DNA of 61,900 nucleotides, from assembly GCA_016212005.1 (NCBI GenBank), contig JACRHP010000021.1:1-61900 (forward strand), given 5' to 3'. The notes under the pieces are model-generated. The model made no database searches and was not told where the DNA came from. It saw only the letters and a list, made by a program, of their open reading frames with translations. The stretch is from Candidatus Omnitrophota bacterium. GTDB taxonomy: Bacteria; Omnitrophota; Gorgyraeia; Zapsychrales; Zapsychraceae. The position numbers and the translations under genes are program-made. Shown piece after piece: positions 1 to 61,900 of the stretch. The stretch's first letter is position 1; the number at the start of each line of letters is the position of its first letter.

Positions 1-410
<410 letters not shown>

Positions 411-455
411 ACTTGGCTTAAAAGTAACTATCAGGCGTTACAAAAGACAATAAGA

Positions 456-468
456 TTTCAAAGAACAA
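456..468 (-). promoter_or_regulatory. boxA-like antitermination site in the rRNA leader
   Basis: Read on the minus strand the leader contains TTGTTCTTTGAAA. This matches the boxA core (TGCTCTTTnA) used by Nus factors for rRNA antitermination, and it sits about 45 bases upstream of the 16S 5' end, the expected place. The call rests on motif and position only. Confidence 0.6.
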
Positions 469-494
469 AGAAATATTATCGCTGAAGGGTTATA

Positions 495-523
495 AAGATA
501 ACAGATTAAATAAACCTTGTCAA
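495..523 (-). promoter_or_regulatory. sigma70-type promoter of the rRNA operon
   Basis: On the minus strand a perfect -35 TTGACA (518-523) is followed after exactly 17 bases by TATCTT (495-500). The predicted start is near 488, giving a leader of about 78 bases before 16S. The surrounding 411-599 stretch contains no gene; apart from this promoter and the boxA-like site I see nothing else in it. Confidence 0.85.
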
Positions 524-599
524 GAAAATTTCTTCGCTAAAATAATGAGAACTAACTTGAGCGCTTGCAGGCACTTTCAGCCTGGCCCGTCTGCCGCGG

Positions 600-1523
600 T
601 CATAGCCTTTTAAGCAGGTCATTGTGCAGAATGAGGCGCTTATTCTCCTCGGATATCGTCGAGCCATGCACACAGGCGATCGCCTCCACAACGCCTTGAT
701 TGGCCGGAAAATCACTGCCGAATAAAATGTGCGCGGCGTCCGTCACTTCCAGAGCGCACGCCAGCGACGCCGGAGATTTCGAACCGCTGGTATCAAAATA
801 TAAATTTTTAAAATATTCACTGGGAAGCTTTGAAAGATCACGGACAAATTCCTCCCGAAGGGAGCCTACCGGCCGGCGACGCAACATTGAATACGTTGTG
901 TCAAAGCGTTCCTTCACGAGCGGCAACACTCCGCCGTAATGCGCGAAAATAAATTTCACGTCCGGGAATTTCAAAAATGTTCCGGACATCATCATCTTGC
1001 CGATGCAGACCGAAACATCGAAAACATATTCCAGTACCGGTGTCAGCAATGGATCACGCACGCGATCCTCGCCGATCGGGCTCATAATTTGCGGGTGGAC
1101 ATGGATCAGCATTTTATTTTTTTGCGCGAATTCATAAACCGGCGCAAAGATATCGTCGTCAAGATATTTGCCCTCATAGCTCGATGCCAGCGAAATCACG
1201 TGCAGCCCAAGGTCCTGGATGCGTTTTAATTCAGCGGAAAATTGTGCCGGCGCATCAACCGGGATGATCCCGCCGCCGATAAAACGCCCCTTATGTTTTT
1301 GAACAACCGCGGCGATCTCTTTATTATAAACGTAACAGAGGTCCTGCCAGCCGCCCATATTCAAATGCGCGTCGCTGGTCGGATACAGCAACAACGCCTT
1401 CTCGATCTTGTTCTGGTCCATCACCGCCAGCTGGCGGTCTATATCTGACCAGTTGACTTTAAAGAAGGCCGTCTTCTGCGCGACCTCGGGTGGCATGTAA
1501 TGGGAATGGGCGTCGATGATCAT
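600..1523 (-). CDS. amidohydrolase_2 family metal-dependent hydrolase/decarboxylase
   Basis: This 307-residue TIM-barrel protein belongs to the amidohydrolase-related family that includes ACMSD and gamma-resorcylate decarboxylase. Visible metal and catalytic signatures are DAHSH near the N-terminus, LIHVHPQ near residue 140, FAHYGG near 195 and LFGSDFPA near 270. The family often decarboxylates or hydrolyses aromatic acids, so a tailoring step on an aromatic polyketide is possible but is inference. It is the last gene of the cluster before the rRNA operon. ATG start without an obvious Shine-Dalgarno site; the upstream gap is filled by a hairpin repeat. Residues 217-225 (RPVGSLREE) are encoded by a 23-bp repeat that recurs in the radical-SAM gene at 12.1 kb. 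Confidence 0.85.
   Translation of the reverse strand: MIIDAHSHYMPPEVAQKTAFFKVNWSDIDRQLAVMDQNKIEKALLLYPTSDAHLNMGGWQDLCYVYNKEIAAVVQKHKGRFIGGGIIPVDAPAQFSAELKRIQDLGLHVISLASSYEGKYLDDDIFAPVYEFAQKNKMLIHVHPQIMSPIGEDRVRDPLLTPVLEYVFDVSVCIGKMMMSGTFLKFPDVKFIFAHYGGVLPLVKERFDTTYSMLRRRPVGSLREEFVRDLSKLPSEYFKNLYFDTSGSKSPASLACALEVTDAAHILFGSDFPANQGVVEAIACVHGSTISEENKRLILHNDLLKRL
850..872 (-). repeat. 23-bp palindromic repeat inside a CDS, copy 1
   Basis: Coding-strand sequence starts CCGGTAGGCTCCC and ends TTCGGGAGGA. It is identical to 12154-12176 in an unrelated gene and is read in the same frame (P-V-G-S-L-R-E-E). The core CTCCC-TTC-GGGAG can fold as a 5-bp stem. It looks like an in-frame inserted palindromic element. 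Confidence 0.75.
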
Positions 1524-1528
1524 GGAAG

Positions 1529-1609
1529 GTTTATTGGGCTTGTTGGGTTAATTGAGCTTATTGGGTTAATCTCAATAAACCCAATTAACTCAATCAACTC
1601 AAAAAACTC
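1529..1609. repeat. hairpin with 9-nt iterated arms (locus A)
   Basis: The left arm is GTTTATTGG, GCTTGTTGG, GTTAATTGA, GCTTATTGG and a partial GTTAAT. After a 3-nt turn the right arm is AATAAACCC, AATTAACTC, AATCAACTC, AAAAAACTC. Arms are degenerate tandem arrays of the same 9-nt word in opposite orientation. It fills the gap between the PC4 gene and the amidohydrolase and reaches the PC4 stop codon. There is no T-run, so a simple terminator is unlikely. Confidence 0.85.
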
Positions 1610-1841
1610 AAATCATGCGGTTTTCTTTGAGGACGTCTTCCACCTGGGCCATGGCTTTTTTCAGCTCGGCAAAGTGGCTCACATTGATTGAAACGCCCTT
1701 GGCCGTCGGGACCATCTCCTCGGTGCCCTGGGTCATCGTCCACGTGCGGATATCCACGAGGTCGTTGCCCTTGAATTCGCGGATACCGATACGGATCTCC
1801 TGGAACTTGTTTTTTTTGAATGTGGCGATTGTCTTGTCCAT
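1608..1841 (-). CDS. PC4/YdbC-type ssDNA-binding protein
   Basis: This 77-residue protein matches the transcriptional coactivator p15 (PC4) C-terminal domain: KNKFQEIRIGIREFKG, then VDIRTW, then a KGVSINVSHFAELKKAM helix. Bacterial homologues are small dimeric single-strand DNA/RNA-binding proteins. A strong ribosome site (AGGGGAGA) precedes the ATG. Lying between the SDR and the amidohydrolase in the same direction, it could act as a regulator of the cluster, but nothing in the sequence proves that. Confidence 0.85.
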   Translation of the reverse strand: MDKTIATFKKNKFQEIRIGIREFKGNDLVDIRTWTMTQGTEEMVPTAKGVSINVSHFAELKKAMAQVEDVLKENRMI

Positions 1842-1894
1842 TGTTTTCTCCCCTCTTCCCCCCCGCTGTTTCGCTTTATTTCACAAGGAAAGGG

Positions 1895-2674
1895 TCATTT
1901 AGCTTGCGTCTGCTTATAATCAATGATCGGCTTGGTCCACGTCGTCAATTGATTGATGACCGCCAGTTCCAGCGGATTGGAATTCGCCGGACAAGAAAGC
2001 GCGAAGATGACCATCTCCGCCACCGCATCCGGAGACATCAACCGGTCCCGCTGTTCAACGGCAACATCCTTGAGATGATCCGTCAGGTCGCTGGCAACCA
2101 CACCCGGCAGTAACGACGTCACCTTAATATTATGCTCACGCATTTCCCAGAACAACCCCTTCAAAAATGCGCGCAACCCCATCTTAAGCGAACTGTATGT
2201 TAAAAATCCGCGCGGGATCGGATCGACCAGCGTTGACCCGGAAACGACGCTGATGATGTGGCCATCTTTGCGTTCGACCATCTGCGGGATGACCAGGCGG
2301 ATCAAGCGGACATAACCCAAATAATTGATATTGGCGAGCATTTCCATTTCTTCAATGGGCTGTTGATGAAAGGGATGCTGGCTGGAGACACCGGCCACGT
2401 TGACCAGGATATCGACCTTCTTGAAATACGTGGTGGCTTTATTGACCAGGTTCTTGAGGTCTTCAAGTTTACCGACGTCGGTGGGGATGCCGATCGCGTC
2501 AACCCCGTATTTCTCCTTGATCTCCTTGACCGTCGCGTCCAAAGGCCCCTGCGTGCGCGCGGCCAAAACCAGATTCACGCCATGCTGGGCCAAGCGAAGT
2601 GCGATCGCTTTACCAATGCCGCGGCTGGCGCCTGTGATGATCGCGTTCTTTCCTTTTATGGCCGGCTGTGTCAT
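1895..2674 (-). CDS. short-chain dehydrogenase/reductase (candidate ketoreductase)
   Basis: A 259-residue classical SDR. It has the TGASRGIG cofactor loop near residue 15, NVAGVS (in place of NNAG) near 92, a catalytic Ser in VVSGSTL and YSSLK (the YxxxK pair). Arg in place of an acidic residue after strand 2 (LAARTQ) suggests NADPH. In a type II PKS cluster such enzymes reduce a poly-beta-keto chain at one carbon (KR), and the location beside KS, ACP and aromatase genes supports that inference. GAGGAA precedes the ATG. A general SDR function cannot be excluded. Confidence 0.85.
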   Translation of the reverse strand: MTQPAIKGKNAIITGASRGIGKAIALRLAQHGVNLVLAARTQGPLDATVKEIKEKYGVDAIGIPTDVGKLEDLKNLVNKATTYFKKVDILVNVAGVSSQHPFHQQPIEEMEMLANINYLGYVRLIRLVIPQMVERKDGHIISVVSGSTLVDPIPRGFLTYSSLKMGLRAFLKGLFWEMREHNIKVTSLLPGVVASDLTDHLKDVAVEQRDRLMSPDAVAEMVIFALSCPANSNPLELAVINQLTTWTKPIIDYKQTQAK

Positions 2675-2690
2675 ATCTTCCTCTGATGGG

Positions 2691-3824
2691 TTAGTGTTTG
2701 ATGCTTAATATATTCTTTATAATAAATATTAATAGCAGTATTAAAACCCCAATCCCTAAAAATGTCAAACTAAAACTTTGGGCCACGAAAAACTTGCTGG
2801 CGCTGAATCCCAGCCCTCCGCTGATGAAGCGCACCGAAGAGTTCAGGCTCGCGATGAGCGGCCGGTCGTCATCCGGGAAATCGGTCAAGACGGTCGAGAC
2901 CGAATTGTGGCTGATCGTCCAGCCGATGGCGATCAAGGCGAGGACGGCCACGACCAAGGCGATGGGAAAATGAATGGACAACAACATGACACCGGCCGCG
3001 AGCGCGCCCATCCCCACATAAGAAGCCGTCAGGCGCCCCTTCTTATCCGAAAGATGTCCGCCGATCTGCTGGCCTGTCAGGCCGGCCAGGGCGGCGACGA
3101 TCAAAATAAGACTGATCGCGCCTTTATCCAGGCCATATTCGCGTGTGAAAAATACCCCGTACCATTTATGGACGCCGTGATAAAGAAAGCTCATGGCGAA
3201 GATCAAAAGGAACACGTTGCGGATGTGGGGCTTCGCCAGCGCCTTGACGTAATCAATACTTCCCTTATGTCCCTGGTTGACCAGCGGGTCATTAAAAAAT
3301 ATCCAGCACAGCGCCGTGACCGCGCCCAGGACAGCGGGAACAAGAAAAAGCCAGCGCCAATGCACCGTACCCATGAAGATCATCCCGCCGACCGCGGCAA
3401 AGAAGCTGCAACCAAAGTAGGTCCCCACGAGGCGCCCGCGGACGTTCTTTTCAAAAAAGTCGCCGATCATCATCAGGCCCAGCGGTGTGGAGCTCGCCGC
3501 CGCGATCCCCGCCGCAACCTGTGCCGCGAAGATCGTCGTCAACGATTGGCTCATCCCGGAGATCAAACTGAAAATCGCAAAGACCGCCATCGCCGCAATG
3601 AGGATCGCGCGGTACGCGAAAAACCGCGTCAAGGGCGCGTACAAAAGGGCGCCCAGTCCATAGGGGATCATATAATAGGGAACGATCCGGGCAACGACAA
3701 AATCCGTGGTCTGAAAATCCGCGGCAATGAGCGGGATCGCGGCGGCCACCGCGCCGGTATTGAAAGAAATGGCGATGTTGCCGAGGCAAATGAGGAAAAC
3801 AATTTTCTTGTGGTCAAAATTCAT
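2691..3824 (-). CDS. MFS transporter (probable exporter)
   Basis: A 377-residue major facilitator protein with about 12 hydrophobic segments; the first is VFLICLGNIAISFNTG. Cytoplasmic basic loops between segments 2 and 3 (YAPLTRFFAYR) and in the middle of the protein (GGHLSDKKGRL) resemble MFS motif A. I start at the ATG giving MNFDHKK; a GTG three codons upstream is inside the neighbouring repeat. In this cluster it is the natural candidate for product export. The substrate is unknown. Confidence 0.8.
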   Translation of the reverse strand: MNFDHKKIVFLICLGNIAISFNTGAVAAAIPLIAADFQTTDFVVARIVPYYMIPYGLGALLYAPLTRFFAYRAILIAAMAVFAIFSLISGMSQSLTTIFAAQVAAGIAAASSTPLGLMMIGDFFEKNVRGRLVGTYFGCSFFAAVGGMIFMGTVHWRWLFLVPAVLGAVTALCWIFFNDPLVNQGHKGSIDYVKALAKPHIRNVFLLIFAMSFLYHGVHKWYGVFFTREYGLDKGAISLILIVAALAGLTGQQIGGHLSDKKGRLTASYVGMGALAAGVMLLSIHFPIALVVAVLALIAIGWTISHNSVSTVLTDFPDDDRPLIASLNSSVRFISGGLGFSASKFFVAQSFSLTFLGIGVLILLLIFIIKNILSIKH

Positions 3825-3828
3825 ACAA

Positions 3829-3887
3829 GTCACAAGGTCACCAGGTCACACGTCACCTGTGACTTTGTGACGTTGTGACTTTGTGAC
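3829..3887. repeat. hairpin with 8-nt iterated arms (locus B)
   Basis: Left words are GTCACA, AGGTCACC, AGGTCACA, CGTCACC; right words are TGTGACTT, TGTGACGT, TGTGACTT, TGTGAC. The two arrays are reverse complements of each other with about 1-2 differences per word. It lies between the aromatase remnant and the MFS gene. Confidence 0.85.
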
Positions 3888-3891
3888 TATT

Positions 3892-4019
3892 TCATTTCTT
3901 CGCGGCGAGTGCTTCTTTCTCAATGACTTCCTTAAATATCTTCATATTATCGCGGGAATGCTTATTGATAAATCCCTCGATCTGCTCGCCGGTGAATTTC
4001 GTGAACTTGGGGTCTGCCG
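3892..4019 (-). pseudogene. remnant 3' end of a second aromatase/cyclase
   Basis: The minus strand reads DPKFTKFTGEQIEGFINK, then HSRDNMKIFKEVIEKEAL, AAKK and stop. This is a close match to the last third of the adjacent intact aromatase (4075-4533). At DNA level the copies differ at roughly a quarter of positions, mostly silent, so this is a diverged paralogue fragment rather than a fresh duplication. No start codon or N-terminal part remains. A GC-rich hairpin (4049-4091) sits exactly at the junction. Confidence 0.8.
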
Positions 4020-4048
4020 ACGTTTTCTATTTTCAATGGTAGTCGGCA

Positions 4049-4091
4049 TCCCGACCCCCGCTTGCTATTGACAGTTAGCGGGGCGTCGGGA
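4049..4091. repeat. GC-rich inverted repeat at the aromatase duplication junction
   Basis: TCCCGACCCCCGCT (4049-4062) pairs with AGCGGGGCGTCGGGA (4077-4091), with one unpaired base and a 14-nt loop. The right arm supplies the last codons and stop of the intact aromatase, replacing the LAAKK ending seen in the remnant copy. It looks like an element inserted at, or created by, recombination at the gene's 3' end. Confidence 0.7.
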
Positions 4092-4533
4092 CAGACCCTG
4101 CTTCTTTCTCAATCACCTCTTTAAAAATCTTCATATTATGCCGTGAATGTTCATTAATAAAACCTTCTATTTGCTCTGCAGTAAACTTTGTAAATTTCGG
4201 ATCCATGGCAAAATCTTGTATCCACACCATTTTAATCCCTTCAGGAGTGTCGATGTACAGCCAGACGATCTTCATGTAGATAAACGGAAACATCGGCTCA
4301 TGACGGGAAGCCACGGCATAACGGTGTTCTTTATCCAGCCAGCGCTTGGAGACCCAGGACTTGCCGTCCTCGTCGGTCAAGCGGAACGTGATCTCATTTC
4401 CCTTGCGCTCCAGCACCTCCGCCTTGGCGTATTCCTTGCCGAACAACTCCGTCCAGCGCTCAATTCTATTGGAAATATCAAATACCAATTCATACGGCGC
4501 GCTGATCGTGATTTCGTTACGTGTGTGGCTCAT
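4075..4533 (-). CDS. SRPBCC polyketide aromatase/cyclase
   Basis: A 152-residue START/SRPBCC-fold protein with the typical opening (NEITISAPYELVFDISNRI, then ERW) and the long C-terminal helix (FTAEQIEGFINEHSRHNMK). It resembles single-domain aromatase/cyclases such as TcmN/WhiE-VI types, which fold and dehydrate the ACP-bound poly-ketone. Placement downstream of KS, CLF and ACP supports that role. GGAGGGAAT precedes the ATG. The last residues GSVPTPR come from the hairpin at 4049-4091 and are probably not ancestral. Its DNA is more AT-rich than the remnant copy beside it. Confidence 0.8.
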   Translation of the reverse strand: MSHTRNEITISAPYELVFDISNRIERWTELFGKEYAKAEVLERKGNEITFRLTDEDGKSWVSKRWLDKEHRYAVASRHEPMFPFIYMKIVWLYIDTPEGIKMVWIQDFAMDPKFTKFTAEQIEGFINEHSRHNMKIFKEVIEKEAGSVPTPR

Positions 4534-4540
4534 ATTCCCT

Positions 4541-4582
4541 CCGTATTTCGTCGTTATTCCTTCGTATTTCGTTATCAGATAC
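4541..4582. repeat. decayed 7-nt iterated array (locus H)
   Basis: Five consecutive 7-nt words, CCGTATT, TCGTCGT, TATTCCT, TCGTATT, TCGTTAT, are followed by a single possible return word AGATACG. The words are the same as in locus C (6066-6138). It looks like a degraded hairpin of that family between the membrane-protein gene and the aromatase. Confidence 0.55.
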
Positions 4583-4621
4583 GTGTCTTCAAATCATCCA
4601 ATTTAAGCGCTACGCAACTAC

Positions 4622-5059
4622 TTATAAAAAAACGCTTTTTGTCTTTGAATCAAACAGCATAAAATAGAGACAGCCCAAATAAAAAATAGTCCCTATCGGA
4701 AAAGTCCACACCATAAACAAAAAAGACAGCCCAACTTGTATCTTTCGGGCCGTTTTATTTGAATTCACCAATCTATCGTTCAACATTTTGATGAGGATTA
4801 TGGGGAGAAGAACAACAAACAAAAATAAAAATATTGCTGTCACTTTAGCAGCAGAAAAATTTGATACGTTAGGAGCCATGCCAGAAACTTCTAATCTTTG
4901 CGCATAAGTATCAAACATTGACTTTATCATGGCAAAATAGAACGAGAGAAAAGACCAAACTGCCACAATTGAGTTGACCATCCTTGTGTATTTGAGTCCA
5001 AAGGGCAGTTGCTTTTCTTGTTCCCAAGTAACTCCCAAAAAAGCTTTTTCTAAACTCAT
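4622..5059 (-). CDS. hypothetical membrane protein
   Basis: I do not recognise this 145-residue protein. It has three hydrophobic segments: IVAVWSFLSFYFAMI, AIFLFLFVVLLPIILI and VGLSFLFMVWTFPIGTIFYL. The start is supported by a textbook AGGAGG eight bases before the ATG. Its base composition is clearly more AT-rich than the flanking PKS genes, and it is bounded by repeats on both sides (4541-4582 and 5103-5253). It is probably a later arrival in the cluster. Confidence 0.6.
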   Translation of the reverse strand: MSLEKAFLGVTWEQEKQLPFGLKYTRMVNSIVAVWSFLSFYFAMIKSMFDTYAQRLEVSGMAPNVSNFSAAKVTAIFLFLFVVLLPIILIKMLNDRLVNSNKTARKIQVGLSFLFMVWTFPIGTIFYLGCLYFMLFDSKTKSVFL

Positions 5060-5102
5060 TTACGGCCTCCTGTCAATTGTTTAGCTTCTTTTTCAGCTAA
5101 TT

Positions 5103-5253
5103 CCGGGGACACTGGACCTTCCCCAATTCACCAGATATCTGTTAAATTCAGCCCCGGCCAATTCGTCAGCTAACTGATGAATTCAGTCGATGTCGACTGA
5201 ATTCGTAATTAAAGGGACATCGTACTTAATTCGTCAATTAAGTATTGTGTCCC
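5103..5253. repeat. three consecutive hairpins, REP/BIME-like
   Basis: First, CCGGGG (5103) pairs with CCCCGG (ends 5157) around a CAGATATCTG core. Second, GAATTCAGTCGA and TCGACTGAATTC (5179-5204) form a perfect 12-bp stem with a 2-nt loop. Third, GGGACA-TACTTAATT pairs with AATTAAGTA-TGTCCC (5214-5253). The phrase AATTCGTCA/AATTCGTAA recurs. The arrangement resembles REP sequences mobilised by Y1 (RAYT) transposases, but no transposase is in the window. Confidence 0.7.
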
Positions 5254-5257
5254 TCTA

Positions 5258-6058
5258 TTAAATAATTGCTACCGCTCGGCACCACCCTGCGCCGGCATTC
5301 TTAACTTTAACTGGCAAGCAAGAAACAGTAAATCCAAACGGCTTCGGGATCGCGCCGAGGTTGCCGAGGCGCTCCATATGGCAATACTCCCGGCGCCGGC
5401 CGAGGAAGTGGCACGGCCAGATCTTGGATTTGTCTTTGGTCGTCAAAAATTCCTTGAACATCAGAAAGCACGGCCGGTCGAGGCCGATCGTGTCAACGCC
5501 CATCATTTTGATCCCTTGATCAAGAAGATATTCCACCGCGCTGGGGACCAGCCCGACGTACTTGTTGACATAATCGTCCGTACCCAGAAGTTTATCGCCG
5601 CCGGTGTAAAAGAGCACGATGTCCATGGGCTTGAGCTTGTAATTGATCTTCTTCAAAGCGGCAACGACCTTGTCTTTGTCGATAAAATCCGGAAACTTCA
5701 GGTGGGTAAAGTCCAGCACAACGCCGGGGCCGTAGCACCATTCGAGCGGGACATCCATGATCTGCTTGGCCGGCTTGCCTTCGCACGTGGAGCCATAATG
5801 AAACGGCGCGTCCACGTGGCTGCCCATGTGGACGGAAGAATTGACGATCTCCAAAGAGAGCATTTCGCCGTCGGGGATCTCGTCCTTGGTTGCTACCCGC
5901 TCGCCCTTGTCAAAACGCTCCTGCCCGCCGGGCTGCTTTTGCATGACGACCCAGTTAAAATGCTCCACCCCTTGCGCGTGGGTGATCCGCTCGATCTTGG
6001 CGGCGTGGGTTTCAACGAGGGTGTCGTCGATTGGTAAACTAAGGTCAATAATCTTCAT
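5258..6058 (-). CDS. cyclase-family metal-dependent hydrolase (PF04199)
   Basis: A 266-residue protein of the kynurenine-formamidase/cyclase family. The diagnostic HMGSHVDAPFHY motif (HxGTHxDxPxH type, around residue 78) supplies the metal ligands, and GVDTIGLDRP is the usual downstream block. Family members hydrolyse amides or esters, and several polyketide clusters encode one annotated as a cyclase. A role in ring closure or product release is inferred from position immediately after the ACP gene. ATG start without a clear ribosome site; the upstream gap is entirely hairpin locus C. Confidence 0.85.
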   Translation of the reverse strand: MKIIDLSLPIDDTLVETHAAKIERITHAQGVEHFNWVVMQKQPGGQERFDKGERVATKDEIPDGEMLSLEIVNSSVHMGSHVDAPFHYGSTCEGKPAKQIMDVPLEWCYGPGVVLDFTHLKFPDFIDKDKVVAALKKINYKLKPMDIVLFYTGGDKLLGTDDYVNKYVGLVPSAVEYLLDQGIKMMGVDTIGLDRPCFLMFKEFLTTKDKSKIWPCHFLGRRREYCHMERLGNLGAIPKPFGFTVSCLPVKVKNAGAGWCRAVAII

Positions 6059-6065
6059 AATGGTA

Positions 6066-6138
6066 TCGTCGTTCGTATCTCGTATCTCGTCGCTCGTAAG
6101 ATTCTTACGAAATACGAGATACGGAATACGAGATACGA
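6066..6138. repeat. hairpin with perfect 7-nt register, 5+5 words (locus C)
   Basis: Left words are TCGTCGT, TCGTATC, TCGTATC, TCGTCGC, TCGTAAG; the loop is ATT; right words are CTTACGA, AATACGA, GATACGG, AATACGA, GATACGA. Ten words keep exact 7-nt spacing while individual bases drift, which is the clearest example of the family in this window. It occupies nearly all of the ACP-cyclase gap. Confidence 0.9.
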
Positions 6139-6139
6139 T

Positions 6140-6415
6140 TTAATGTCCGCACCCGCACCCCGGCCCGTGGCTGGTGCTGCCGGCGGGTTTCTTGGAAGCG
6201 ATAATGGCGACAATCTCATTGAAGGATTGTGTTTTCTTCAGTTCATTGTCCTTGAGCGGGACGCCGAATTCCTTTTTGATGGCGACCGAGATCTCCACCA
6301 TTTCGGTGGAGTCGATCCCCAGTGACTCATCCAGCTTGGCGCCGGGGACGATCTCGCTTTCCTTGATATCGAGCACCTTCTTTAAGACTTCTTTAACCTT
6401 TTGTTCGACGGCCAC
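6140..6415 (-). CDS. acyl carrier protein of the type II PKS
   Basis: A 91-residue ACP. Helix 1 (VEQKVKEVLKKVLDIKESEI) leads to the phosphopantetheine site GIDS, with Ser36 followed by TEMVE. The body ends near residue 77, and a short tail HGPGCGCGH, rich in Cys, His and Gly, is unusual for an ACP. The start is GTG, supported by AAAGGAG at good spacing. It lies directly downstream of KS-beta, the usual KS-alpha/KS-beta/ACP order of minimal type II PKSs. No phosphopantetheinyl transferase or malonyl transferase is in the window. Confidence 0.9.
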   Translation of the reverse strand: MAVEQKVKEVLKKVLDIKESEIVPGAKLDESLGIDSTEMVEISVAIKKEFGVPLKDNELKKTQSFNEIVAIIASKKPAGSTSHGPGCGCGH

Positions 6416-6432
6416 GGTTGACTCCTTTCATA

Positions 6433-6495
6433 GCGTCACAAGACACCAGGTCACAAGGTCACCAGTGACGGGTGACTTTGTAACTTGGTGACCTC
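6433..6495. repeat. hairpin with 8-nt iterated arms (locus D)
   Basis: Left words are GTCACA, AGACACC, AGGTCACA, AGGTCACC; right words are AGTGAC, GGGTGACTT, TGTAACTT, GGTGACCT. It uses the same word family as loci B and E but is not an identical copy. It fills the KS-beta to ACP gap without covering the ACP ribosome site. Confidence 0.8.
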
Positions 6496-7728
6496 TTATG
6501 GTTTCTGCAGCACTATTGCACAGTTTATTCCACCCCTGCCACGGTTAATGACGAGGGCATTCTTGATTTCCTTTGCCTGCGATTTGTTGGGACAATAATC
6601 CAGATCGCATTCCGGGTCCGGCGCGGTCAAATTGATCGTCGGTGGAACTATGCTGTGCTCCATGGCCAAAACGGTTGTGATGACATCCAGCGCGCCGCAG
6701 GCGCCGAGCATGTTGCCGAAAACGGACTTTGGCGCGGAGCAAGGAATTTTATTGGCTTTCCCGTTGAAGACTTGCTTGATCGCCATTGTTTCCGTCACGT
6801 CCCCTAAGGACGTCCCCGCGCCATCGAGACAAATATAATCGATCCGCGCAGGTTCCAGTTGGGCATCATCCAGCGCGATGCGGATGGCACTCGCCAATTC
6901 CTTCCCGTCTTTGGCCGGGGCGATGCGGTCAACGCCATCAGTCGTGGTGCCGTAACCGATGATGTTGGCGTACACGTGCGCGTTACGCGCCTTCACCCGC
7001 TCCTGCGGTTCGAGGATCACGATCCCCGCGCCTTCAGCGATCGCAAACCCGTCGCGCGTTTTATCGAACGGCCGGTACGCGGTCTGCGGCGTATCATTTT
7101 TGTGGGTCAGCATCCCCGAGGTATTGCAGCACAAAAGCGCGTACGGCGTGACCGGCGCTTCCATGCCGCCGGCGATAATAAAATCATTCTTGCCGCGCAC
7201 CAGTGTCCTGGCCGCGTAGGCGATCGCCATCAGCGAGCTCGCCCGGTCAGCGACGACCGTCTTGCTGTAGCCTTTGATCCCGTAATGGATCGAAACTTGT
7301 CCTTGCGGCGCGGCCGGAAACCAGGCCGAGGCCATAAACGGGCTCACGCCCTCTCTTCCTTCGATATACATGTCCCGCAATTCCGTTTCGGCGTAGAGCC
7401 AGCCGCCGATGGCGTTGCCCATGAATATCCCGGCGCGCTCGAGGTTTTCCTTCGTCATGTCGATACGCGCGTCCTGGATAGCCAGTTCGGAGGCCACCAG
7501 CGCCATGTGTGAAAACAGGTCAATTTTTTTCAACAACCGCGACGAGACGTTGCTGTACGCGTCGAGCTCATGCACATGGCCAGCCACATGCGAAGGGTAC
7601 AAAGAAGCGTCAAAGCGCGTGATTTTCTCGACGGCGGAATGCCCGGCCTTGACGTTCGACCAGAATTTGCGCTTGTCGATCCCTGAAGGGGAAACGATAC
7701 CTAAACCTGTGATGGCTATCTTATCCAT
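6496..7728 (-). CDS. KS-beta / chain-length factor-like ketosynthase
   Basis: A 410-residue beta-ketoacyl synthase fold that has lost its catalytic triad. Aligning with the neighbouring KS-alpha, the nucleophilic Cys is Arg162 (VADRASS), the first His is Asp302 (CLDGAG) and the second His is Asn339 (SVFGNMLG), while Lys334 is kept. Loss of the nucleophile in a second KS beside an intact one is the hallmark of the chain-length factor subunit of type II PKSs, which forms a heterodimer with KS-alpha. GGAGG lies eight bases before the ATG. Actinobacterial CLFs usually carry Gln at the Cys position; Arg is atypical. Confidence 0.88.
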   Translation of the reverse strand: MDKIAITGLGIVSPSGIDKRKFWSNVKAGHSAVEKITRFDASLYPSHVAGHVHELDAYSNVSSRLLKKIDLFSHMALVASELAIQDARIDMTKENLERAGIFMGNAIGGWLYAETELRDMYIEGREGVSPFMASAWFPAAPQGQVSIHYGIKGYSKTVVADRASSLMAIAYAARTLVRGKNDFIIAGGMEAPVTPYALLCCNTSGMLTHKNDTPQTAYRPFDKTRDGFAIAEGAGIVILEPQERVKARNAHVYANIIGYGTTTDGVDRIAPAKDGKELASAIRIALDDAQLEPARIDYICLDGAGTSLGDVTETMAIKQVFNGKANKIPCSAPKSVFGNMLGACGALDVITTVLAMEHSIVPPTINLTAPDPECDLDYCPNKSQAKEIKNALVINRGRGGINCAIVLQKP

Positions 7729-7779
7729 TAATTCAACCTCCTCAATACCATCGCCGAATGGATGCCGGAAAATCCTCTA
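7728..7779 (-). pseudogene. remnant of a KS-alpha 3' end next to KS-beta
   Basis: The minus strand reads GFSGIHSAMVLRRLN and then TAA, whose last base pairs overlap the KS-beta ATG (TAATG). The intact KS-alpha ends GFSGIHSAMVLKRFNGG. About 28 bases are identical before the copies diverge. This implies that a KS-alpha gene once ended here, translationally coupled to KS-beta, and that the nucleotidyltransferase cassette (7783-8368) now separates them. Confidence 0.8.
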
Positions 7780-7782
7780 AAA

Positions 7783-8223
7783 TTATTTTAACTTTTCTAA
7801 ATCAATTCCATCCTGCGGACGCCCTGCCTTTTTCTTTGCAACCACAAGCTCTTCCTTACCCAAAACATACACAGGTGTTTTTCCATAGCGGATCCTTTTC
7901 TTATTACGCCAAGCAAATTTTGCCGATACCCCGGGCAAATCCGTCATAATGTCAATCCTCACCGGGGCAATACCTATCTGAAAAATCATGGTATTGTCAT
8001 TAAAATCTTCCGGCTTAATCCTTTTAAGCGGTGCGCCAAACTCTTTTAAAGCATTGTAAATTTTCTGCACATCGTTTAATTCAGGAATGATCCAAACATC
8101 AATATCCTTTGTATAGCGGGGTTGAGCATAATACATCACTGCGTAAGCCCCGATTAAAAGATATTTAATGTCGTAAGCGTTCAATACTTTGAACAGATCT
8201 TCGTAGTCGGAGTGAACGTTCAT
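7783..8223 (-). CDS. nucleotidyltransferase-fold protein (DUF6036/AbiEii-like)
   Basis: A 146-residue protein with the minimal nucleotidyltransferase pattern: LLIGAYAVMYYAQPRYT followed by the acidic pair KDIDVWI. VRIDIMTDL supplies the third acidic strand and GKEELVVAKKKAGRPQDGID forms the C-terminal helix typical of this group. Such proteins are often the enzymatic half of toxin-antitoxin-like pairs. GAGGGAAAG precedes the ATG. It interrupts the KS-alpha/KS-beta pair and has lower GC than both. No PKS function is suggested. Confidence 0.75.
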   Translation of the reverse strand: MNVHSDYEDLFKVLNAYDIKYLLIGAYAVMYYAQPRYTKDIDVWIIPELNDVQKIYNALKEFGAPLKRIKPEDFNDNTMIFQIGIAPVRIDIMTDLPGVSAKFAWRNKKRIRYGKTPVYVLGKEELVVAKKKAGRPQDGIDLEKLK

Positions 8224-8368
8224 CTTTCCCTCTCAATTTACAGTAATCTCTAAGACACTCAAAGGCCGCGGCAAACCGCGCATGACTGCCTGCCCGGCGC
8301 CAAAACTTGCGGTCCCACTCTTCCGCATCTTTAAAACTCTTGGCTTTATGGACCCAGATTTTTTTCAT
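8165..8368 (-). CDS. small partner protein of the nucleotidyltransferase
   Basis: A 67-residue basic protein opening MKKIWVHKAKSFKDAEEWDRK, then FWRR. Small proteins of this style are usually encoded just before DUF6036-type nucleotidyltransferases. The frame runs 59 bases into the next gene, more overlap than usual, and the last residues (ERSLRLRRSVQSIERLRH) are simply the other frame of that gene. A lost stop codon or a frameshift near the end is possible. A probable antitoxin-like role is inferred from context only. Confidence 0.55.
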   Translation of the reverse strand: MKKIWVHKAKSFKDAEEWDRKFWRRAGSHARFAAAFECLRDYCKLRGKDERSLRLRRSVQSIERLRH

Positions 8369-8374
8369 ATCATT

Positions 8375-9637
8375 CTATCCCCCATTAAATCTCTTTAAAA
8401 CCATCGCCGAATGGATGCCGGAAAATCCGCTCGAGGTCTTGAGCATGCAGTTGACCCTCTTCTCCCGCGCCTTGTTCGGGATGTAATCCAGATCGCATTG
8501 CGGATCTGGAAATTCCTGATTGATCGTCGGCGGCAGAACGTTTCGCTCGAAGATCATTGCGCCCAGCGCCAGCTCAATGCCGTTAGCGCCAGCCAAGGGA
8601 TGGCCGATCATGGACTTAAACGAACTGATTGGAACTTTATACGCGTAATCGCCGAAGACCATCTTGTAGGCGTTGGTCTCAAAGACATCGTTTTGCCGTG
8701 TCGAGGATCCATGCGCGTTGATGTAATCGATCTCTTCCGGCTTGACCTTGGCATCCGCTAAAGCCAAACGGATACAGGACGCCTTGGCGTCGCCTTCCGG
8801 TGGCAGATCAGTCATGTGATAGGCGTTGTTGGTCGTGCCGAAGCCGGCGATCTCGCAGTAGATCCGCGCGCCGCGGCGCCTGGCGTGTTCCAATTCCTCG
8901 ACGACCAAAAGTCCGGCTCCCTCGGAGATGACAAAGCCGTTACGTTTGGCGTCAAACGGCCGCGAGGCTTTTTCCGGATGATCGTTATGCACGGACAAGA
9001 CATTGACCGTGTCGAACGCGCCAAAGGTGATCGGTGTGATCGGCGCTTCCGACGCGCCGGTGATCATGATGTCCACGTCCCCGTCGGCAATGGCCTCAAA
9101 CGAAAACCCGACGGAATCCGTGCCGGCGGTGCAGCCGGTGGAAATCGTGTTGCACACGCCCTTCAAACCGTATTTCGCGGAAATCTCGCTCGAGGGCGTA
9201 TTGAACATCGAGGCGTCATAAAGATCAGGCCGGACGATCGTCGGGTCGATGGGCTTCTTGCCACTGTCGGTGACCAGCGCAAATTCCTCTTCCATATATT
9301 TCGTCCCGCAGATGGCATTGGCCAGCGACACACCCATGCGCTCGCGGTTGATTTTCTTTAAATCAAGGCCGGAATCTTCCAGCGCCATGCGCGCGGCCAC
9401 CACCGCGAACTGGACGTAACGGTCCATGCGGATGGCCTCCTCGCGGCTCAAGCCCAGGGCGATCGGATCAAAGTCGTGGACCTGCGCGGCGATCTTGGTG
9501 TTAAACAAGGACACGTCAAACTCGGTGACGCGCCTGACCGCCGAGACGCCGTTGATCATATTTTTCCAGCACGCCTCTTTCCCGACACCGTTGGGGGAAA
9601 TAATCCCGACTCCTGTAACGACAACCCGCCTTGTCAT
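8375..9637 (-). CDS. KS-alpha, ketosynthase of the type II PKS
   Basis: A 420-residue condensing enzyme with a complete active site: Cys169 (STGCTAG), His309 (NAHGSST), Lys341 and His346 (FKSMIGHPLAG). The N-terminal VVVTGVGIISPNG and GFVISEGAG blocks are also family-typical. It catalyses decarboxylative condensation of malonyl-ACP and would dimerise with the inactive partner at 6496-7728. FabF of fatty-acid synthesis is the alternative, but a dedicated inactive partner, aromatase and cyclase nearby favour a polyketide role. The gene starts four bases after the ketopantoate-reductase-like gene ends. Confidence 0.9.
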   Translation of the reverse strand: MTRRVVVTGVGIISPNGVGKEACWKNMINGVSAVRRVTEFDVSLFNTKIAAQVHDFDPIALGLSREEAIRMDRYVQFAVVAARMALEDSGLDLKKINRERMGVSLANAICGTKYMEEEFALVTDSGKKPIDPTIVRPDLYDASMFNTPSSEISAKYGLKGVCNTISTGCTAGTDSVGFSFEAIADGDVDIMITGASEAPITPITFGAFDTVNVLSVHNDHPEKASRPFDAKRNGFVISEGAGLLVVEELEHARRRGARIYCEIAGFGTTNNAYHMTDLPPEGDAKASCIRLALADAKVKPEEIDYINAHGSSTRQNDVFETNAYKMVFGDYAYKVPISSFKSMIGHPLAGANGIELALGAMIFERNVLPPTINQEFPDPQCDLDYIPNKAREKRVNCMLKTSSGFSGIHSAMVLKRFNGG

Positions 9638-9641
9638 TTGC

Positions 9642-10655
9642 CTAAGCCCTTTCTCTATTCAATTCAAATGCTGCCTTGATTTCCTCGACACTAAAATATT
9701 TTTTACGGCCTTCCACCTGGTGGACCATCTCAACAATTTTCGCGTTCAGTACGGCTTCCTGCGCAGGGACGCGCGCCATCCTCACCACCTGGCCGTTGAT
9801 GTAATCGATCTCGCTCGCCCGGCCGCGCATGATGCTCTGCAGGATTGAGCCGTACAAAGGCTCCTTGCTTAAAGTCGTCAAAGTCTTGTTGATGATCCCG
9901 GCCGCCTGGTCGAGCGGCATGTTCGCCATCCCGTAAACGCGCTCCGCCGGGAATTGCGGCAGGGAAACCAGCCGGACGCCGTTTTTTTGCAGAATACCGA
10001 CCCCTTCTTTAAGGAGCAGGATGCTCAACCGGCACAGGTCCATGTCCGCGAAAGTTTCCTGCATGGATTTTCCCGTCAAGGCCGGGATACAGTTGTTGAA
10101 ATTGACGAACAGTTTCAGCCACTTCATCCCGACGATATCGTCCGCAGCGACGATGTTAAACCCTTTTTTCAATACCCCGGCGATCGTATCGAGTTTTTCG
10201 TCTCTCGGGCCGAAAGGCTTGCCGATGATCCAGTCACCATCAAAATTAAAGACCACTTCTCCCGGGCTGGTATATGTCGCGCCGAACATGACGATGCTGC
10301 TGTAAATGTTCTGCGCCGGGAAATACTGGCGGAGGATATTGTCAGCCTGCACGCCGTTTTGCGAGCTTAAAATACAGCTGCCTTGCAGGGATTGACGGTT
10401 CGCGCGGCAAACGTCCTCGATGTCCTGCGTCTTGACGGTAAAAATGACCAGATCATAATGCTGCTGGTCCAATTCCGGACGAACGGCGATCTGGATCCGC
10501 TCTTCGCCGCGCGTGCCGCGCACCTGCAAACCGTTATGTTCAATGGCCTGTGCCTGTTCCGGCCGCGCGAGGAGGACAACCCTTTCGCCCGCCTTCGTCA
10601 AGTAAGCGGCGACGACGGACCCGATCGCGCCGGCACCAATAATGGCGATGTTCAT
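9642..10655 (-). CDS. ketopantoate reductase-like oxidoreductase (PanE/ApbA family)
   Basis: A 337-residue protein with an N-terminal Rossmann motif (IAIIGAGAIGSVVAAYL) and the C-terminal helical domain containing the substrate Lys (GMKWLKLFVNFNNCIPAL) and a late SEIDYINGQVV block. That block and the Lys are typical of 2-dehydropantoate 2-reductases. TAGGAG precedes the ATG. Only four bases separate it from KS-alpha, so it is probably part of the cluster and may reduce a keto group of an intermediate instead of ketopantoate. True panE activity cannot be excluded from sequence alone. Confidence 0.8.
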   Translation of the reverse strand: MNIAIIGAGAIGSVVAAYLTKAGERVVLLARPEQAQAIEHNGLQVRGTRGEERIQIAVRPELDQQHYDLVIFTVKTQDIEDVCRANRQSLQGSCILSSQNGVQADNILRQYFPAQNIYSSIVMFGATYTSPGEVVFNFDGDWIIGKPFGPRDEKLDTIAGVLKKGFNIVAADDIVGMKWLKLFVNFNNCIPALTGKSMQETFADMDLCRLSILLLKEGVGILQKNGVRLVSLPQFPAERVYGMANMPLDQAAGIINKTLTTLSKEPLYGSILQSIMRGRASEIDYINGQVVRMARVPAQEAVLNAKIVEMVHQVEGRKKYFSVEEIKAAFELNRERA

Positions 10656-10665
10656 ATAAACTCCT

Positions 10666-10738
10666 ACCGCTAAATACCGCGAAATTTAACGCAAAATAAC
10701 GCGTCTTTTTGCGTAAATTTTCGCGTGATTTCGCGATT
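10666..10738. repeat. hairpin with 10-12-nt iterated arms (locus F)
   Basis: Left words are ACCGCTAAAT, ACCGCGAAATTT, AACGCAAAAT, AACGCG; right words are CTTTTTGCGT, AAATTTTCGCGT, GATTTCGCGATT. The same design as the other loci but with a longer, less regular word. It reaches the stop codon of the PCP_red gene and ends before the ribosome site of the reductase gene. Confidence 0.8.
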
Positions 10739-11012
10739 ATTTGGGTTCATACTTTTTATAATCAAACCCCACCCCGTCCAGGAGCCTGATCATCAGGCTG
10801 TAAAAAGTCATCGGGACCTCCGAAAAAAAAGCCCGGACAATATCCTCTTCTTCCACCATGTGAGAGCCGCGCTGTTGCGCGAGCATCGGCGCCTTTTTGT
10901 CGACGACGATCTTGGCGATCTCCCGGTGGAACAGCGGGATCCTGGTGATCATCTTCTCGTACTTCTGGCGGGCGATGGGTTCCCAATCTATTTTTATTTG
11001 TACATTTGACAT
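10737..11012 (-). CDS. PCP_red-domain small protein
   Basis: A 91-residue protein resembling the small helical domain found at the C-terminus of the BchB/ChlB subunit of dark protochlorophyllide reductase (PCP_red): IDWEPIARQKYEKMITRIP, then FHREIAKIVVDKKAPMLA, then VEEEDIVRAFF. Stand-alone copies occur in non-phototrophs; their role is not settled. The adjacent upstream gene is a BchE-type radical-SAM enzyme, so the two may work together. AAAGGA precedes the ATG. No other chlorophyll gene is present. Confidence 0.65.
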   Translation of the reverse strand: MSNVQIKIDWEPIARQKYEKMITRIPLFHREIAKIVVDKKAPMLAQQRGSHMVEEEDIVRAFFSEVPMTFYSLMIRLLDGVGFDYKKYEPK

Positions 11013-11029
11013 TTATTTTTCCTTTTACA

Positions 11030-11129
11030 TTGTCACCACGTCACCCCCCTGTTGGGGACTCCCTTCGGTCGCCGTCACAACGTCACCCGCGATATCATTG
11101 TGACCTTGTGTCCTGGTGACTTTGCGACC
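11030..11129. repeat. hairpin with 8-nt iterated arms and an internal insert (locus E)
   Basis: Left words are TTGTCACC, ACGTCACC, then a 26-base insert (11046-11071, with its own CCCC/GGGG stem and GACTCCCTTCGGTCGCC), then CCGTCACA, ACGTCACC. A 10-nt turn follows. Right words are TTGTGACC, TTGTGTCC, TGGTGACT, TTGCGACC. The insert resembles the CTCCCTTCGGGAG core of the in-CDS repeats at 850 and 12154. It fills the radical-SAM to PCP_red gap. Confidence 0.8.
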
Positions 11130-11135
11130 CAGCTA

Positions 11136-12626
11136 CTAAGCCGTGGCCGTCACGCGTGAATTTGCCTCCCACTTGGAGATATTGTCCATAAAGTCTTTGA
11201 CGCAGACCTTGACCTTGTCATGATAATTGCTGGAGAAGATCCGGTGGATACGTTCCGGTTTGGAATAATACTCGCGCATGCACCAGGCGCCGAGGCGTCC
11301 GACTTCCTCGATCGTCAAATGGTCCGTCGGGACAACCGGATGCTGAAAATCCCAATCTTTTAGATTGATCTTGTCCGGGTCGAACCAGCCCTTTTTGATC
11401 CCGTAGCGCCAGTCCGGGGAGTTGGGGACCGGGGTGAGGTAATCCAGGGCGAAGATGTCCGGGTCGATCTCATCAGCGATCTGCAGACGCTTCTTGATCT
11501 TTTCTTCCGTATCTTCTTTAAGTCCGATCAAAACGGTGCCGACGCTGCCGATATCGTTCTCCCGCAGGATCTGGACCGTCTTCTTGATCTGGTCGACAGT
11601 CACGCCCTTGCCCTGTTTGGCCAGGGTCATATCGTCTTCGACCTCAACACCCGTCAACGCCAGGAACAATCCCGCCTTCTTCATCAACGGCAGGATGTCG
11701 TGCTGGCTGATCCATTGGTCGGCCCGGCCCAGGCAGACCCAATCGATCTTGTTGCCGCGCTTGATCTTCTCGTTGCAAAACTCGATCATCGCCTGCGTGT
11801 CGGTATTGAACGCGTCGTCCTGGAACACGATCGTCGTGATCCCGTACTTTTTCTCCAGCAGTTCCAGTTCATCGACGATGCGTTTGCCGCTTAAGCCCCG
11901 CCACGACGTGAAATCCTTGGTCGCGGTGCGGCTGTCGTAGAGCGCCCATTCGTAACAGAAATGGCATTTGCCCGGGCACCCGCGCGAGGTCATCAGCTCC
12001 GCGAACGGCTTCCAGTACGTGTGCCCGACGTATTTATCCATCGGGAAAAGGTCGTACGCCGGCATCGGCAGGACGTTAAGATCAGGGATCAACTCCCGGT
12101 GCGGTCCGACCACGATCGTCCCATCTTTACGCCGCGAGACAAGGCCCGGGATCTCCTCCCGAAGGGAGCCTACCGGGCGCTCGTCCTTAGGGCTGCCGTT
12201 CATATTTTTAAGCAGGTCTTCCATCGTCAGCTCCGCCTCCCCGATCATGATGTAATCCAGCGTCGGATTCAGGCGCATCTGGCGTTCCCAGTCGCCGGAA
12301 TACCACAACCCGCCGGCAACGGTCTTGACCTGCGGCATGGCTTCCTTAATAAGGCGCAAGCCTTCGTTGAAATACCAGATGACCGCGGCACCGCAAGTCG
12401 AGTGCAAAAGCTCGCCGACAAAGACCATGTCCGGCTTGGTGTCCTTGGCGTATTTGACCATGGCGTCCCAGTCCATCTCCAGCGCCCGGCAGTCCAGCGC
12501 GTCGACCTCGGCGAGCTTTTTCTCGCGCAAGTAAGCGGCCAGCTGCGCGTGCATCTGGTTGGCGGCCAGGTGATACCCGTGTGAATCCCAGGCTTTAAGC
12601 GGTGGCGTTAAAAATAGCACTCTCAT
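11136..12626 (-). CDS. cobalamin-binding radical SAM enzyme, BchE-like
   Basis: A 496-residue protein with an N-terminal B12-binding-type Rossmann domain (about residues 1-160) followed by a radical-SAM barrel with the 4Fe-4S motif CPGKCHFC (CxxxCxxC). The layout matches the BchE/HpnR/P-methylase class, members of which perform cyclisations, methylations or oxygen-independent oxidations and release 5'-deoxyadenosine. Its ATG overlaps the stop of the upstream nucleotidyltransferase (ATGA). Position between the deoxynucleoside-salvage genes and the KS genes suggests a tailoring role. A 23-bp repeat encodes RPVGSLREE in frame near residue 155. Confidence 0.88.
   Translation of the reverse strand: MRVLFLTPPLKAWDSHGYHLAANQMHAQLAAYLREKKLAEVDALDCRALEMDWDAMVKYAKDTKPDMVFVGELLHSTCGAAVIWYFNEGLRLIKEAMPQVKTVAGGLWYSGDWERQMRLNPTLDYIMIGEAELTMEDLLKNMNGSPKDERPVGSLREEIPGLVSRRKDGTIVVGPHRELIPDLNVLPMPAYDLFPMDKYVGHTYWKPFAELMTSRGCPGKCHFCYEWALYDSRTATKDFTSWRGLSGKRIVDELELLEKKYGITTIVFQDDAFNTDTQAMIEFCNEKIKRGNKIDWVCLGRADQWISQHDILPLMKKAGLFLALTGVEVEDDMTLAKQGKGVTVDQIKKTVQILRENDIGSVGTVLIGLKEDTEEKIKKRLQIADEIDPDIFALDYLTPVPNSPDWRYGIKKGWFDPDKINLKDWDFQHPVVPTDHLTIEEVGRLGAWCMREYYSKPERIHRIFSSNYHDKVKVCVKDFMDNISKWEANSRVTATA
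12154..12176 (-). repeat. 23-bp palindromic repeat inside a CDS, copy 2
   Basis: Identical to 850-872 and read in the same frame (P-V-G-S-L-R-E-E) in an unrelated protein. Here it sits in a surface-like linker between the B12-binding and radical-SAM parts (SPKDE before, IPGLVSRR after). Shared wording between two unrelated families argues for insertion of a mobile palindrome. Confidence 0.75.
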
Positions 12627-13201
12627 CGTTCCTTCTCCTCTTTATTTTTATCGATAAGTTGTTTTAATTTCCCGGCAATCTCGGGAGATCCCTTCAGCGC
12701 ACACAACGGCTCTAAATGTTTCAGGATATATTGATAATCCAAACCGTTTCCCTGTCTTAACAAAACTCCCTCCACATCCATCCAGTCGATCATTCGATCG
12801 GCAAATGCCTTTAAAACAATAAGATCTTCAGCGGAACATGTGACCAACGGACAACCGGCATCGTAAGAAAACGGGCTGGCCCGTTTAATCATCTCTTGTT
12901 CAAACGGCAAGCCCGCGAGCGAAATATCAACAGGGACATGGTTGGAAGCCGTCAACAAAAGAACACGGTTCCTCAAGGCGAAATCCCCGGCGTCCTCGAC
13001 TCTGGATCTGAATTTCTTCAACAGATCATCGACGTAAGTTTGTTCATTGCCGAATCCTGACAACAGCGAAAGGTCGATATCCTGCGTCATGCGGACTTCT
13101 CCCCAACGGATCACAGCCAACCCTCCGATAAAACAAAAAGGCCATTTCCTTGCCTGCATAAATTTTTGTAATTCCAACCCCGCCTGAAACAAGGGATTCA
13201 T
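12623..13201 (-). CDS. nucleotidyltransferase-fold protein (AbiEii-like)
   Basis: A 192-residue protein with FCFIGGLAVIRWGEVRMT followed by QDIDLSLL, the G-G and D-x-D signature of the nucleotidyltransferase superfamily, and a third acidic position in HVPVDISLAGL. It forms a pair with the upstream 77-residue gene (ATGA overlap) and its own stop overlaps the start of the radical-SAM gene (ATGA). It is therefore embedded in the operon by translational coupling. It is a second, unrelated-looking pair of the kind seen at 7.8-8.4 kb. A toxin-like function is inferred from family context. Confidence 0.75.
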   Translation of the reverse strand: MNPLFQAGLELQKFMQARKWPFCFIGGLAVIRWGEVRMTQDIDLSLLSGFGNEQTYVDDLLKKFRSRVEDAGDFALRNRVLLLTASNHVPVDISLAGLPFEQEMIKRASPFSYDAGCPLVTCSAEDLIVLKAFADRMIDWMDVEGVLLRQGNGLDYQYILKHLEPLCALKGSPEIAGKLKQLIDKNKEEKER

Positions 13202-13431
13202 TTCGCCCCCGTCTTCATTTTCAGAAAAAATCTTTGCTGATCAACCAAGCCGCTGCTCAAACGCGCCTTGGGATGGTCACACGCCCATTGCAGCATTCCG
13301 TTAATGACTGCCTTGTTCTCCTGGTAGTCGTACGCGCGCAACTCGCGGCGCTTGATTTCCTTTAAAGCCTTCGCGGCGTTGCGCCACCCTTCAAGCCATT
13401 TCTTCATATTTTCTTTATCTTCCGCCGGCAT
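13198..13431 (-). CDS. small partner protein upstream of the AbiEii-like gene
   Basis: A 77-residue charged protein (WLEGWRNAAKALKEIKRREL, then RAYDYQENKAVI, ending SGLVDQQRFFLKMKTGAK). Proteins with the LRAYDYQ and QQRFF features are regularly found just before such nucleotidyltransferases. I take the second ATG as the start because GGGGAGG lies six bases upstream of it; the first ATG (13437) is too close to that site. Function unknown; probably an antitoxin-like partner. Confidence 0.6.
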   Translation of the reverse strand: MPAEDKENMKKWLEGWRNAAKALKEIKRRELRAYDYQENKAVINGMLQWACDHPKARLSSGLVDQQRFFLKMKTGAK

Positions 13432-13461
13432 GTTCATCCTCCCCTATTTTCAGTCGCTGGA

Positions 13462-14958
13462 TTAAAACCAGTTCGCCACGAGAGGTTTTCCCCCTGGCGT
13501 TTGATCCGTGCAAATGTGCTTGCTCTGCATATATTCTAAAAGCCCTTCATGCCCAAGCTCACGGCCGAAACCGCTTTGTTTGTATCCGCCGAAGGACGCC
13601 GCGTTATAAAACCCGCCGTAGGTATTGATCCAGACCGTGCCCGTCTGAAGTTGTTTGGCGACACGGTCGGCTTTGATTAAATCCTTAGTCCAAACACAGG
13701 CCGCCAATCCAAAATCGGAATCATTGGCAATAGACACGGCCTGCTGCTCGCCTTTAAACTTTATGACCGCCAGGACCGGGCCGAAAATCTCCTCCTGGGC
13801 AACGCTCATCTTGTTCGTTACATTTTCCAGAATGGTCGGCTCAAGAAAAAATCCCTTTTTAAGCTTCTCGTCTTGGGGAATTTTTCCGCCGCAAATAACC
13901 TTAGCGCCTTGCTTGAGGGCTTCCTCTATATATTGCAGTGCTTTGGCCTGCTGTTCCTTACTGACAACCGGCCCAAATTCCGTCTGATAATCCAAAGCGT
14001 TGCCGATCTTTAGTTTCTTGGTCTTCTCGACCAAAAGCTTCATGAATTTATCGTAGATGCTTTCCTCTAATAAAAGCCGTGAGCCGGCCGTGCACATCTG
14101 TCCCTGGTTCATAAAAATCGCGGACATCGTCCCGCCGACCGCGGTTTCCAGATCACAATCGCCGAAAACGATATTCGGCGATTTGCCACCCAATTCCAGG
14201 CTCAATTTTTTGGTCGTCTGGCTTGCCAGACGCATGATTTCCTGCCCGGTCTGTGTTCCCCCGGTAAAACTGACCATGTCCACATCTTTGTCCGTGACCA
14301 GAAGTCGCGCGGCATCTTTATTAGTCGTGGCCACGACATTCAAAATTCCAGCAGGCAATCCAGCTTCCTTGACGATTTGCGCCAAGCGCATGACCGACGC
14401 GCAGCCGACGGATGACGGTTTAAGGATAACGGCATTTCCGGCGATTAACGCGGGCGCCATCTTCCACGCCGCCATGATCAAAGGATAATTCCAGGGAATA
14501 ATGCAGGACACAACGCCCATCGGTTCAAAGGTCGTCAAACTTTTTACCTGATCGGTGACAGAATTCTGCCGGTCTTTAGCCACCGTCTCGAGACTTCCGA
14601 AATATTCAAAACAATCCGCGGCCGTCGGGACATCGATGAACGATGATTGTTTCAAAGTCTTGCCGATATTCGCTGATTCCAGGTCTGCCAGTTCTTTGGC
14701 GTGCTTACGGATCAGGTCGGCGATCTTCCTTAAATAAATGCCGCGCTCCGCGACACTCATGTTGCGCCAAGTGCCTTGGTTAAATTCCGTCAACGTTGAC
14801 GAAATTGCTTTCTTGATATCTTCCGCTGTGGCATCAGCGACACGGGCAAAGGCCTCTCCCGTGGACGGATTGACCAACTCAAAATATTTCCCGGACGCCG
14901 CGCCGATAAGCTCGCCGTGGACCAACAGATCAAATTGTTGTTTCTCGACCGTCAACAT
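13462..14958 (-). CDS. aldehyde dehydrogenase (NAD(P)-dependent)
   Basis: A 498-residue member of the ALDH superfamily with the cofactor region PWNYPLIMAAWKMAPAL, SFTGGTQTG, the catalytic Glu in LELGGKSPN and the nucleophile in GQMCTAGSRLL. It oxidises an aldehyde to an acid. It directly follows the aldolase gene, so the aldolase's aldehyde product (acetaldehyde if the substrate is 5-deoxyribulose 1-phosphate) is the likely substrate. I chose the ATG at 14958, which has AGGA five bases upstream; another ATG lies two codons earlier. Confidence 0.9.
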   Translation of the reverse strand: MLTVEKQQFDLLVHGELIGAASGKYFELVNPSTGEAFARVADATAEDIKKAISSTLTEFNQGTWRNMSVAERGIYLRKIADLIRKHAKELADLESANIGKTLKQSSFIDVPTAADCFEYFGSLETVAKDRQNSVTDQVKSLTTFEPMGVVSCIIPWNYPLIMAAWKMAPALIAGNAVILKPSSVGCASVMRLAQIVKEAGLPAGILNVVATTNKDAARLLVTDKDVDMVSFTGGTQTGQEIMRLASQTTKKLSLELGGKSPNIVFGDCDLETAVGGTMSAIFMNQGQMCTAGSRLLLEESIYDKFMKLLVEKTKKLKIGNALDYQTEFGPVVSKEQQAKALQYIEEALKQGAKVICGGKIPQDEKLKKGFFLEPTILENVTNKMSVAQEEIFGPVLAVIKFKGEQQAVSIANDSDFGLAACVWTKDLIKADRVAKQLQTGTVWINTYGGFYNAASFGGYKQSGFGRELGHEGLLEYMQSKHICTDQTPGGKPLVANWF

Positions 14959-14982
14959 ATTCATCCTACTCAACAGGTACCT

Positions 14983-15067
14983 GCTGCCCCGGCATTCTCT
15001 AAATCGATGGTATTGCCGGGACACGCTGCATTCCTGTCTTCGTTATCACTCGACAGGAACTTGCTGC
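14983..15067. repeat. duplicated aldolase 3' end with a small hairpin between copies
   Basis: On the minus strand GGCAGCAAGTTCCTGTCGAG at the true end of the aldolase is repeated about 60 bases later as GGCAGCAGGTACCTGTTGAG, just before the aldehyde dehydrogenase ribosome site. Between them CCCGGCAAT pairs with ATGCCGGG. The second copy still carries a TGA in the old frame. It looks like an insertion that duplicated the gene's last 20 bases. Confidence 0.6.
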
Positions 15068-16062
15068 CAAAGTTCAAAAACGCGGCTGCAAGGCGCGTAC
15101 CATTTTGAAATCTTCGCAAAGTCCCCCCGTAAATTCATCTTTTTCTGAGTTGTGGCCACAAACGGATCTATTTCCCGGTTGAACACCGCCCGCCAGACAT
15201 TTTCCGGCGCGGTGATCAAAAATTCGGCGTTCTCGTCGTGACTGACGTTGGCGATACGTCCGTTCTCGAACCGGAAACTATATGTCTGCCCCGTCTCGTT
15301 TAACTTGACCGCCAGATCCATCGTCATCTTCGTATTCTCGCCGAGATCTTTCATCTGGGCATCCGCGTTGACAAGCTTGACGATGTCGTTGATCTGTTCC
15401 TGGGAAAATAGTTTATATTTTTTGCCCCCAGTCTCCAGCCCCCGGTCCCCAGCGATCTGGTGACTGGTGACTGGTGACTGGTGACTATACAGTCTACTGA
15501 TCGCGTCTGTCTTCACCGCCTCTTCCAGCGCCTGGATGAGCAGAAAACAATCAAAAAGTTTTTCTCCCTTGGCCGCCACACCGTGATTACGCAAAACTAC
15601 GATATTATTCTTCTTAAATCCTTCAACCACCGGCCCCGCGTCCGTCACCGCCGGCGTTGCTTGCGGGATCCCTCTAATCTCGCCCAGATAGAACTTCGCC
15701 TCAAAAATCCTCGGCACAAACGTTTCATTCGCCAAAAAATAAGCGTTGGTATACGTCGTGTGCGTATGAATGACCGCTTGCGCGTCCGGGAAATTCTTGT
15801 AAATTTCCGTGTGGAGCAATTTCTCCGTCGACACATTTCCATGGTCATGTAGGGGCGGTTCGCGAACCGCCCCTACGTTCACTGCCAGAATATCTTTTTC
15901 TTCCAGATTCCCCAGGCAGGTCCCGTGGGCGGTGAGCAGGATGGTGTCCTTGTCTATCCGGCGGCTGATGTTGCCATTAAGCCCGCTGGCGAGGTCCTTG
16001 CGCCACAAAAGCTGGCCGATGGCGATCATTTCTTCTTTAAAGTGTTGAAACTGGGCTTTCAT
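15046..16062 (-). CDS. class II aldolase/adducin domain fused to an SCP2-like domain
   Basis: A 338-residue protein. The N-terminal half is a zinc class II (fuculose-1-phosphate type) aldolase with GLNGNISRR, the acidic residue in STEKLLHTE, the metal pair HTHTTY (about His99 and His101) and NHGV (about His160). The C-terminal 100 residues (FRFENGRIANVSHDENAEFL, then ITAPENVWRAVF, then LRGDF) resemble a sterol-carrier SCP2 domain, an unusual fusion. The start at 16062 overlaps the previous stop (TAATG). Two repeat-derived stretches are in frame: a 28-bp palindrome (15849-15876) and a 63-nt array (15424-15486). Likely reaction: retro-aldol cleavage of a 5-substituted ribulose 1-phosphate to DHAP and an aldehyde. 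Confidence 0.82.
   Translation of the reverse strand: MKAQFQHFKEEMIAIGQLLWRKDLASGLNGNISRRIDKDTILLTAHGTCLGNLEEKDILAVNVGAVREPPLHDHGNVSTEKLLHTEIYKNFPDAQAVIHTHTTYTNAYFLANETFVPRIFEAKFYLGEIRGIPQATPAVTDAGPVVEGFKKNNIVVLRNHGVAAKGEKLFDCFLLIQALEEAVKTDAISRLYSHQSPVTSHQIAGDRGLETGGKKYKLFSQEQINDIVKLVNADAQMKDLGENTKMTMDLAVKLNETGQTYSFRFENGRIANVSHDENAEFLITAPENVWRAVFNREIDPFVATTQKKMNLRGDFAKISKWYAPCSRVFELWQQVPVE
15424..15486. repeat. 7-nt iterated hairpin array inside the aldolase CDS (locus K)
   Basis: Nine 7-nt words in perfect register: GCCCCCA, GTCTCCA, GCCCCCG, GTCCCCA, a central GCGATCT, then GGTGACT four times. The first four are degenerate reverse complements of the last four. The total of 63 nt is 21 codons, so the reading frame is kept. 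It lies in the linker between the aldolase and SCP2-like domains. Confidence 0.85.
15849..15876. repeat. 28-bp perfect palindrome inside the aldolase CDS
   Basis: The halves GTAGGGGCGGTTCG and CGAACCGCCCCTAC are exact reverse complements. It is read in frame as V-G-A-V-R-E-P-P-L-H and splits otherwise conserved aldolase sequence (LEEKDILAVN before, DHGNVSTEKL after). It shares the GTAGGG ends, 28-bp length and Val-Gly frame with the element at 17430. Confidence 0.9.
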
Positions 16063-16601
16063 TACTTGCGTATCTCCGTGATATATTTTTTCGGCAGCCA
16101 TTCAACCAGAGGGACATATCCCTTGATATTCTGCGGCGCCACTTTGATCCCCTTAAAATAAAAAATGTCTTTTTGTCCGCCCAGCAAACACGACTCCTTG
16201 CTCGCCGGATAAACATAGACCGGCACGTTGTGCCGCTTGGCCAGAACGCCGACGACCAAACTCCCGATAGGACACAGCGCCCCTTGCTCATCCACCGTCT
16301 GGCAAGCCAGCCAGACTTCCTTGACCAGGTTCCGGTAGAATAAAAATCCGGCCATATTATCCGCGATCAAAGTCGGCTTGATTTTGCGCCGCAGAAGTTC
16401 CCGGCAAGTCGCCTGCGCCGATTCCAGGCTCGGGCGGCCTTCCATCACGAACAGTTCCGTACCGTTGCCGGGCTTGACCGCGTCAAAAACGGACGGCTCA
16501 AAAACGCCGTGCAGCAAAACGACCGACCCCCGGACGTCATCCAGGAACAAGTCACCCGCCGTTTTGTGTTCTTCCTTTAATTGTGTCTCAAGCGCGCACA
16601 T
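16062..16601 (-). CDS. half-size eIF-2B/MtnA-like protein, catalytic residues absent
   Basis: A 179-residue protein equivalent to the C-terminal Rossmann half of MtnA/eIF-2B-alpha: LFVMEGRPSLESAQATCREL, then KPTLIADNMAGFLF, then GSLVVGVLAKRHNVPVYV. At the position of the MtnA nucleophile (THCN in the upstream gene) it has LLHG, and where MtnA has SDRSCANGD it has CQTVDEQGA, so both catalytic residues are missing. It starts one base after the upstream stop and ends in a TAATG overlap with the aldolase. It may be a regulatory partner of MtnA or have another function. Confidence 0.7.
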   Translation of the reverse strand: MCALETQLKEEHKTAGDLFLDDVRGSVVLLHGVFEPSVFDAVKPGNGTELFVMEGRPSLESAQATCRELLRRKIKPTLIADNMAGFLFYRNLVKEVWLACQTVDEQGALCPIGSLVVGVLAKRHNVPVYVYPASKESCLLGGQKDIFYFKGIKVAPQNIKGYVPLVEWLPKKYITEIRK

Positions 16602-16602
16602 T

Positions 16603-17691
16603 CTACTTCGCCTCAAAACTTTCGTTTGGAGGCTTCGTAGAATAGTTCTGCGAAGCTGAAACGTGAAAACTTTTCAGCGAAGCACGAACATCAAGGGCGA
16701 TAGCCTCCGTCACCAGCTCATGCGGCACAACGTCGAAGCCGGGATAAAATCCCGACACCACACCGCTGACGACTTTTTTATTTAAATAAGTCAGCAACTC
16801 CTGCGGGTTACGGATCTCCACAGGGATGTCCTTACCCGTCTTGATTTTGTCCGACGGCTGGGTCAGGACGTAAAACGGGATTTGAAATTCACTGGCCAGG
16901 ACCGCGATCTGGTACGTGCCGATCTTGTTGGCAAAATCCCCGTTGGCGCAAGAACGGTCCGACCCGACGATGACTTTGTTGACCAGCTTGTCCGCCATCA
17001 CGGAACCAATCGCGTTATCGGCGATGAGCGTCACGTCAGCACCCATGCGCTGCAGTTCCCACGCGGTCAATTTCGACCCCTGAAAATACGGCCGCGTTTC
17101 CGTCGCGAAGAAATGAAGATGTTTATTTTGCTGCTGCGCGATACGCGCCGCCATAGCCAATTCACCGCTGACGTTGCAATGCGTCAGAACGCTGTCGCCG
17201 TCTTTAAGGACTTCGGCGATCTTGCGCACCCGATCCAAGCGTCGGCCACGGATGCCTTGAAGATATCCATTGATGCATTTGGGAACAAATATCCGGATAT
17301 CGATATTTTGTTCAATAGCCTGCCGCGCCCAGTTCACAACGAGCGAAGTGACTTCCTCAAAAGGAAACGTCGGGCGGCTTTTGTTCAGCGCGTCGGCAGT
17401 TTTTTCAATCCGATCTAATAATTCCTTTTGTAGGGAACGCATATCTGCGTTCCCTACGCTATTCATTTCCAATAAAAATGTATTCATCACAACCAGAAAT
17501 TGCCCAAAGGCCCGGGTCTTCATCTGCCGGATGACATCAACGGCCTGCTTCGTGTTCTTGACCTTGATATAACGCAGTTTCTGCGGGATCCGGGTCTCAT
17601 CCAGGACCAAAAGGGTATTGCCCTTGAGCCTGGCCGGCCAAAAAAGGGGCGATTCTTTTATCTGGCTTGTAGTCGTATCGCGCTTGCTCAT
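16603..17691 (-). CDS. mtnA: MtnA-type sugar-1-phosphate isomerase
   Basis: A 362-residue aldose-ketose isomerase of the methylthioribose-1-phosphate isomerase family. Cys172 in LTHCNVSGE and Asp245 in IVGSDRSCANGD are the two catalytic residues, and ETRPYFQGSKLTAWELQRMG and FANKIGTY are conserved. Family members also act on 5-deoxyribose 1-phosphate in the DHAP shunt. The upstream nucleoside phosphorylase overlaps it by ATGA. The palindrome at 17430-17457 adds V-G-N-A-D-M-R-S-L in the N-terminal domain, in frame. The symbol denotes the family; the real substrate is uncertain. Confidence 0.85.
   Translation of the reverse strand: MSKRDTTTSQIKESPLFWPARLKGNTLLVLDETRIPQKLRYIKVKNTKQAVDVIRQMKTRAFGQFLVVMNTFLLEMNSVGNADMRSLQKELLDRIEKTADALNKSRPTFPFEEVTSLVVNWARQAIEQNIDIRIFVPKCINGYLQGIRGRRLDRVRKIAEVLKDGDSVLTHCNVSGELAMAARIAQQQNKHLHFFATETRPYFQGSKLTAWELQRMGADVTLIADNAIGSVMADKLVNKVIVGSDRSCANGDFANKIGTYQIAVLASEFQIPFYVLTQPSDKIKTGKDIPVEIRNPQELLTYLNKKVVSGVVSGFYPGFDVVPHELVTEAIALDVRASLKSFHVSASQNYSTKPPNESFEAK
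17430..17457. repeat. 28-bp palindrome inside the mtnA CDS
   Basis: GTAGGGAACGCA and TGCGTTCCCTAC are exact inverted arms separated by 4 nt. It is read V-G-N-A-D-M-R-S-L in the same frame, relative to its GTAGGG end, as the palindrome in the aldolase gene. The interior sequence differs from that element, so these are two members of a size class, not copies. Confidence 0.85.
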
Positions 17692-18476
17692 GCCGTCTTT
17701 TGAGATAACTCCAATTCCTTGATAAGTGAAAGGGCGATATCTACGATAGAAGCCTCGGCCATGTAATAGCCGGGGTTAAGAAATCCCATCTCGCCGGTGA
17801 TGACGTTATCGCTGACCGCCATCAGGACCGCCGCGGGGATCTTGTAGCCCTGACAGATCGTCAAAAAGGCAGCCGTTACCATATCCACGGCGATCGCGCC
17901 CTGGTCGACGGCCTTGCCGACAACTTCCCGGGTCTCCTTTAATATGCAATCCGTGGTCCAGCAACAGCCCACATGCACCTTGCGGCCCAGGGCCAACGGA
18001 GATTTCAGCGCTTTTTGCGTGACCTCCGTCAACTCTTTCGTCAATTGCGCGTCGGCTGTGGGGACGAAATTTTTATCCACATAATATTGCGTCACGCCCT
18101 CGCCTTTGAGCGCAGTTGTGGCAATGATCAGATCTCCAACCTTGATATCCTCGCGCAGAGCCCCGCAGCTGCCCACGCGGACCATCGCTTTGACCTGCGC
18201 GTTGCACAAAATTTCCGTAGTGATAGCCGTGTCCGCGGCGAAACGCCCGCCGTTGATCGTGGTCAGCGGGATCCCTTCATACTGCCCCGTATACATCGTA
18301 TATTCCATGAAGCTGAAATTCTTGACCGGATTTTTCATCTTCTTGACGATGGCATCCGCTCTTTCTTTGGGCCCCGGAACAAGGGCATACTTGCCGACGT
18401 CTTTGGGCCGCAACTGCACCATGTTCATCAGGTCCTTGCCGGTCATGTGGACTTCTTTGCGCATTTGGGTAGTCAT
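17688..18476 (-). CDS. nucleoside phosphorylase (PNP_UDP_1 family)
   Basis: A 262-residue hexameric-type nucleoside phosphorylase. LVPGPKERADAIV is the phosphate loop, VRVGSCGALREDIKVGDLII the family signature, and VDMVTAAFLTICQ the late Glu/Met region in variant form. It splits a nucleoside with phosphate into base and ribose-1-phosphate derivative. The overlap with mtnA (ATGA) indicates that the sugar phosphate goes straight to the isomerase, as in MTA or 5'-deoxyadenosine salvage. Uridine phosphorylase activity is the main alternative. GGGAGA precedes the ATG. Confidence 0.85.
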   Translation of the reverse strand: MTTQMRKEVHMTGKDLMNMVQLRPKDVGKYALVPGPKERADAIVKKMKNPVKNFSFMEYTMYTGQYEGIPLTTINGGRFAADTAITTEILCNAQVKAMVRVGSCGALREDIKVGDLIIATTALKGEGVTQYYVDKNFVPTADAQLTKELTEVTQKALKSPLALGRKVHVGCCWTTDCILKETREVVGKAVDQGAIAVDMVTAAFLTICQGYKIPAAVLMAVSDNVITGEMGFLNPGYYMAEASIVDIALSLIKELELSQKTA

Positions 18477-18489
18477 ATTTTTATCTCCC

Positions 18490-18554
18490 GTTAATTGTTA
18501 ATGGTTAATTGTAAATGGTAAGAAAATATTCACCATTAACTATTTACCAATTGC
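18490..18554. repeat. hairpin with 7-nt iterated arms (locus G)
   Basis: Left words are GTTAATT, GTTAATG, GTTAATT, GTAAATG, GTAAGAA; right words are CATTAAC, TATTTAC, CAATTGC. The right arm runs into the last codons and stop of the ligase gene, and the left arm ends just before the phosphorylase ribosome site. Confidence 0.8.
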
Positions 18555-20053
18555 TGTTTCAACAATTCCTTATCTATCTTCCCTGTCCGGTTTTTGGGCA
18601 AAACGGAGCGTATTTCAACCGATTGCGGTACTTTAAAATGCGCCAGATGTTCTTTCGCGAAATACCGCAAATCCTCCGAAGTGACATTAGCGCCATTTCT
18701 TAAAACGACAAATGCCTTCACCGTTTCACCGCGCAAGGAATCCGGCACTCCGATCACAGCGGTTTCAGAGACCGATTCATGTTTCTGCAAAGCCGCTTCT
18801 ACTTCGGGAGCATAGACGATCTGCCCCGCGACCTTGATCATTTCTTTCTTGCGCCCGACGATATAGAGAAATCCCTCCTTATCAAAACGCCCCAGATCAC
18901 CCGTGTACAGCCAGCCGTTCTGTTTGACCGCGGCGGTTCCCTCCGGATCTTTATAATATCCTTCCATCACAACCCAGCCGCGGATAGCGATCTCGCCAAT
19001 CTCTCCCCCCGGGAGTTCGCGGTCGTTTTCATCAAGAATCTTGATCTCACAATTGGGTGCGGGCTTGCCGACACTGGCAATATTGGCGCTGTTTAAAGGC
19101 GTGACTGTGTTCGGGGGACACGTTTCCGTCATACCCCAACCATTGAGCAGTTTGGCATTGGGACAATACTGATGAAAGCGTTCCATGATCTCCGGCGAGC
19201 TTGGCGCGCCGAAAACAACGACCCAGCGTAAAGAAGAAAGATCGAATTTGTCGATCTGTTTAAGCGTGAGGATGGCCATGTACATCGCCGGGACGATATG
19301 AAAACAGGTGACCCGATATTTGGCAATATTCTCCAGGAACTCATACGGATTGAACCGTTCCATCAACGCGACGGTAATGCCAAAATGAACACAATTCTGG
19401 ATATAAATAAACCCGCCGATATGGCTCAATGGGATGGCGGCCAACTTCACGTCCTTGTCGGTCAAGTCGACAAAATGTTTCATGGCCTCGGGCGAACCGT
19501 CCAGATGTTTGTAATTTAAAAGGATCCCCTTCGGCTTTCCGGTCGTTCCCGAGGTGTACATGATCAAGGCCGGATCGCTGTCGTTTATTTTCACTTCAGG
19601 CAAACCGGATGTGGGGGCGGCCATTGCGTCTTCATAACGAACGATGTTGCCTGAAGCCGCTTCGCCCCGGCACAAAATGATCTTCTTGAGGGTTGGGACC
19701 GCTTTCTGGATTTGTTCAAAGGAAACGTCGTTTTGCTGACTGGCGATGAGGATTCTGGCTTCAGAATGTTGGAGGCAGGATATTAATTCATCCGTTTTCA
19801 ACATAAAATCCAGCGGCACTCCCACGCATCCCAAATGAAAACAGGCCAGATAACTATAAACGTACTCGGGGCAATTGGGAAGATAGATGGCAATTTTGTC
19901 GCCCTTTTGCGCGCCGTTGGCCAAGAGCGCGTTCGCCAAACGTAAAGACGTCTCCCGCAACCGGGCAAATGAAATGGCTTCGCCCTTAAAAATAATGGCC
20001 GGCTTATCCGGAAATCTGCTTACCGTATTGTCTAATATTTCCTTGATGTCCAT
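18536..20053 (-). CDS. class I adenylate-forming acyl-CoA ligase
   Basis: A 505-residue AMP-forming ligase with the P-loop YTSGTTGKPKG, the aromatic-loop motif NGWGMTETCPP, the hinge GWLYTGDLGRFDKEG and the C-terminal catalytic Lys in PKNRTGKIDKELL. It activates a carboxylate to an acyl-AMP and then an acyl-CoA. As first gene after the cluster promoter, followed by phosphorylase, isomerase, aldolase and aldehyde dehydrogenase, it could activate the acid they produce, perhaps as a PKS starter; that link is inference. I start at the ATG at 20053 (GAGG eight bases upstream), not the TTG before it. Confidence 0.88.
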   Translation of the reverse strand: MDIKEILDNTVSRFPDKPAIIFKGEAISFARLRETSLRLANALLANGAQKGDKIAIYLPNCPEYVYSYLACFHLGCVGVPLDFMLKTDELISCLQHSEARILIASQQNDVSFEQIQKAVPTLKKIILCRGEAASGNIVRYEDAMAAPTSGLPEVKINDSDPALIMYTSGTTGKPKGILLNYKHLDGSPEAMKHFVDLTDKDVKLAAIPLSHIGGFIYIQNCVHFGITVALMERFNPYEFLENIAKYRVTCFHIVPAMYMAILTLKQIDKFDLSSLRWVVVFGAPSSPEIMERFHQYCPNAKLLNGWGMTETCPPNTVTPLNSANIASVGKPAPNCEIKILDENDRELPGGEIGEIAIRGWVVMEGYYKDPEGTAAVKQNGWLYTGDLGRFDKEGFLYIVGRKKEMIKVAGQIVYAPEVEAALQKHESVSETAVIGVPDSLRGETVKAFVVLRNGANVTSEDLRYFAKEHLAHFKVPQSVEIRSVLPKNRTGKIDKELLKQQLVNS

Positions 20054-20075
20054 CAAATCGCCTCAAATGTCCCTA

Positions 20076-20126
20076 ACTAGTAAAATTTTACTAGTCTGAT
20101 TTTAGTAAAATACCTGAATATGTCAA
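20076..20126 (-). promoter_or_regulatory. promoter and palindromic operator of the cluster
   Basis: On the minus strand TTGACA (20121-20126), 16 bases and TAAAAT (20099-20104) form a strong sigma70 promoter. A perfect 20-bp palindrome, ACTAGTAAAA plus TTTTACTAGT (20076-20095), covers the predicted start site. A second 13-bp palindrome (ATTTTA-G-TAAAAT, 20099-20111) covers the -10. Overlap with the promoter implies repression, and the PadR-type regulator encoded just upstream is the obvious candidate to bind. Confidence 0.8.
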
Positions 20127-20178
20127 GGATTTTGTTGATAACTATGAAGGGTACAACAGGATGCGAAAAATGAGGTAT

Positions 20179-20694
20179 TTAGCCGAGGGTTTCCATCAGC
20201 CGGCCGATAGACCGGATTTCAGCCTCAACCAGATCCAGATCATGGTCCAAAATGACATCGACGTGTTTCTGGGAGGTCTTCATTGTCTTTTGGAGCCCCT
20301 GGAGGTCGCGGCGGATGCGTCTTAAAAAAAGAATTCGCCCGCGCAGTTGCCGCTTGGCGATCTTTTTTTCTACATAAGGCAGAAAATAAAGCGACAGATC
20401 AATGTTAAAATACGGCCGCTCGATGGATAAAAAACTTTCCGTAATAAGATGGCCAAATATTTTCTCACCCTTGGAGGTCAAGCTGTAGACATATTTTTCC
20501 GGCCAGCGGCCTTCGCGGCCGACATCCTTCTTGATAAGGCCAAGCTTCTCCATCTTCTTTAAAGGATAATAGATCGACTTGATCTTGAGGCCGACAAAAG
20601 GAAAAAGTTCTTCCTCGATAAGGCGTTTGATCTCGTAGCCGTGTTTCGGACCGTCCTTTAATAGGCCTAAAAATAATAATTCATGTTCGATCAT
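20179..20694 (-). CDS. PadR-family transcriptional regulator
   Basis: A 171-residue regulator. The N-terminal winged helix ([20 protein letters not shown], then [17 protein letters not shown], then [11 protein letters not shown]) is typical of PadR proteins, followed by a C-terminal helical dimerisation region. PadR-like proteins usually repress neighbouring genes and release DNA on binding a small aromatic effector. It overlaps pyruvate kinase by ATGA, so it is co-transcribed with pyk, but the palindromic promoter beside its 3' end points to control of the 18.5-20 kb operon. Confidence 0.85.
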
Positions 20695-21725
20695 AAGGAG
20701 ATCTCCCCGAAACGGATATCCCGGTAATGTTCGGTATATTCGACGATCTGGCTCATCATCTTGATGCTGCGCGAGGGGTATTTGCCGACGGCGGTTTCTC
20801 CGGAGAGCATCACGTAATCGGAGCCGTCCAAAATCGCGTTGGCCACATCGGAGACTTCCGCGCGCGTCGGGCGTCCCTGCTCCATCATGCTGTCCAGCAT
20901 TTGGGTCGCGGTAATCGAAAGTTTTTTCTTCCGGTTACAATGACGGATGAGATATTTCTGCAAAATGGGAACTTTATAGATCGGGAAAGACACCCCCAGA
21001 TCTCCCCGGGCCACCATGACCCCGTCACAAACATCGATAATACTTTCAATATTACGCACCCCTTGCGGGCCTTCGATCTTGGCAATGATCTTGCAATCGG
21101 GTAACCGCGGCCTGACCATATCGAGAATGCGTGAAATATCTTTTTTGTTGCGGACAAACGATTGCGCGATCTTTTCAACCCGGTTTTTGATGCCGAACTC
21201 GATATCCTGCTGGTCTTTTTGCGTTAAAATATTGGACTGCAATTTAAGGTCGGGGATATTGACCCCCTTACGCTCCGTTAATGGGCCTCCCTGAACAACT
21301 TTTAACTTCAACCGCTTCCCGCTATATCCGACGACTTTTAACTGCAGCTTCCCGTCATCGATAAAAACCGAGGAACCTTTCTGTATAGCACGCACATCCT
21401 CCGTGAAATCGAAGGGGATATGTTCCCCCGTCAGAGCGGGATCGGCGGACATATACCAGGTCGCATTTCTTTCCAAAAGGACCTTCTTTTTGAAATGTCC
21501 GATCCGGATGCGGTAGCCTTCCAAATCCTGCAAAATGGTGACCTGGAAGTTTTTTTTGCGATTGACCTTGCGCACCAGATCGATCATGGCCTGGTGCTGG
21601 GCATGGGTGCCGTGGGAGAAATTCAGGCGGGCCACATCCATTCCCCGGGAGGCCATCTTGATGATCATTTCTTCGGAGGAACTGGCGGGACCAAGGGTAC
21701 CAATGATCTTTGTGTATCGCCTCAT
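20691..21725 (-). CDS. pyk: short pyruvate kinase lacking the C-terminal domain
   Basis: A 344-residue pyruvate kinase: [41 protein letters not shown] and [20 protein letters not shown] are all recognisable. Normal enzymes have about 470 residues; here the allosteric C-terminal domain is absent and the stop overlaps the PadR gene. The usual DTKGPEIR loop is changed to QDLEGYRIR, removing residues near the phosphoenolpyruvate site, so activity may be altered. ATG start, no clear ribosome site. Confidence 0.8.
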
Positions 21726-21756
21726 GCTGATTATCGGACACCCATAGTGTAGTAAG

Positions 21757-22296
21757 CTACGATGCTGGGGAAAAGCGTTTGTCCAGCGCTTCGAAAACGG
21801 CCTTGGCCACTCTTCTTTTGGCCGTGCCGCTCAAAGAGGATATTTCAACTCTGATCGTTGACGGCTTAACCTCATCGAAAAAAATGCCCACCTCGGTCGT
21901 ATCCACATTGCCGACAATGCCTATGACCACAATATGCTTTTGACGCGGATCTTTCAAAAAGACATCAAAGAATTTTTCCTCTACGGCGGGTTTCTGTTCC
22001 AATACCACTTCCTGCCCCGGCGGGGTTTCTTTCCCTTCTTTGGAGGCGTTTTTCGCTTCTTCTTCCCGTTTTGCATTGACCTCTTGCTCTTCTTGTGTGC
22101 GCGCCAGGCTCAAAACCGCGTCATAACACTCCGTAAAACTGCACGTATAGGTCTTGCGCAAACCGGACAGCCGGGCGTTTTCCAAAGCGGTCGTCGAGGT
22201 CCCCCAGATCACTTTAAAAGGTTCGGACAACCGGGCGCACCCGGCCGTCGCGATGACCAGCACCGTTAAAAAGATATATAAAACACGGGATCGCAT
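21757..22296 (-). CDS. hypothetical lipoprotein
   Basis: A 179-residue protein with a lipoprotein signal ([14 protein letters not shown], Cys at about residue 20). The mature part contains [20 protein letters not shown], a Glu/Lys-rich low-complexity stretch (about residues 68-95) and a [20 protein letters not shown] strand-rich end. I do not recognise the family. It would be anchored in the outer or inner membrane facing the periplasm. It lies between the pyk gene and a coiled-coil protein on the same strand. Confidence 0.65.
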
Positions 22297-22321
22297 AAGT
22301 GGATATTATAACAAAAATTTG

Positions 22322-23266
22322 TTAATTGGCAACGGCGGCTTTCGTGAGATCGTCGATCTGGATTTTGAAATCTTCGCAGATCTTCTCGAGCCCCAGCGCC
22401 TGGGCCCGCTGCTTGGTCAATTCGTAGTGAAGGACTTTTTCTTTTTCCAGCAAATAGGCGTTAAAATCCCTCGTCTTGCCGAGGTTTTCCTCGAGGGCGA
22501 CCCTCGCCTGCATCAGGTGGTCGCGCTCCTGGTTAAGCTCCCCCACCTTCCCCAGCGCCTGCGCGAGCTGTTTGCCCAGGACCTCTTCCTGGATACGGTC
22601 GCTCTCGCTTTTTTGCGCCTCTAAAAGGCGGACCATGTCGTTGGCTTCGTTTAACTTTTGATTATTGATCTTCTGCATCAACTCGAGATCTTTCTTGAGC
22701 CGTTCCACCTCTTGCCGGTATCCGCCCGCTTGCGCCAAAAGACCAGTGTGTTCAACGGCCAACCGTTCCCGCTCGGCCTGCCAATGCGTCTGCTGACTTA
22801 ACGCGCCGTCTTTGACCTCGCCGAGTTCTTTCGCGAGCTGGTTGATCCCGGCCGCCTTTTCTTCTTCAAGCGCCTCGATCGCCTGGTTTTTCGTCTTCAT
22901 CGCTTCGACCTCCGTGGCCAACCGGCTGGATTCGGATTCCTTCTGTTCTATCTGTTTTTTGAACTTGCCGTTTTCCTGGGTAAGGCCGGTGATCGTCTGC
23001 TGGTCCGCCGCGGCCTTGGCCGCCGTGCGCTCTTGCAGGGCATGTAATTCTTGCTCAAGATCCGTAACACGGGTCTGGAGCGGTTCCGGGACAGGGACGC
23101 GGGACAGCTCCGTTGGTTTCGCCGCGACCGGCGTGCCCGATACACCTCCCGCCTCGCCCGGCCTTGATAAAAGTGAGGGGGTCTCGTCGCTTCCCCCCTT
23201 GATGAGATAAACTATCCCGCCGATGACCAGGACAACAGCCGTAATTATCAAAACATAACTGAGCAT
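22322..23266 (-). CDS. membrane-anchored coiled-coil protein
   Basis: A 314-residue protein with one N-terminal membrane segment (YVLIITAVVLVIGGIVYLI), a Pro/Ser-rich linker and then about 230 residues of uninterrupted heptad-like coiled coil (repeated Leu, Glu, Lys, Gln). The start at 23266 is chosen because GGAGGAAA lies just upstream; longer frames run into the hldD gene. Function unknown; such proteins often act as envelope scaffolds. Confidence 0.65.
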   Translation of the reverse strand: MLSYVLIITAVVLVIGGIVYLIKGGSDETPSLLSRPGEAGGVSGTPVAAKPTELSRVPVPEPLQTRVTDLEQELHALQERTAAKAAADQQTITGLTQENGKFKKQIEQKESESSRLATEVEAMKTKNQAIEALEEEKAAGINQLAKELGEVKDGALSQQTHWQAERERLAVEHTGLLAQAGGYRQEVERLKKDLELMQKINNQKLNEANDMVRLLEAQKSESDRIQEEVLGKQLAQALGKVGELNQERDHLMQARVALEENLGKTRDFNAYLLEKEKVLHYELTKQRAQALGLEKICEDFKIQIDDLTKAAVAN

Positions 23267-23291
23267 CGATCTTTCCTCCATTGTTGGCGCG

Positions 23292-24254
23292 TCACCAATA
23301 TCGCTGACTTTCAAGATACCCCGCGTAATCGGCCACGGCCCCCTCGAGCGGCAGGAAATCCCGCGCATACCCTGTCTGGCGCAGCCTGGTCATATCCGCC
23401 TGGGTAAAATACTGATACCGCTTTTCGAGGTCTTTGGGCATATCGATGTACCGGATGTCCGGCGGTTTCCCGACGGCGGCGAATAACGCGTTGGCGAGGT
23501 CATTCCAGGTGCGCGCCTGGCCGGTCCCCGCGTTAAAGATGCCGTTGAGCCGCGGCTGATCAAAGAAAAAAAGGACAATGTCCACCGCGTCCTTGACGTA
23601 GATAAAATCCCGCTTCTGCTCGCCGTCCCTGTAATCTTTCCGGTACGATTTGAACAGCTCCATACGGCCCTCTTCGGCCACCTTCTGCCAGGCCTTGGCC
23701 ACGACGCTACGCATGTCCCCCTTGTGGTATTCGTTCGGCCCGAAGACGTTAAAAAATTTCAGGCCCGCCATTTTATCCGCCAGGCCGTGATCAAGCACCC
23801 ACAGGTCAAAATCTTGCTTGGACTGGCCGTACAGGTTCAGCGGCCGCAAACGGCGGATGGTCGCCTCATCGTCCTTGTAGCCGGCGGACCCGTCCCCGTA
23901 GGTCGCCGCCGAGCTCGCGTAGATAAACCGCACGCCGTGTTTTACGGCCCATTGCGCCAAGGTGCGGGTATACTCGAAATTATTCTGGCGGAAATACTGC
24001 GCGTCCTGCAAGGTCGTTGAGCTGCAGGCCCCCATATGGATCACGGCCTCCACGGACGGATCGAACTCATCGCGGGATACGGACTCCAGAAAAACCCTTT
24101 TATCGTAATATCGCGCGTACTGTTTGTGCGCGATATTTTTTTCTTTCGCCTCATCAATATGATCGACCAGGACAAGGTCCGTGCGGCCGCGCTCGTTGAG
24201 TCTGGCGACAATACAACTCCCGATAAATCCAGCCGCGCCGGTCACAACGATCAT
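23292..24254 (-). CDS. hldD: ADP-L-glycero-D-manno-heptose 6-epimerase
   Basis: A 320-residue extended SDR. VTGAAGFIGSCI is the cofactor loop, HMGACSSTT, YASSAATYGDG and LNLYGQSKQDFD carry the Ser/Tyr/Lys catalytic set, and the KFFNVFGPNEYHKGDMRSV block is diagnostic of HldD/RfaD. It makes the L-glycero heptose precursor of the LPS inner core in the cytoplasm, supporting a Gram-negative envelope. AAGGAGT precedes the ATG. Confidence 0.92.
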   Translation of the reverse strand: MIVVTGAAGFIGSCIVARLNERGRTDLVLVDHIDEAKEKNIAHKQYARYYDKRVFLESVSRDEFDPSVEAVIHMGACSSTTLQDAQYFRQNNFEYTRTLAQWAVKHGVRFIYASSAATYGDGSAGYKDDEATIRRLRPLNLYGQSKQDFDLWVLDHGLADKMAGLKFFNVFGPNEYHKGDMRSVVAKAWQKVAEEGRMELFKSYRKDYRDGEQKRDFIYVKDAVDIVLFFFDQPRLNGIFNAGTGQARTWNDLANALFAAVGKPPDIRYIDMPKDLEKRYQYFTQADMTRLRQTGYARDFLPLEGAVADYAGYLESQRYW

Positions 24255-24293
24255 TTGTATCCACTCCTTGGGTCTGTCGGTTTTTGAAACCGG

Positions 24294-24872
24294 TTACTCC
24301 AGCGCCGATACGATAAAGCGTCCGATATCCCGGCCGATATCGTAACCGAGCTGTTTATGGTCTTTTTCCCGCGGGTTGGCCCGTTCCTCGTCGGTAAACA
24401 CGGCGACGTTCTTCTGTGATGGGGACTGGACCATCCTGCCCTCGACCTGCAACGAAATCCGCCGTTTCTGAAATATCCACCGGATCAACCGGGAGGGCCG
24501 GCCCACCCCGGTCACATAACCGCTGACGATCCAATCCGCTTCCCGCGCGCGGTCGGGGCCAAGGATCTCAAAAGCCGCCCCATTTTCCTTGATCGCCTCG
24601 GCGATACCCTTGACCATCATTAAAGAAATTTTGTCCAATTCGTCATCGGCTACGACATTGACCCCCGCTTTGAAAGGGACAATAAAGACCTTCCCTCCTT
24701 GCCGCAGCAATTGACCGTCGAGAATTTTTCCCGTCCGGACCCATGCCGGCCGGCTGGAAGGATTCTGCTCCGCATTCACAGCCGCGGAAGCATCCTGTCG
24801 CGGATGAAACCAGGCGCACCCTGAACAAAACATAACAACCGCCAGAGTTGCCGCTATCCTGTTTTTTTTCAT
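24294..24872 (-). CDS. lipoprotein, DUF4410-like
   Basis: A 192-residue protein starting MKKNRIAATLAVVMFCSGCA, a lipoprotein signal with Cys at about residue 19. The body (FIVPFKAGVNVV, GIAEAIKENGAAFEIL, ADWIVSGYVTGVGRPSR) resembles DUF4410-type envelope proteins. The ATG is only about 4-5 bases downstream of the predicted transcription start, so the message may be almost leaderless. Function unknown. Confidence 0.65.
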   Translation of the reverse strand: MKKNRIAATLAVVMFCSGCAWFHPRQDASAAVNAEQNPSSRPAWVRTGKILDGQLLRQGGKVFIVPFKAGVNVVADDELDKISLMMVKGIAEAIKENGAAFEILGPDRAREADWIVSGYVTGVGRPSRLIRWIFQKRRISLQVEGRMVQSPSQKNVAVFTDEERANPREKDHKQLGYDIGRDIGRFIVSALE

Positions 24873-24882
24873 GATCGAATGA

Positions 24883-24911
24883 ATTCTAACATAGCCCCGG
24901 AGGGCTCTCAA
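24883..24911 (-). promoter_or_regulatory. promoter of the 24.3-kb lipoprotein gene
   Basis: TTGAGA (24906-24911), 17 bases, TAGAAT (24883-24888) on the minus strand. The predicted start near 24876 leaves a 4-5 base leader before the ATG at 24872. Confidence 0.65.
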
Positions 24912-24941
24912 GGGAATTACCCAAAATCTGGCGAGAACAGT

Positions 24942-26462
24942 TCATACGCAAACCCGGGACAGCCGGTCAGAATCCTGCGCCAGGACGCGGAGTCGCTGCG
25001 TAACGCGCGGGGTGATCTCTTCGCGTGTCAGCCGCCAGCGCCAGTTGCCTTGTGTCGTGGCCGGTTTATTGAAACGGGCTTCCTGGCCTAACCCTAACAC
25101 GTCCTGCATGGGCACAATAGCGGTGTCCGCCTTCGAGCGCATGGCCAGTTCCACAAACGCCCAGGGGATATCCGCCACTTCGAGGTGGCGGCTGATGTAA
25201 GTAAAAAAATTTTCTTTCTCTCTCGGCGTCGCCTCGTTCTCAAACCATCCCCGGACGGTATTGTTGTCGTGCGTCCCCGTATAAACCAGACAATGTCGTT
25301 CGAAGTTATGCGGCAGGTACGGGTGTTTGTGCAGATCCTCGCCGAAGGCAAAGAGCAGGACCTTCATGCCCGGGAAATCATACTTGCGCATCAGCGCGCG
25401 GACATCGTCCGTGATGACACCCAGGTCTTCGGCGACAAGCGGCAATTTTTTGAAATTCTTTCTCAAAGTATCAAAGAAATCTTCCGTCGGGACATGCATC
25501 CATTTTCCCTTGGACGCGAGCGGTTCCTGGCTGGGGATCTCCCAATACTGGACAAAGCCGCGGAAATGGTCGATGCGCACGTAATCGTAGAGCTTGAGAT
25601 TATGGCGCAACCGCCCGACCCACCAGGCGTACCGGGATTCTTTTAATCTGCGCCAGTTATAAACGGGGTTGCCCCAGCGTTGGCCCGTCGCGCTGAAATA
25701 ATCGGGCGGCACGCCCGCGACCCCCACGGGACGATAACGCTCATCGATCTTGAAATTACGCGTGTCCGCCCAGGCGTCGGCGCTGTCCCAGTTGACATAG
25801 ATCGGCATATCTCCGATGAACTCAATGCCGCGGCCGCGGCAATACTCCCGCAACTGTTCCCATTGCCGAAAAAAAATAAATTGCAGGAATTCGGCCCGTT
25901 CGATCTGGGCGCCGAAGCTGTACTCAAAATCCTGAAGGGCTTCCCCTTTTCTCTCCTTCAATGCCTTGGGCCAATCCGTCCAGACAGCGCCGCCCAGATG
26001 ATCTTTAATGGCAACGAACAGGGCATAATCGCGCAACCATGCGGAGTTGTTTTTGCGAAATTCCCCGAATTCTTTCTCCAGCCTCCGGCGGCTCCGGAAA
26101 TTCTCATGGGCTCTGTGCAAAATTCTGCGTTTATACTCCATAACGGTATCGTAATCCGTATACGATGAAGGAAAATCCGGCCGGTCGCGTAAATCCAGGG
26201 CAGACAATAACCCCTCCCGGACCAACAGTTCAGGACTGATAAAAAGGACATTCGCCGCGAATGCCGAGAAACTGCTGTAGGGGGAATGGTGGTAACCCGG
26301 ATCGGTTGGATTAAGCGGAAGCACCTGCCATAAACTCTGGCCGGCCTGTTGCAGGAAGTCGGCGAACCAGTACGCCCCTGGCCCCAGGTCTCCGATGCCG
26401 AATTTTGAAGGCAGGGAACTGATATGCAAAAGAATACCGCTTCGCCGCTGGTCTATATTCAT
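24942..26462 (-). CDS. malQ: 4-alpha-glucanotransferase (amylomaltase)
   Basis: A 506-residue GH77 enzyme: SGILLHISSLPSKFGIGDLG, GDMPIYVNWDSAD, YDYVRIDHFRGF (catalytic Asp), LPLVAEDLGVIT (catalytic Glu) and YTGTHDNNTVRGWF. It transfers alpha-1,4-glucan segments and acts in the cytoplasm with the glucan phosphorylase encoded at 30.5-32.6 kb. Its length matches the bacterial short form. Confidence 0.93.
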   Translation of the reverse strand: MNIDQRRSGILLHISSLPSKFGIGDLGPGAYWFADFLQQAGQSLWQVLPLNPTDPGYHHSPYSSFSAFAANVLFISPELLVREGLLSALDLRDRPDFPSSYTDYDTVMEYKRRILHRAHENFRSRRRLEKEFGEFRKNNSAWLRDYALFVAIKDHLGGAVWTDWPKALKERKGEALQDFEYSFGAQIERAEFLQFIFFRQWEQLREYCRGRGIEFIGDMPIYVNWDSADAWADTRNFKIDERYRPVGVAGVPPDYFSATGQRWGNPVYNWRRLKESRYAWWVGRLRHNLKLYDYVRIDHFRGFVQYWEIPSQEPLASKGKWMHVPTEDFFDTLRKNFKKLPLVAEDLGVITDDVRALMRKYDFPGMKVLLFAFGEDLHKHPYLPHNFERHCLVYTGTHDNNTVRGWFENEATPREKENFFTYISRHLEVADIPWAFVELAMRSKADTAIVPMQDVLGLGQEARFNKPATTQGNWRWRLTREEITPRVTQRLRVLAQDSDRLSRVCV

Positions 26463-26494
26463 AAAATTAGAAAGCCCCTGGGCGGCATGGCGAA

Positions 26495-27499
26495 TTATCC
26501 TTTACGCTCGGGAGGACCGGCCTTAACGATGTCTTTTTCATCGTAGATCTCGCCAAACAGCTCTTCCAGGACGTCTTCCATGGTGACCACACCGACGTCC
26601 TTGCCGTGCGAGTCCTGCACGATAAACAGATGCTGGTTATACGCCTGGAATTTCTCCAGCAGGGCGTCGGCTTTGATGAGCCAGTTGACGAAGACGGGCT
26701 TGGTCATGAAATCCCGGACGCGGGCGCGATAATTATCCTTGGCTATTTCGGCAAGCAAGGTACGCTGCTGGACAGTACCCACGATGTCATGCGGGTCTTT
26801 ATCATAAACCGCGATGCGGCTGAAACGCGAACTGATAATGGCTTCCTTAAGTTCTTCCAGTGTCTTGTCCGCCGGCAGGGCGTAAATCTGGTCGATGGGC
26901 CTCATGATCTGGGCGGCCCGCACGTCGTTAAGTTTGAAAACGCGGCCGCAAAGGACCTCTTCATCGGTTTCGACGGTCCCTTCCGCCCTGCCCATCTGCA
27001 ACATGATCCGGATCTCCTCTTCCGTCGCCCGGGGGTGAAGCGGCTGTCCGGCGAGAAACGGTTTCGTCAGCCCCAGGACAAGGTCGATCACCGGACGCAT
27101 GATCCACAATATCAACCGCAAAGGTTTGGCAAAAAACAGGGATAACGGGATCTTGTGTCGCTCGCCGATTGTTTTGGGGATAATTTCACCGGCGACAATG
27201 ATGCTGAACGTCATCACCGTAGAGGCTATAGCAAGCCACTGGTTACCGAAACGCATGGCCACCTCCTCGCCGATAAAAATAGACCCCGCGATATTGATAG
27301 AGTTATTCAAAATAACAATACAGGCAAGGGTGTGGGAAATATTTTCCTTAAGGTACAAAAGGTCTTTGGCGTGCCTGCGATTTTGCTCATACAGGATCCT
27401 GGCGCGGATCAAAGGCAGGCTTAAAACGGCGGCCTCGGCCATCGAACACAGCGCCGACGCGCCAACAACACTGAGGAATAGGATAAGGACGGAGATCAT
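26495..27499 (-). CDS. CNNM/CorB-type membrane protein (DUF21 plus CBS pair)
   Basis: A 334-residue protein. The N-terminal DUF21 membrane domain (ILFLSVVGASALCSMAEAAV, NNSINIAGSIFIGEEV, then STVMTFSIIVAGEIIPKTIG) is followed by two CBS motifs (MRPIDQIYALPADKT and MTKPVFVNW). It ends right after VVTMEDVLEELFGEIYDE, so the C-terminal CorC_HlyC domain of longer relatives is absent. Family members transport or regulate Mg2+/Co2+. Single gene with its own promoter. Confidence 0.85.
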   Translation of the reverse strand: MISVLILFLSVVGASALCSMAEAAVLSLPLIRARILYEQNRRHAKDLLYLKENISHTLACIVILNNSINIAGSIFIGEEVAMRFGNQWLAIASTVMTFSIIVAGEIIPKTIGERHKIPLSLFFAKPLRLILWIMRPVIDLVLGLTKPFLAGQPLHPRATEEEIRIMLQMGRAEGTVETDEEVLCGRVFKLNDVRAAQIMRPIDQIYALPADKTLEELKEAIISSRFSRIAVYDKDPHDIVGTVQQRTLLAEIAKDNYRARVRDFMTKPVFVNWLIKADALLEKFQAYNQHLFIVQDSHGKDVGVVTMEDVLEELFGEIYDEKDIVKAGPPERKG

Positions 27500-27525
27500 C
27501 GACGGTTTGACGCAATAATGGGTTT

Positions 27526-27554
27526 ATTATAACGACCGGCGGAATAATTTGCAA
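27526..27554 (-). promoter_or_regulatory. promoter of the DUF21-CBS gene
   Basis: TTGCAA (27549-27554), 17 bases, TATAAT (27526-27531) on the minus strand, with a leader of about 20 bases. Confidence 0.75.
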
Positions 27555-27566
27555 ACGATCCTTGAA

Positions 27567-28844
27567 CTATAATCCGGTGATATAAAATGATCCGTCCGCG
27601 ATCAAATACGGGGCGGGAGATTCCGGTTGGTGGCGAAAGGGAGGCGCCTGCGTTTCCATACGCATAACGGAGGACGTGTTGTTTATGATTTCTTGAGGGT
27701 TGATGACGGCGCTTGGCTTGCACAGATAATACCCCTGGCCCGCGTCCACCCCCAGGTCGATGAGGACCTTGAGGTCTTCCTTGCGCTCAACACCTTCAGC
27801 CACGGACAGGATCCTGTTTTCCTTGCAGAAAGCCACGACGAACTTGACGATACTGCGTTTGAACGGGTCGTTCTCCAGATCGTTGACGATATGACGATCG
27901 ATCTTGACCACCTCCGGCCGGGTCGCCACGATCGCCTCAAGACTGGCGTACCCGCCGCCGACATCATCGACCGCGAATTTAAAACCGTATTCACGGTAGC
28001 GGGCCAAATATTGATAAAAAATCTTAAAATCAGAAATAGCCGATCGCTCTGTAATCTCCAGGATGACATTATCAACCTTCACCGCCCCCCCGTCAAAGAT
28101 GGACTTGATGACGTCGAATTTCTGGCCTTCCACCAGGTAGGGGTTGCAATTGAGAAACAACTTTTTATCGCCTATGAATTCAGAAGCGCGGGCCACGGCT
28201 TTTTTCCAGGAGATCATCTCGAGGTCATGGTAGAAGCCGAACCGCAGCGCGCATTTAAACAACAGCTCCGGGTTGGAAAGCGCGCTATCCTTTGAATCCG
28301 GGAGATGCCCCAGGGCCTCGAACCCCAACAACGCGAAAGGATTGAGAAGAAAAATCGGCTGGAAAAAGGGGACGATCAGTTCCTGCTCAATGATCTGGCG
28401 GATTTCGCAGATAATGCTCTGATCGTCATGGAGGACCAATGGCCCGTCTGAGAAAACGGAGCGGCGGCGCATCACCGCCTCCATGCGCGCCACCAGTTCT
28501 TCATACTCGAAAGGTTTCGTCAAATAATCGTCCGCGCCCAGATAAAGTCCCTCCACGATATCTTCCGAAAATAATTTGGCGCTTAGAATGATGATGGGAA
28601 TCTGCTTGGTGGTGCAGTTTTCCCGGAGCTTGCGGCAGACATCAAACCCGCCCCGGTCGGGCAGGACAAGGTCAAGAAGGATCAGGTCAAGGGTGTCGGT
28701 GATTTTTTCGAAAACCTCGCGGCCGCTGTGGGCGATATCGACGTCGTAACCGCGCGTTTCCAGGAGCATGGAGAGAGTCTGTGTTATGGCATGATCATCG
28801 TCAACAAGCAAAATACTTTTTCGGTTATTTGCTTTCTTGATCAT
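27567..28844 (-). CDS. response regulator with EAL (c-di-GMP phosphodiesterase) output
   Basis: A 425-residue REC-EAL protein. The receiver has the DDD acidic cluster, the phosphorylatable Asp in LILLDLVLPDRG, Ser in IILSAK and Lys in YLTKPFEYEEL. The output domain keeps FEAL, LNCNP, LEITERS, FAVDDVGGGYASLE, VKIDR, AEGVE and the Gln-Gly end, so c-di-GMP hydrolysis is plausible. No cognate kinase is adjacent; the REC-kinase at 38.5 kb is the nearest. Confidence 0.88.
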   Translation of the reverse strand: MIKKANNRKSILLVDDDHAITQTLSMLLETRGYDVDIAHSGREVFEKITDTLDLILLDLVLPDRGGFDVCRKLRENCTTKQIPIIILSAKLFSEDIVEGLYLGADDYLTKPFEYEELVARMEAVMRRRSVFSDGPLVLHDDQSIICEIRQIIEQELIVPFFQPIFLLNPFALLGFEALGHLPDSKDSALSNPELLFKCALRFGFYHDLEMISWKKAVARASEFIGDKKLFLNCNPYLVEGQKFDVIKSIFDGGAVKVDNVILEITERSAISDFKIFYQYLARYREYGFKFAVDDVGGGYASLEAIVATRPEVVKIDRHIVNDLENDPFKRSIVKFVVAFCKENRILSVAEGVERKEDLKVLIDLGVDAGQGYYLCKPSAVINPQEIINNTSSVMRMETQAPPFRHQPESPAPYLIADGSFYITGL

Positions 28845-28947
28845 ATCGTTTCCCGGACAGGAAAACTTTTATCTTTTTACCAAAGACACAATTCTACTCT
28901 AAAAGAATTATAACTTTTTCTTCCCTCGCATTCCATAGAAGATTTGA

Positions 28948-28977
28948 ATTATATCCAAATTTCCGGAATTGTCTCAA
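28948..28977 (-). promoter_or_regulatory. promoter of the REC-EAL gene
   Basis: TTGAGA (28972-28977), 18 bases, TATAAT (28948-28953) on the minus strand, about 100 bases ahead of the start codon. The intergenic 28845-29129 stretch is AT-rich and otherwise shows no gene. Confidence 0.65.
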
Positions 28978-29129
28978 TGAACAAAACTCTTTATGCTGCA
29001 ATTAGTTGCATAATTCCGGCCAGCTTCGCCGAAAGCGCTTTTATTTTCCAAAACGGCCCGGACTTTTCTATAAGGCGTGAAAACGTTTTAAGTGTAACAT
29101 ATTTTTTCTTATTTGACAAGCAAACGCTT

Positions 29130-29690
29130 TCAGGCGGCCCCAATCCGGCCTGACGTTTTCCGGTGATATTCGGCAAAAAAATACTCTACCAGGCCTTCTT
29201 TGTGTCGTGGGGATACGGACCCTTCGCGGAAATGATCCGCGAACGGCGGGAAAAACGTGTCGCAAGGAAAAGAATTTAGGATTTGCGTAAGAAAAATCGC
29301 CTGGCATTCTTTTAAACAGACGGCCTGATCGTAAATCTGCGCGCCGCCGATGACAAAAACCATTTCGCATGTTTCCCGGACTTCTTTCTTATCCAGAAGC
29401 TCGAGCGCCAGCGCGAGGCCGCCGGCCTTCAGGACGCCTTCAGGCAACCGCAGTTGTTCATTACGGGTGATAACAACATTGATGCGCCCGGGCAAAGGCC
29501 GGAACGGATCAGGCAAGGAATCCCAGGTCCTGCGTCCCATGATAACCGCGTTACGCTTATTCTTGTCGCGGGTCGTTGTGGTAATTTCCCGAAAATGGCG
29601 CAAATCGCCTTTAAGATGCCAGGGGAGCCGGCCGTCTTTGCCGATACCTCTGTTGGGATCCATGGCAACGACAATATTAAAGGGGGTCAT
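29130..29690 (-). CDS. folA: dihydrofolate reductase
   Basis: A 186-residue [45 protein letters not shown] and [13 protein letters not shown] are the classic blocks. It regenerates tetrahydrofolate after thymidylate synthase, with whose gene it overlaps by ATGA, a common pairing. It is slightly longer than E. coli FolA through small loops. Confidence 0.93.
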
Positions 29691-30502
29691 ACGGCGATCG
29701 GGAATTTGATAAAGGCGTCGTGCTGATAATTGACGAGCTGAATATCCTCAAAGGCGATCTCAAAAAACGGTTTTCGCGCGACGCGCAACTGGGGCAACGG
29801 TTTGGGCACGCGCTTGATCTGCTCTTTAAGGCCGTCGACATGGTTCAAATAAATATGGGCATCGCCCAGCGTATGGACAAAAATCCCCGGGGTCAGGCCG
29901 CATTCCTGCGCGATCAGGGACAACAAAAGCGCGTAGCTGGCGATATTAAACGGGACGCCGAGCGCCACATCGGCCGAGCGCTGGTAAAGCTGGCAATCCA
30001 GGCGTCCATTGGCCACATAAAATTGAAAAAAAGCGTGACATGGCGGCAGCTTCATACGGTCGATATCCGCCACGTTCCAGGCGCTGACGATAATGCGTCT
30101 GGAAAAAGGGTCTTTCTTGATCATGTCGATCGCGTTGCGGATCTGATCGATATGCTCCTTGCGATACGTCCGGGTCTTCTCATCAAAGACAAACTTTTCC
30201 CATTTGCGCCATTGATAACCGTAAACCGGCCCCAGCTCCCCCTGTCCATCGGCCCAGGCGTTCCAGATGGGAGTATATTCCTTCAGGCCGTCGTTGATAT
30301 TCGTGGCCCCCTTCAAGAACCAGAGAAGTTCCCGGACAACGGCCTCGAACAAAACTTTCTTGGTGGTAAGGATCGGGAACCCCTCTCTCAAATCGTACTT
30401 CGTCTGATAACCGAAGACCGAGCGGGTCCCAGTGCCCGTCCGGTCGCTTTTAGGTTCGCCGTAATCGAGGATATATTTGACCAGATCCAGATATTGTTTC
30501 AT
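29687..30502 (-). CDS. thyA: thymidylate synthase
   Basis: A 271-residue Thy[75 protein letters not shown] (catalytic Cys), [20 protein letters not shown] and [12 protein letters not shown]. It methylates dUMP with methylenetetrahydrofolate. Coupled to folA downstream and glgP upstream. Confidence 0.95.
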
Positions 30503-30514
30503 CGATATTGACCT

Positions 30515-32557
30515 TCAGGCTAACGCGCGCGCCCACATGCGGCTATTATACTCACCGACCATCCGTTGCGTATTAAAGAACGCGGCCTGCTGGACGCAGT
30601 TGATCATCTTGTCGATCCACGGGCTTTGGGTGTCGACCCGGAGCTCTTTATAGGTCCGGTAATATAGCGCGGTCACGTCCCGCAGGACCCGGCACAAAGC
30701 GGCGGCGTCTTCATCCAGCCGCAAGTTTTTCTCATCGCCGACCTCCGGACCCATATGCCGGTAACCGAACACCCAGCCGATATCGTGGTCGGCGGCCTCC
30801 ACCACCCAGCCGTCGAGCGTGGTCAACTGGACCACGCCGTTGAGGATCGCCTTCATCCCGCTGGTGCCGGAGGCCTCGAACGGCGGCAATGGATTGTTCA
30901 ACCAGACATCCACCGAGTTGGTCAGAAGTTTCCCGAAATAAGTATCGTAATTCTCCAGGATCAAAACCTTAATGACCTTCCGGTGCGCGTTGAGCTGGTC
31001 GATATGATCAAGGATATCGTCGATGTGCGCGGCGCCGATATCGTCGTTAGGATGCGCCTTACCGGAAAGGATGATCTGCAGAGGCCCGACTTCGTAGGCG
31101 ATTTTCAAGATTTCCTGGATGTTATGGAAAATAAGCGCCGGCCGTTTATACCCGGCGATGCGCCGCGCCCACCCGATCGTCAGGACGTCCTCTTTGAGCT
31201 TCCAGCGGCCAAGAAGGCCGGTCAAATTCCTTTTGTTGGCCAGGTGGGCCTCGAAGACCTCTTTACGAAACTGTTCGTCGCCACGCAAGTCACCCGCTTT
31301 CGCGAGGTTCTCTGGATATTTTCTCCAGTCGCCGAAAACGTCCTGATACCGGTCGAAAAGACGTGCGTAGCTTTCCGAAAGCCAGGTATGAATATGGACG
31401 CCGTTGGTAATGGCCTGGATCTTGGAGGAAAATTCCGGGAATTGCAGGCGCGTGATCTCCCCGTGTTTTTGGGCGACCGCGTTGACCTGGTCGCAGTTAT
31501 TTAAACACATAAATGTCAGATTGATCTGGGACGAATCTTCTGTTTCCCTGCCGAACATCTGGCAGGCCCGGGTATATTCATCGGGCAGGATTTGGGCCAC
31601 ATCCTCAATACGAAAACGGTCATGCCCCGCGGCGACCGGCGTATGGCAGGTATAAATAAAATGGCGCCGGCACTCCGCCATCATATCCTTATCTTGGAGG
31701 TGGACATATTTTTCCACCAGGGCCAGCGCCGCGTGGCCTTCATTGAGGTGGTAACAATCGATGTTATACCCCCGGTTTTTCAAAGCCTTCATCCCGCCGA
31801 TCCCGAGGATAACCCGCTGGAATATCTTCCACCAGACCTCGTCGCTGCGGTAGAGCTGGTCGGTAAGTTTGCGCAGCCTCGGGTCGTTCTGTTCACAGTT
31901 GGAATCGAGCAGGATAATGGGACACGCCTTAGACTTGTCGTAGCTGTACACATAATATTTCCACAACCGCAAATGCAGCGGCCCCTCTTTGGTGTCGATC
32001 GTCACGAAATCCTTAAGCGGGACCAGGCCGGGATAGTTGTAGGGGTCCCAGGTTAATGTCTCGGGGATCTGGCCGTGCTTGTACCAGAACTTCTGTTTGA
32101 AATATCCCTTGTTCCATAAAATACCGATGCCGGCGACAGCCAGGCCGCTGTCAGCGATACTTTTCATGGTGTCCCCCGCTAATACGCCCAGGCCGCCGCC
32201 ATAGATCGGGATATCCAGCATTCTACCGGTGGTCTGGACCTTGAACAGGTAATCGCATAGCCAGTAATTGGAAAAGACTTCGTGGCTGAAAAACTGGTTC
32301 TGTTCGGGGATGGGACGGTTCAACCGGAAGGAATTATAGATGCTCGGGGCAATCCCGAACTCCATGGAAAAATAGGCGATACTTTTGATCGTCCGGCTCA
32401 AGAGGTTGCGCTCAACCTCCAGGACAGGCCCTATCGGGAAACCGAAATAATATTCCGGGGTGATGTCTTTGGAGTAATTGGCCTCGAAGCCATCGATCGA
32501 GGCGATAAAATCCTCGTAGCCGAAAGACTGTTGGGTTGTTGCAGGGATCTGCGACAT
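30515..32557 (-). CDS. glgP: alpha-glucan (glycogen/maltodextrin) phosphorylase, short form
   Basis: A 680-residue GT35 enzyme of the short alpha-glucan phosphorylase group. IAYFSMEFGIAPSIY, IPIYGGGLGVLAGDTMKSIA, HLNEGHAALALVEKY, GWARRIAGYKRP and the PLP-lysine region FEASGTSGMKAILNGV are visible. It releases glucose 1-phosphate from alpha-glucan. Together with malQ and the CBM48-containing ParA it suggests an active glycogen economy. Confidence 0.92.
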   Translation of the reverse strand: MSQIPATTQQSFGYEDFIASIDGFEANYSKDITPEYYFGFPIGPVLEVERNLLSRTIKSIAYFSMEFGIAPSIYNSFRLNRPIPEQNQFFSHEVFSNYWLCDYLFKVQTTGRMLDIPIYGGGLGVLAGDTMKSIADSGLAVAGIGILWNKGYFKQKFWYKHGQIPETLTWDPYNYPGLVPLKDFVTIDTKEGPLHLRLWKYYVYSYDKSKACPIILLDSNCEQNDPRLRKLTDQLYRSDEVWWKIFQRVILGIGGMKALKNRGYNIDCYHLNEGHAALALVEKYVHLQDKDMMAECRRHFIYTCHTPVAAGHDRFRIEDVAQILPDEYTRACQMFGRETEDSSQINLTFMCLNNCDQVNAVAQKHGEITRLQFPEFSSKIQAITNGVHIHTWLSESYARLFDRYQDVFGDWRKYPENLAKAGDLRGDEQFRKEVFEAHLANKRNLTGLLGRWKLKEDVLTIGWARRIAGYKRPALIFHNIQEILKIAYEVGPLQIILSGKAHPNDDIGAAHIDDILDHIDQLNAHRKVIKVLILENYDTYFGKLLTNSVDVWLNNPLPPFEASGTSGMKAILNGVVQLTTLDGWVVEAADHDIGWVFGYRHMGPEVGDEKNLRLDEDAAALCRVLRDVTALYYRTYKELRVDTQSPWIDKMINCVQQAAFFNTQRMVGEYNSRMWARALA

Positions 32558-32563
32558 AAATAT

Positions 32564-33034
32564 TTAACCGCGGCGCTCAAACGTGCCGCTTTTACCTCCG
32601 CTTTTATAAATCAACCTCACATCAGAAACGACCATGGCGTGGTCCGCCCACTTCATCATGTCATAAATCGTCAACGCCGCCGCCGTTGCCGCCATCAGCG
32701 CCTCCATCTCCACGCCGGTGCGGCCCCGGCAGACCACTTCAGCCGCGACGTCAACGGCAACGCCTTTTGTGTCTGCGGCGAAAGTGACCTTGACCTGGTT
32801 GATTTCCAGGGGATGGCACATCGGGATGATTGCCGGTGTCGACTTGGCCGCCATGATGCCGGCGATTTTGGCCGTTTCGAATACGTCTCCTTTGGGCGAT
32901 CCTCCCTGCCTCAAGGCCCGGAAAGCCTTTTCCCCGAGGACGATCCGCGCCGTCGCCCGGGCGACACGGCGGGTGACCGGCTTGGCGCTGACATCGATCA
33001 TCCCGTGGATTTTCTTGCTTTGTTGATTGCTCAT
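32564..33034 (-). CDS. moaC: cyclic pyranopterin monophosphate synthase
   Basis: A 156-residue MoaC: MIDVSAKPVTRRVARA, GDVFETAKIAGIMAAKST, IPMCHPLEI, GVEMEALMAATAAALTIYDM and ISDVRL-type ending (VSDVRLIYKSGGKSG). It performs the second step of molybdenum-cofactor synthesis. The start is the ATG giving MSNQQ; an upstream TTG is less likely. First gene of the moaC-glgP-thyA-folA run. Confidence 0.94.
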   Translation of the reverse strand: MSNQQSKKIHGMIDVSAKPVTRRVARATARIVLGEKAFRALRQGGSPKGDVFETAKIAGIMAAKSTPAIIPMCHPLEINQVKVTFAADTKGVAVDVAAEVVCRGRTGVEMEALMAATAAALTIYDMMKWADHAMVVSDVRLIYKSGGKSGTFERRG

Positions 33035-33083
33035 CAATGAATCTTTCTACTGAAGCTGATTTTTTTCCCGCCAAGCGGGCTGT

Positions 33084-33092
33084 ATTATACCA
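33084..33092 (-). promoter_or_regulatory. extended -10 promoter of the moaC operon
   Basis: The minus strand reads TGGTATAAT, an extended -10 with a poor -35. A CCCGC/GCGGG stem follows in the 5' untranslated region (33068-33080). Confidence 0.55.
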
Positions 33093-33127
33093 CACACGCC
33101 TGACATTCCTTGTCCTGAAAAATAAAT

Positions 33128-33547
33128 TCAGGCATCATCCCCCAGATTACGAACGTCGATTTTGCGGCGCATGCTTTTCCTGGCGGAATGGTGGTGTTTC
33201 CGCTCAAGGATCTCCTCTTTAAGCGCGGTGGTCCGCTTGCGCCGCTGCCGCCGCTGTTTTTCCCTTTGCTGGATAAATTTCAACCGCTCCGTTTTCTTTT
33301 GCTGCTCGATTTTTTCCAGGATAATCCAGCGGGCCTTGTGGCGGTTGAGCAGCTGCGAGCGTTCTTCCTGGCATTTGACCTGGATCCCGGTGGGAATGTG
33401 GCGCAAAACGACGCACGTCGATGTCTTGTTGACGTTCTGCCCGCCAGGTCCGGAGGCGCGCACGAACATTTCCCGGAAATCCTTTTCATAAACGCCCAGC
33501 AGATGCATCCGGCGCTTTAACTCATTTTCTTTTCTCGTTTCCAGCAT
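33128..33547 (-). CDS. release-factor-like protein with GGQ domain
   Basis: A 139-residue protein with the RF-1 catalytic domain [14 protein letters not shown] and [20 protein letters not shown], followed by a long basic tail ([20 protein letters not shown] and on). It lacks codon-recognition domains, so it belongs with the ArfB/C12orf65-type ribosome-rescue hydrolases. Its first codons overlap the end of prmA by 26 bases. Confidence 0.85.
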
Positions 33548-34436
33548 TCTTCTTTCCTTTTATATTCTTATATAACACAGCCGCCCATTCCTTGCCACGC
33601 AAAATTTTCACCGCCCGCAGAGGATACTTCCTGAAAGCCTCGCGGAGGTGGCGGTAATTCTCCAGCGAAATACCGGAGACGGCCAAATATCCGCCGGGAG
33701 AAACAAGGGCCGAGATTTTGTGTCCGGCCTGGATCAGGTTATGCGTCACCAAATTCGCGGCGACAAAATCATAACGCCTTTTTACGCGATAGCGATGGAT
33801 GTCAGCGACTTTCAAACTCGCCGCCGGAGTATGGTTACGCTTGAAGTTCTCCCTGGCGACCGCGACACAGTCCGGGTTAAAATCAACGGCATGGATTTCA
33901 TCGGCGCCGCAGCGGGCGGCGACCATGGACAAGATCCCCGTCCCGGCACCGATGTCCAGAAAACTATGGAAACGCCCCGCGCGATACTCGATCAGCTGCG
34001 CCATAAAACGGGTCGTCTCGTGCAGGCCGCTGCCGAAGGCCATGGCAGTTTCAACATAAACCGGATCCCGTCGGCCGGCTTTGTAACGCCCCTGAAGATA
34101 CCTCGGCACGACGACAAAATTCTTTCCCAGATAAAAAGGCTTGAAATCTTCTTTCCAACGGTCCTGCCATTCCTTCTTATTCAAAGATCTTTGTTCGAGG
34201 CGGACCCCCTTGAGGTTCAACTCTTCAATCTTTTGAGCAAGCGCACGCAGCCGGGAAGAAGTCTTCGCGTAAAAGGCAAGGCATTGATACCGCCGGGTCG
34301 TGTGTTCTGCGAGTTCCTCCCTGGGCACCCCCAGGGAAGCCAGAACGTCTTCCAGGATCTCAACGGTGCCGGGCCGGGGGAAATAAATTTTAATACGGAT
34401 CTCCCGGATAGTAGCGGGGATAGATGCTTTAGACAT
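33522..34436 (-). CDS. prmA: ribosomal protein L11 methyltransferase
   Basis: A 304-residue PrmA-type SAM methyltransferase with an N-terminal substrate-recognition domain, [40 protein letters not shown] (SAM loop), AVDFNPDC and [12 protein letters not shown] (NxxxxPL-like region in variant form). I start at the ATG (34436) rather than the GTG two codons before. Overlap with the rescue-factor gene makes a small translation-related pair. Confidence 0.82.
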
Positions 34437-34445
34437 AGGCACGGA

Positions 34446-36134
34446 TTATATCTTGGCAATGCGCAGGATAAATTTCCCGCCTATGCCCTGCAGCTCTTGC
34501 AGCCGGTAGGGTTGCCCCGCGACGATCCGCTTGAGATCACGGACATTACCTTCCTTGACGATGGCGTAAGTGACCGGCTGGGTCGCCAGAAAATCAAGCA
34601 CCTTCCGGTCCGTGTTAAGAAACGGTATCGGGTGCGGGCTGAAAAATCCCTCGCCGTTGATATCGATCACCGCCACTTTGCGGTCCGTGTAAAAACGGAT
34701 CCCGCGCACGTAAAACTTGCTGGTCAGAACCGTCGAACCGGAACGGTCTATCGTCTGAAAAACATCACTGATCCCCTTGCACGATACCCATGGTTCCATG
34801 ACGGGCCGCGCCAGAAAAATCATCACCAGCAAAACCGTTGTCAGCCCCGCGTGCGCGAATATCATCCGTGTATAATCCTTCCTTCTGATAAGGACGACTA
34901 CAAAAACAGCCAGGATAAAAAGGAGCGCGGCGAAGATATAAACGACCGCGGGGTTGGGGACAAACGTTTTATAAATATGCCCGGCAATGATGGCGCCGAA
35001 AGCAATAACAACCAGAAGCCCGGTAAAAATATAACCGCAAACGGCAAGTGTCCTGGAACGGCCCGGCTGCCCCTGCCGCGCACCCGCCTCAAGAGCGTTA
35101 TCCAGATAAAATGCCAGGAGGATCGCGATGGCGGGAAAAACCGGGAATATATAACTAGCCAGTTTGGAATGCGCCGGCTGGACGAGCATATAAACGCCGA
35201 CAATCCAGGCCAGAAGAAAAAATAGCGGGCCGCGCTGCGCCGTTTTTTCCCGGAACTGTTTCCAAAGCAGATGTCCCGCCGGCGGCCAAAAAAAACTCCA
35301 CGGCAAAACCCCCGCGAATATCAGCCACAGGTAAAAATACCAGTTGTCCAGCCGCGCGTGTTCCGCTTCCAGAACCCTGCGGATATGCACGTTATAGACA
35401 TACTCATGAAGGAATTGATTGCCGTACCATTTATACATCAGCCAGTGCCAAGGGACCGCGACCGCCAGAAAAAGGCACCCGCCAATCAAAACCGACGGCC
35501 TCACCAAAAACCCGACATCTCTTTTGTAAAGCAGAAAAATCAATATGACCGCCCCCGGGAAAAGGAGGCCCAGGACGCCTTTGGTCAGCACGGCGATGCC
35601 GCAGACCGCCGCGCACAGGACGATCGCGGTATCGCGGCGGCGCTGATCGGTATACCCCCAATAAAAAAGAGCGATCGCCAGCGCGACCCAGATCGAAAAA
35701 ACCATATCGGTCAGGACCGCGCGCGACAGCGCCAGATAAATCAAACTGGTGGACAGAACAAAACCCGACAAAAAGGCCAGGCGCTTTCGTCCAAACAGCA
35801 TCCAGGCGGTCCAGTACGTGACGCCCACGCCGATCATGCCAAAGAGCGCCGGCCAGAACCGGGCGGCAAACGGCACCGGGCCAAAGAACTTCACGCTTAG
35901 CGCCAGCAGCCAAAAACAAAAGATCGGTTTTTCGAAATGCGGCCAGTCAAAGATGATCGGCGTCCACCAGCTGTTGCGCGCGACCATTTCCTTGGCGCTT
36001 TGCACGTAAAATACCTCATCGGGATGCGTGAGGCTGACGAAGCCGTTTCCCATCATCAAGAAAATATACGAAAGCGCGAACAAAACCCCCAACAATTTCC
36101 GGTGGCTTATCTTTTCAAAATAATTATCAACCAT
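34446..36134 (-). CDS. ArnT/PMT-like membrane glycosyltransferase
   Basis: A 562-residue polytopic protein of the GT39/GT83 type: FVSLTHPDEVFYVQSAKEMV (catalytic acidic pair region), WPHFEKPIFCFWLLALSVKF, then about ten membrane segments and a periplasmic C-terminal domain. It transfers a sugar from a polyprenyl phosphate donor onto a lipid or protein in the periplasm. It overlaps the polysaccharide deacetylase by 8 bases, suggesting joint envelope-polymer modification. Confidence 0.85.
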   Translation of the reverse strand: MVDNYFEKISHRKLLGVLFALSYIFLMMGNGFVSLTHPDEVFYVQSAKEMVARNSWWTPIIFDWPHFEKPIFCFWLLALSVKFFGPVPFAARFWPALFGMIGVGVTYWTAWMLFGRKRLAFLSGFVLSTSLIYLALSRAVLTDMVFSIWVALAIALFYWGYTDQRRRDTAIVLCAAVCGIAVLTKGVLGLLFPGAVILIFLLYKRDVGFLVRPSVLIGGCLFLAVAVPWHWLMYKWYGNQFLHEYVYNVHIRRVLEAEHARLDNWYFYLWLIFAGVLPWSFFWPPAGHLLWKQFREKTAQRGPLFFLLAWIVGVYMLVQPAHSKLASYIFPVFPAIAILLAFYLDNALEAGARQGQPGRSRTLAVCGYIFTGLLVVIAFGAIIAGHIYKTFVPNPAVVYIFAALLFILAVFVVVLIRRKDYTRMIFAHAGLTTVLLVMIFLARPVMEPWVSCKGISDVFQTIDRSGSTVLTSKFYVRGIRFYTDRKVAVIDINGEGFFSPHPIPFLNTDRKVLDFLATQPVTYAIVKEGNVRDLKRIVAGQPYRLQELQGIGGKFILRIAKI

Positions 36135-36840
36135 GCATCAGTTCCTCGACGCGGACGAATTCAAACCCTTTTTCCTTCAAGGTCTTGACCAAAAGCGAGA
36201 TCGCCTTGACCGTCTGGGTACGGTCGCCGCCGTCGGCGCCGAAGGCGTGCCCGCTGTCATGAAAAAGCAGGATATCGCCGTTTCTTGTCCGCCGGGCCAG
36301 ATAAGAGACCATCTGCCGGTGGTTAAACGATACCCAGTCTTTGGAATTCAGCGACCACAGGACGATATCATACCCCAGGGCCTTCACCTGTTCTTTGGTC
36401 GAGCGGCGCAGCCACGCCTTTGGCGGGCGGAACATCCGGGTCGTCTGTCCGGTGACTTCCCGGATGACGTGTTCCGTATACTTGATCTCCTCCTCGATCT
36501 CGGCGGGCGTGTAATACAAAATGACGCTATGAGCGTACCCGTGATTGCCGATGCTGTGCCCTTCTCGCGCAACCCGGCGCGCCACCTCCGGATATTTCTG
36601 GACGTGGTGGCCGATCATAAAAAACGTCGCCTTGACCCCGGCGTTTTTCAATTCGTCAAGGATCTTCAGCGTCCAGACCGGGGACGGCCCGTCGTCAAAC
36701 GTCAGGGCGGCCCTCTTTTTGTCCGTTTTGACACGGTAGACGGTGCCCTTTCTGGTCAAAACGGCCTGGTCAAAAAATACACAAAATCCGCCGGCAAGAA
36801 GTGTCGCCGCCGCCGTCAGCCATAATAACTTGATGATCAT
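36127..36840 (-). CDS. polysaccharide deacetylase (NodB/CE4 family)
   Basis: A 237-residue protein with an N-terminal membrane anchor (LLWLTAAATLLAGGFCVFF) and a CE4 catalytic domain: ALTFDDGPSPVW (catalytic and metal Asp), GHSIGNHGYAHS (His-x-x-x-His metal pair), FRPPKAWLRRS and DILLFHDSGHAFG. It removes N-acetyl groups from a periplasmic polysaccharide. Coupled to the glycosyltransferase gene. Confidence 0.9.
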   Translation of the reverse strand: MIIKLLWLTAAATLLAGGFCVFFDQAVLTRKGTVYRVKTDKKRAALTFDDGPSPVWTLKILDELKNAGVKATFFMIGHHVQKYPEVARRVAREGHSIGNHGYAHSVILYYTPAEIEEEIKYTEHVIREVTGQTTRMFRPPKAWLRRSTKEQVKALGYDIVLWSLNSKDWVSFNHRQMVSYLARRTRNGDILLFHDSGHAFGADGGDRTQTVKAISLLVKTLKEKGFEFVRVEELMHG

Positions 36841-36852
36841 TGGACACTGTTT

Positions 36853-38490
<1,638 letters not shown>

Positions 38491-38509
38491 AAGGTTTCCC
38501 GGAAGGAAT

Positions 38510-39733
38510 TTACTGGTCAGAGAGGGCGGCTCCGTCAGAGGCATGGAAGACCAGCCGCGCGCGGACCCCTTGCGTCGGCCGGTTCTCAACAAGCACAACG
38601 CCGTTATGGTTCTCCATGATATCTTTGGTGACGGACAGCCCCAGCCCGACGCCGCCGGCCTCGCGTCTTGTCGTAAAAAACGGATCAAAAACTTTTGGGA
38701 TATGTTGCGGTTGAATACCGCTGCCGTTATCCTCCACGTCGCAGACGACGATCATCTCCCCGGGCTTGAATTTATCCTTACCAAGGTCAGGGAGACTGTC
38801 GAGGTCCTCCGAAATCCTCCGGCAGTAGGTCTTCAATTCCAGCTGGCCGCCGTCCGCGACCGCCTGGATGGCGTTAAATATCAGGTTAACAAGCACCTGT
38901 TCGATGCGGTTACGGTCGACGTTGACCTCGGGGAGCCCGCCGTCAAACTTTTTGACGACCTTGACATGTTTTTTATCGATCTCGTGATGGACAAGCGACA
39001 GGCACTTTTCGACAAGCTCATTGAGGTTCTCCGGCTTGCTGTTTTGCGAAGTCGTACCGGCAAAATTCAAAAGGTCATTGACGGTGTTGTTGGCCCTGGC
39101 GATGGCCTCTTTCATATTAGTCAGGGTGACCTGGATCTTTTGTTCGGGGGACTTGATCTGTTCGCACAGGTAGGTTACTCCGTAGAGAATTGCCGATAAA
39201 GGGTTCTTCACTTCGTGGGCGATCCCGCTGGCCAAAGCGCCCACCACCTTCATTTTCTCCATCTGCACGAGCTGGGACTGGGTTTCGGTCAACCGCTCAT
39301 AGGCCGCGTTCAATTCCCTCTCCAGGCGTTTACGTTCCAGCGCGTAATGCAGCGCTTTGTTAAGGACATAGCCGGTATATTTGCCTTTGACCAAAAAATC
39401 CTGCGCCCCGTAACTCAAGGTATGGATGCCCACTTCATCCTCGTAAGCCCCCGTGTTGATAACGATCGCCACCTGCGGGTATTTGCCGATCAGCTTCGTG
39501 AGGGTGTTTTTCCCTTCGCTGTCGGGCAAGTTGAGGTCAAGGATGACCGCGTCGAAGGAATGCTGGCCGAGAAGTTCCATCGCGCCGGCCAGGGTATCCG
39601 CCGTCTTAAGGAGAGAAACCGGGGTGGAAGACTCCTGCAGCATCGACTCCAATATCCTTCGGTCGATCTGGTTGTCCTCAACTATTAGAATCTTGAGAGG
39701 TTGCGTAAATTTTGATTGGGACGGCTGGTTCAT
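38510..39733 (-). CDS. hybrid REC-histidine kinase
   Basis: A 407-residue protein with an N-terminal receiver (ILIVEDNQIDRRIL, AVILDLNLPDSEG with the phospho-Asp, DFLVKGKYTG), a coiled linker, HisKA (ALASGIAHEVKNPLSAIL, His at about 170) and a HATPase (NLIFNAIQAV, VEDNGSGIQ, PFFTTRREAGGVGLGLSVTK). Soluble, no membrane segment, so it relays an internal signal. Single gene with its own promoter. Confidence 0.9.
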   Translation of the reverse strand: MNQPSQSKFTQPLKILIVEDNQIDRRILESMLQESSTPVSLLKTADTLAGAMELLGQHSFDAVILDLNLPDSEGKNTLTKLIGKYPQVAIVINTGAYEDEVGIHTLSYGAQDFLVKGKYTGYVLNKALHYALERKRLERELNAAYERLTETQSQLVQMEKMKVVGALASGIAHEVKNPLSAILYGVTYLCEQIKSPEQKIQVTLTNMKEAIARANNTVNDLLNFAGTTSQNSKPENLNELVEKCLSLVHHEIDKKHVKVVKKFDGGLPEVNVDRNRIEQVLVNLIFNAIQAVADGGQLELKTYCRRISEDLDSLPDLGKDKFKPGEMIVVCDVEDNGSGIQPQHIPKVFDPFFTTRREAGGVGLGLSVTKDIMENHNGVVLVENRPTQGVRARLVFHASDGAALSDQ

Positions 39734-39750
39734 ATTCTTATCCTATTGAA

Positions 39751-39779
39751 ATAATACAATAAATACCGGGGGATGTCAA
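39751..39779 (-). promoter_or_regulatory. promoter of the REC-histidine kinase gene
   Basis: TTGACA (39774-39779), 17 bases, TATTAT (39751-39756) on the minus strand; the start is about 10 bases before the ATG. Confidence 0.75.
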
Positions 39780-39794
39780 ACACAGGTAGAAGTC

Positions 39795-40319
39795 TTAGGC
39801 TGGCATCTTGTAAACCCGGTCGCCGGCTCTGGCTGGACGGACGACCTTCAACCCGATGACCTGGCCGTTTCTGGCGGACTTGACATCCACGCTTTCTATT
39901 TGCATGGAACCCACGGCTTGGGTAAAGTCCGTCGCGGCGCCGCGCACACGGATTTTATCCGAGATGGAAAGCGTCCCCTTTTTCATTTTGACGACCACCA
40001 CCTGAATGCGAGAAAAAAAGTGCGTCACCTCGCCGATCAGTTGTCCCGGGTCCTCAAGCACTTTCGGGGACGGCGCCGGGACACCTTTCCTTTTCGCGGG
40101 CACAGGACGCGCCTTCCCGCGCGTTTTGCCTTTTGTAAATACGACTTTTTTCTTCTGGACCTTGCCCTTGCGGGACGGACGCTTGAGGGACCGCTTCTTG
40201 ACCTTAGTACGTCGAAGATCTGACCGCTTGTTTTTCAGTTTGCGTTTTGAGGAAGGTCGGGGACTGCCGAACAGTTTTCGAAAGGTGAAAAAAAATCTTT
40301 TGAAGACGGTCCGACCCAT
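39795..40319 (-). CDS. basic-tailed protein with an EF-Tu domain-2-like barrel
   Basis: A 174-residue protein of two parts. Residues 1-90 are extremely Lys/Arg/Pro-rich (SSKRKLKNKRSDLRR, then KKRSLKRPSRKGKVQKKK), like a histone-type or RNA-binding tail. Residues 95-170 (IGEVTHFFSRIQVVVVKMKK, then LSISDKIRVRGAATDF, then IGLKVVRPARAGDRVYKM) look like the beta-barrel domain 2 of translational GTPases. Start at the ATG overlapping the upstream stop (TGATG). Function unknown; nucleic-acid binding is plausible. Confidence 0.65.
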   Translation of the reverse strand: MGRTVFKRFFFTFRKLFGSPRPSSKRKLKNKRSDLRRTKVKKRSLKRPSRKGKVQKKKVVFTKGKTRGKARPVPAKRKGVPAPSPKVLEDPGQLIGEVTHFFSRIQVVVVKMKKGTLSISDKIRVRGAATDFTQAVGSMQIESVDVKSARNGQVIGLKVVRPARAGDRVYKMPA

Positions 40320-40681
40320 CACATGGTTATCTTATCGGCAATTTCCGAGACGACGGGAAGTCTTACCTCCCGGCCCTGGAGGACCGCGATGATCCCGATA
40401 AAAGCGAAGACGAGGAGCACAAACATCCCCAGGCGCAGCGCCCACTGGCCCAGGATGATACTGACGATAATGACCGCCACCTGGCCGAGGAAAATGACCA
40501 GCCCCTGCTTGCCGTGGGCGAGGACAAACGGGTTGTCTTTTTTCAGGATGAGCGGGATGATGCAGAGGATCGAAAGATAAGCCAAAATCGCGAAGCCCTT
40601 GCCTTCCAGGATTTCGGGATCTTCGCCCCCTTTTCCGCCGGCGTCCCTCGCGTCCTTGCCTGGAAAATATCTTTTAGGCAT
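40319..40681 (-). CDS. DUF4870-like small membrane protein
   Basis: A 120-residue protein with a charged Gly-rich start and three hydrophobic segments (GFAILAYLSILCIIPLIL, LVIFLGQVAVIIVSIILG, LGMFVLLVFAFIGIIAVL). NPFVLAHGKQGL is the typical DUF4870 loop. It overlaps both neighbours by a few bases, tying it into the ParA operon. Function unknown. Confidence 0.7.
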   Translation of the reverse strand: MPKRYFPGKDARDAGGKGGEDPEILEGKGFAILAYLSILCIIPLILKKDNPFVLAHGKQGLVIFLGQVAVIIVSIILGQWALRLGMFVLLVFAFIGIIAVLQGREVRLPVVSEIADKITM

Positions 40682-41873
40682 CGGCCTTGACCTCGATCAG
40701 GGAGTTGATGTCCCCAAAGGAGTTCCGTTCTTTACGGGGGTTCGCCGGGTCATCCTTCCAGACCCCGTCGACAATGAACTGATATTTATAAAGCCCGGGC
40801 TGCAGGGGGACCACGGCTTCCCACCGGCCGTCGACCTGTTTCAACCGGCAGTTGTCATCCAGCGACCAGTCGTTAAAACTGCCGGTCACAAAAACGGACC
40901 GGGCGCCCGGTGTGGGGTAAACGAACGTCACGGGGACCAGCTTTTTGACTTCCGCGACTTCGTCCCGGATAATGGCCTGCATTTTGCGGGAGAACGCCTG
41001 CACCTCATCGGGAGATTCCGCTGGCGGTTCGACTTCGCTCACCACTCGTTCTGCTCGCTGCGCTTGCGCCGCCTTCTGGCCGGCGGGGGCAGGAGCCGCC
41101 GGGGCAGCCGCATCGCGTTTCTCGGCCAGGATGATCTCCCGGGAAAGCGTGAAATAATCCTTGGAACCGCGGCTGTATTTATCATAACAGGCCACGGTCT
41201 GGCCCATGACCGCGGATTCCTTTAATTTGACGTTGACATGGACGATCGTATCGAACAACAATTCACTGAACTTGTCTTTGAACGTTTGCAGCATGGCGAA
41301 GGAATGCCGCAGGCGCGAATCGAACATGGTGATCAAAACGCGCGCCTCAATAGCGTGGCTCAAGCGGTCGCGCACGAGGTTGACGATATCCAGAAGATGT
41401 TCCACCCCCTGGATGGAAAAACGGCTGGTCTCCACGGGGATGATCAGCTCATGGCTGGCGCGCAAGGCGTTGACGGTCAGGATCCCCAGGCTCGGGGCGC
41501 AGTCGATCAGGACATAGTCGTAACGGCCCGCCACCGTCGCGATGACCTCGGTCAGTTTCAGTTCGCGGCCGATCTCGTCGGCCAGTTCCTGTTCGAGCGT
41601 CCCCACGAGGATGTTCGACGGCACGATGTCAAAACTGTTTTCCACGCGCTTGATGATATTATCGAGGCGGAGCTTGCGCGGCGTCAGCCCGGAGATCACG
41701 TTATAGATGCTGTCCTGGCTCTCGATATTAAGCCCCAGGGACGCGTGCGCCTGCGGGTCCAGGTCGATCAAAAGCACCTTGCGGCCGTTTCTCCCCAGGG
41801 CCGCGGCGAGGTTGATGGCTGTGGTGGTTTTCCCGCAGCCGCCTTTTTGGTTCGCGATAGCGATGATCCTCAT
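40674..41873 (-). CDS. ParA/MinD-type ATPase fused to a CBM48/AMPK glycogen-binding domain
   Basis: A 399-residue protein. Residues 1-250 are a deviant-Walker ParA ATPase (NQKGGCGKTTTAINLAAALG, LLIDLDPQAHASL, YVLIDCAPSLGILTVNAL). A low-complexity Ala/Gln/Pro linker (about 250-290) follows. Residues 313-399 are a CBM48/AMPK-beta-like glycogen-binding domain (FVTGSFNDWSLDDNCRLK, GRWEAVVPLQPGLYKYQFIV, DGVWKDDPANP). ParA proteins position cargo in the cell; this fusion suggests cargo made of, or attached to, alpha-glucan. No ParB is seen. Confidence 0.88.
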   Translation of the reverse strand: MRIIAIANQKGGCGKTTTAINLAAALGRNGRKVLLIDLDPQAHASLGLNIESQDSIYNVISGLTPRKLRLDNIIKRVENSFDIVPSNILVGTLEQELADEIGRELKLTEVIATVAGRYDYVLIDCAPSLGILTVNALRASHELIIPVETSRFSIQGVEHLLDIVNLVRDRLSHAIEARVLITMFDSRLRHSFAMLQTFKDKFSELLFDTIVHVNVKLKESAVMGQTVACYDKYSRGSKDYFTLSREIILAEKRDAAAPAAPAPAGQKAAQAQRAERVVSEVEPPAESPDEVQAFSRKMQAIIRDEVAEVKKLVPVTFVYPTPGARSVFVTGSFNDWSLDDNCRLKQVDGRWEAVVPLQPGLYKYQFIVDGVWKDDPANPRKERNSFGDINSLIEVKADA

Positions 41874-41876
41874 GTT

Positions 41877-42461
41877 TCAAGCTCCCTTCTCACCTGCAAA
41901 ACAAATGTTATCGATAAGGATGACCCCTTTTTTATTGGCCACGTTCCATGATTCCAGGACAAATGAAATGCTTTTCAAATTGGACCAGTCCGTGATCTGC
42001 CGGAATTCTCCCAGGGGGATCCGGAAATCCTGCCAGTTGAAATCGACCCCCTGGACGTAATAGGCGGCGGTCTCGTTTTTTTTGTTTTCAATGACGACCT
42101 TGACGATGGCGGGGTTGCCTTCGTCCCTGGCCCGGATGGAAAACTGGATGCTTTTGTAACGGCTGGCGTCGATGGCCGGGGCGGACAAGTTCAGGGTCTT
42201 CACCGGCGAAAAATCCTTTTCGAAATCATAAGCCAGGCGCACCAGGCCGTTATGGAGGGCGAAGATGATATTGCCGCGCAAGGACGACTGCCGCGTGAAG
42301 AAAGCGGTGAGCCCGTAGAAAACGCTGGAGAAGATGACCAGCGCGATCAGGACGTTGATAAAAAGCCAGGCGTGGAAGTTCCTGTTCCGGCGGGGGTCCG
42401 CCTGCTGGCGTTTGCCCAGATATACCCGGGCTAAATGGTCATAAATTTCGTCGCGCGTCAT
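41877..42461 (-). CDS. single-pass membrane protein with a CIA30/CBM-like beta-sandwich
   Basis: A 194-residue protein: a cytoplasmic N-terminus, one membrane helix (FINVLIALVIFSSVFYGL) and an outer jelly-roll domain (LVRLAYDFEKDFSP, SRYKSIQFSIRARDEGNPAI, VDFNWQDFRIPLGEF, SISFVLESWNVANKKGVILI) resembling CIA30 or sugar-binding modules. It is the first gene of the ParA operon, three bases ahead of it. Substrate unknown. Confidence 0.65.
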   Translation of the reverse strand: MTRDEIYDHLARVYLGKRQQADPRRNRNFHAWLFINVLIALVIFSSVFYGLTAFFTRQSSLRGNIIFALHNGLVRLAYDFEKDFSPVKTLNLSAPAIDASRYKSIQFSIRARDEGNPAIVKVVIENKKNETAAYYVQGVDFNWQDFRIPLGEFRQITDWSNLKSISFVLESWNVANKKGVILIDNICFAGEKGA

Positions 42462-42537
42462 GCTTGAATGTAACCCCTTGCATTACAAAACTATCTATTC
42501 CTGACATGTTGCTACAATTAAAATTATCATAACAGAT

Positions 42538-42574
42538 TAAAAAAAAAATAAAAATACTAATTAAAGTATTTTTT
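42538..42574 (-). terminator. intrinsic terminator after the first DUF4143 ATPase gene
   Basis: AAAAATACT (42550-42558) pairs with AGTATTTTT (42565-42573). On the minus strand the stem is followed by a long T-run and lies a few bases after the stop codon at 42580. The plus-strand side also ends in T's, so it could work both ways. Confidence 0.8.
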
Positions 42575-42579
42575 GGCCT

Positions 42580-43755
42580 TTAAACCAATTCATCCACCAA
42601 TTGCCAGGGAATGGCAAACACGCGGTCACTGAGTTTCGTTTTCCGTGGAATTTGGCAAACAAGATAACCGGCCCCGGCGGAAGAATATTCAGAAAGAAAA
42701 ACCTCTAAATAACGGATATCATTTGCCGCGGGATTTCCGGTCCATTTGACCTCAATCGGTATGTAAGTGCCGTTTTTGTCGATTATCCAGTCCACTTCCG
42801 GCCCGTCCGGGTCACGCCAAAAGCGGATGCGGGCGGTAGAGTTATTGGCATGCGCGCACCTTAATAGTTCAAGGCCGACGAATTGCTCAAAAATTCTCCC
42901 CATGGTATCCCGCGGAAGCTTTGTCCCCTCCCTTGCCGCGACACGCCGGACGCCCAGGTCAAAGAACAGGAATTTTTCGGACTTGGTCAGCTTTTTCCGG
43001 GTTTTGCTTTTGGCAAGCGGCTCGACCCTTTCCGCGATCAAACAATCCTCCAGGATCTGATAGTAAGCGCCGATCGTGGTATGGGCAACGCCGATCTCCT
43101 GGGACAATTTTCTCAAATTGATAATGCCGCCGGACTCGGAAGCCGCGAGTTCCAGAAATCTCGCGAAATCACCCAGATTTCTGACCACCGCCTCGGCCCT
43201 GACCTCCTCCTCCAGATAGGTCGTCACATAAGATTCCAGATCGGTTTCCCTGTCCGCGTCATTATCGGCGGCGAGGATCCCGGGCAAGGAGCCGTAAAGA
43301 AGCCGCTCGTTTAAGTCCTTCGCGGGAAGTTCCGACAGATTAAAAGGATCTATTTTAAATGTGGTGACCCTCCCGGGGAGGAGATTGACCCGGGCGCCGC
43401 GCCGGAGTTTCCGGGCGCTTGAACCGGTGAGAATAAAATTGGCCTGGCCCCGGTCAATAAGGTCCTGGACAACATCCAGGATATCCGGCACCTTCTGGAC
43501 CTCATCCAAAATAACCAAGGGACGTTTTTTTGATGATCCGGGAACGATCGACTCTACCTCCCCTTTGAGAAGATGGGGCGATTTTTCATACCGCTGCCTC
43601 ACATCCGGCTGGATAAAAGAGATCGACAGATCGGCATCCAGCCGGCCGATGAGCGTCGTCTTGCCGGTCTGTCGCGCCCCGAATAAAAACACGCTTTTAT
43701 TGCGGCCAAGAGAATGGCGGATCTTTTCTTCCAGCAGTCTTGGTATGTATTCCAC
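42580..43755 (-). CDS. AAA+ ATPase with DUF4143
   Basis: A 391-residue protein: Walker A GARQTGKTTLI, Walker B PLVILDEVQKVP, sensor FILTGSSARKL, a helical middle part and the C-terminal DUF4143 PD-(D/E)xK-like fold (IRFWRDPDGPEVDWIIDKNG, IPIEVKWTG). I take the GTG (43755) as start because the promoter ends nine bases before it. The TTG further up would lie upstream of the predicted transcript. Role unknown; often patchily distributed. Confidence 0.8.
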   Translation of the reverse strand: MEYIPRLLEEKIRHSLGRNKSVFLFGARQTGKTTLIGRLDADLSISFIQPDVRQRYEKSPHLLKGEVESIVPGSSKKRPLVILDEVQKVPDILDVVQDLIDRGQANFILTGSSARKLRRGARVNLLPGRVTTFKIDPFNLSELPAKDLNERLLYGSLPGILAADNDADRETDLESYVTTYLEEEVRAEAVVRNLGDFARFLELAASESGGIINLRKLSQEIGVAHTTIGAYYQILEDCLIAERVEPLAKSKTRKKLTKSEKFLFFDLGVRRVAAREGTKLPRDTMGRIFEQFVGLELLRCAHANNSTARIRFWRDPDGPEVDWIIDKNGTYIPIEVKWTGNPAANDIRYLEVFLSEYSSAGAGYLVCQIPRKTKLSDRVFAIPWQLVDELV

Positions 43756-43764
43756 GGAATTAAT

Positions 43765-43791
43765 ATTATACGAAAATGGAGCAATAGTCAA
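43765..43791 (-). promoter_or_regulatory. promoter of the first DUF4143 gene, near-leaderless
   Basis: TTGACT (43786-43791), 15 bases, TATAAT (43765-43770). The predicted start is one to three bases before the GTG at 43755, implying an almost leaderless mRNA. Confidence 0.6.
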
Positions 43792-43820
43792 CAATATTCT
43801 TATAAAAATTCTTACAACCT

Positions 43821-44984
43821 TCAATCTTCAAAAACGCCCGCCGCGTTCTTGTAATTTAAGACCGTGAACTCCTTGCCCCGGTGTTCATCTCCGGCGTGGA
43901 TCACCGCCGGCCTGGAAATCCTGCCTTTAAAAAGTTTCTCAAAATATTCAAGCCCCTTAAGAAAATCGGCATGAAAAGTCGCGCTGGATTTTATTTCAAC
44001 GCCCCTGAGCATATTCCCGGCCTTGATCACCACATCGATCTCATGATGGCGTTCATCTCTAAAAAAATAAAGGTTATGGTCTTGCCCACGGTTAAATCTG
44101 TGTTTCACCAATTCCATCACCACCATATTTTCAAACAACGCCCCGCGCAAGGGATCCCGGTTCATTTGTGTCTCATTCTCGATCGCCAGGAGATAAGACG
44201 CCAGTCCGACATCATAGAAATAGAGTTTGGGGGATTTTATAAGCCGCTTCCGGATGTTGGCATAATACGGTTGCAACAGAAAAGCGACATACGACTCCTG
44301 CAGGATGGAGATCCATGAATTTATCGTTGGGACCGAAACGCCGACCTCGGAGGCCAAAGCGCTCGCGTTAAAGATCTGCCCGATCCGTCCGGCACACAAA
44401 CGCACAAACTTCTGGAACTGGTTTAAATCCCTCAAGTGAATAAGCGCCTTGAGATCGCGTTCAATATAGGTCTGATAATAATTACGATAAGCTTTTGTCG
44501 GGTCCAGGTCTTCCGCATGAACACGGGGATAAAAGCCCTTAAGCAAATACTGATCAACCGTGCGGGAAACATGCGCAGTTCTTAGCTCGTTAATACTCAA
44601 AGGAAGCAGGCATAAAAGCGCGGTCCTGCCGGCGAGCGATTGCGTCACGGTTTCCATAAGTTCAAAATTCCTGCTTCCGGTGAGAATAAACTGGCCGCGC
44701 TTTCCGGTCTTGTCGACGATCCCCTGGATATAAGACAACAATTCGGGAACACGCTGAATTTCATCCAGAATAAACCCTTCCTCGTTCCGGGCGAGAAACC
44801 CCCGGGGATCGGCTTGGACAATTTCACGGGTATCAGGCTCCTCAAGATTGTAATACCGATACCTGGGGAAATATTTCTTGACCAGGGTGGTCTTGCCGGA
44901 CTGACGGGGGCCGGTCACCGTGACAACCGGATATTGCCGGGCACTGGCCTTTAATTCAACGCCTAATTCGCGTTTGATCAGCAT
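43821..44984 (-). CDS. AAA+ ATPase with DUF4143 (second, diverged copy)
   Basis: A 387-residue relative of the previous gene: VTGPRQSGKTTLVKKYF, GFILDEIQRVPELL, FILTGSRNFELME, and the nuclease-like end YFFRDERHHEIDVVIKAG, LRGVEIKSSATFH. The two share architecture but little wording, so they are not recent duplicates. Start at the ATG giving MLIKREL; the upstream TTG is less likely. Confidence 0.8.
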   Translation of the reverse strand: MLIKRELGVELKASARQYPVVTVTGPRQSGKTTLVKKYFPRYRYYNLEEPDTREIVQADPRGFLARNEEGFILDEIQRVPELLSYIQGIVDKTGKRGQFILTGSRNFELMETVTQSLAGRTALLCLLPLSINELRTAHVSRTVDQYLLKGFYPRVHAEDLDPTKAYRNYYQTYIERDLKALIHLRDLNQFQKFVRLCAGRIGQIFNASALASEVGVSVPTINSWISILQESYVAFLLQPYYANIRKRLIKSPKLYFYDVGLASYLLAIENETQMNRDPLRGALFENMVVMELVKHRFNRGQDHNLYFFRDERHHEIDVVIKAGNMLRGVEIKSSATFHADFLKGLEYFEKLFKGRISRPAVIHAGDEHRGKEFTVLNYKNAAGVFED

Positions 44985-45054
44985 GGCCAAAGCATAACAT
45001 ATAATTGCGTAAATTTAAAGTTAAAGTTTAAATATTCTCAGAATAGATTATCTG

Positions 45055-45145
45055 GCCCCTGCTGATTCATCCACGAAATAAACTGCATTTCATGGATGAA
45101 TCAAAACGCAGGGGTGTTTTCCTGCGCTATAGACGCAGGAAAACA
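45055..45145. repeat. two adjacent hairpins downstream of the porin terminator
   Basis: CCCCTGC-TGATTCATCC-ACGAAAT pairs with ATTTCAT-GGATGAATCA-GCAGGGG (45056-45112, interrupted by a few mismatched bases), a stem of about 24 bp. It is followed by TTTTCCTGCG and CGCAGGAAAA (45117-45143). The CCCCTGC outer stem repeats the stem of the porin terminator beside it. Possibly a structured 3' end or REP-like element. Confidence 0.6.
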
Positions 45146-45150
45146 CAAAC

Positions 45151-45190
45151 AAAAACCCCTGCCACACATTTGACTGTGCAGCAGGGGTTC
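45151..45190 (-). terminator. intrinsic terminator of the porin gene
   Basis: On the minus strand AACCCCTGC, a TGCACA/TGTGTG inner stem and GCAGGGGTT are followed by TTTGTTTG. It lies about 35 bases after the porin stop. Confidence 0.8.
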
Positions 45191-45223
45191 TGTCAAAACA
45201 ACGACAACGAAACTTCTAAAAAA

Positions 45224-46630
45224 TTAGAAGTTCACGTTACCATGGACGATCGCCTGCGTGGCCACGTCATTATTGGCCGACGTAAACAGATCACCCGGTA
45301 TAAACCACCCGAAATTAGCACCGAACTGAACATCTTCGGTGTAATCATAGGTGATGGTGGCATCGACTTCGTTACCGATCTCTTTCTCATCAACAACAAC
45401 ACCCATGGCTGTTGTTGCCGTACCATCCGGCTGGACAAGGGTAAGCGTCGTATTGGCCCCGTTTCCGCTAAGCCCTTTGTCTAACCGCAGGTTGGTCCAG
45501 GTCACTTTGGTGGTCACATCTTCAATCGGGTTCACTTGAGCGGACAACGCGTGGATATGGGCGTTGCTTAAGTTAAACAACGTATTGTAGATGGTCCCGC
45601 TACCCTGGTTTTCGAACATCGGATCCCAGGCGGTGTACTTGTTTCTGGAAGCCTCTTGTCTAGAAGCTTGGTCTCCCGGGTTACTGTCACCGGAAACATA
45701 CGTATAAACATACTGAAGCAACGGTTTATACTCTTCCAGCACAGGCACCTGGTAGCTGGCGATGAATTGCGCAGCCATGGCTTCACGTTGCTGGTTATTA
45801 TCCGCGCTGCTGGAAGCCAGGGTTGAGGCAACATAATTACCTCTCTGCCAGGCCAATTCGGCCTGCACGTTCAACCCTTCAATCGGGTTGGTGCTGGCCC
45901 TTAACCCAGGCACGTACACCGTGTCTGATTTGGCATCGGAGGCACCGATGCTTACACTCTTATCGACCCTGGCGAAGAAGTACGCCTCGACCTGCGTCTT
46001 CATGCTGTCACCGACTTCATACGTGGCGTTGGCGCCATAGAGGTCGACGTCATCACGGTTATCAACGATCAATGTGTTGATATTGGAATCGACCTTGGAC
46101 GCGAATACCTCCAATGTGAGCGGCTCGTAATCAAAGATGAGCCGGACGGCATCCAGCGCCGTCTGCTTCGTCAGGTCTTCGGCGATGGTATTAATCCCGG
46201 AATCTGTCGGAGCAGTGTTGTTGCTACCGGACGAATCCAGGATGAAGCTGTTGCCGTAATGGAACGCCTGGCGGCCCGCCACCACGGTCAAGGGAGAATA
46301 AAGCATTTCCCTTAAAGTAACATAAGCCAGGTGGATATCGACCGCGGAATCAGCTACGACCGGGTCCTTCTGGGTCCATACCCTTTCGTTGATCAAATGG
46401 ACGGTCGCGGAGACATTGTCCGTGAGGTCCGAATCGATCGTAAGCATGGTCTGGGTGATGAACAGGTTCTGGTTTTCATCCCCGACGGGATTAAGACCAA
46501 GGTCGAAACTGTTGCGCAGAAGCCATGTGGTATCGATGCTCCCGCCGACCTTGACGTTTTGCACACTAGCCATTGCCGGCATGGCCACGAACGCGACCAA
46601 AACCAGGGCTAATAGTATTGTTTTTCTCAT
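45224..46630 (-). CDS. outer-membrane beta-barrel porin
   Basis: A 468-residue protein with a cleavable signal (MRKTILLALVLVAFVAMPAM, cut near ASVQN) and alternating amphipathic strands throughout (LFITQTMLTIDSDL, VSATVHLINERVW, LTVVAGRQAFHYGN, VQFGANFGWFIPGD). It ends in Phe, as expected for BAM-assembled barrels. It resembles alginate-export/DUF1302-type porins. GGAGGAAA precedes the ATG. Strong ribosome site and terminator suggest high expression. Confidence 0.82.
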   Translation of the reverse strand: MRKTILLALVLVAFVAMPAMASVQNVKVGGSIDTTWLLRNSFDLGLNPVGDENQNLFITQTMLTIDSDLTDNVSATVHLINERVWTQKDPVVADSAVDIHLAYVTLREMLYSPLTVVAGRQAFHYGNSFILDSSGSNNTAPTDSGINTIAEDLTKQTALDAVRLIFDYEPLTLEVFASKVDSNINTLIVDNRDDVDLYGANATYEVGDSMKTQVEAYFFARVDKSVSIGASDAKSDTVYVPGLRASTNPIEGLNVQAELAWQRGNYVASTLASSSADNNQQREAMAAQFIASYQVPVLEEYKPLLQYVYTYVSGDSNPGDQASRQEASRNKYTAWDPMFENQGSGTIYNTLFNLSNAHIHALSAQVNPIEDVTTKVTWTNLRLDKGLSGNGANTTLTLVQPDGTATTAMGVVVDEKEIGNEVDATITYDYTEDVQFGANFGWFIPGDLFTSANNDVATQAIVHGNVNF

Positions 46631-46945
46631 TTTTTCCTCCAAAAGGTTAATCTAAAAACCATGAGCCGGATATTCCGGCCCATCTCTTCTATATAATTAT
46701 ATAGCCAGGCCTGCGCCTGGGCATTAATCAGTCCAATAGACCAGATTTTCGATGACCCCCGACCTTAAATTAGGTTCTCCACCTCCTTCCGCGGTCAAAT
46801 TAAGATCATCACTGGGTTAAGTTGTGTTTCATCCGCCATAAGCGCAGACGGATGAAACGGGTTCATTCTTACACAGTGGTATACCTCTGTCAATTATTTT
46901 TCCAAAAAATTTCGGAGGGCGTTTTGGGAACGGGTTCAAGAAGCG
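46631..46945. other. intergenic region upstream of the porin gene
   Basis: About 315 bases without a gene. It holds GTTTCATCCG/CGGATGAAAC (46827-46859) just after the P-type ATPase gene, a TATATAATTATATA box near 46690 that may be the porin -10 (no good -35 seen), and a GCCGGATATTCCGGC palindrome (46663-46677) in the porin leader. Confidence 0.5.
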
Positions 46946-49666
46946 TTATTGCCTGAAGAGCTTGTTCATCCCGGTGGTGAGACACCCTGCCAGGAAAGTA
47001 ACCGCGAGGATGACCCCCCAGTCTGTCTTCCCTAAAGAAACGGTGCCGAAGACTTTCTGCAGAGGCGGGAGATAAATAACGCACAGCTGTAAAGCCAGGG
47101 AACCGGCCAAAGCGAACACCAGCCAGCGGTTAGAAAAAAGGCCTATGCGATATTGGGAGCGGATCATTTGGACCCTGACGAGCTGCATCACGACCAGTGT
47201 CGTAAGGGCCATGGTCTGGGCCAGCGGGACGCTTTGCCGCAGGCCGAAATGGCAGGCGGTCAGGGCGCCCGCGGCGATGGCCAGACTGACCAGGGAAAGC
47301 TGCGAGGCGAAGCGGAGAGAAAGGATCGGCTCCGACAGCTTCCGGGGGGCGCGGTCCATCGCGCCGGGAGCAAGCGGGTCCAGCCCTAACGCGATGGCCG
47401 GGAACCCGTCGGTCACCAGGTTCATCCACAAAAGCTGGACGGCGGAGAGCGAAACAAAAGCATTCCCTTCCCGGTCCGTGAACCCCAGAATCATCCCGAT
47501 AAAGATGACCAGGAGTTCCGCGATATTGGAAGAGAGGAGATAATTAACGAACTTGATAATGTTGTCATAAATGCCCCGGCCCTCCTCGACCGCGCTCACG
47601 ATCGAGGCGAAATTATCGTCCGTGATGACCATGTCCGAGGCCTCTTTGGTGACGTCCGTGCCCGTGATCCCCATCGCGATGCCGATATCGGCTTCCTTGA
47701 CGGCGGGGGCGTCGTTGACCCCGTCTCCGGTCATGGCCACGATCTCCCCCGCCGCTTTCCACGCCCGCACGATCTTCAGTTTATGCTCCGCCGACACGCG
47801 GGAATAGACGACGATCTTCCTCACGTTATCTTTTAAACTCTCCTCGCTCATGCGGTCGAGCTCTTGTCCGTCGACGGCCATCTCCGCGCGGTCCATCAAC
47901 CCGAGCTCCCGGGCGACGGCGACCGCTGTTTCTTTATGGTCCCCGGTGATCATCACGGTGCGGATCCCCGCCCGCCGGCAAAGTTCAATCGATTTTTTCG
48001 CCTCGGGACGCGGCGGGTCCGACATGGCGATAAGCCCGGCGAAGGTCAACCCGTTTTCCGCGGACTCATCCAGGGGGCTGTCCCGGCCCAGTTCCCGCCA
48101 GGCGAGCGCCAGGACCCTTAAGGCCTGGCCGGCTAATTTCCCGTTGGCCGACAACACCTCATTTTTTTGCCGCGCGTCGAGGGAGATTCTTTCCCCGTTA
48201 ATAAAGATGGCTGCGCAACGGTCCAGGATGATGTCCGGGGCCCCTTTGACAAAAAGGACCTTCCCTCCCCCATCAGGGGACCCCTCAGGGGACCCCTCCG
48301 GGGACCGTCTGGCGACACTCATGCGTTTGCGCTCGGAATCGAACGGGACCTCCCCGGAAAAAGGATACCGCGCCTCCAGGGCTTCTTTCTTGAGACCGGC
48401 CTTCGCCGCCGCAACGATCAAAGCGCCCTCCGTCGGGTCCCCGACGATCCGCCAGGCGCCGTCCGACTCGCCCAGCCGCGCGCTGTTGCATAAAACAGAA
48501 ATCTTTAAAGCCATCATCAATTCCGGATGTTCTTCCGGGGTCAGGACCTTCCCGTCCTGTTCAAACCCGCCTTGAGGGGAATACCCCACACCCGAGACAT
48601 CCACAAATTTTTCATTGACCCAGACAGACCTCACCGTCATTTCATTTTGAGTCAACGTCCCCGTCTTGTCCGTGCAGATCACCGAGGCACAGCCCAGGGT
48701 CTCCACCGACGGCAGCCGGCGGACCAGGGCGTTGCGTTTGGCCATCCGGCGGACACCCAGCGCCAGGGCGACGGTCACGATCGCGGGCAGTCCCTCGGGG
48801 ATGGCCGCCACCGCGAGGCTCAAGGCGGTCAAAAGGACGTTGATAAACCCCATCCCCCTGCCTAACCCTAAAACAAATACGACCGCCACAATCCCCAGGC
48901 AAAACAGGACAAGCCGGCGCCCCAACCCTTCCAAACGGATTTGCAAAGGCGTTTTTTCTTCGGCACCTTCCCGGAGCAAGGAAGCGATCTTCCCCAGTTC
49001 CGTCTCAAGCCCGGTCTGCGTGGCGACCATCCGGCCCTTGCCGCTGACCACCACCGTCCCCAGAAACGCCATATTCTTTTTGTCCCCCAGCGGAAGGTCT
49101 TCGGCCGCCATCGCCGCGGTGGTTTTATGGACAGGCAGCGACTCCCCCGTCAGCGCCGCTTCCTGGGTGGACAGCATGACCGAATAAACCACTCTGCCGT
49201 CGGCGGGGATCCGGTCGCCCGCCTCCAGGACAACGATGTCTCCCGGCACAACACAGCTTGAATCCACCATCTGCGAGACGCCGTCGCGGATGACCTTGCA
49301 CTTCGGGCTTGATAACTTTTTTAAGGCGGCGAGGGAACGTTCGGCCCGGTATTCCTGGACGAACCCCAGGACGGCGTTGAGGACCACGATGACCGTGATC
49401 GCCCAGGCGTCGATCCATTCCCCCAATATCCCGGCGATCAACGCGGCCCCGATAAGGATCCAGACGATCAGGCTGGAAAACTGCGAGAGAAAAATTTTGA
49501 CCGGGCTGACCCTCTTTGGTTCCGGCAACCGGTTGAACCCGTATTCTTCCAGACGTTTCTGGACTTCAAGGGCGTTGAGCCCTTCCTTAAGGTCGGTGTG
49601 CAATTCCGCAGCGATATCTTGCGCGGCAACATTCCACCATTTCCTGGTTTTTTTTTCTATCATCAT
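46946..49666 (-). CDS. P-type cation-transporting ATPase (P2A-like)
   Basis: A 906-residue P-type ATPase with TGES, the PEGLPAIVTVALALG membrane motif of Ca2+-type pumps, phosphorylation site ICDKTGTLTQNEMT, FVKGAPDIIL, MITGDHKETA and MTGDGVNDAPAVKEADIG. It probably exports Ca2+ or another divalent ion. ATG at 49666 overlaps the stop of the second CusA-like gene (ATGA), tying it to the efflux operon. Three 12-nt repeats insert SPEGSPEGSPDG into the nucleotide-binding domain. Confidence 0.9.
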   Translation of the reverse strand: MMIEKKTRKWWNVAAQDIAAELHTDLKEGLNALEVQKRLEEYGFNRLPEPKRVSPVKIFLSQFSSLIVWILIGAALIAGILGEWIDAWAITVIVVLNAVLGFVQEYRAERSLAALKKLSSPKCKVIRDGVSQMVDSSCVVPGDIVVLEAGDRIPADGRVVYSVMLSTQEAALTGESLPVHKTTAAMAAEDLPLGDKKNMAFLGTVVVSGKGRMVATQTGLETELGKIASLLREGAEEKTPLQIRLEGLGRRLVLFCLGIVAVVFVLGLGRGMGFINVLLTALSLAVAAIPEGLPAIVTVALALGVRRMAKRNALVRRLPSVETLGCASVICTDKTGTLTQNEMTVRSVWVNEKFVDVSGVGYSPQGGFEQDGKVLTPEEHPELMMALKISVLCNSARLGESDGAWRIVGDPTEGALIVAAAKAGLKKEALEARYPFSGEVPFDSERKRMSVARRSPEGSPEGSPDGGGKVLFVKGAPDIILDRCAAIFINGERISLDARQKNEVLSANGKLAGQALRVLALAWRELGRDSPLDESAENGLTFAGLIAMSDPPRPEAKKSIELCRRAGIRTVMITGDHKETAVAVARELGLMDRAEMAVDGQELDRMSEESLKDNVRKIVVYSRVSAEHKLKIVRAWKAAGEIVAMTGDGVNDAPAVKEADIGIAMGITGTDVTKEASDMVITDDNFASIVSAVEEGRGIYDNIIKFVNYLLSSNIAELLVIFIGMILGFTDREGNAFVSLSAVQLLWMNLVTDGFPAIALGLDPLAPGAMDRAPRKLSEPILSLRFASQLSLVSLAIAAGALTACHFGLRQSVPLAQTMALTTLVVMQLVRVQMIRSQYRIGLFSNRWLVFALAGSLALQLCVIYLPPLQKVFGTVSLGKTDWGVILAVTFLAGCLTTGMNKLFRQ
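48269..48304. repeat. three tandem 12-nt repeats inside the P-type ATPase CDS
   Basis: TCAGGGGACCCC twice and TCCGGGGACCGT once. Each contains the self-complementary core GGGGACCCC. They encode S-P-E-G units in a loop and keep the frame. Confidence 0.75.
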
Positions 49667-52600
49667 TGTTTGCGTCTCATCCCCCAATCGCCCTTCCAGA
49701 TGACGTAGACCGCCGGAAGGACGACCAGGGTCAGGACCATGGAAGAGGTCAGCCCTCCCATGACCGGTGCGGCAATCCTCTTCATCACGTCCGCCCCGGT
49801 CCCTGTGCTCCACATGACCGGGACGAGGCCGAAGATATTGGCCGCCACCGTCATCAGGATCGGCCGGATCCGCGGCGCCGCCCCTTCCCGGACGGCATGA
49901 CAGAGGTCCTCCAGGGAAGTCATTTTCTGTTCTTTTTTCCTGCGCTCATAAACCTCGTCGAGATACGTCAGCATGACGGACCCCGTTTCCACCGCGATGC
50001 CCAAAAGGGCGATGAACCCCACCCAGACGGCGATGGACATGTTGTACCCCAATAAAAGCACGGACCAGATCCCGCCCACCAGGGCGAAGGGGACGGAAAG
50101 CATGATGATCATCGTCTCGGTCACGGATCGGAACGTGAAAAAGTACAGGACAAAGATGATTGCGAGCGTCAGGGGCACGAATATTTTCAGCCTTTCCCGG
50201 ACGCGCTCCATGAATTCATACTGCCCGCTCCACACCAGGGAGTACCCGGTGGGGAGGTTGAGCTTTTCCCGGACGACCCGCTTGGCCTCGGTGACGTAAC
50301 CGCCCACGTCCCTGCCGGCCATATCGACGTAGACGTATCCCGAGAGGAGGCCGTTCTCGTCCCTGATCATGGACGGGCCGGAACGCACTTCGATGTCCGC
50401 GACCTGCGCCAGCGGGACCTGGGCTCCGGACGGGGTGGCGACCAGGACCCGTTTGAGCGCGTCGATATTCTCCCGGAACGCGCGGGCATAGCGGACGTTG
50501 ACGGGGTACCGCTGGCGGCCTTCGACAGTCGTTGTGATATTCTCGCCGCCGATCGCCGACATGATGACCATCTGCACGTCCGCGACGGACAAGCCATAAC
50601 GGCCCAATTCTTTTCTCTTTAAATCAAAATCCACGAAATAACCCCCGCCGATCCGTTCGGCATAAACGCTCCTGGTCCCAGGGATATCTTTGAGGATGCT
50701 CTCCAGATGGGTCCCCAGCCCTTCGATCCGGTTGATATCACCGCCGTAGATCTTGATGCCGATGGGCGTGCGCACGCCCGTCGTCAGCATGTCGGTACGC
50801 GCCTTGATCGGCATGGTCCAGGCATTGGTCACGCCGGCAAACTGAAGTTTTTGGTCCATCTCCCTGATCAGCTGCTCATAGGAGAGCCGTTCCGGCCACA
50901 CAACCCGCAGCGGCGCTTTCAAAAACCCCGGCAGGCCGGAATGCCAGCGGCGGAGGAAACGCCAGTCCGCTTCGGGTTTGAGGACGACTGTTGTCTCGAT
51001 CATCGAAAACGGGGCCGGGTCCGTCGAGGTATCCGCCCGGCCGGACTTTCCGAACACCCGTTCCACCTCCGGGAACGTCTTAAGGATCTTGTCCTGCGCC
51101 TGGATCAGTTTGCCCGCTTCGGTCACCGACAGGCCGGGCAAGGTCGTCGGCATATACAGGATGGTCCCTTCATTGAGCGGAGGCATAAACTCGGAACCTA
51201 TCTTGAAAAACGCGGGGACCGTCAGGAGAACAACGGCGACGGCGGCCAGGACGATCCGTTTCCGGCACCGGATGGACCAGTCCACGACCGCGGTATAATG
51301 TTGCACAAGGAAACGGCTGACGGGATGATTCTCCGCGGAGGGGATCTTCCCTTTCAGGAACGTCATGACCAGCGCCGGGACAAGAGTAATGGCCAAGACG
51401 GCCGAGAAAAGAATCGCGAAATTTTTTGTAAACGCGAGCGGCTTGAAGAGCCGCCCTTCCTGGGCCTCGAGGGTAAACACGGGCATGAAGGCCACCGCGA
51501 TCACGACCAGCGAAGCAAAAATCGTCGGCCCCACTTCCTTCATGGATTCGATGAGGACCTCTTCCCTCGTGCCTTTCCTCAAGCCCCTGGACCATTCATC
51601 CAGCCGCTTATGCGCGTTCTCGACGATGATAATCGAGGCGTCCACCATATCGCCGATGGCGATCACGATGCCGCCCAGCGACATGATGTTGGAAGTGAGT
51701 TTCATGCCCAAAAGGGGGATGAAGGCGATCAGGATGCCGATCGGGAGCGCGATCACGGGGATCATCGTCGAGGGGACGTGCAGCAGGAAAAATCCGATCA
51801 TCAAACACACAATGATCAATTCTTCAACCAGGGTCTCCTGCACCGTGCCGACCGCCTCCTTGATCAGTTGGGAACGGTCGTACGTGACTTCGATCTTCAC
51901 CCCTTGCGGAAAGGCCGGTTCAATTTCCTTCAACCTTTCTTTAACGCGTTCAATGACCTTCAGGGCGTTCTCCTTATAACGCATGATCACGATGCCCCCG
52001 ACCACGTCCCCGCGGCCGTCCAGGTCGGCCACCCCGCGGCGGATGTCCGGCCCCAGCCCGACTTGCGCGACATTCTTCACGAGGATCGGCACGCCCTTGT
52101 CATCCGTCTGTACGACAATGTCCTCGATGTCTTTAACGGATTTGACGTAGCCTCTCCCGCGCACCATATATTCCGCCCCGCTGAATTCCAGGAGTCTCCC
52201 GCCGACTTCGACATTGCCGCTCCGGACGGCGTCAACGACCCTGCCGACCGGGATGTGATAGGCCAGAAGCTTGTTGGGATCGACGGTGACCTGATACTGT
52301 TTTCCGAAACCGCCGATGCCGGCGACCTCGGCAACGCCGGGCACGGATTGCAACTGATAACGCAAAAACCAGTCCTGGAAAGACCGCAACTCCTGCAAGT
52401 CCCGTTGGCCGGTTTCATCCACCAGGGCGTACTGGAAGACCCAGCCCACCCCCGTCGCGTCGGGGCCGATCTCGGTCTGCACGCCTTCCGGCAACCGGGG
52501 GAGGATCTTGCTCAAATATTCCAGCGTGCGGCTCCTGGCCCAGTAAATATCCGTCCCTTCCTGAAAAATAATGTAGACGTAAGAAAACCCGAAATCCGAA

Positions 52601-52851
52601 AAGCCGCGGATGGCCTTGACCCTGGGCGCGCCGAGCAAGGCCGTGATAATCGGGTAAGTGACCTGGTCCTCGATGATGTCCGGGCTGCGGTCCCAGCGGG
52701 AATAGACGATGACCTGGGTATCGGAGAGATCAGGGATGGCGTCCACGGGCACCTGCCGCATGCTGTAATAACCCCCGAGGGTGACCATCCCGACCAGAAG
52801 GAAAACGAGGAAAGGATTTTTCGCGCTAAACTCGATGATTTTTCCTACCAT
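49663..52851 (-). CDS. CusA-like heavy-metal RND pump, second copy
   Basis: A 1062-residue HME-RND transporter with twelve membrane segments: DAIPDLSDTQVIVYSRWDRS, YWARSRTLEYLSKILPRLP, GPDATGVGWVFQYALVD, VDASIIIVENAHKRLDEW (transmembrane Asp) and ETGSVMLTYLDEV. It would pump Cu+/Ag+ or related ions with CusB and CusC partners. Very similar in wording to the copy at 53.5 kb but more GC-rich. AGGAGAG precedes the ATG. Confidence 0.92.
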   Translation of the reverse strand: MVGKIIEFSAKNPFLVFLLVGMVTLGGYYSMRQVPVDAIPDLSDTQVIVYSRWDRSPDIIEDQVTYPIITALLGAPRVKAIRGFSDFGFSYVYIIFQEGTDIYWARSRTLEYLSKILPRLPEGVQTEIGPDATGVGWVFQYALVDETGQRDLQELRSFQDWFLRYQLQSVPGVAEVAGIGGFGKQYQVTVDPNKLLAYHIPVGRVVDAVRSGNVEVGGRLLEFSGAEYMVRGRGYVKSVKDIEDIVVQTDDKGVPILVKNVAQVGLGPDIRRGVADLDGRGDVVGGIVIMRYKENALKVIERVKERLKEIEPAFPQGVKIEVTYDRSQLIKEAVGTVQETLVEELIIVCLMIGFFLLHVPSTMIPVIALPIGILIAFIPLLGMKLTSNIMSLGGIVIAIGDMVDASIIIVENAHKRLDEWSRGLRKGTREEVLIESMKEVGPTIFASLVVIAVAFMPVFTLEAQEGRLFKPLAFTKNFAILFSAVLAITLVPALVMTFLKGKIPSAENHPVSRFLVQHYTAVVDWSIRCRKRIVLAAVAVVLLTVPAFFKIGSEFMPPLNEGTILYMPTTLPGLSVTEAGKLIQAQDKILKTFPEVERVFGKSGRADTSTDPAPFSMIETTVVLKPEADWRFLRRWHSGLPGFLKAPLRVVWPERLSYEQLIREMDQKLQFAGVTNAWTMPIKARTDMLTTGVRTPIGIKIYGGDINRIEGLGTHLESILKDIPGTRSVYAERIGGGYFVDFDLKRKELGRYGLSVADVQMVIMSAIGGENITTTVEGRQRYPVNVRYARAFRENIDALKRVLVATPSGAQVPLAQVADIEVRSGPSMIRDENGLLSGYVYVDMAGRDVGGYVTEAKRVVREKLNLPTGYSLVWSGQYEFMERVRERLKIFVPLTLAIIFVLYFFTFRSVTETMIIMLSVPFALVGGIWSVLLLGYNMSIAVWVGFIALLGIAVETGSVMLTYLDEVYERRKKEQKMTSLEDLCHAVREGAAPRIRPILMTVAANIFGLVPVMWSTGTGADVMKRIAAPVMGGLTSSMVLTLVVLPAVYVIWKGDWGMRRKQ

Positions 52852-52873
52852 GACTCTCCTGTGTTAAATTCGA

Positions 52874-53242
52874 TCAACCCGGATCCTCCTTTTCTTTCTG
52901 CGGGATGACGATGGTTTGGTCCAGGTAGCCGCCCCCCTTGCTGGTCGCCCTGACGCGGACCGTGTCCCCGGCGGCGGCCTCGAGGGGAAAATCCTCTGTC
53001 AAACCATCGTGTGTTGCCTGCCGGACGACCGTTATCCGGCCCAACTCCCGGCCGTTCTTGTAAACCACCAGTTGGCGGATACCGTCTTGCCGCAAGTTCT
53101 TCGCCAGGTGGGCCACCTCGATGTGCAACGTGGCCGTCGGGGCATCATAGCTTAATTTTACCTCGCTCGGCGGATGGGCGGCCACGGGCCGCGGACAAAA
53201 GATCAATAATACCAGCAAAACGATAAGTGTCCGCTGTTTCAT
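52874..53242 (-). CDS. small periplasmic protein between the two pumps
   Basis: A 122-residue protein with signal peptide MKQRTLIVLLVLLIFCPRPV, mature start near HPPSEVKL, and a predicted all-beta fold (ATLHIEVAHLAKNL, RQLVVYKNGRELGRITVV, VRVRATSKGGGYLDQTIV). I do not recognise the family; an Ig-like accessory of the efflux system is a guess. The frame continues upstream to 53521 through hairpin DNA, but the signal peptide fixes the start at 53242. Confidence 0.65.
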   Translation of the reverse strand: MKQRTLIVLLVLLIFCPRPVAAHPPSEVKLSYDAPTATLHIEVAHLAKNLRQDGIRQLVVYKNGRELGRITVVRQATHDGLTEDFPLEAAAGDTVRVRATSKGGGYLDQTIVIPQKEKEDPG

Positions 53243-53246
53243 GGAG

Positions 53247-53520
53247 CCCCACGGGTCTCTAAAGCCCGTGGTACCTGGTTTACCCCGACTCGTAAGATAT
53301 GGCAAAATTCTCTTTTCATTTGCCTTTCCTAAACATGAAGCAGACAAATGAAAAGACAATTTCGCCATACTCGTCGGGGTTATCCGCCGACATGCTGTGG
53401 GGGCGGAATCCACCTGTTCGATATTCCTCCCTTCAAGGAAATATCGAACAGCGCCACGGTTTTTTACCACATTCATCCACGGTTTAAAAAACCGTGGCAT
53501 TCTGCGAAGGCGGATAATCA
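53247..53520. repeat. cluster of nested inverted repeats between the cusA copies
   Basis: CCCCACGGG/CCCGTGG (53247-53271). A 40-bp imperfect pair beginning ACCCCGAC and ending GTCGGGGT (53282-53380) with TCTTTTCATTTG/CAAATGAAAAGA inside. TGTTCGATATT/AATATCGAACA (53415-53450). CCACGGTTT/AAACCGTGG (53479-53496). TATCCGCC/GGCGGATA (53381-53517) encloses the last two. It occupies the whole gap and codes for nothing I can support. Confidence 0.75.
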
Positions 53521-53522
53521 TA

Positions 53523-56500
53523 TCATGCCCTCCCCTTCTTCATTTCAAAATCCCATTTCCATATGGCATAGATGACCGGATAAACCAGCAATTCCAGGAT
53601 AAATGACGAAGACAGGCCCCCCACCATGGGCGCGGCAATACGTTTCATCAGGTCGGAGCCGGTCCCCGTTGCCCACATAATGGGGAGCAGGCCCATGAAC
53701 GCCGCCATGACGGTCATCAATTTTGGGCGCACCCGCTTGACGGCCCCGTTGACGATGGCTTCTTCCAGGTCCTGTTCCGTTTTCATCTTGCCTTTGCGGA
53801 CCGCTTCCAGGTAAGCCATGTCCAGAAAAAGCAGCATAAAAATACCCGTTTCCGCGTCCAGCCCCATGAGCGCGATCATCCCCACCCAGACAGCGATGGA
53901 AATGTTATAACCCAATGCCCACAGCAGCCACACCGCGCCGATCAAAGAAAACGGGACCGCCAGCAAGACGATCCCCGTTTTGACCAGTGATTTGGTATTC
54001 ATATACAAGAGCATGCAAATGATAAAAATGGTCAAAGGCAAGACGACTTTGAGCCGCTCCTTGACCCGTAACATATTTTCATATTGTCCGCTCCAGACAA
54101 GCGCGTAGCCCTGCGGCATCTTCAACTCTTGGGCGACGGCTTTCTTGGCCGCTTCGACATAACGGCCGATATCGTCGGTGGCCATATCCACATAAACATA
54201 CCCCGCTAAAAGTCCGTTTTCATTACGGATCATGGCCGGCCCCGAACGCAGGACAATATCGGCGATCTGCGCCATAGGGATATGCTGGCCGGAAGGGGTC
54301 GGGACCAGCACCCGTTTAAGTTTTTCCACATCGTCCCGCAGTTCCCGCGGATAACGCACGTTCACCGGATACCGTTCCCGGCCTTCGATGGTCGTGGTCA
54401 CATTCTCACCGCCGATGGCCGACAAGACCACCATCTGCGCGTCTTGAACCGAAAGTCCATAACGCGCCAACTCTTCGCGCTTTAGATCAAAATCAAGAAA
54501 ATATCCCCCGGCGGCGCGTTCGGCAAAAACACTTCGGGTGCCGGGGATGTCCTTGAGGACCATCTCCAGCCGGGTCCCCAACGCCTCGATCTTTTCAAGG
54601 TCCGAGCCTAGAATTTTGATCCCCAGGGGCGTGCGTACGCCCGTGGACAACATATCGAGGCGGTTCTTGATGGGCATGGTCCAGGCGTTGGTCGTCCCCG
54701 GGATCTTCAGGGCCGCGTCCATTTGATTGACCAAATCCTCGTGGGAAATATGGTCGGGCCAGAACACGCGCAAAGGCACCTTGACAAGATCCGGCATCCC
54801 GGAATACCAGCGTTTGATCTTTGGCCACTCGCTTTCCGGTTTTAAGGTCACCACCGTTTCCATCATGGAAAAAGGGGCCGGGTCGGTCGAACTTTCCATA
54901 CGTCCGGCCTTGCCGAAAACGCTCTCCACTTCGGGGAAACTTTTTAAGACCCGGTCCTGGGTCTGCATGAGATTCTGGACTTGTGTGACGGAAATGCCGG
55001 GTAACGTCGTCGGCATGTAGAGGACCGACCCCTCCCACAAAGGCGGCATGAATTCCGATCCCAGTTTTAAATAGACCGGGATCGTAGTGAGGACCAGGAT
55101 CAAAGCCATGACAATGGTCCCCTTGCGATGTTTGAGGACAAAACGGCAAGCGGGTTCATAAATACGAAAAAGGATTTTACTGACGGGGTGCTTCTCCTCC
55201 GGGTAATAATTTCCGACGAGAAGAGTCGTGGCCGCTTTCGATGCCCATGGCCATTGGAATCTGAACGGCTCCATACGGACAAAAAGCATGCGGATGGCCG
55301 GGTCCAGAGTAACGGCAAGGACCGCGGCGATCGCCATCGCCAGGTTTTTCGCCCACGCCAGGGGTCTAAAAAGCCGGCCCTCCTGATCAATCAAAGTAAA
55401 AATCGGCATAAAGGCGACGGCGAGCACCAGAAGCGAAAAAAAGACCGAAGGCCCGATTTCCTTGATGGCCTTGAGTAAAATGGCGCGGTAGTCGCCCTGG
55501 CGCCCCCCCTCGACCCATTGCTCCAGACGTTTATAGGCATTTTCCACTTCCACAATAGCGCCGTCCACCAGGACGCCGATCGAAATGGCAATGCCCGAAA
55601 GCGACATGAGGTTCGAGGTCAATCCCAACCCGTAAAAGGGGATAAAAGAAAGCAGGACGGCGACGGGGATCGTCACGATAGGGACAAAGGCGGAAGGGAA
55701 ATGCCAGAGGAAAATAATAATCACGATGCTCACAATGATCATTTCCTCGACCAGCTGGTGTTTCAGGGTCTCGATCGCCCTTAAGATCAATTCCGAACGG
55801 TCGTAGGTAACTTTAATTTCCACCCCTTCCGGCAGAGTGGGTTCAACCTCCTTCAATCTGGCCTTGACGCGGTTGATGACGCTAAGGGCGTTTTCGCCGA
55901 AACGCATGATGACCGTCCCGCCGACCACATCCCCTCCGCCGTCGAGATCGGCCAGCCCGCGGCGGATCTCCGGCCCTGTGGCGACCGTGGCCAGGTTCCT
56001 GACCAGCAGGGGTGTCCCGTTTTTATCCGTCGCGACGACGATTTCCTCCAGGTCCTCGATGGATTTGGCATAACCGTGTCCGCGGACCATGTACTCCGCG
56101 CCGGAAAATTCCAGAAGCCGTCCCCCCACTTCCTGGTTTCCATTACGGACCGCGTCGATGACTGTTGTGATCGGGATGTTGTAAGCCAGCAGGCGGTTGG
56201 GGTCCACGGTGATCTGGTACTGCTTGACAAAACCGCCGATGGAAGCGACTTCCGCCACACCGGGCACGCTTTGCAAATGATAACGCAGGTACCAGTCCTG
56301 GAAACTCCGTAATTCCTGCAAAGAATTCTTCCCGGACTTATCGACCAAGGCGTATTGAAAAACCCACCCCACGCCCGTGGCGTCCGGTCCCAGTTCGGTC
56401 TTGACGCCTTCCGGTAAACGGGGGATGATCTTGCTGAGATATTCGAGCGTCCGGCTCCTCGCCCAGTAGATATCCGTTCCGTCCTTGAAGATCACATAGA

Positions 56501-56864
56501 CGTAAGAGAAACCAAAGTCGGAGAAACCCCGGATCGCCTTGACGTTGGGCGCGCCGAGCATCGCGGTGACGATAGGGTAGGTGACCTGGTCTTCGATGAT
56601 ATCGGGGCTGCGGTCCCACCGGGAATAAATGATCACCTGCGTGTCGGAAAGGTCGGGGATAGCGTCCAGAGGGATATTTTTTAATGACCACACGGCCGCG
56701 GCCATGGCCGCCATGACAAAGGTCAGGACAATGAACTTGTTGCGGGCCGAGAATCCAATGATCTTTTCGACAAGCCCCTCTTTGTGCGGTCCGAAGGAGG
56801 AGGAGGACGCCTGCGGGGGATCTGCCTGCCCCGGCTCGGCGGCGCGCCGCGGGTCATTGTCCAT
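53523..56864 (-). CDS. cusA: CusA-like heavy-metal RND pump, first copy
   Basis: A 1113-residue HME-RND transporter: DAIPDLSDTQVIIYSRWDRS, YWARSRTLEYLSKIIPRLP, GPDATGVGWVFQYALVDKSG, ISIGVLVDGAIVEVENAYKR and DAETGIFMLLFLDMAYLE. A 30-residue hydrophilic N-terminal extension (about 1-28) is extra. It overlaps the cusB end by 11 bases. Exports monovalent copper/silver or similar ions across both membranes with CusB and CusC. Confidence 0.93.
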   Translation of the reverse strand: MDNDPRRAAEPGQADPPQASSSSFGPHKEGLVEKIIGFSARNKFIVLTFVMAAMAAAVWSLKNIPLDAIPDLSDTQVIIYSRWDRSPDIIEDQVTYPIVTAMLGAPNVKAIRGFSDFGFSYVYVIFKDGTDIYWARSRTLEYLSKIIPRLPEGVKTELGPDATGVGWVFQYALVDKSGKNSLQELRSFQDWYLRYHLQSVPGVAEVASIGGFVKQYQITVDPNRLLAYNIPITTVIDAVRNGNQEVGGRLLEFSGAEYMVRGHGYAKSIEDLEEIVVATDKNGTPLLVRNLATVATGPEIRRGLADLDGGGDVVGGTVIMRFGENALSVINRVKARLKEVEPTLPEGVEIKVTYDRSELILRAIETLKHQLVEEMIIVSIVIIIFLWHFPSAFVPIVTIPVAVLLSFIPFYGLGLTSNLMSLSGIAISIGVLVDGAIVEVENAYKRLEQWVEGGRQGDYRAILLKAIKEIGPSVFFSLLVLAVAFMPIFTLIDQEGRLFRPLAWAKNLAMAIAAVLAVTLDPAIRMLFVRMEPFRFQWPWASKAATTLLVGNYYPEEKHPVSKILFRIYEPACRFVLKHRKGTIVMALILVLTTIPVYLKLGSEFMPPLWEGSVLYMPTTLPGISVTQVQNLMQTQDRVLKSFPEVESVFGKAGRMESSTDPAPFSMMETVVTLKPESEWPKIKRWYSGMPDLVKVPLRVFWPDHISHEDLVNQMDAALKIPGTTNAWTMPIKNRLDMLSTGVRTPLGIKILGSDLEKIEALGTRLEMVLKDIPGTRSVFAERAAGGYFLDFDLKREELARYGLSVQDAQMVVLSAIGGENVTTTIEGRERYPVNVRYPRELRDDVEKLKRVLVPTPSGQHIPMAQIADIVLRSGPAMIRNENGLLAGYVYVDMATDDIGRYVEAAKKAVAQELKMPQGYALVWSGQYENMLRVKERLKVVLPLTIFIICMLLYMNTKSLVKTGIVLLAVPFSLIGAVWLLWALGYNISIAVWVGMIALMGLDAETGIFMLLFLDMAYLEAVRKGKMKTEQDLEEAIVNGAVKRVRPKLMTVMAAFMGLLPIMWATGTGSDLMKRIAAPMVGGLSSSFILELLVYPVIYAIWKWDFEMKKGRA

Positions 56865-58224
56865 GCTGATGCCCCCCTCCAGGCTCTGACATCCCTTCCA
56901 GCGCGGCCTTAAGACGGCTCTCCGAATCGATCAGGAAATTACCACTGGTAACGACAACCTCTCCTTCCTGGACGCCGCTTTTCAGTTCATAATAACCGTC
57001 CGCTTTGGCTCCTACCGTAATGTCTCTTGGTTCAAAAATTCCCTGCCCCTTGTCGACAAAAACGATCTTTTTCGTCCCGGTATCGAAAACAGCCCCTTCA
57101 GGGATGCCCGGCGTTTCCCCCAAGTCGACGTCGACGGACACATTGACATACATATCCGGCTTCAACCGGCCTTGCGGATCTTTGAGCTGGGCGCGGACCC
57201 GTGTCGTACGCGTGGCCTGGTCAACCATCGAATCCACCGCGCGGATCGTCCCCTGAAACGTTTCATTGGACAAAGACGGGACCTCGGCCCTGATTTCCTG
57301 CCCCACCCGGATCAGCGGCAGTTCATATTCATACACCGGCGCGTACACCCAGACCGGCTCGCCGGGAGTCGTGAACAGCAGACTGTGTTCGGCCTCTTTC
57401 CAGGCGGCGATCTCGGAGATAAGCTCATCGTTGAGACCCATGTGCCGGAGGCGCACCCGCGTGGATTCGACGAGCCGCCGCGACTGCTCGACAATTTCCG
57501 GGATGTCGCTTTGTTTGGCCCGCTCAAAAGCCTGGATCGCCTGGATATACTCCGCCTGGGCTTGATAGAGTTCCGGGTCATGGGCGATCGTCCCGACGGT
57601 ACGGACCGTTTTGAGCAACTTCTTCTTTTCCACCGTCGCCGTTTTAACACCGATCAATTGTTGTTTCTGGGGGCTCAACATGACCTGCGCGTACCCCTGC
57701 GGAGTTTGCGCGCCTTGCGCCGCTGTTTCTTCTTCATAAACCGGGACCAGATCCATGCCCATTGGTGATTTTCCCGGTTTATCCGCTTTGTAGCCCGGGA
57801 CCATGGGGTCGGTCCAAAAAAGAATTTTCTTTTCATTCTCCCCACGGGGAATGCCGGCCACGTGCGTGCCGCAGATCGGGCAGGTCACCTTCTCGCCTTC
57901 TTTGGCCAGAACCATCATCGGACACGGTTTGCCGTCATGAGCTTTATGGCAATTATGCATAATGCAGATATCGCGCAGGTGCTTGTCGACTTGCAGGGCC
58001 TCCGGCATCTCCGGCGTGATTTCTTTTTTGACTAAAGTCATATTGCAAATCGGGCAGGTACCGGGACGGTCGCTCGTGTACGTGGGGTGCATCGGGCAGT
58101 AATAGACGTCCCGCGCGCGTGCCGGTCCCCCCGCCATCCCTGATTTCCCCGCCATGATCACGGCGCCTCCCGCGACGAGAAGTACGATCACACCAAGGAC
58201 AAGAAATTTCTTTTGGATCCGCAT
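56854..58224 (-). CDS. cusB: CusB-like membrane-fusion protein with metal-binding domains
   Basis: A 456-residue periplasmic adaptor. After the signal anchor (LVLGVIVLLVAGGAVIMAG) come YYCPMHPTYTSDRPGTCPIC and a second Cys/Met/His-rich block (CIMHNCHKAHDGKPCPMM, CPICGTHVAGI, FWTDPMVPGYKADKPGKSPM), both heavy-metal-binding modules. The MFP core follows (VKTATVEKKKLLKTVRTVGT, then KPDMYVNVSVDVDLG). It links CusA to CusC and hands over metal. Confidence 0.92.
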   Translation of the reverse strand: MRIQKKFLVLGVIVLLVAGGAVIMAGKSGMAGGPARARDVYYCPMHPTYTSDRPGTCPICNMTLVKKEITPEMPEALQVDKHLRDICIMHNCHKAHDGKPCPMMVLAKEGEKVTCPICGTHVAGIPRGENEKKILFWTDPMVPGYKADKPGKSPMGMDLVPVYEEETAAQGAQTPQGYAQVMLSPQKQQLIGVKTATVEKKKLLKTVRTVGTIAHDPELYQAQAEYIQAIQAFERAKQSDIPEIVEQSRRLVESTRVRLRHMGLNDELISEIAAWKEAEHSLLFTTPGEPVWVYAPVYEYELPLIRVGQEIRAEVPSLSNETFQGTIRAVDSMVDQATRTTRVRAQLKDPQGRLKPDMYVNVSVDVDLGETPGIPEGAVFDTGTKKIVFVDKGQGIFEPRDITVGAKADGYYELKSGVQEGEVVVTSGNFLIDSESRLKAALEGMSEPGGGHQHGQ

Positions 58225-58236
58225 AAGATATCCCTC

Positions 58237-59556
58237 CTATTTTCCAATATCAACTCCAACCGCGCGTTCGATAGCCGCGAAATTCTTCAGGGCATCGGCT
58301 AACGCCTGATAATAAGCGATCTTCGCGTTACGGTAAACTTCTTCGCTGTCCAGAAAATTAAGGACGTCCGTCCGGCCCGCTTCATAGCCGGCCTGGTCCG
58401 AAGAAAAAGCCAGTTTGGCCTGCGGGATCAGGGCGTTCTCGTAAAGCTCAACCACCTGTCGGCCCGCCGTAAAACGGTAATACGCGTTTTTGATTTCGTA
58501 TTCGGCAAGGTTTTCGGCCTGGTGAAAGTTTGCCTCGCTCGCGTTGAGGTCCCGTTTCGCCTCGAGGACCGCCGGGATGATCCTGTTCTGCCATAACGGC
58601 AAGGTAACTTTAAGCGGGACCATCCACGCGTCGCGGCCGTCCTCGGGCTCCGTAGTCATGCCGCCGCCGATGCGCGTGTACTGAAACCCGACGGAGATAT
58701 CCGGCAGATATTCATATTTCGCCAAGGCATGGGCGTGCTCCTGCCTGCCGCGCATGGCCGCCGCCTCCAGAAGTTCCGGACGGTTTTCCCCGGCTTGTTG
58801 CAGCAGTTGCTCCAGCGATAATTCCAGCCTGGGCAATGCCGGCGGGACGACTTCGGCGAGCGGTTGCGAAGGCCCGCGGGCAAGGAGCGCGTTAAGGAAG
58901 GCGGCCAGTGTCTGGCGTTGTTGGCGCAAGACAAAAAGCTGCTGGAGCGTTTCAGAGACCTTCGCCTGCGCCTTGGCCACGTCGCGCTGCTCTCCCTGCC
59001 GGCTCGCGTAACGGGACTCGGCGATAGCCTCAAACTTTTTTAAAAGGTCCAGGATCTCCTCGACGGCCTCGATGGTCGCGTCCACCGCGTAAAGGTCATA
59101 ATACGTCTGCGACACGTTCAGGACAAGTTCGCGTTCCACCTGCTTGAGCCGGGCCGATGCCGCGTCGACCTCGGCAAGGGCGACCTTTCTTCTCTCCAGC
59201 AGTTTCCCCGGGAAGGGGATCATCTGCTCGAACTCATACACATCTTTTTGCGGCCCCAGAGGGGTTTCCAGCATAGGCCCCATCACGGCATACCCCGCCG
59301 TCGGGTCGGGAAGGGCGGAAGATTGCGGGACGCGGTGTCTGGCGGCCTGCAGTTCTTCGCGCGCCGCCTCAAGCCCGCGGTTATTCGCCAGGGCCTCTTG
59401 AAAAAGTCCCTCCAGCGAGACGGAAGGCGCGGCATTTTCTTGCGCGCCCAAAGACGCGGATGAAAAGAAAACCCAAAAGAGACACGAGGGAATGACTGTT
59501 GAAAGTCCAACCACCCGTTTTCTGTTCACGGCGACCTCTTTCTTAAACGGTACCAT
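58237..59556 (-). CDS. CusC/TolC-like outer-membrane efflux protein
   Basis: A 439-residue outer-membrane factor with a signal peptide and two OEP repeats of long helices (GLEAAREELQAARHRVPQSS; ELVLNVSQTYYDLYAVDATI; ASEANFHQAENLAEYEIKNA). It forms the exit channel for the RND pump. GGAGGGATATA precedes the ATG; the ATG is 12 bases upstream of cusB's neighbour gap in the same direction, so co-transcription is likely. Confidence 0.9.
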   Translation of the reverse strand: MVPFKKEVAVNRKRVVGLSTVIPSCLFWVFFSSASLGAQENAAPSVSLEGLFQEALANNRGLEAAREELQAARHRVPQSSALPDPTAGYAVMGPMLETPLGPQKDVYEFEQMIPFPGKLLERRKVALAEVDAASARLKQVERELVLNVSQTYYDLYAVDATIEAVEEILDLLKKFEAIAESRYASRQGEQRDVAKAQAKVSETLQQLFVLRQQRQTLAAFLNALLARGPSQPLAEVVPPALPRLELSLEQLLQQAGENRPELLEAAAMRGRQEHAHALAKYEYLPDISVGFQYTRIGGGMTTEPEDGRDAWMVPLKVTLPLWQNRIIPAVLEAKRDLNASEANFHQAENLAEYEIKNAYYRFTAGRQVVELYENALIPQAKLAFSSDQAGYEAGRTDVLNFLDSEEVYRNAKIAYYQALADALKNFAAIERAVGVDIGK

Positions 59557-59570
59557 TATATCCCTCCATA

Positions 59571-59873
59571 TTACATTTGCATTTGTCTTGTTTTGTTATC
59601 GAATCTCATAAAATGAAAATTATAAATGCTCGCGATGCTCGCCCCGATCAACCATCCTAAAACAAAAATCTGGAAAAAGCCATAAGTCATTTCTCCAGCA
59701 GACATCTCTGTCCTCAAGATACTGGTCACGTCCAGCCCGTGGAGCAAACTGTTGAAAAAGGCGACCGCCGTCTCCCGGGACGTGAACAAGATCACGCTCA
59801 CACAGCCCGCGTGCAGGAAGGCAAACGTCAGCCCGACGGCCAATCCGAATTTTTTGACATTAATGACACCCAT
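59571..59873 (-). CDS. DUF5676-like small membrane protein
   Basis: A 100-residue protein (GVINVKKFGLAVGLTFAFLH, then FQIFVLGWLIGASIASIYNF) matching the small DUF5676 membrane family, common beside heavy-metal efflux genes. The start at 59873 is supported by GGGAGG; a longer frame begins inside the upstream gene. Function unknown. Confidence 0.75.
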   Translation of the reverse strand: MGVINVKKFGLAVGLTFAFLHAGCVSVILFTSRETAVAFFNSLLHGLDVTSILRTEMSAGEMTYGFFQIFVLGWLIGASIASIYNFHFMRFDNKTRQMQM

Positions 59874-60078
59874 GATGTCCTCCCTTCTTATGATCGGCTC
59901 CCTCTTGATCATCCCCATGACGATGTCCGCCGCCCATCATCATAAAATGGCAGGCAAACATCGCGAGAATGACGAGGAACACTGAATTATTCCCGCTTAA
60001 ACCAAAGATCGGCGCGAGAAAGATCAACAACAAAGGTCCCAGACAACAGACGATCATCCACCATCCGTGATTTTTCAT
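59860..60078 (-). CDS. small membrane protein with His-rich tail (DUF2933-like)
   Basis: A 72-residue protein with two hydrophobic segments (WMIVCCLGPLLLIFLAPIFG, FLVILAMFACHFMMMGGG) and a tail of His, Gly and acidic residues (HRHGDDQEGADHKKGGHHGC), likely metal-binding. It overlaps both neighbours by ATGA-type junctions. Such proteins recur in Cu/Ag efflux operons. Confidence 0.75.
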   Translation of the reverse strand: MKNHGWWMIVCCLGPLLLIFLAPIFGLSGNNSVFLVILAMFACHFMMMGGGHRHGDDQEGADHKKGGHHGCH

Positions 60079-60731
60079 CGCACACCCTCCTTCACGATTT
60101 TAGGAATAAAAGCGGGCACGCGGGCCTTGTAATCCCGCCAGGCCTGCCCGAACTCGTGTTCTACATCTTTTTCCTCCCGCATGGCCAGGCGGTAATACGC
60201 GACCATTAAAACCGGCCACATCACAAGCGTTGGCAGCGACGGCCACTGGATCAGGAAGCCTGACGTGATCAAAAACAATCCGCTATATTGCGGATGCCGC
60301 ACGCGCGCGTACACTCCTTCCGTAACAAGATGATTACCCTTGGCCGCGTGGATCAGGACCCAGCCGTTTTGCATCACATATAAACCGTAAAAGATCATCA
60401 CATTGGTGACGACATGCAAGACGGTCATCGCCGTCTTCGAATCGGCCAGGCCCAAAAGGACCAGCCAAAGATGGCCGTGAGAATGGGAGAACGGGTTCAG
60501 GACGGGATAAGATTTCCCCAGCCAAGAGGAGAGCAGGTAAATCGTCAGGGGAAATCCGTACATTTCGGTGAATAGGGCCACGATAAAAGCGACGAAGGCC
60601 CCCATCGACCGCCATTCCACGGTCGTTTTGGGCTTGATAAAACTCAACGCGAAGAATGAAAAAAGGATGACGTTGAACGCGACCGCCGTCCACATCCCGT
60701 AGGCGTAATTTCCCAGGTCTTCACCGTGCAT
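60075..60731 (-). CDS. Ste14-like isoprenylcysteine/PEMT methyltransferase family protein
   Basis: A 218-residue polytopic membrane protein. The C-terminal signature LVTEGVYARVRHPQYSGLFL and AMREEKDVEHEFGQAWRDYK is that of the ICMT/PEMT family. Homologues are frequently the first gene of copper/heavy-metal efflux operons; the substrate there is not established. AAAGGAGG precedes the ATG. Confidence 0.85.
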   Translation of the reverse strand: MHGEDLGNYAYGMWTAVAFNVILFSFFALSFIKPKTTVEWRSMGAFVAFIVALFTEMYGFPLTIYLLSSWLGKSYPVLNPFSHSHGHLWLVLLGLADSKTAMTVLHVVTNVMIFYGLYVMQNGWVLIHAAKGNHLVTEGVYARVRHPQYSGLFLITSGFLIQWPSLPTLVMWPVLMVAYYRLAMREEKDVEHEFGQAWRDYKARVPAFIPKIVKEGVR

Positions 60732-60789
60732 CTTCGCCTCCTTTACGGATGCCAGTATTTATACGTAACCGGCTATTGCTCCATCCCGA

Positions 60790-61900
60790 TTATCCGTTGA
60801 TCACGCGATAAATCAACAAAAAAGAACCAACCCCCAGGAAATATCCGATCAATACCGGCAGACTGACTTTCTTTAAATACCAGCCAAAACTGATCTTCTC
60901 CATACCCATCACGACAACGCCGGCGGCAGATCCGATGATCAGGATGCTTCCTCCCGTACCCACACTATAGGCAATCATTTCCCAGAGTTTCGAATCCGCC
61001 GGATATGAACTTAATGGATACATACCCATCGTCGCGGCCGTGAGAGGAACATTATCAATAATCGCGGATAAAAGCCCCAGGACAGTCGCAATAATATCTT
61101 TGTTATTAAAATAATGATCCATCCTTAAAGCCAGGCTTCCCAATATTCCCGCCGTTTCCAGGGCTGCCACAGCGAGGAGAATCCCCAGGAAAAACAAGAC
61201 ACTGGAGAAGTCCACCCGGGTTAAAATGCTGGGCACTTTTAAATGATCTCTCTTCTGATGATGGATGAGATCTGTTAAGACCCACATAATACCAAGCCCT
61301 AATAAAACCCCCATGAAAGGGGGGAGATTTGTTACCGCCCTAAAAATTGGAACAAATATAAGCGACCCCACGCCCAGAAAAAATACTCTCTTGGCCCCAT
61401 GCTGCGCGGGGCTGTCCGTGCCATGAGATGGATCAGGGTATGCCCCCTGCTTGATGGAAAACGAAAGATATAATAAAGGGATAAACAGAAAAACTAAACT
61501 CGGGATAAAAAGAAGCTCCATCAATTTTCCTGTCGTCACTTGTCCCCCGATCCAAAGCATCATCGTCGTCACGTCGCCGATGGGACTCCAGGCACCGCCC
61601 GCGTTAGCGGCGATAATAACCATGCTCGCAAAAATCATACGATCATTTCTATCCGAAATTAACCGGCGCAGCAGGGAAACCATAACAATCGATGTCGTTA
61701 AATTGTCTAAAACTGAAGAAAGAAAAAACGTAATTATAGAAATCGCCCAAAGCAACTTACGTTTATCCCTGGTCCTTATGAAGCCTGTGATGATTTTAAA
61801 TCCGCCGTGGGAGTCAATAAGTTCGACGATCGTCATGGCCCCCATCAAGAAAAATATGACTTGAGAAATCTCCCCCAAATGCTCGATCAGACGATGCAAA
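60790..61900 (-). CDS. nhaD: NhaD-like Na+/H+ antiporter, 5' end outside the window
   Basis: At least 369 residues of an ion-transporter-superfamily protein with about ten membrane segments. FFLMGAMTIVELIDSHGGFK, FFLSSVLDNLTTSIVMVSLL, IIAANAGGAWSPIGDVTTMM and IIDNVPLTAATMGMYPL are typical NhaD blocks. Full-length relatives have roughly 80 more N-terminal residues, so the gene continues past the right edge and the first codon seen is probably internal. It exchanges Na+ or Li+ for H+. Confidence 0.88.
   Translation of the reverse strand, partial: LHRLIEHLGEISQVIFFLMGAMTIVELIDSHGGFKIITGFIRTRDKRKLLWAISIITFFLSSVLDNLTTSIVMVSLLRRLISDRNDRMIFASMVIIAANAGGAWSPIGDVTTMMLWIGGQVTTGKLMELLFIPSLVFLFIPLLYLSFSIKQGAYPDPSHGTDSPAQHGAKRVFFLGVGSLIFVPIFRAVTNLPPFMGVLLGLGIMWVLTDLIHHQKRDHLKVPSILTRVDFSSVLFFLGILLAVAALETAGILGSLALRMDHYFNNKDIIATVLGLLSAIIDNVPLTAATMGMYPLSSYPADSKLWEMIAYSVGTGGSILIIGSAAGVVVMGMEKISFGWYLKKVSLPVLIGYFLGVGSFLLIYRVING

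Follow-up and report, generated by a model that had tools for sequence, protein, structure and literature searches.

The window, by which is meant the whole stretch of 61,900 nucleotides of Omnitrophota DNA that was analysed, contains a block of seven genes that has about an even chance of being a DHAP-shunt-like module within an Omnitrophota biosynthetic gene cluster. Those genes of the block that seem capable of splitting a nucleoside-derived sugar into two small fragments probably form an integral step of a single biosynthetic pathway and are unlikely to be chance neighbours, as they travel class-wide with a B12-type radical-SAM enzyme and usually with type II polyketide synthase (PKS) genes.

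Gene content of the block and the cluster

All seven genes lie on the minus strand, in the order acyl-CoA ligase, nucleoside-phosphorylase-like protein (NP), MtnA-like isomerase, half-size MtnA relative, class II aldolase, aldehyde dehydrogenase and B12-type radical-SAM enzyme (Table 1), which is the content and order described in an earlier note made from the sequence alone. Pfam and NCBIfam concur with the family names given there (AMP-binding ligase, PNP_UDP_1, IF-2B/MtnA twice, Aldolase_II, Aldedh, and B12-binding plus Radical_SAM). The junctions it listed are likewise present, with ATGA between NP and isomerase, TAGAATG between isomerase and half-isomerase, and TAATG between half-isomerase and aldolase, which puts the likely starts at 20053 for the ligase, 16601 for the half-isomerase and 16062 for the aldolase. 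Two small genes, one of which encodes an AbiEii-like nucleotidyltransferase, are located between the aldehyde dehydrogenase and the radical-SAM gene, and they look like an insertion, since no homologues were detected at the other loci of the order.

Table 1. Features of the block, of the adjoining type II PKS part and of the region upstream of the ligase, with positions in the window.
Feature	Position	Strand	Remarks
Amidohydrolase-family protein (AMH)	600..1523	-	PF04909; adjoins NP or isomerase in families f15 and f38
Short-chain dehydrogenase	1895..2674	-	PF00106
MFS transporter	2691..3833	-	PF07690
SRPBCC polyketide cyclase/dehydrase-like protein	4075..4533	-	
Putative cyclase	5258..6058	-	PF04199; position conserved
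Acyl carrier protein (ACP)	6140..6415	-	PF00550
Chain-length-factor-like KS (CLF)	6496..7728	-	No active-site Cys
Type II PKS ketosynthase (KS alpha)	8375..9637	-	Actinorhodin KS is best solved match; Cys-His-His conserved
ApbA/ketopantoate-reductase-like oxidoreductase	9642..10655	-	PF02558, PF08546
Small DUF2621-like protein	10737..11012	-	Pfam below cut-off; position conserved
B12-binding radical-SAM enzyme, BchE/HpnJ-like	11136..12626	-	PF04055, PF02310
Aldehyde dehydrogenase	13462..15024	-	PF00171; true start probably near 14964
Class II aldolase with C-terminal SCP2 domain	15046..16062	-	PF00596, PF02036
Half-size MtnA-like protein without catalytic residues	16062..16601	-	PF01008, C-terminal half; fold match to MtnA
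MtnA-like aldose-1-phosphate isomerase (putative)	16603..17691	-	PF01008
NP, nucleoside-phosphorylase fold, divergent subfamily	17688..18476	-	PF01048; fold match to DeoD, UP and MTAP
AMP-forming acyl-CoA ligase	18536..20053	-	PF00501, PF13193
Perfect palindrome	20076..20095	.	Before ligase gene
PadR-family regulator	20179..20694	-	PF03551; stays beside ligase gene in related loci

The cluster extends through KS, CLF, ACP, cyclase and further genes to approximately position 600, and it belongs to the type II PKS systems, as the KS contains Cys-His-His, the CLF is devoid of the Cys and the ACP stands alone. The best NCBIfam models for the radical-SAM enzyme are TIGR02026 and TIGR03471, both below cut-off, and two divergent types of this gene are found among the loci. 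The sequence ahead of the ligase, ACTAGTAAAATTTTACTAGT, occurs as a perfect palindrome once in the genome and is kept order-wide, being found with up to three mismatches at 30 of 38 order loci vs none of 728 control windows. This palindrome is likely an operator, and perhaps that of the PadR-type regulator.

Distribution and linkage across the class

A single gene order is common to all loci (41/41) in the scan of named genomes, while across the class these genes are found rearranged into three or more orders, all on one strand; at every locus examined, one strand carries all block genes. The 81 genomes of the order comprise 54 with half-isomerase orthologues and 56 with CLF, where both occur together in 51, the half-isomerase alone in 3, CLF alone in 5 and neither in 22 (Fisher p = 4e-12, without correction for shared ancestry). 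Chance neighbourhood of the block and the PKS genes is excluded, and co-occurrence with type II PKS genes in other genomes, named in the earlier note as a way of checking its reading, is usual.

The association with a radical-SAM gene has also stood, as the block is accompanied by the B12 radical-SAM gene at 16 of 17 and 28 of 29 fully flanked loci (44/46 together). This gene is not strictly in place, since three order loci (L049, L057 and L062) lack it there and have a homologue elsewhere in the genome. Five loci carry the block and the radical-SAM enzyme with no PKS genes nearby, so feeding the PKS cannot be the sole role of the block, and in PKS-less operons the module is paired with an RND-type exporter. 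Family f38 splits the set into a ligase-NP half and an isomerase-aldolase-dehydrogenase half. An absence of NP from this family was considered and rejected, as in several genomes the gene lies some 12-16 kb off on the ligase side, or else at another genomic site.

Proposed route and its alternatives

In the proposed route, NP would act on an adenosine that is 5'-deoxy or 5'-substituted and stems from the B12 radical-SAM chemistry of the cluster, releasing the base and yielding a ribose-1-phosphate. NP retains the purine-type Asp223, which is invariant, together with His10 and two phosphate-binding Arg residues, the third one being gone. The ribose-diol Glu is replaced by Val in all sequences, and this third Arg, which comes from the neighbouring subunit, by Met, Phe or Leu, both residues being lost in 40/40 order and 45/45 class sequences. 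NP scores 46.5 bits against the HpnG model TIGR03468 (cut-off 187.1), which places it outside HpnG. The genome also encodes a separate housekeeping MTA phosphorylase and a canonical MtnA, the latter on contig C25. These two residue losses and the separate housekeeping enzymes weigh against 5'-deoxyadenosine as the substrate, which the earlier note had proposed, and together with the five loci devoid of nearby PKS genes they weigh against a simple shunt from it.

The isomerase, aided by the half-size subunit, would then form the ribulose-1-phosphate. Its residues C172, D245, R60, R106, Q204, N255 and K256 show no variation in any of 93 sequences, 40 from the order and 53 from the class, while its score of 210.1 against TIGR00512 (MtnA; cut-off 279) sets it apart from the canonical MtnA of methionine salvage. 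The half-size relative begins past the catalytic Cys region and contains no catalytic Asp; it is kept throughout the order, is absent in family f15, and is a probable partner subunit. The aldolase is predicted to cleave the ribulose-1-phosphate into DHAP and an aldehyde, and its residues E93, H112, H114 and H173 (numbering based on the longer ORF, which starts at 16101) are the same in all of 89 sequences, 35 from the order and 54 from the class. It carries SCP2, a lipid-transfer domain that was no part of the earlier description, and matches weakly the archaeal ribulose-1-phosphate aldolase model. The chemistry of the DHAP shunt, as claimed earlier, agrees with both the enzyme order and the catalytic residues kept in isomerase and aldolase.

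The aldehyde dehydrogenase, whose catalytic Cys and Glu are unchanged throughout 33 sequences, may produce the acid, to which the ligase may add CoA. The ligase has fatty-acid and 4-coumarate CoA ligases as its closest solved relatives, is less similar to acetate ligases, and in family f38 is grouped with NP, apart from the dehydrogenase.

An LsrF-type thiolase and a zinc sugar dehydrogenase, which do not figure in the earlier note, have joined the block at several positions in related loci, and 12 of the 13 block loci with LsrF also have the sugar-type zinc dehydrogenase. The LsrF copies are above the NCBIfam cut-off where scanned (361.9 vs 297 for the protein of L090), align well with E. coli LsrF, and contain the catalytic Lys in a KTY motif where they reach that far. 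The known substrate of LsrF is oxidised 5-deoxyribulose-1-phosphate, and a route from a 5-deoxypentose to DHAP and an acyl-CoA therefore fits; the add-on is independently consistent with a 5-deoxyribulose-1-phosphate intermediate. LsrF yields DHAP and acetyl-CoA (PMC7828210), and in some lineages the pair could, by family chemistry, convert the ketose phosphate directly to DHAP and an acyl-CoA. The pair is not a replacement for the ligase, as family f38 has a ligase too, at the opposite cluster end, nor is LsrF confined to block-bearing genomes, as LsrF and the zinc dehydrogenase are also found in block-less ones. Genome G078, with MtnAL, half-MtnA, zinc dehydrogenase and LsrF and no aldolase, was rejected as a clean functional replacement, since its isomerase, in which the catalytic Cys is changed to Y, looks decayed.

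5'-Deoxyadenosine, leading to acetaldehyde, acetate and acetyl-CoA, is the simplest specific substrate and is put forward tentatively, with a probability below even. The known shunt converts 5-deoxyribose-1-phosphate to DHAP and acetaldehyde (PMC6079011). The SCP2 domain and the half-MtnA have no part in that shunt, and the LsrF and zinc dehydrogenase pair occurs without the block, all of which argues against the proposed route, as do the residue losses of NP, the separate housekeeping enzymes and a ligase that is not acetate-like and in family f38 is parted from the dehydrogenase.

The altered NP pocket, the lipid-binding SCP2 domain on the aldolase and the fatty-acid/aromatic type of the ligase would all suit a different substrate, in which the radical-SAM enzyme attaches 5'-deoxyadenosyl to a lipid or polyketide R. 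NP would remove the adenine, and the isomerase and SCP2-aldolase would free DHAP, leaving R-CH2-CHO to be oxidised and CoA-activated, so that R is extended by a two-carbon acid and all genes are on the product path. The radical-SAM gene being closest to the BchE and HpnJ models, the RND-type exporter in PKS-less operons, and the existence of dedicated paralogues alongside the housekeeping MTAP and MtnA point the same way. We know of no B12-type radical-SAM enzyme that adenosylates; R has no candidate, the known substrate of LsrF carries only a methyl group, and loss of the diol Glu is left equally unexplained. The precedent is adenosylation of diploptene by HpnH followed by adenine removal by HpnG (PMC12583986), although HpnH is of a different radical-SAM family. 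On balance this reading is unlikely, and so to the same degree is its corollary that a SAM-derived adenosyl group serves as a two-carbon building block, bonded to a lipid or polyketide and trimmed to a carboxymethyl (acyl-CoA) with release of adenine and DHAP.

The residue losses of NP and the split of family f38 into its two halves would also be compatible with non-consecutive steps, where the NP-like protein and the half-MtnA have taken on new functions in polyketide biosynthesis and sugar chemistry is confined to the isomerase and the aldolase; this is rather improbable, given the invariant purine-type Asp of NP and the single strand of one cluster shared in most lineages. Least probable of all is a route that handles ordinary ribose-1-phosphate, from a nucleoside through ribulose-1-phosphate to DHAP and glycolaldehyde, and on to glycolate and glycolyl-CoA, perhaps as a PKS starter, which the weak archaeal aldolase match and the retention in NP of the 5'-OH-binding His of DeoD and UP would suit, but which leaves the radical-SAM coupling and the LsrF/zinc dehydrogenase pair unexplained and is at odds with an isomerase of the MtnA family, not of the ribose-1,5-bisphosphate isomerase family.

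Relation to known systems and significance

The fluoroacetate supply pathway of Streptomyces cattleya acts on a 5'-modified adenosine with a nucleoside phosphorylase, isomerase, aldolase and aldehyde dehydrogenase, the same four enzyme types as in the block; no fluorinase-like gene was identified among the annotated cluster genes, which have the radical-SAM gene instead. The DHAP-shunt-like module resembles the DHAP shunt itself (drdK-drdI-drdA or mtnP-mtnA-ald2) in a putative phosphorylase-type entry and in being paralogous to methionine salvage, and it shares with it an MtnA-family isomerase with Cys and Asp and a class II aldolase that has the Glu and the three metal-binding His, features by which isomerase and aldolase qualify as members (PMC6079011, PMC12632272). 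Unlike the shunt, the block has a divergent NP, a non-catalytic half-MtnA and SCP2 on the aldolase, adds a dehydrogenase and a CoA ligase, and occupies a set position within a biosynthetic cluster. The LsrF branch of AI-2 breakdown has the same type of thiolase with DHAP and acetyl-CoA as its products (PMC7828210), whereas LsrF here accompanies the block or the zinc dehydrogenase in a minority of lineages, with no lsr operon context at the loci read. The hopanoid side-chain pathway (HpnH, HpnG) also places a PNP_UDP_1-family enzyme after a radical-SAM enzyme (PMC12583986), whereas the block continues to isomerase and aldolase and its radical-SAM family differs; no hopanoid genes were identified in the cluster. 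KS, CLF and ACP are shared with type II PKS clusters of uncultured phyla; the accessible part of the KS-CLF catalogue (PMC10132072) already includes Omnitrophica and makes no mention of the sugar module. No paper joining 5-deoxyadenosine, MtnA, aldolase and a polyketide cluster was found in the part of the literature covered.

Throughout an entire class of uncultured bacteria, a pathway for by-product salvage, or one closely copying it, appears to have become a fixed part of a biosynthetic cluster. If salvage of 5'-deoxyadenosine is true, the block would offer strong genomic evidence for a specialised pathway with built-in recycling of a radical-SAM by-product, and if the trimming of an adenosyl-linked product is true, it would be a new way of building carbon-carbon bonds. 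The module also gives clues to the product of the Omnitrophota cluster.

Gene content and conservation of the cluster

The seven genes named in the earlier note are real and lie on the minus strand in the order it gave, with the junctions ATGA, TAGAATG and TAATG as claimed, on contig C83 of a draft genome of 1.8 Mb. Two pairs of nucleotidyltransferase-type genes (AbiEii-like, DUF6036/DUF2204) are inserted into the cluster; the gene at 7783-8223 has homologues in two further loci of the order Zapsychrales (L047, L048), and for that at 12623-13201 none was detected in the other loci of the order.

Features of the cluster in transcription order, followed by the coordinates of the inserted genes already named in the upper rows
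Feature	Position	Strand
PadR regulator (first transcribed)	20179-20694	minus
Palindrome between PadR and ligase genes	20076-20095	
Acyl-CoA ligase		minus
Nucleoside-phosphorylase-fold protein (NP)	17688-18476	minus
MtnA-like isomerase; half-size MtnA-like protein (half-isomerase); class II aldolase with SCP2 domain; aldehyde dehydrogenase		minus
Two small inserted genes; B12 radical-SAM enzyme; DUF2621-like protein; ApbA-like reductase; KS		minus
Inserted nucleotidyltransferase gene; CLF; ACP; cyclase; membrane protein; SRPBCC protein; MFS transporter; SDR; amidohydrolase		minus
Nucleotidyltransferase-type pair	12623-13437	
Nucleotidyltransferase-type pair	7783-8368	

The search beyond Omnitrophota used the half-isomerase, an alignment of which retrieved 41 loci from about 85,000 species genomes, nearly all in records labelled Omnitrophota, Omnitrophica or Aceula, the last being a genus of Omnitrophota. 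One record labelled Planctomycetales and one labelled 'bacterium' have a gene order identical to the others, and the former (L027; SBBO01000006.1) is probably a mislabelled Omnitrophota cluster. The common order is ligase, NP, isomerase, half-isomerase, aldolase, dehydrogenase, radical-SAM, DUF2621, ApbA, KS, CLF, ACP and cyclase. Across loci L024-L064 of the order, the radical-SAM slot is held by one or other of two types that share about 60% identity, a split not observed in the neighbouring genes. Three genomes of the order that lack the block (L101, L102 and L103 in G048, G005 and G033) have a shorter aldolase relative, apparently lacking the SCP2 domain and with no further block gene nearby.

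The palindrome ACTAGTAAAATTTTACTAGT, allowing up to three mismatches, precedes the ligase gene in 30 of 38 loci of the order vs none of 728 control windows, and may be bound by the PadR regulator. The source genome holds a single perfect copy; a second with three mismatches (L166; G000:C23:37786-37805) adjoins genes resembling, as named by eye, molybdenum-hydroxylase FAD and 2Fe-2S subunits, which may be co-regulated with the cluster.

Omnitrophica KS-CLF pairs have already been catalogued (PMC10132072). A literature search of partial coverage yielded no description of the cluster in its full combination.

Rearrangement across the class

Among 81 genomes of the order, 51 carry both a half-isomerase orthologue and the CLF, 22 neither, 3 the half-isomerase alone and 5 the CLF alone, several of these single cases lying close to contig ends. 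As the associated p-value (4e-12) takes no account of shared ancestry, rearranged gene orders are the stronger evidence. An SCP2-aldolase profile matched 155 of 384 sampled genomes of the phylum, about 100 of them from the same class (Gorgyraeia) but outside the order, and the neighbourhoods of 55 class loci contain the same gene set in different arrangements. In family f15, whose cluster lacks the half-isomerase, the genes for NP, isomerase, aldolase, dehydrogenase and ligase follow those for PKS, radical-SAM and amidohydrolase. Family f38 has the block in two parts separated by PKS genes: ligase and NP on the regulator side, and isomerase, half-isomerase, aldolase and dehydrogenase at the opposite end of the cluster. 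Several f38 clusters have a class IV aminotransferase-like gene immediately before the isomerase (L090, 7191-8003; L093, 11669-12484; L094, 17561-18361). In the loci examined, all block genes share the aldolase's strand, and the radical-SAM gene is found in 16/17 order and 28/29 class loci having at least 8.5 kb on each side.

Five loci (L096, L097, L113, L120 and L140) contain the block, ligase and radical-SAM gene with no PKS genes nearby, and in the first four, those for which the gene list was read, they have as a neighbour a gene identified by eye as an RND-type transporter. Envelope-protein genes are adjacent in loci of this kind, some of which have accA-like and PadR genes upstream. The CLF query gave only FabF-level matches in G188, G201, G189 and G220; KS pairs of low similarity are present in G292 and G179.

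Active sites and possible substrate

Cys172, Asp245 and five more active-site residues of the isomerase do not vary among 93 sequences, nor do Glu93, His112, His114 and His173 of the aldolase among 89, or Cys and Glu of the dehydrogenase among 33. Residue roles follow those in B. subtilis MtnA and FucA/DrdA (for DrdA, PMC6079011). The half-isomerase has the fold of the C-terminal part of MtnA, lacks its catalytic residues, and may be a partner subunit.

Both by sequence and by fold, NP resembles DeoD, uridine phosphorylase and hexameric MTA phosphorylase, and it retains the equivalents of DeoD His4, Arg24, Arg87, Ser90 (Ser or Thr) and Asp204. Every NP, however, has Val at the position of DeoD Glu181, which holds the ribose diol, and Met, Phe or Leu at that of Arg43. 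Throughout the class, an invariant Asp-Met-Val replaces the family's usual Glu-Met-Glu, and a hydrophobic residue replaces the phosphate-binding Arg; the former position is clear against B. anthracis DeoD, the latter against S. pyogenes uridine phosphorylase. These losses are the weakest link of any nucleoside pathway.

The DHAP shunt proposed in the earlier note, from 5'-deoxyadenosine to DHAP and acetaldehyde with subsequent oxidation and CoA activation, is partly supported: the predicted chemistry resembles it, but membership is incomplete, as the entry enzyme lacks key residues. The source genome encodes a separate MTA phosphorylase (C12) and a canonical MtnA (C25), which shows that the cluster genes are distinct from the housekeeping copies; this is compatible with the shunt because Drd enzymes are likewise paralogues of methionine salvage (PMC6079011). 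5'-Deoxyadenosine is a tentative assignment, somewhat less likely than not. The SCP2 domain, the fatty-acid/coumarate-like ligase and the exporters in PKS-less operons hint at a larger hydrophobic substrate. A larger 5'-adenosyl product is judged unlikely, and ribose-1-phosphate more improbable still.

A further clue to the pathway is an LsrF-type gene in 13 block loci, accompanied in 12 by a zinc dehydrogenase whose nearest matches are ketose reductase and the dehydrogenases of sorbitol, threonine and arabinitol. The added genes occupy one of three places: flanked by the aldolase and aldehyde dehydrogenase genes, following the latter, or ahead of PadR. The LsrF-type protein of f38 exceeds the NCBIfam LsrF cut-off and retains the E. 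coli LsrF active-site region. These loci are, however, a minority, and the pair also occurs in the absence of the block: it lies elsewhere in Omnitrophota genomes at L193, L194 and L195, and of these genomes G007 and G015 are block-free. An apparently decayed cluster remnant (L191; G078:C73), adjoining two giant ORFs, comprises an isomerase without the catalytic Cys, half-isomerase, zinc dehydrogenase, LsrF and MFS genes. LsrF yields DHAP and acetyl-CoA (PMC7828210). Judged from its structure, the LsrF substrate 3-hydroxypentane-2,4-dione-5-phosphate is C4-oxidised 5-deoxyribulose-1-phosphate, and the dehydrogenase and LsrF would therefore convert the intermediate of the proposed shunt into its end products by an alternative route.
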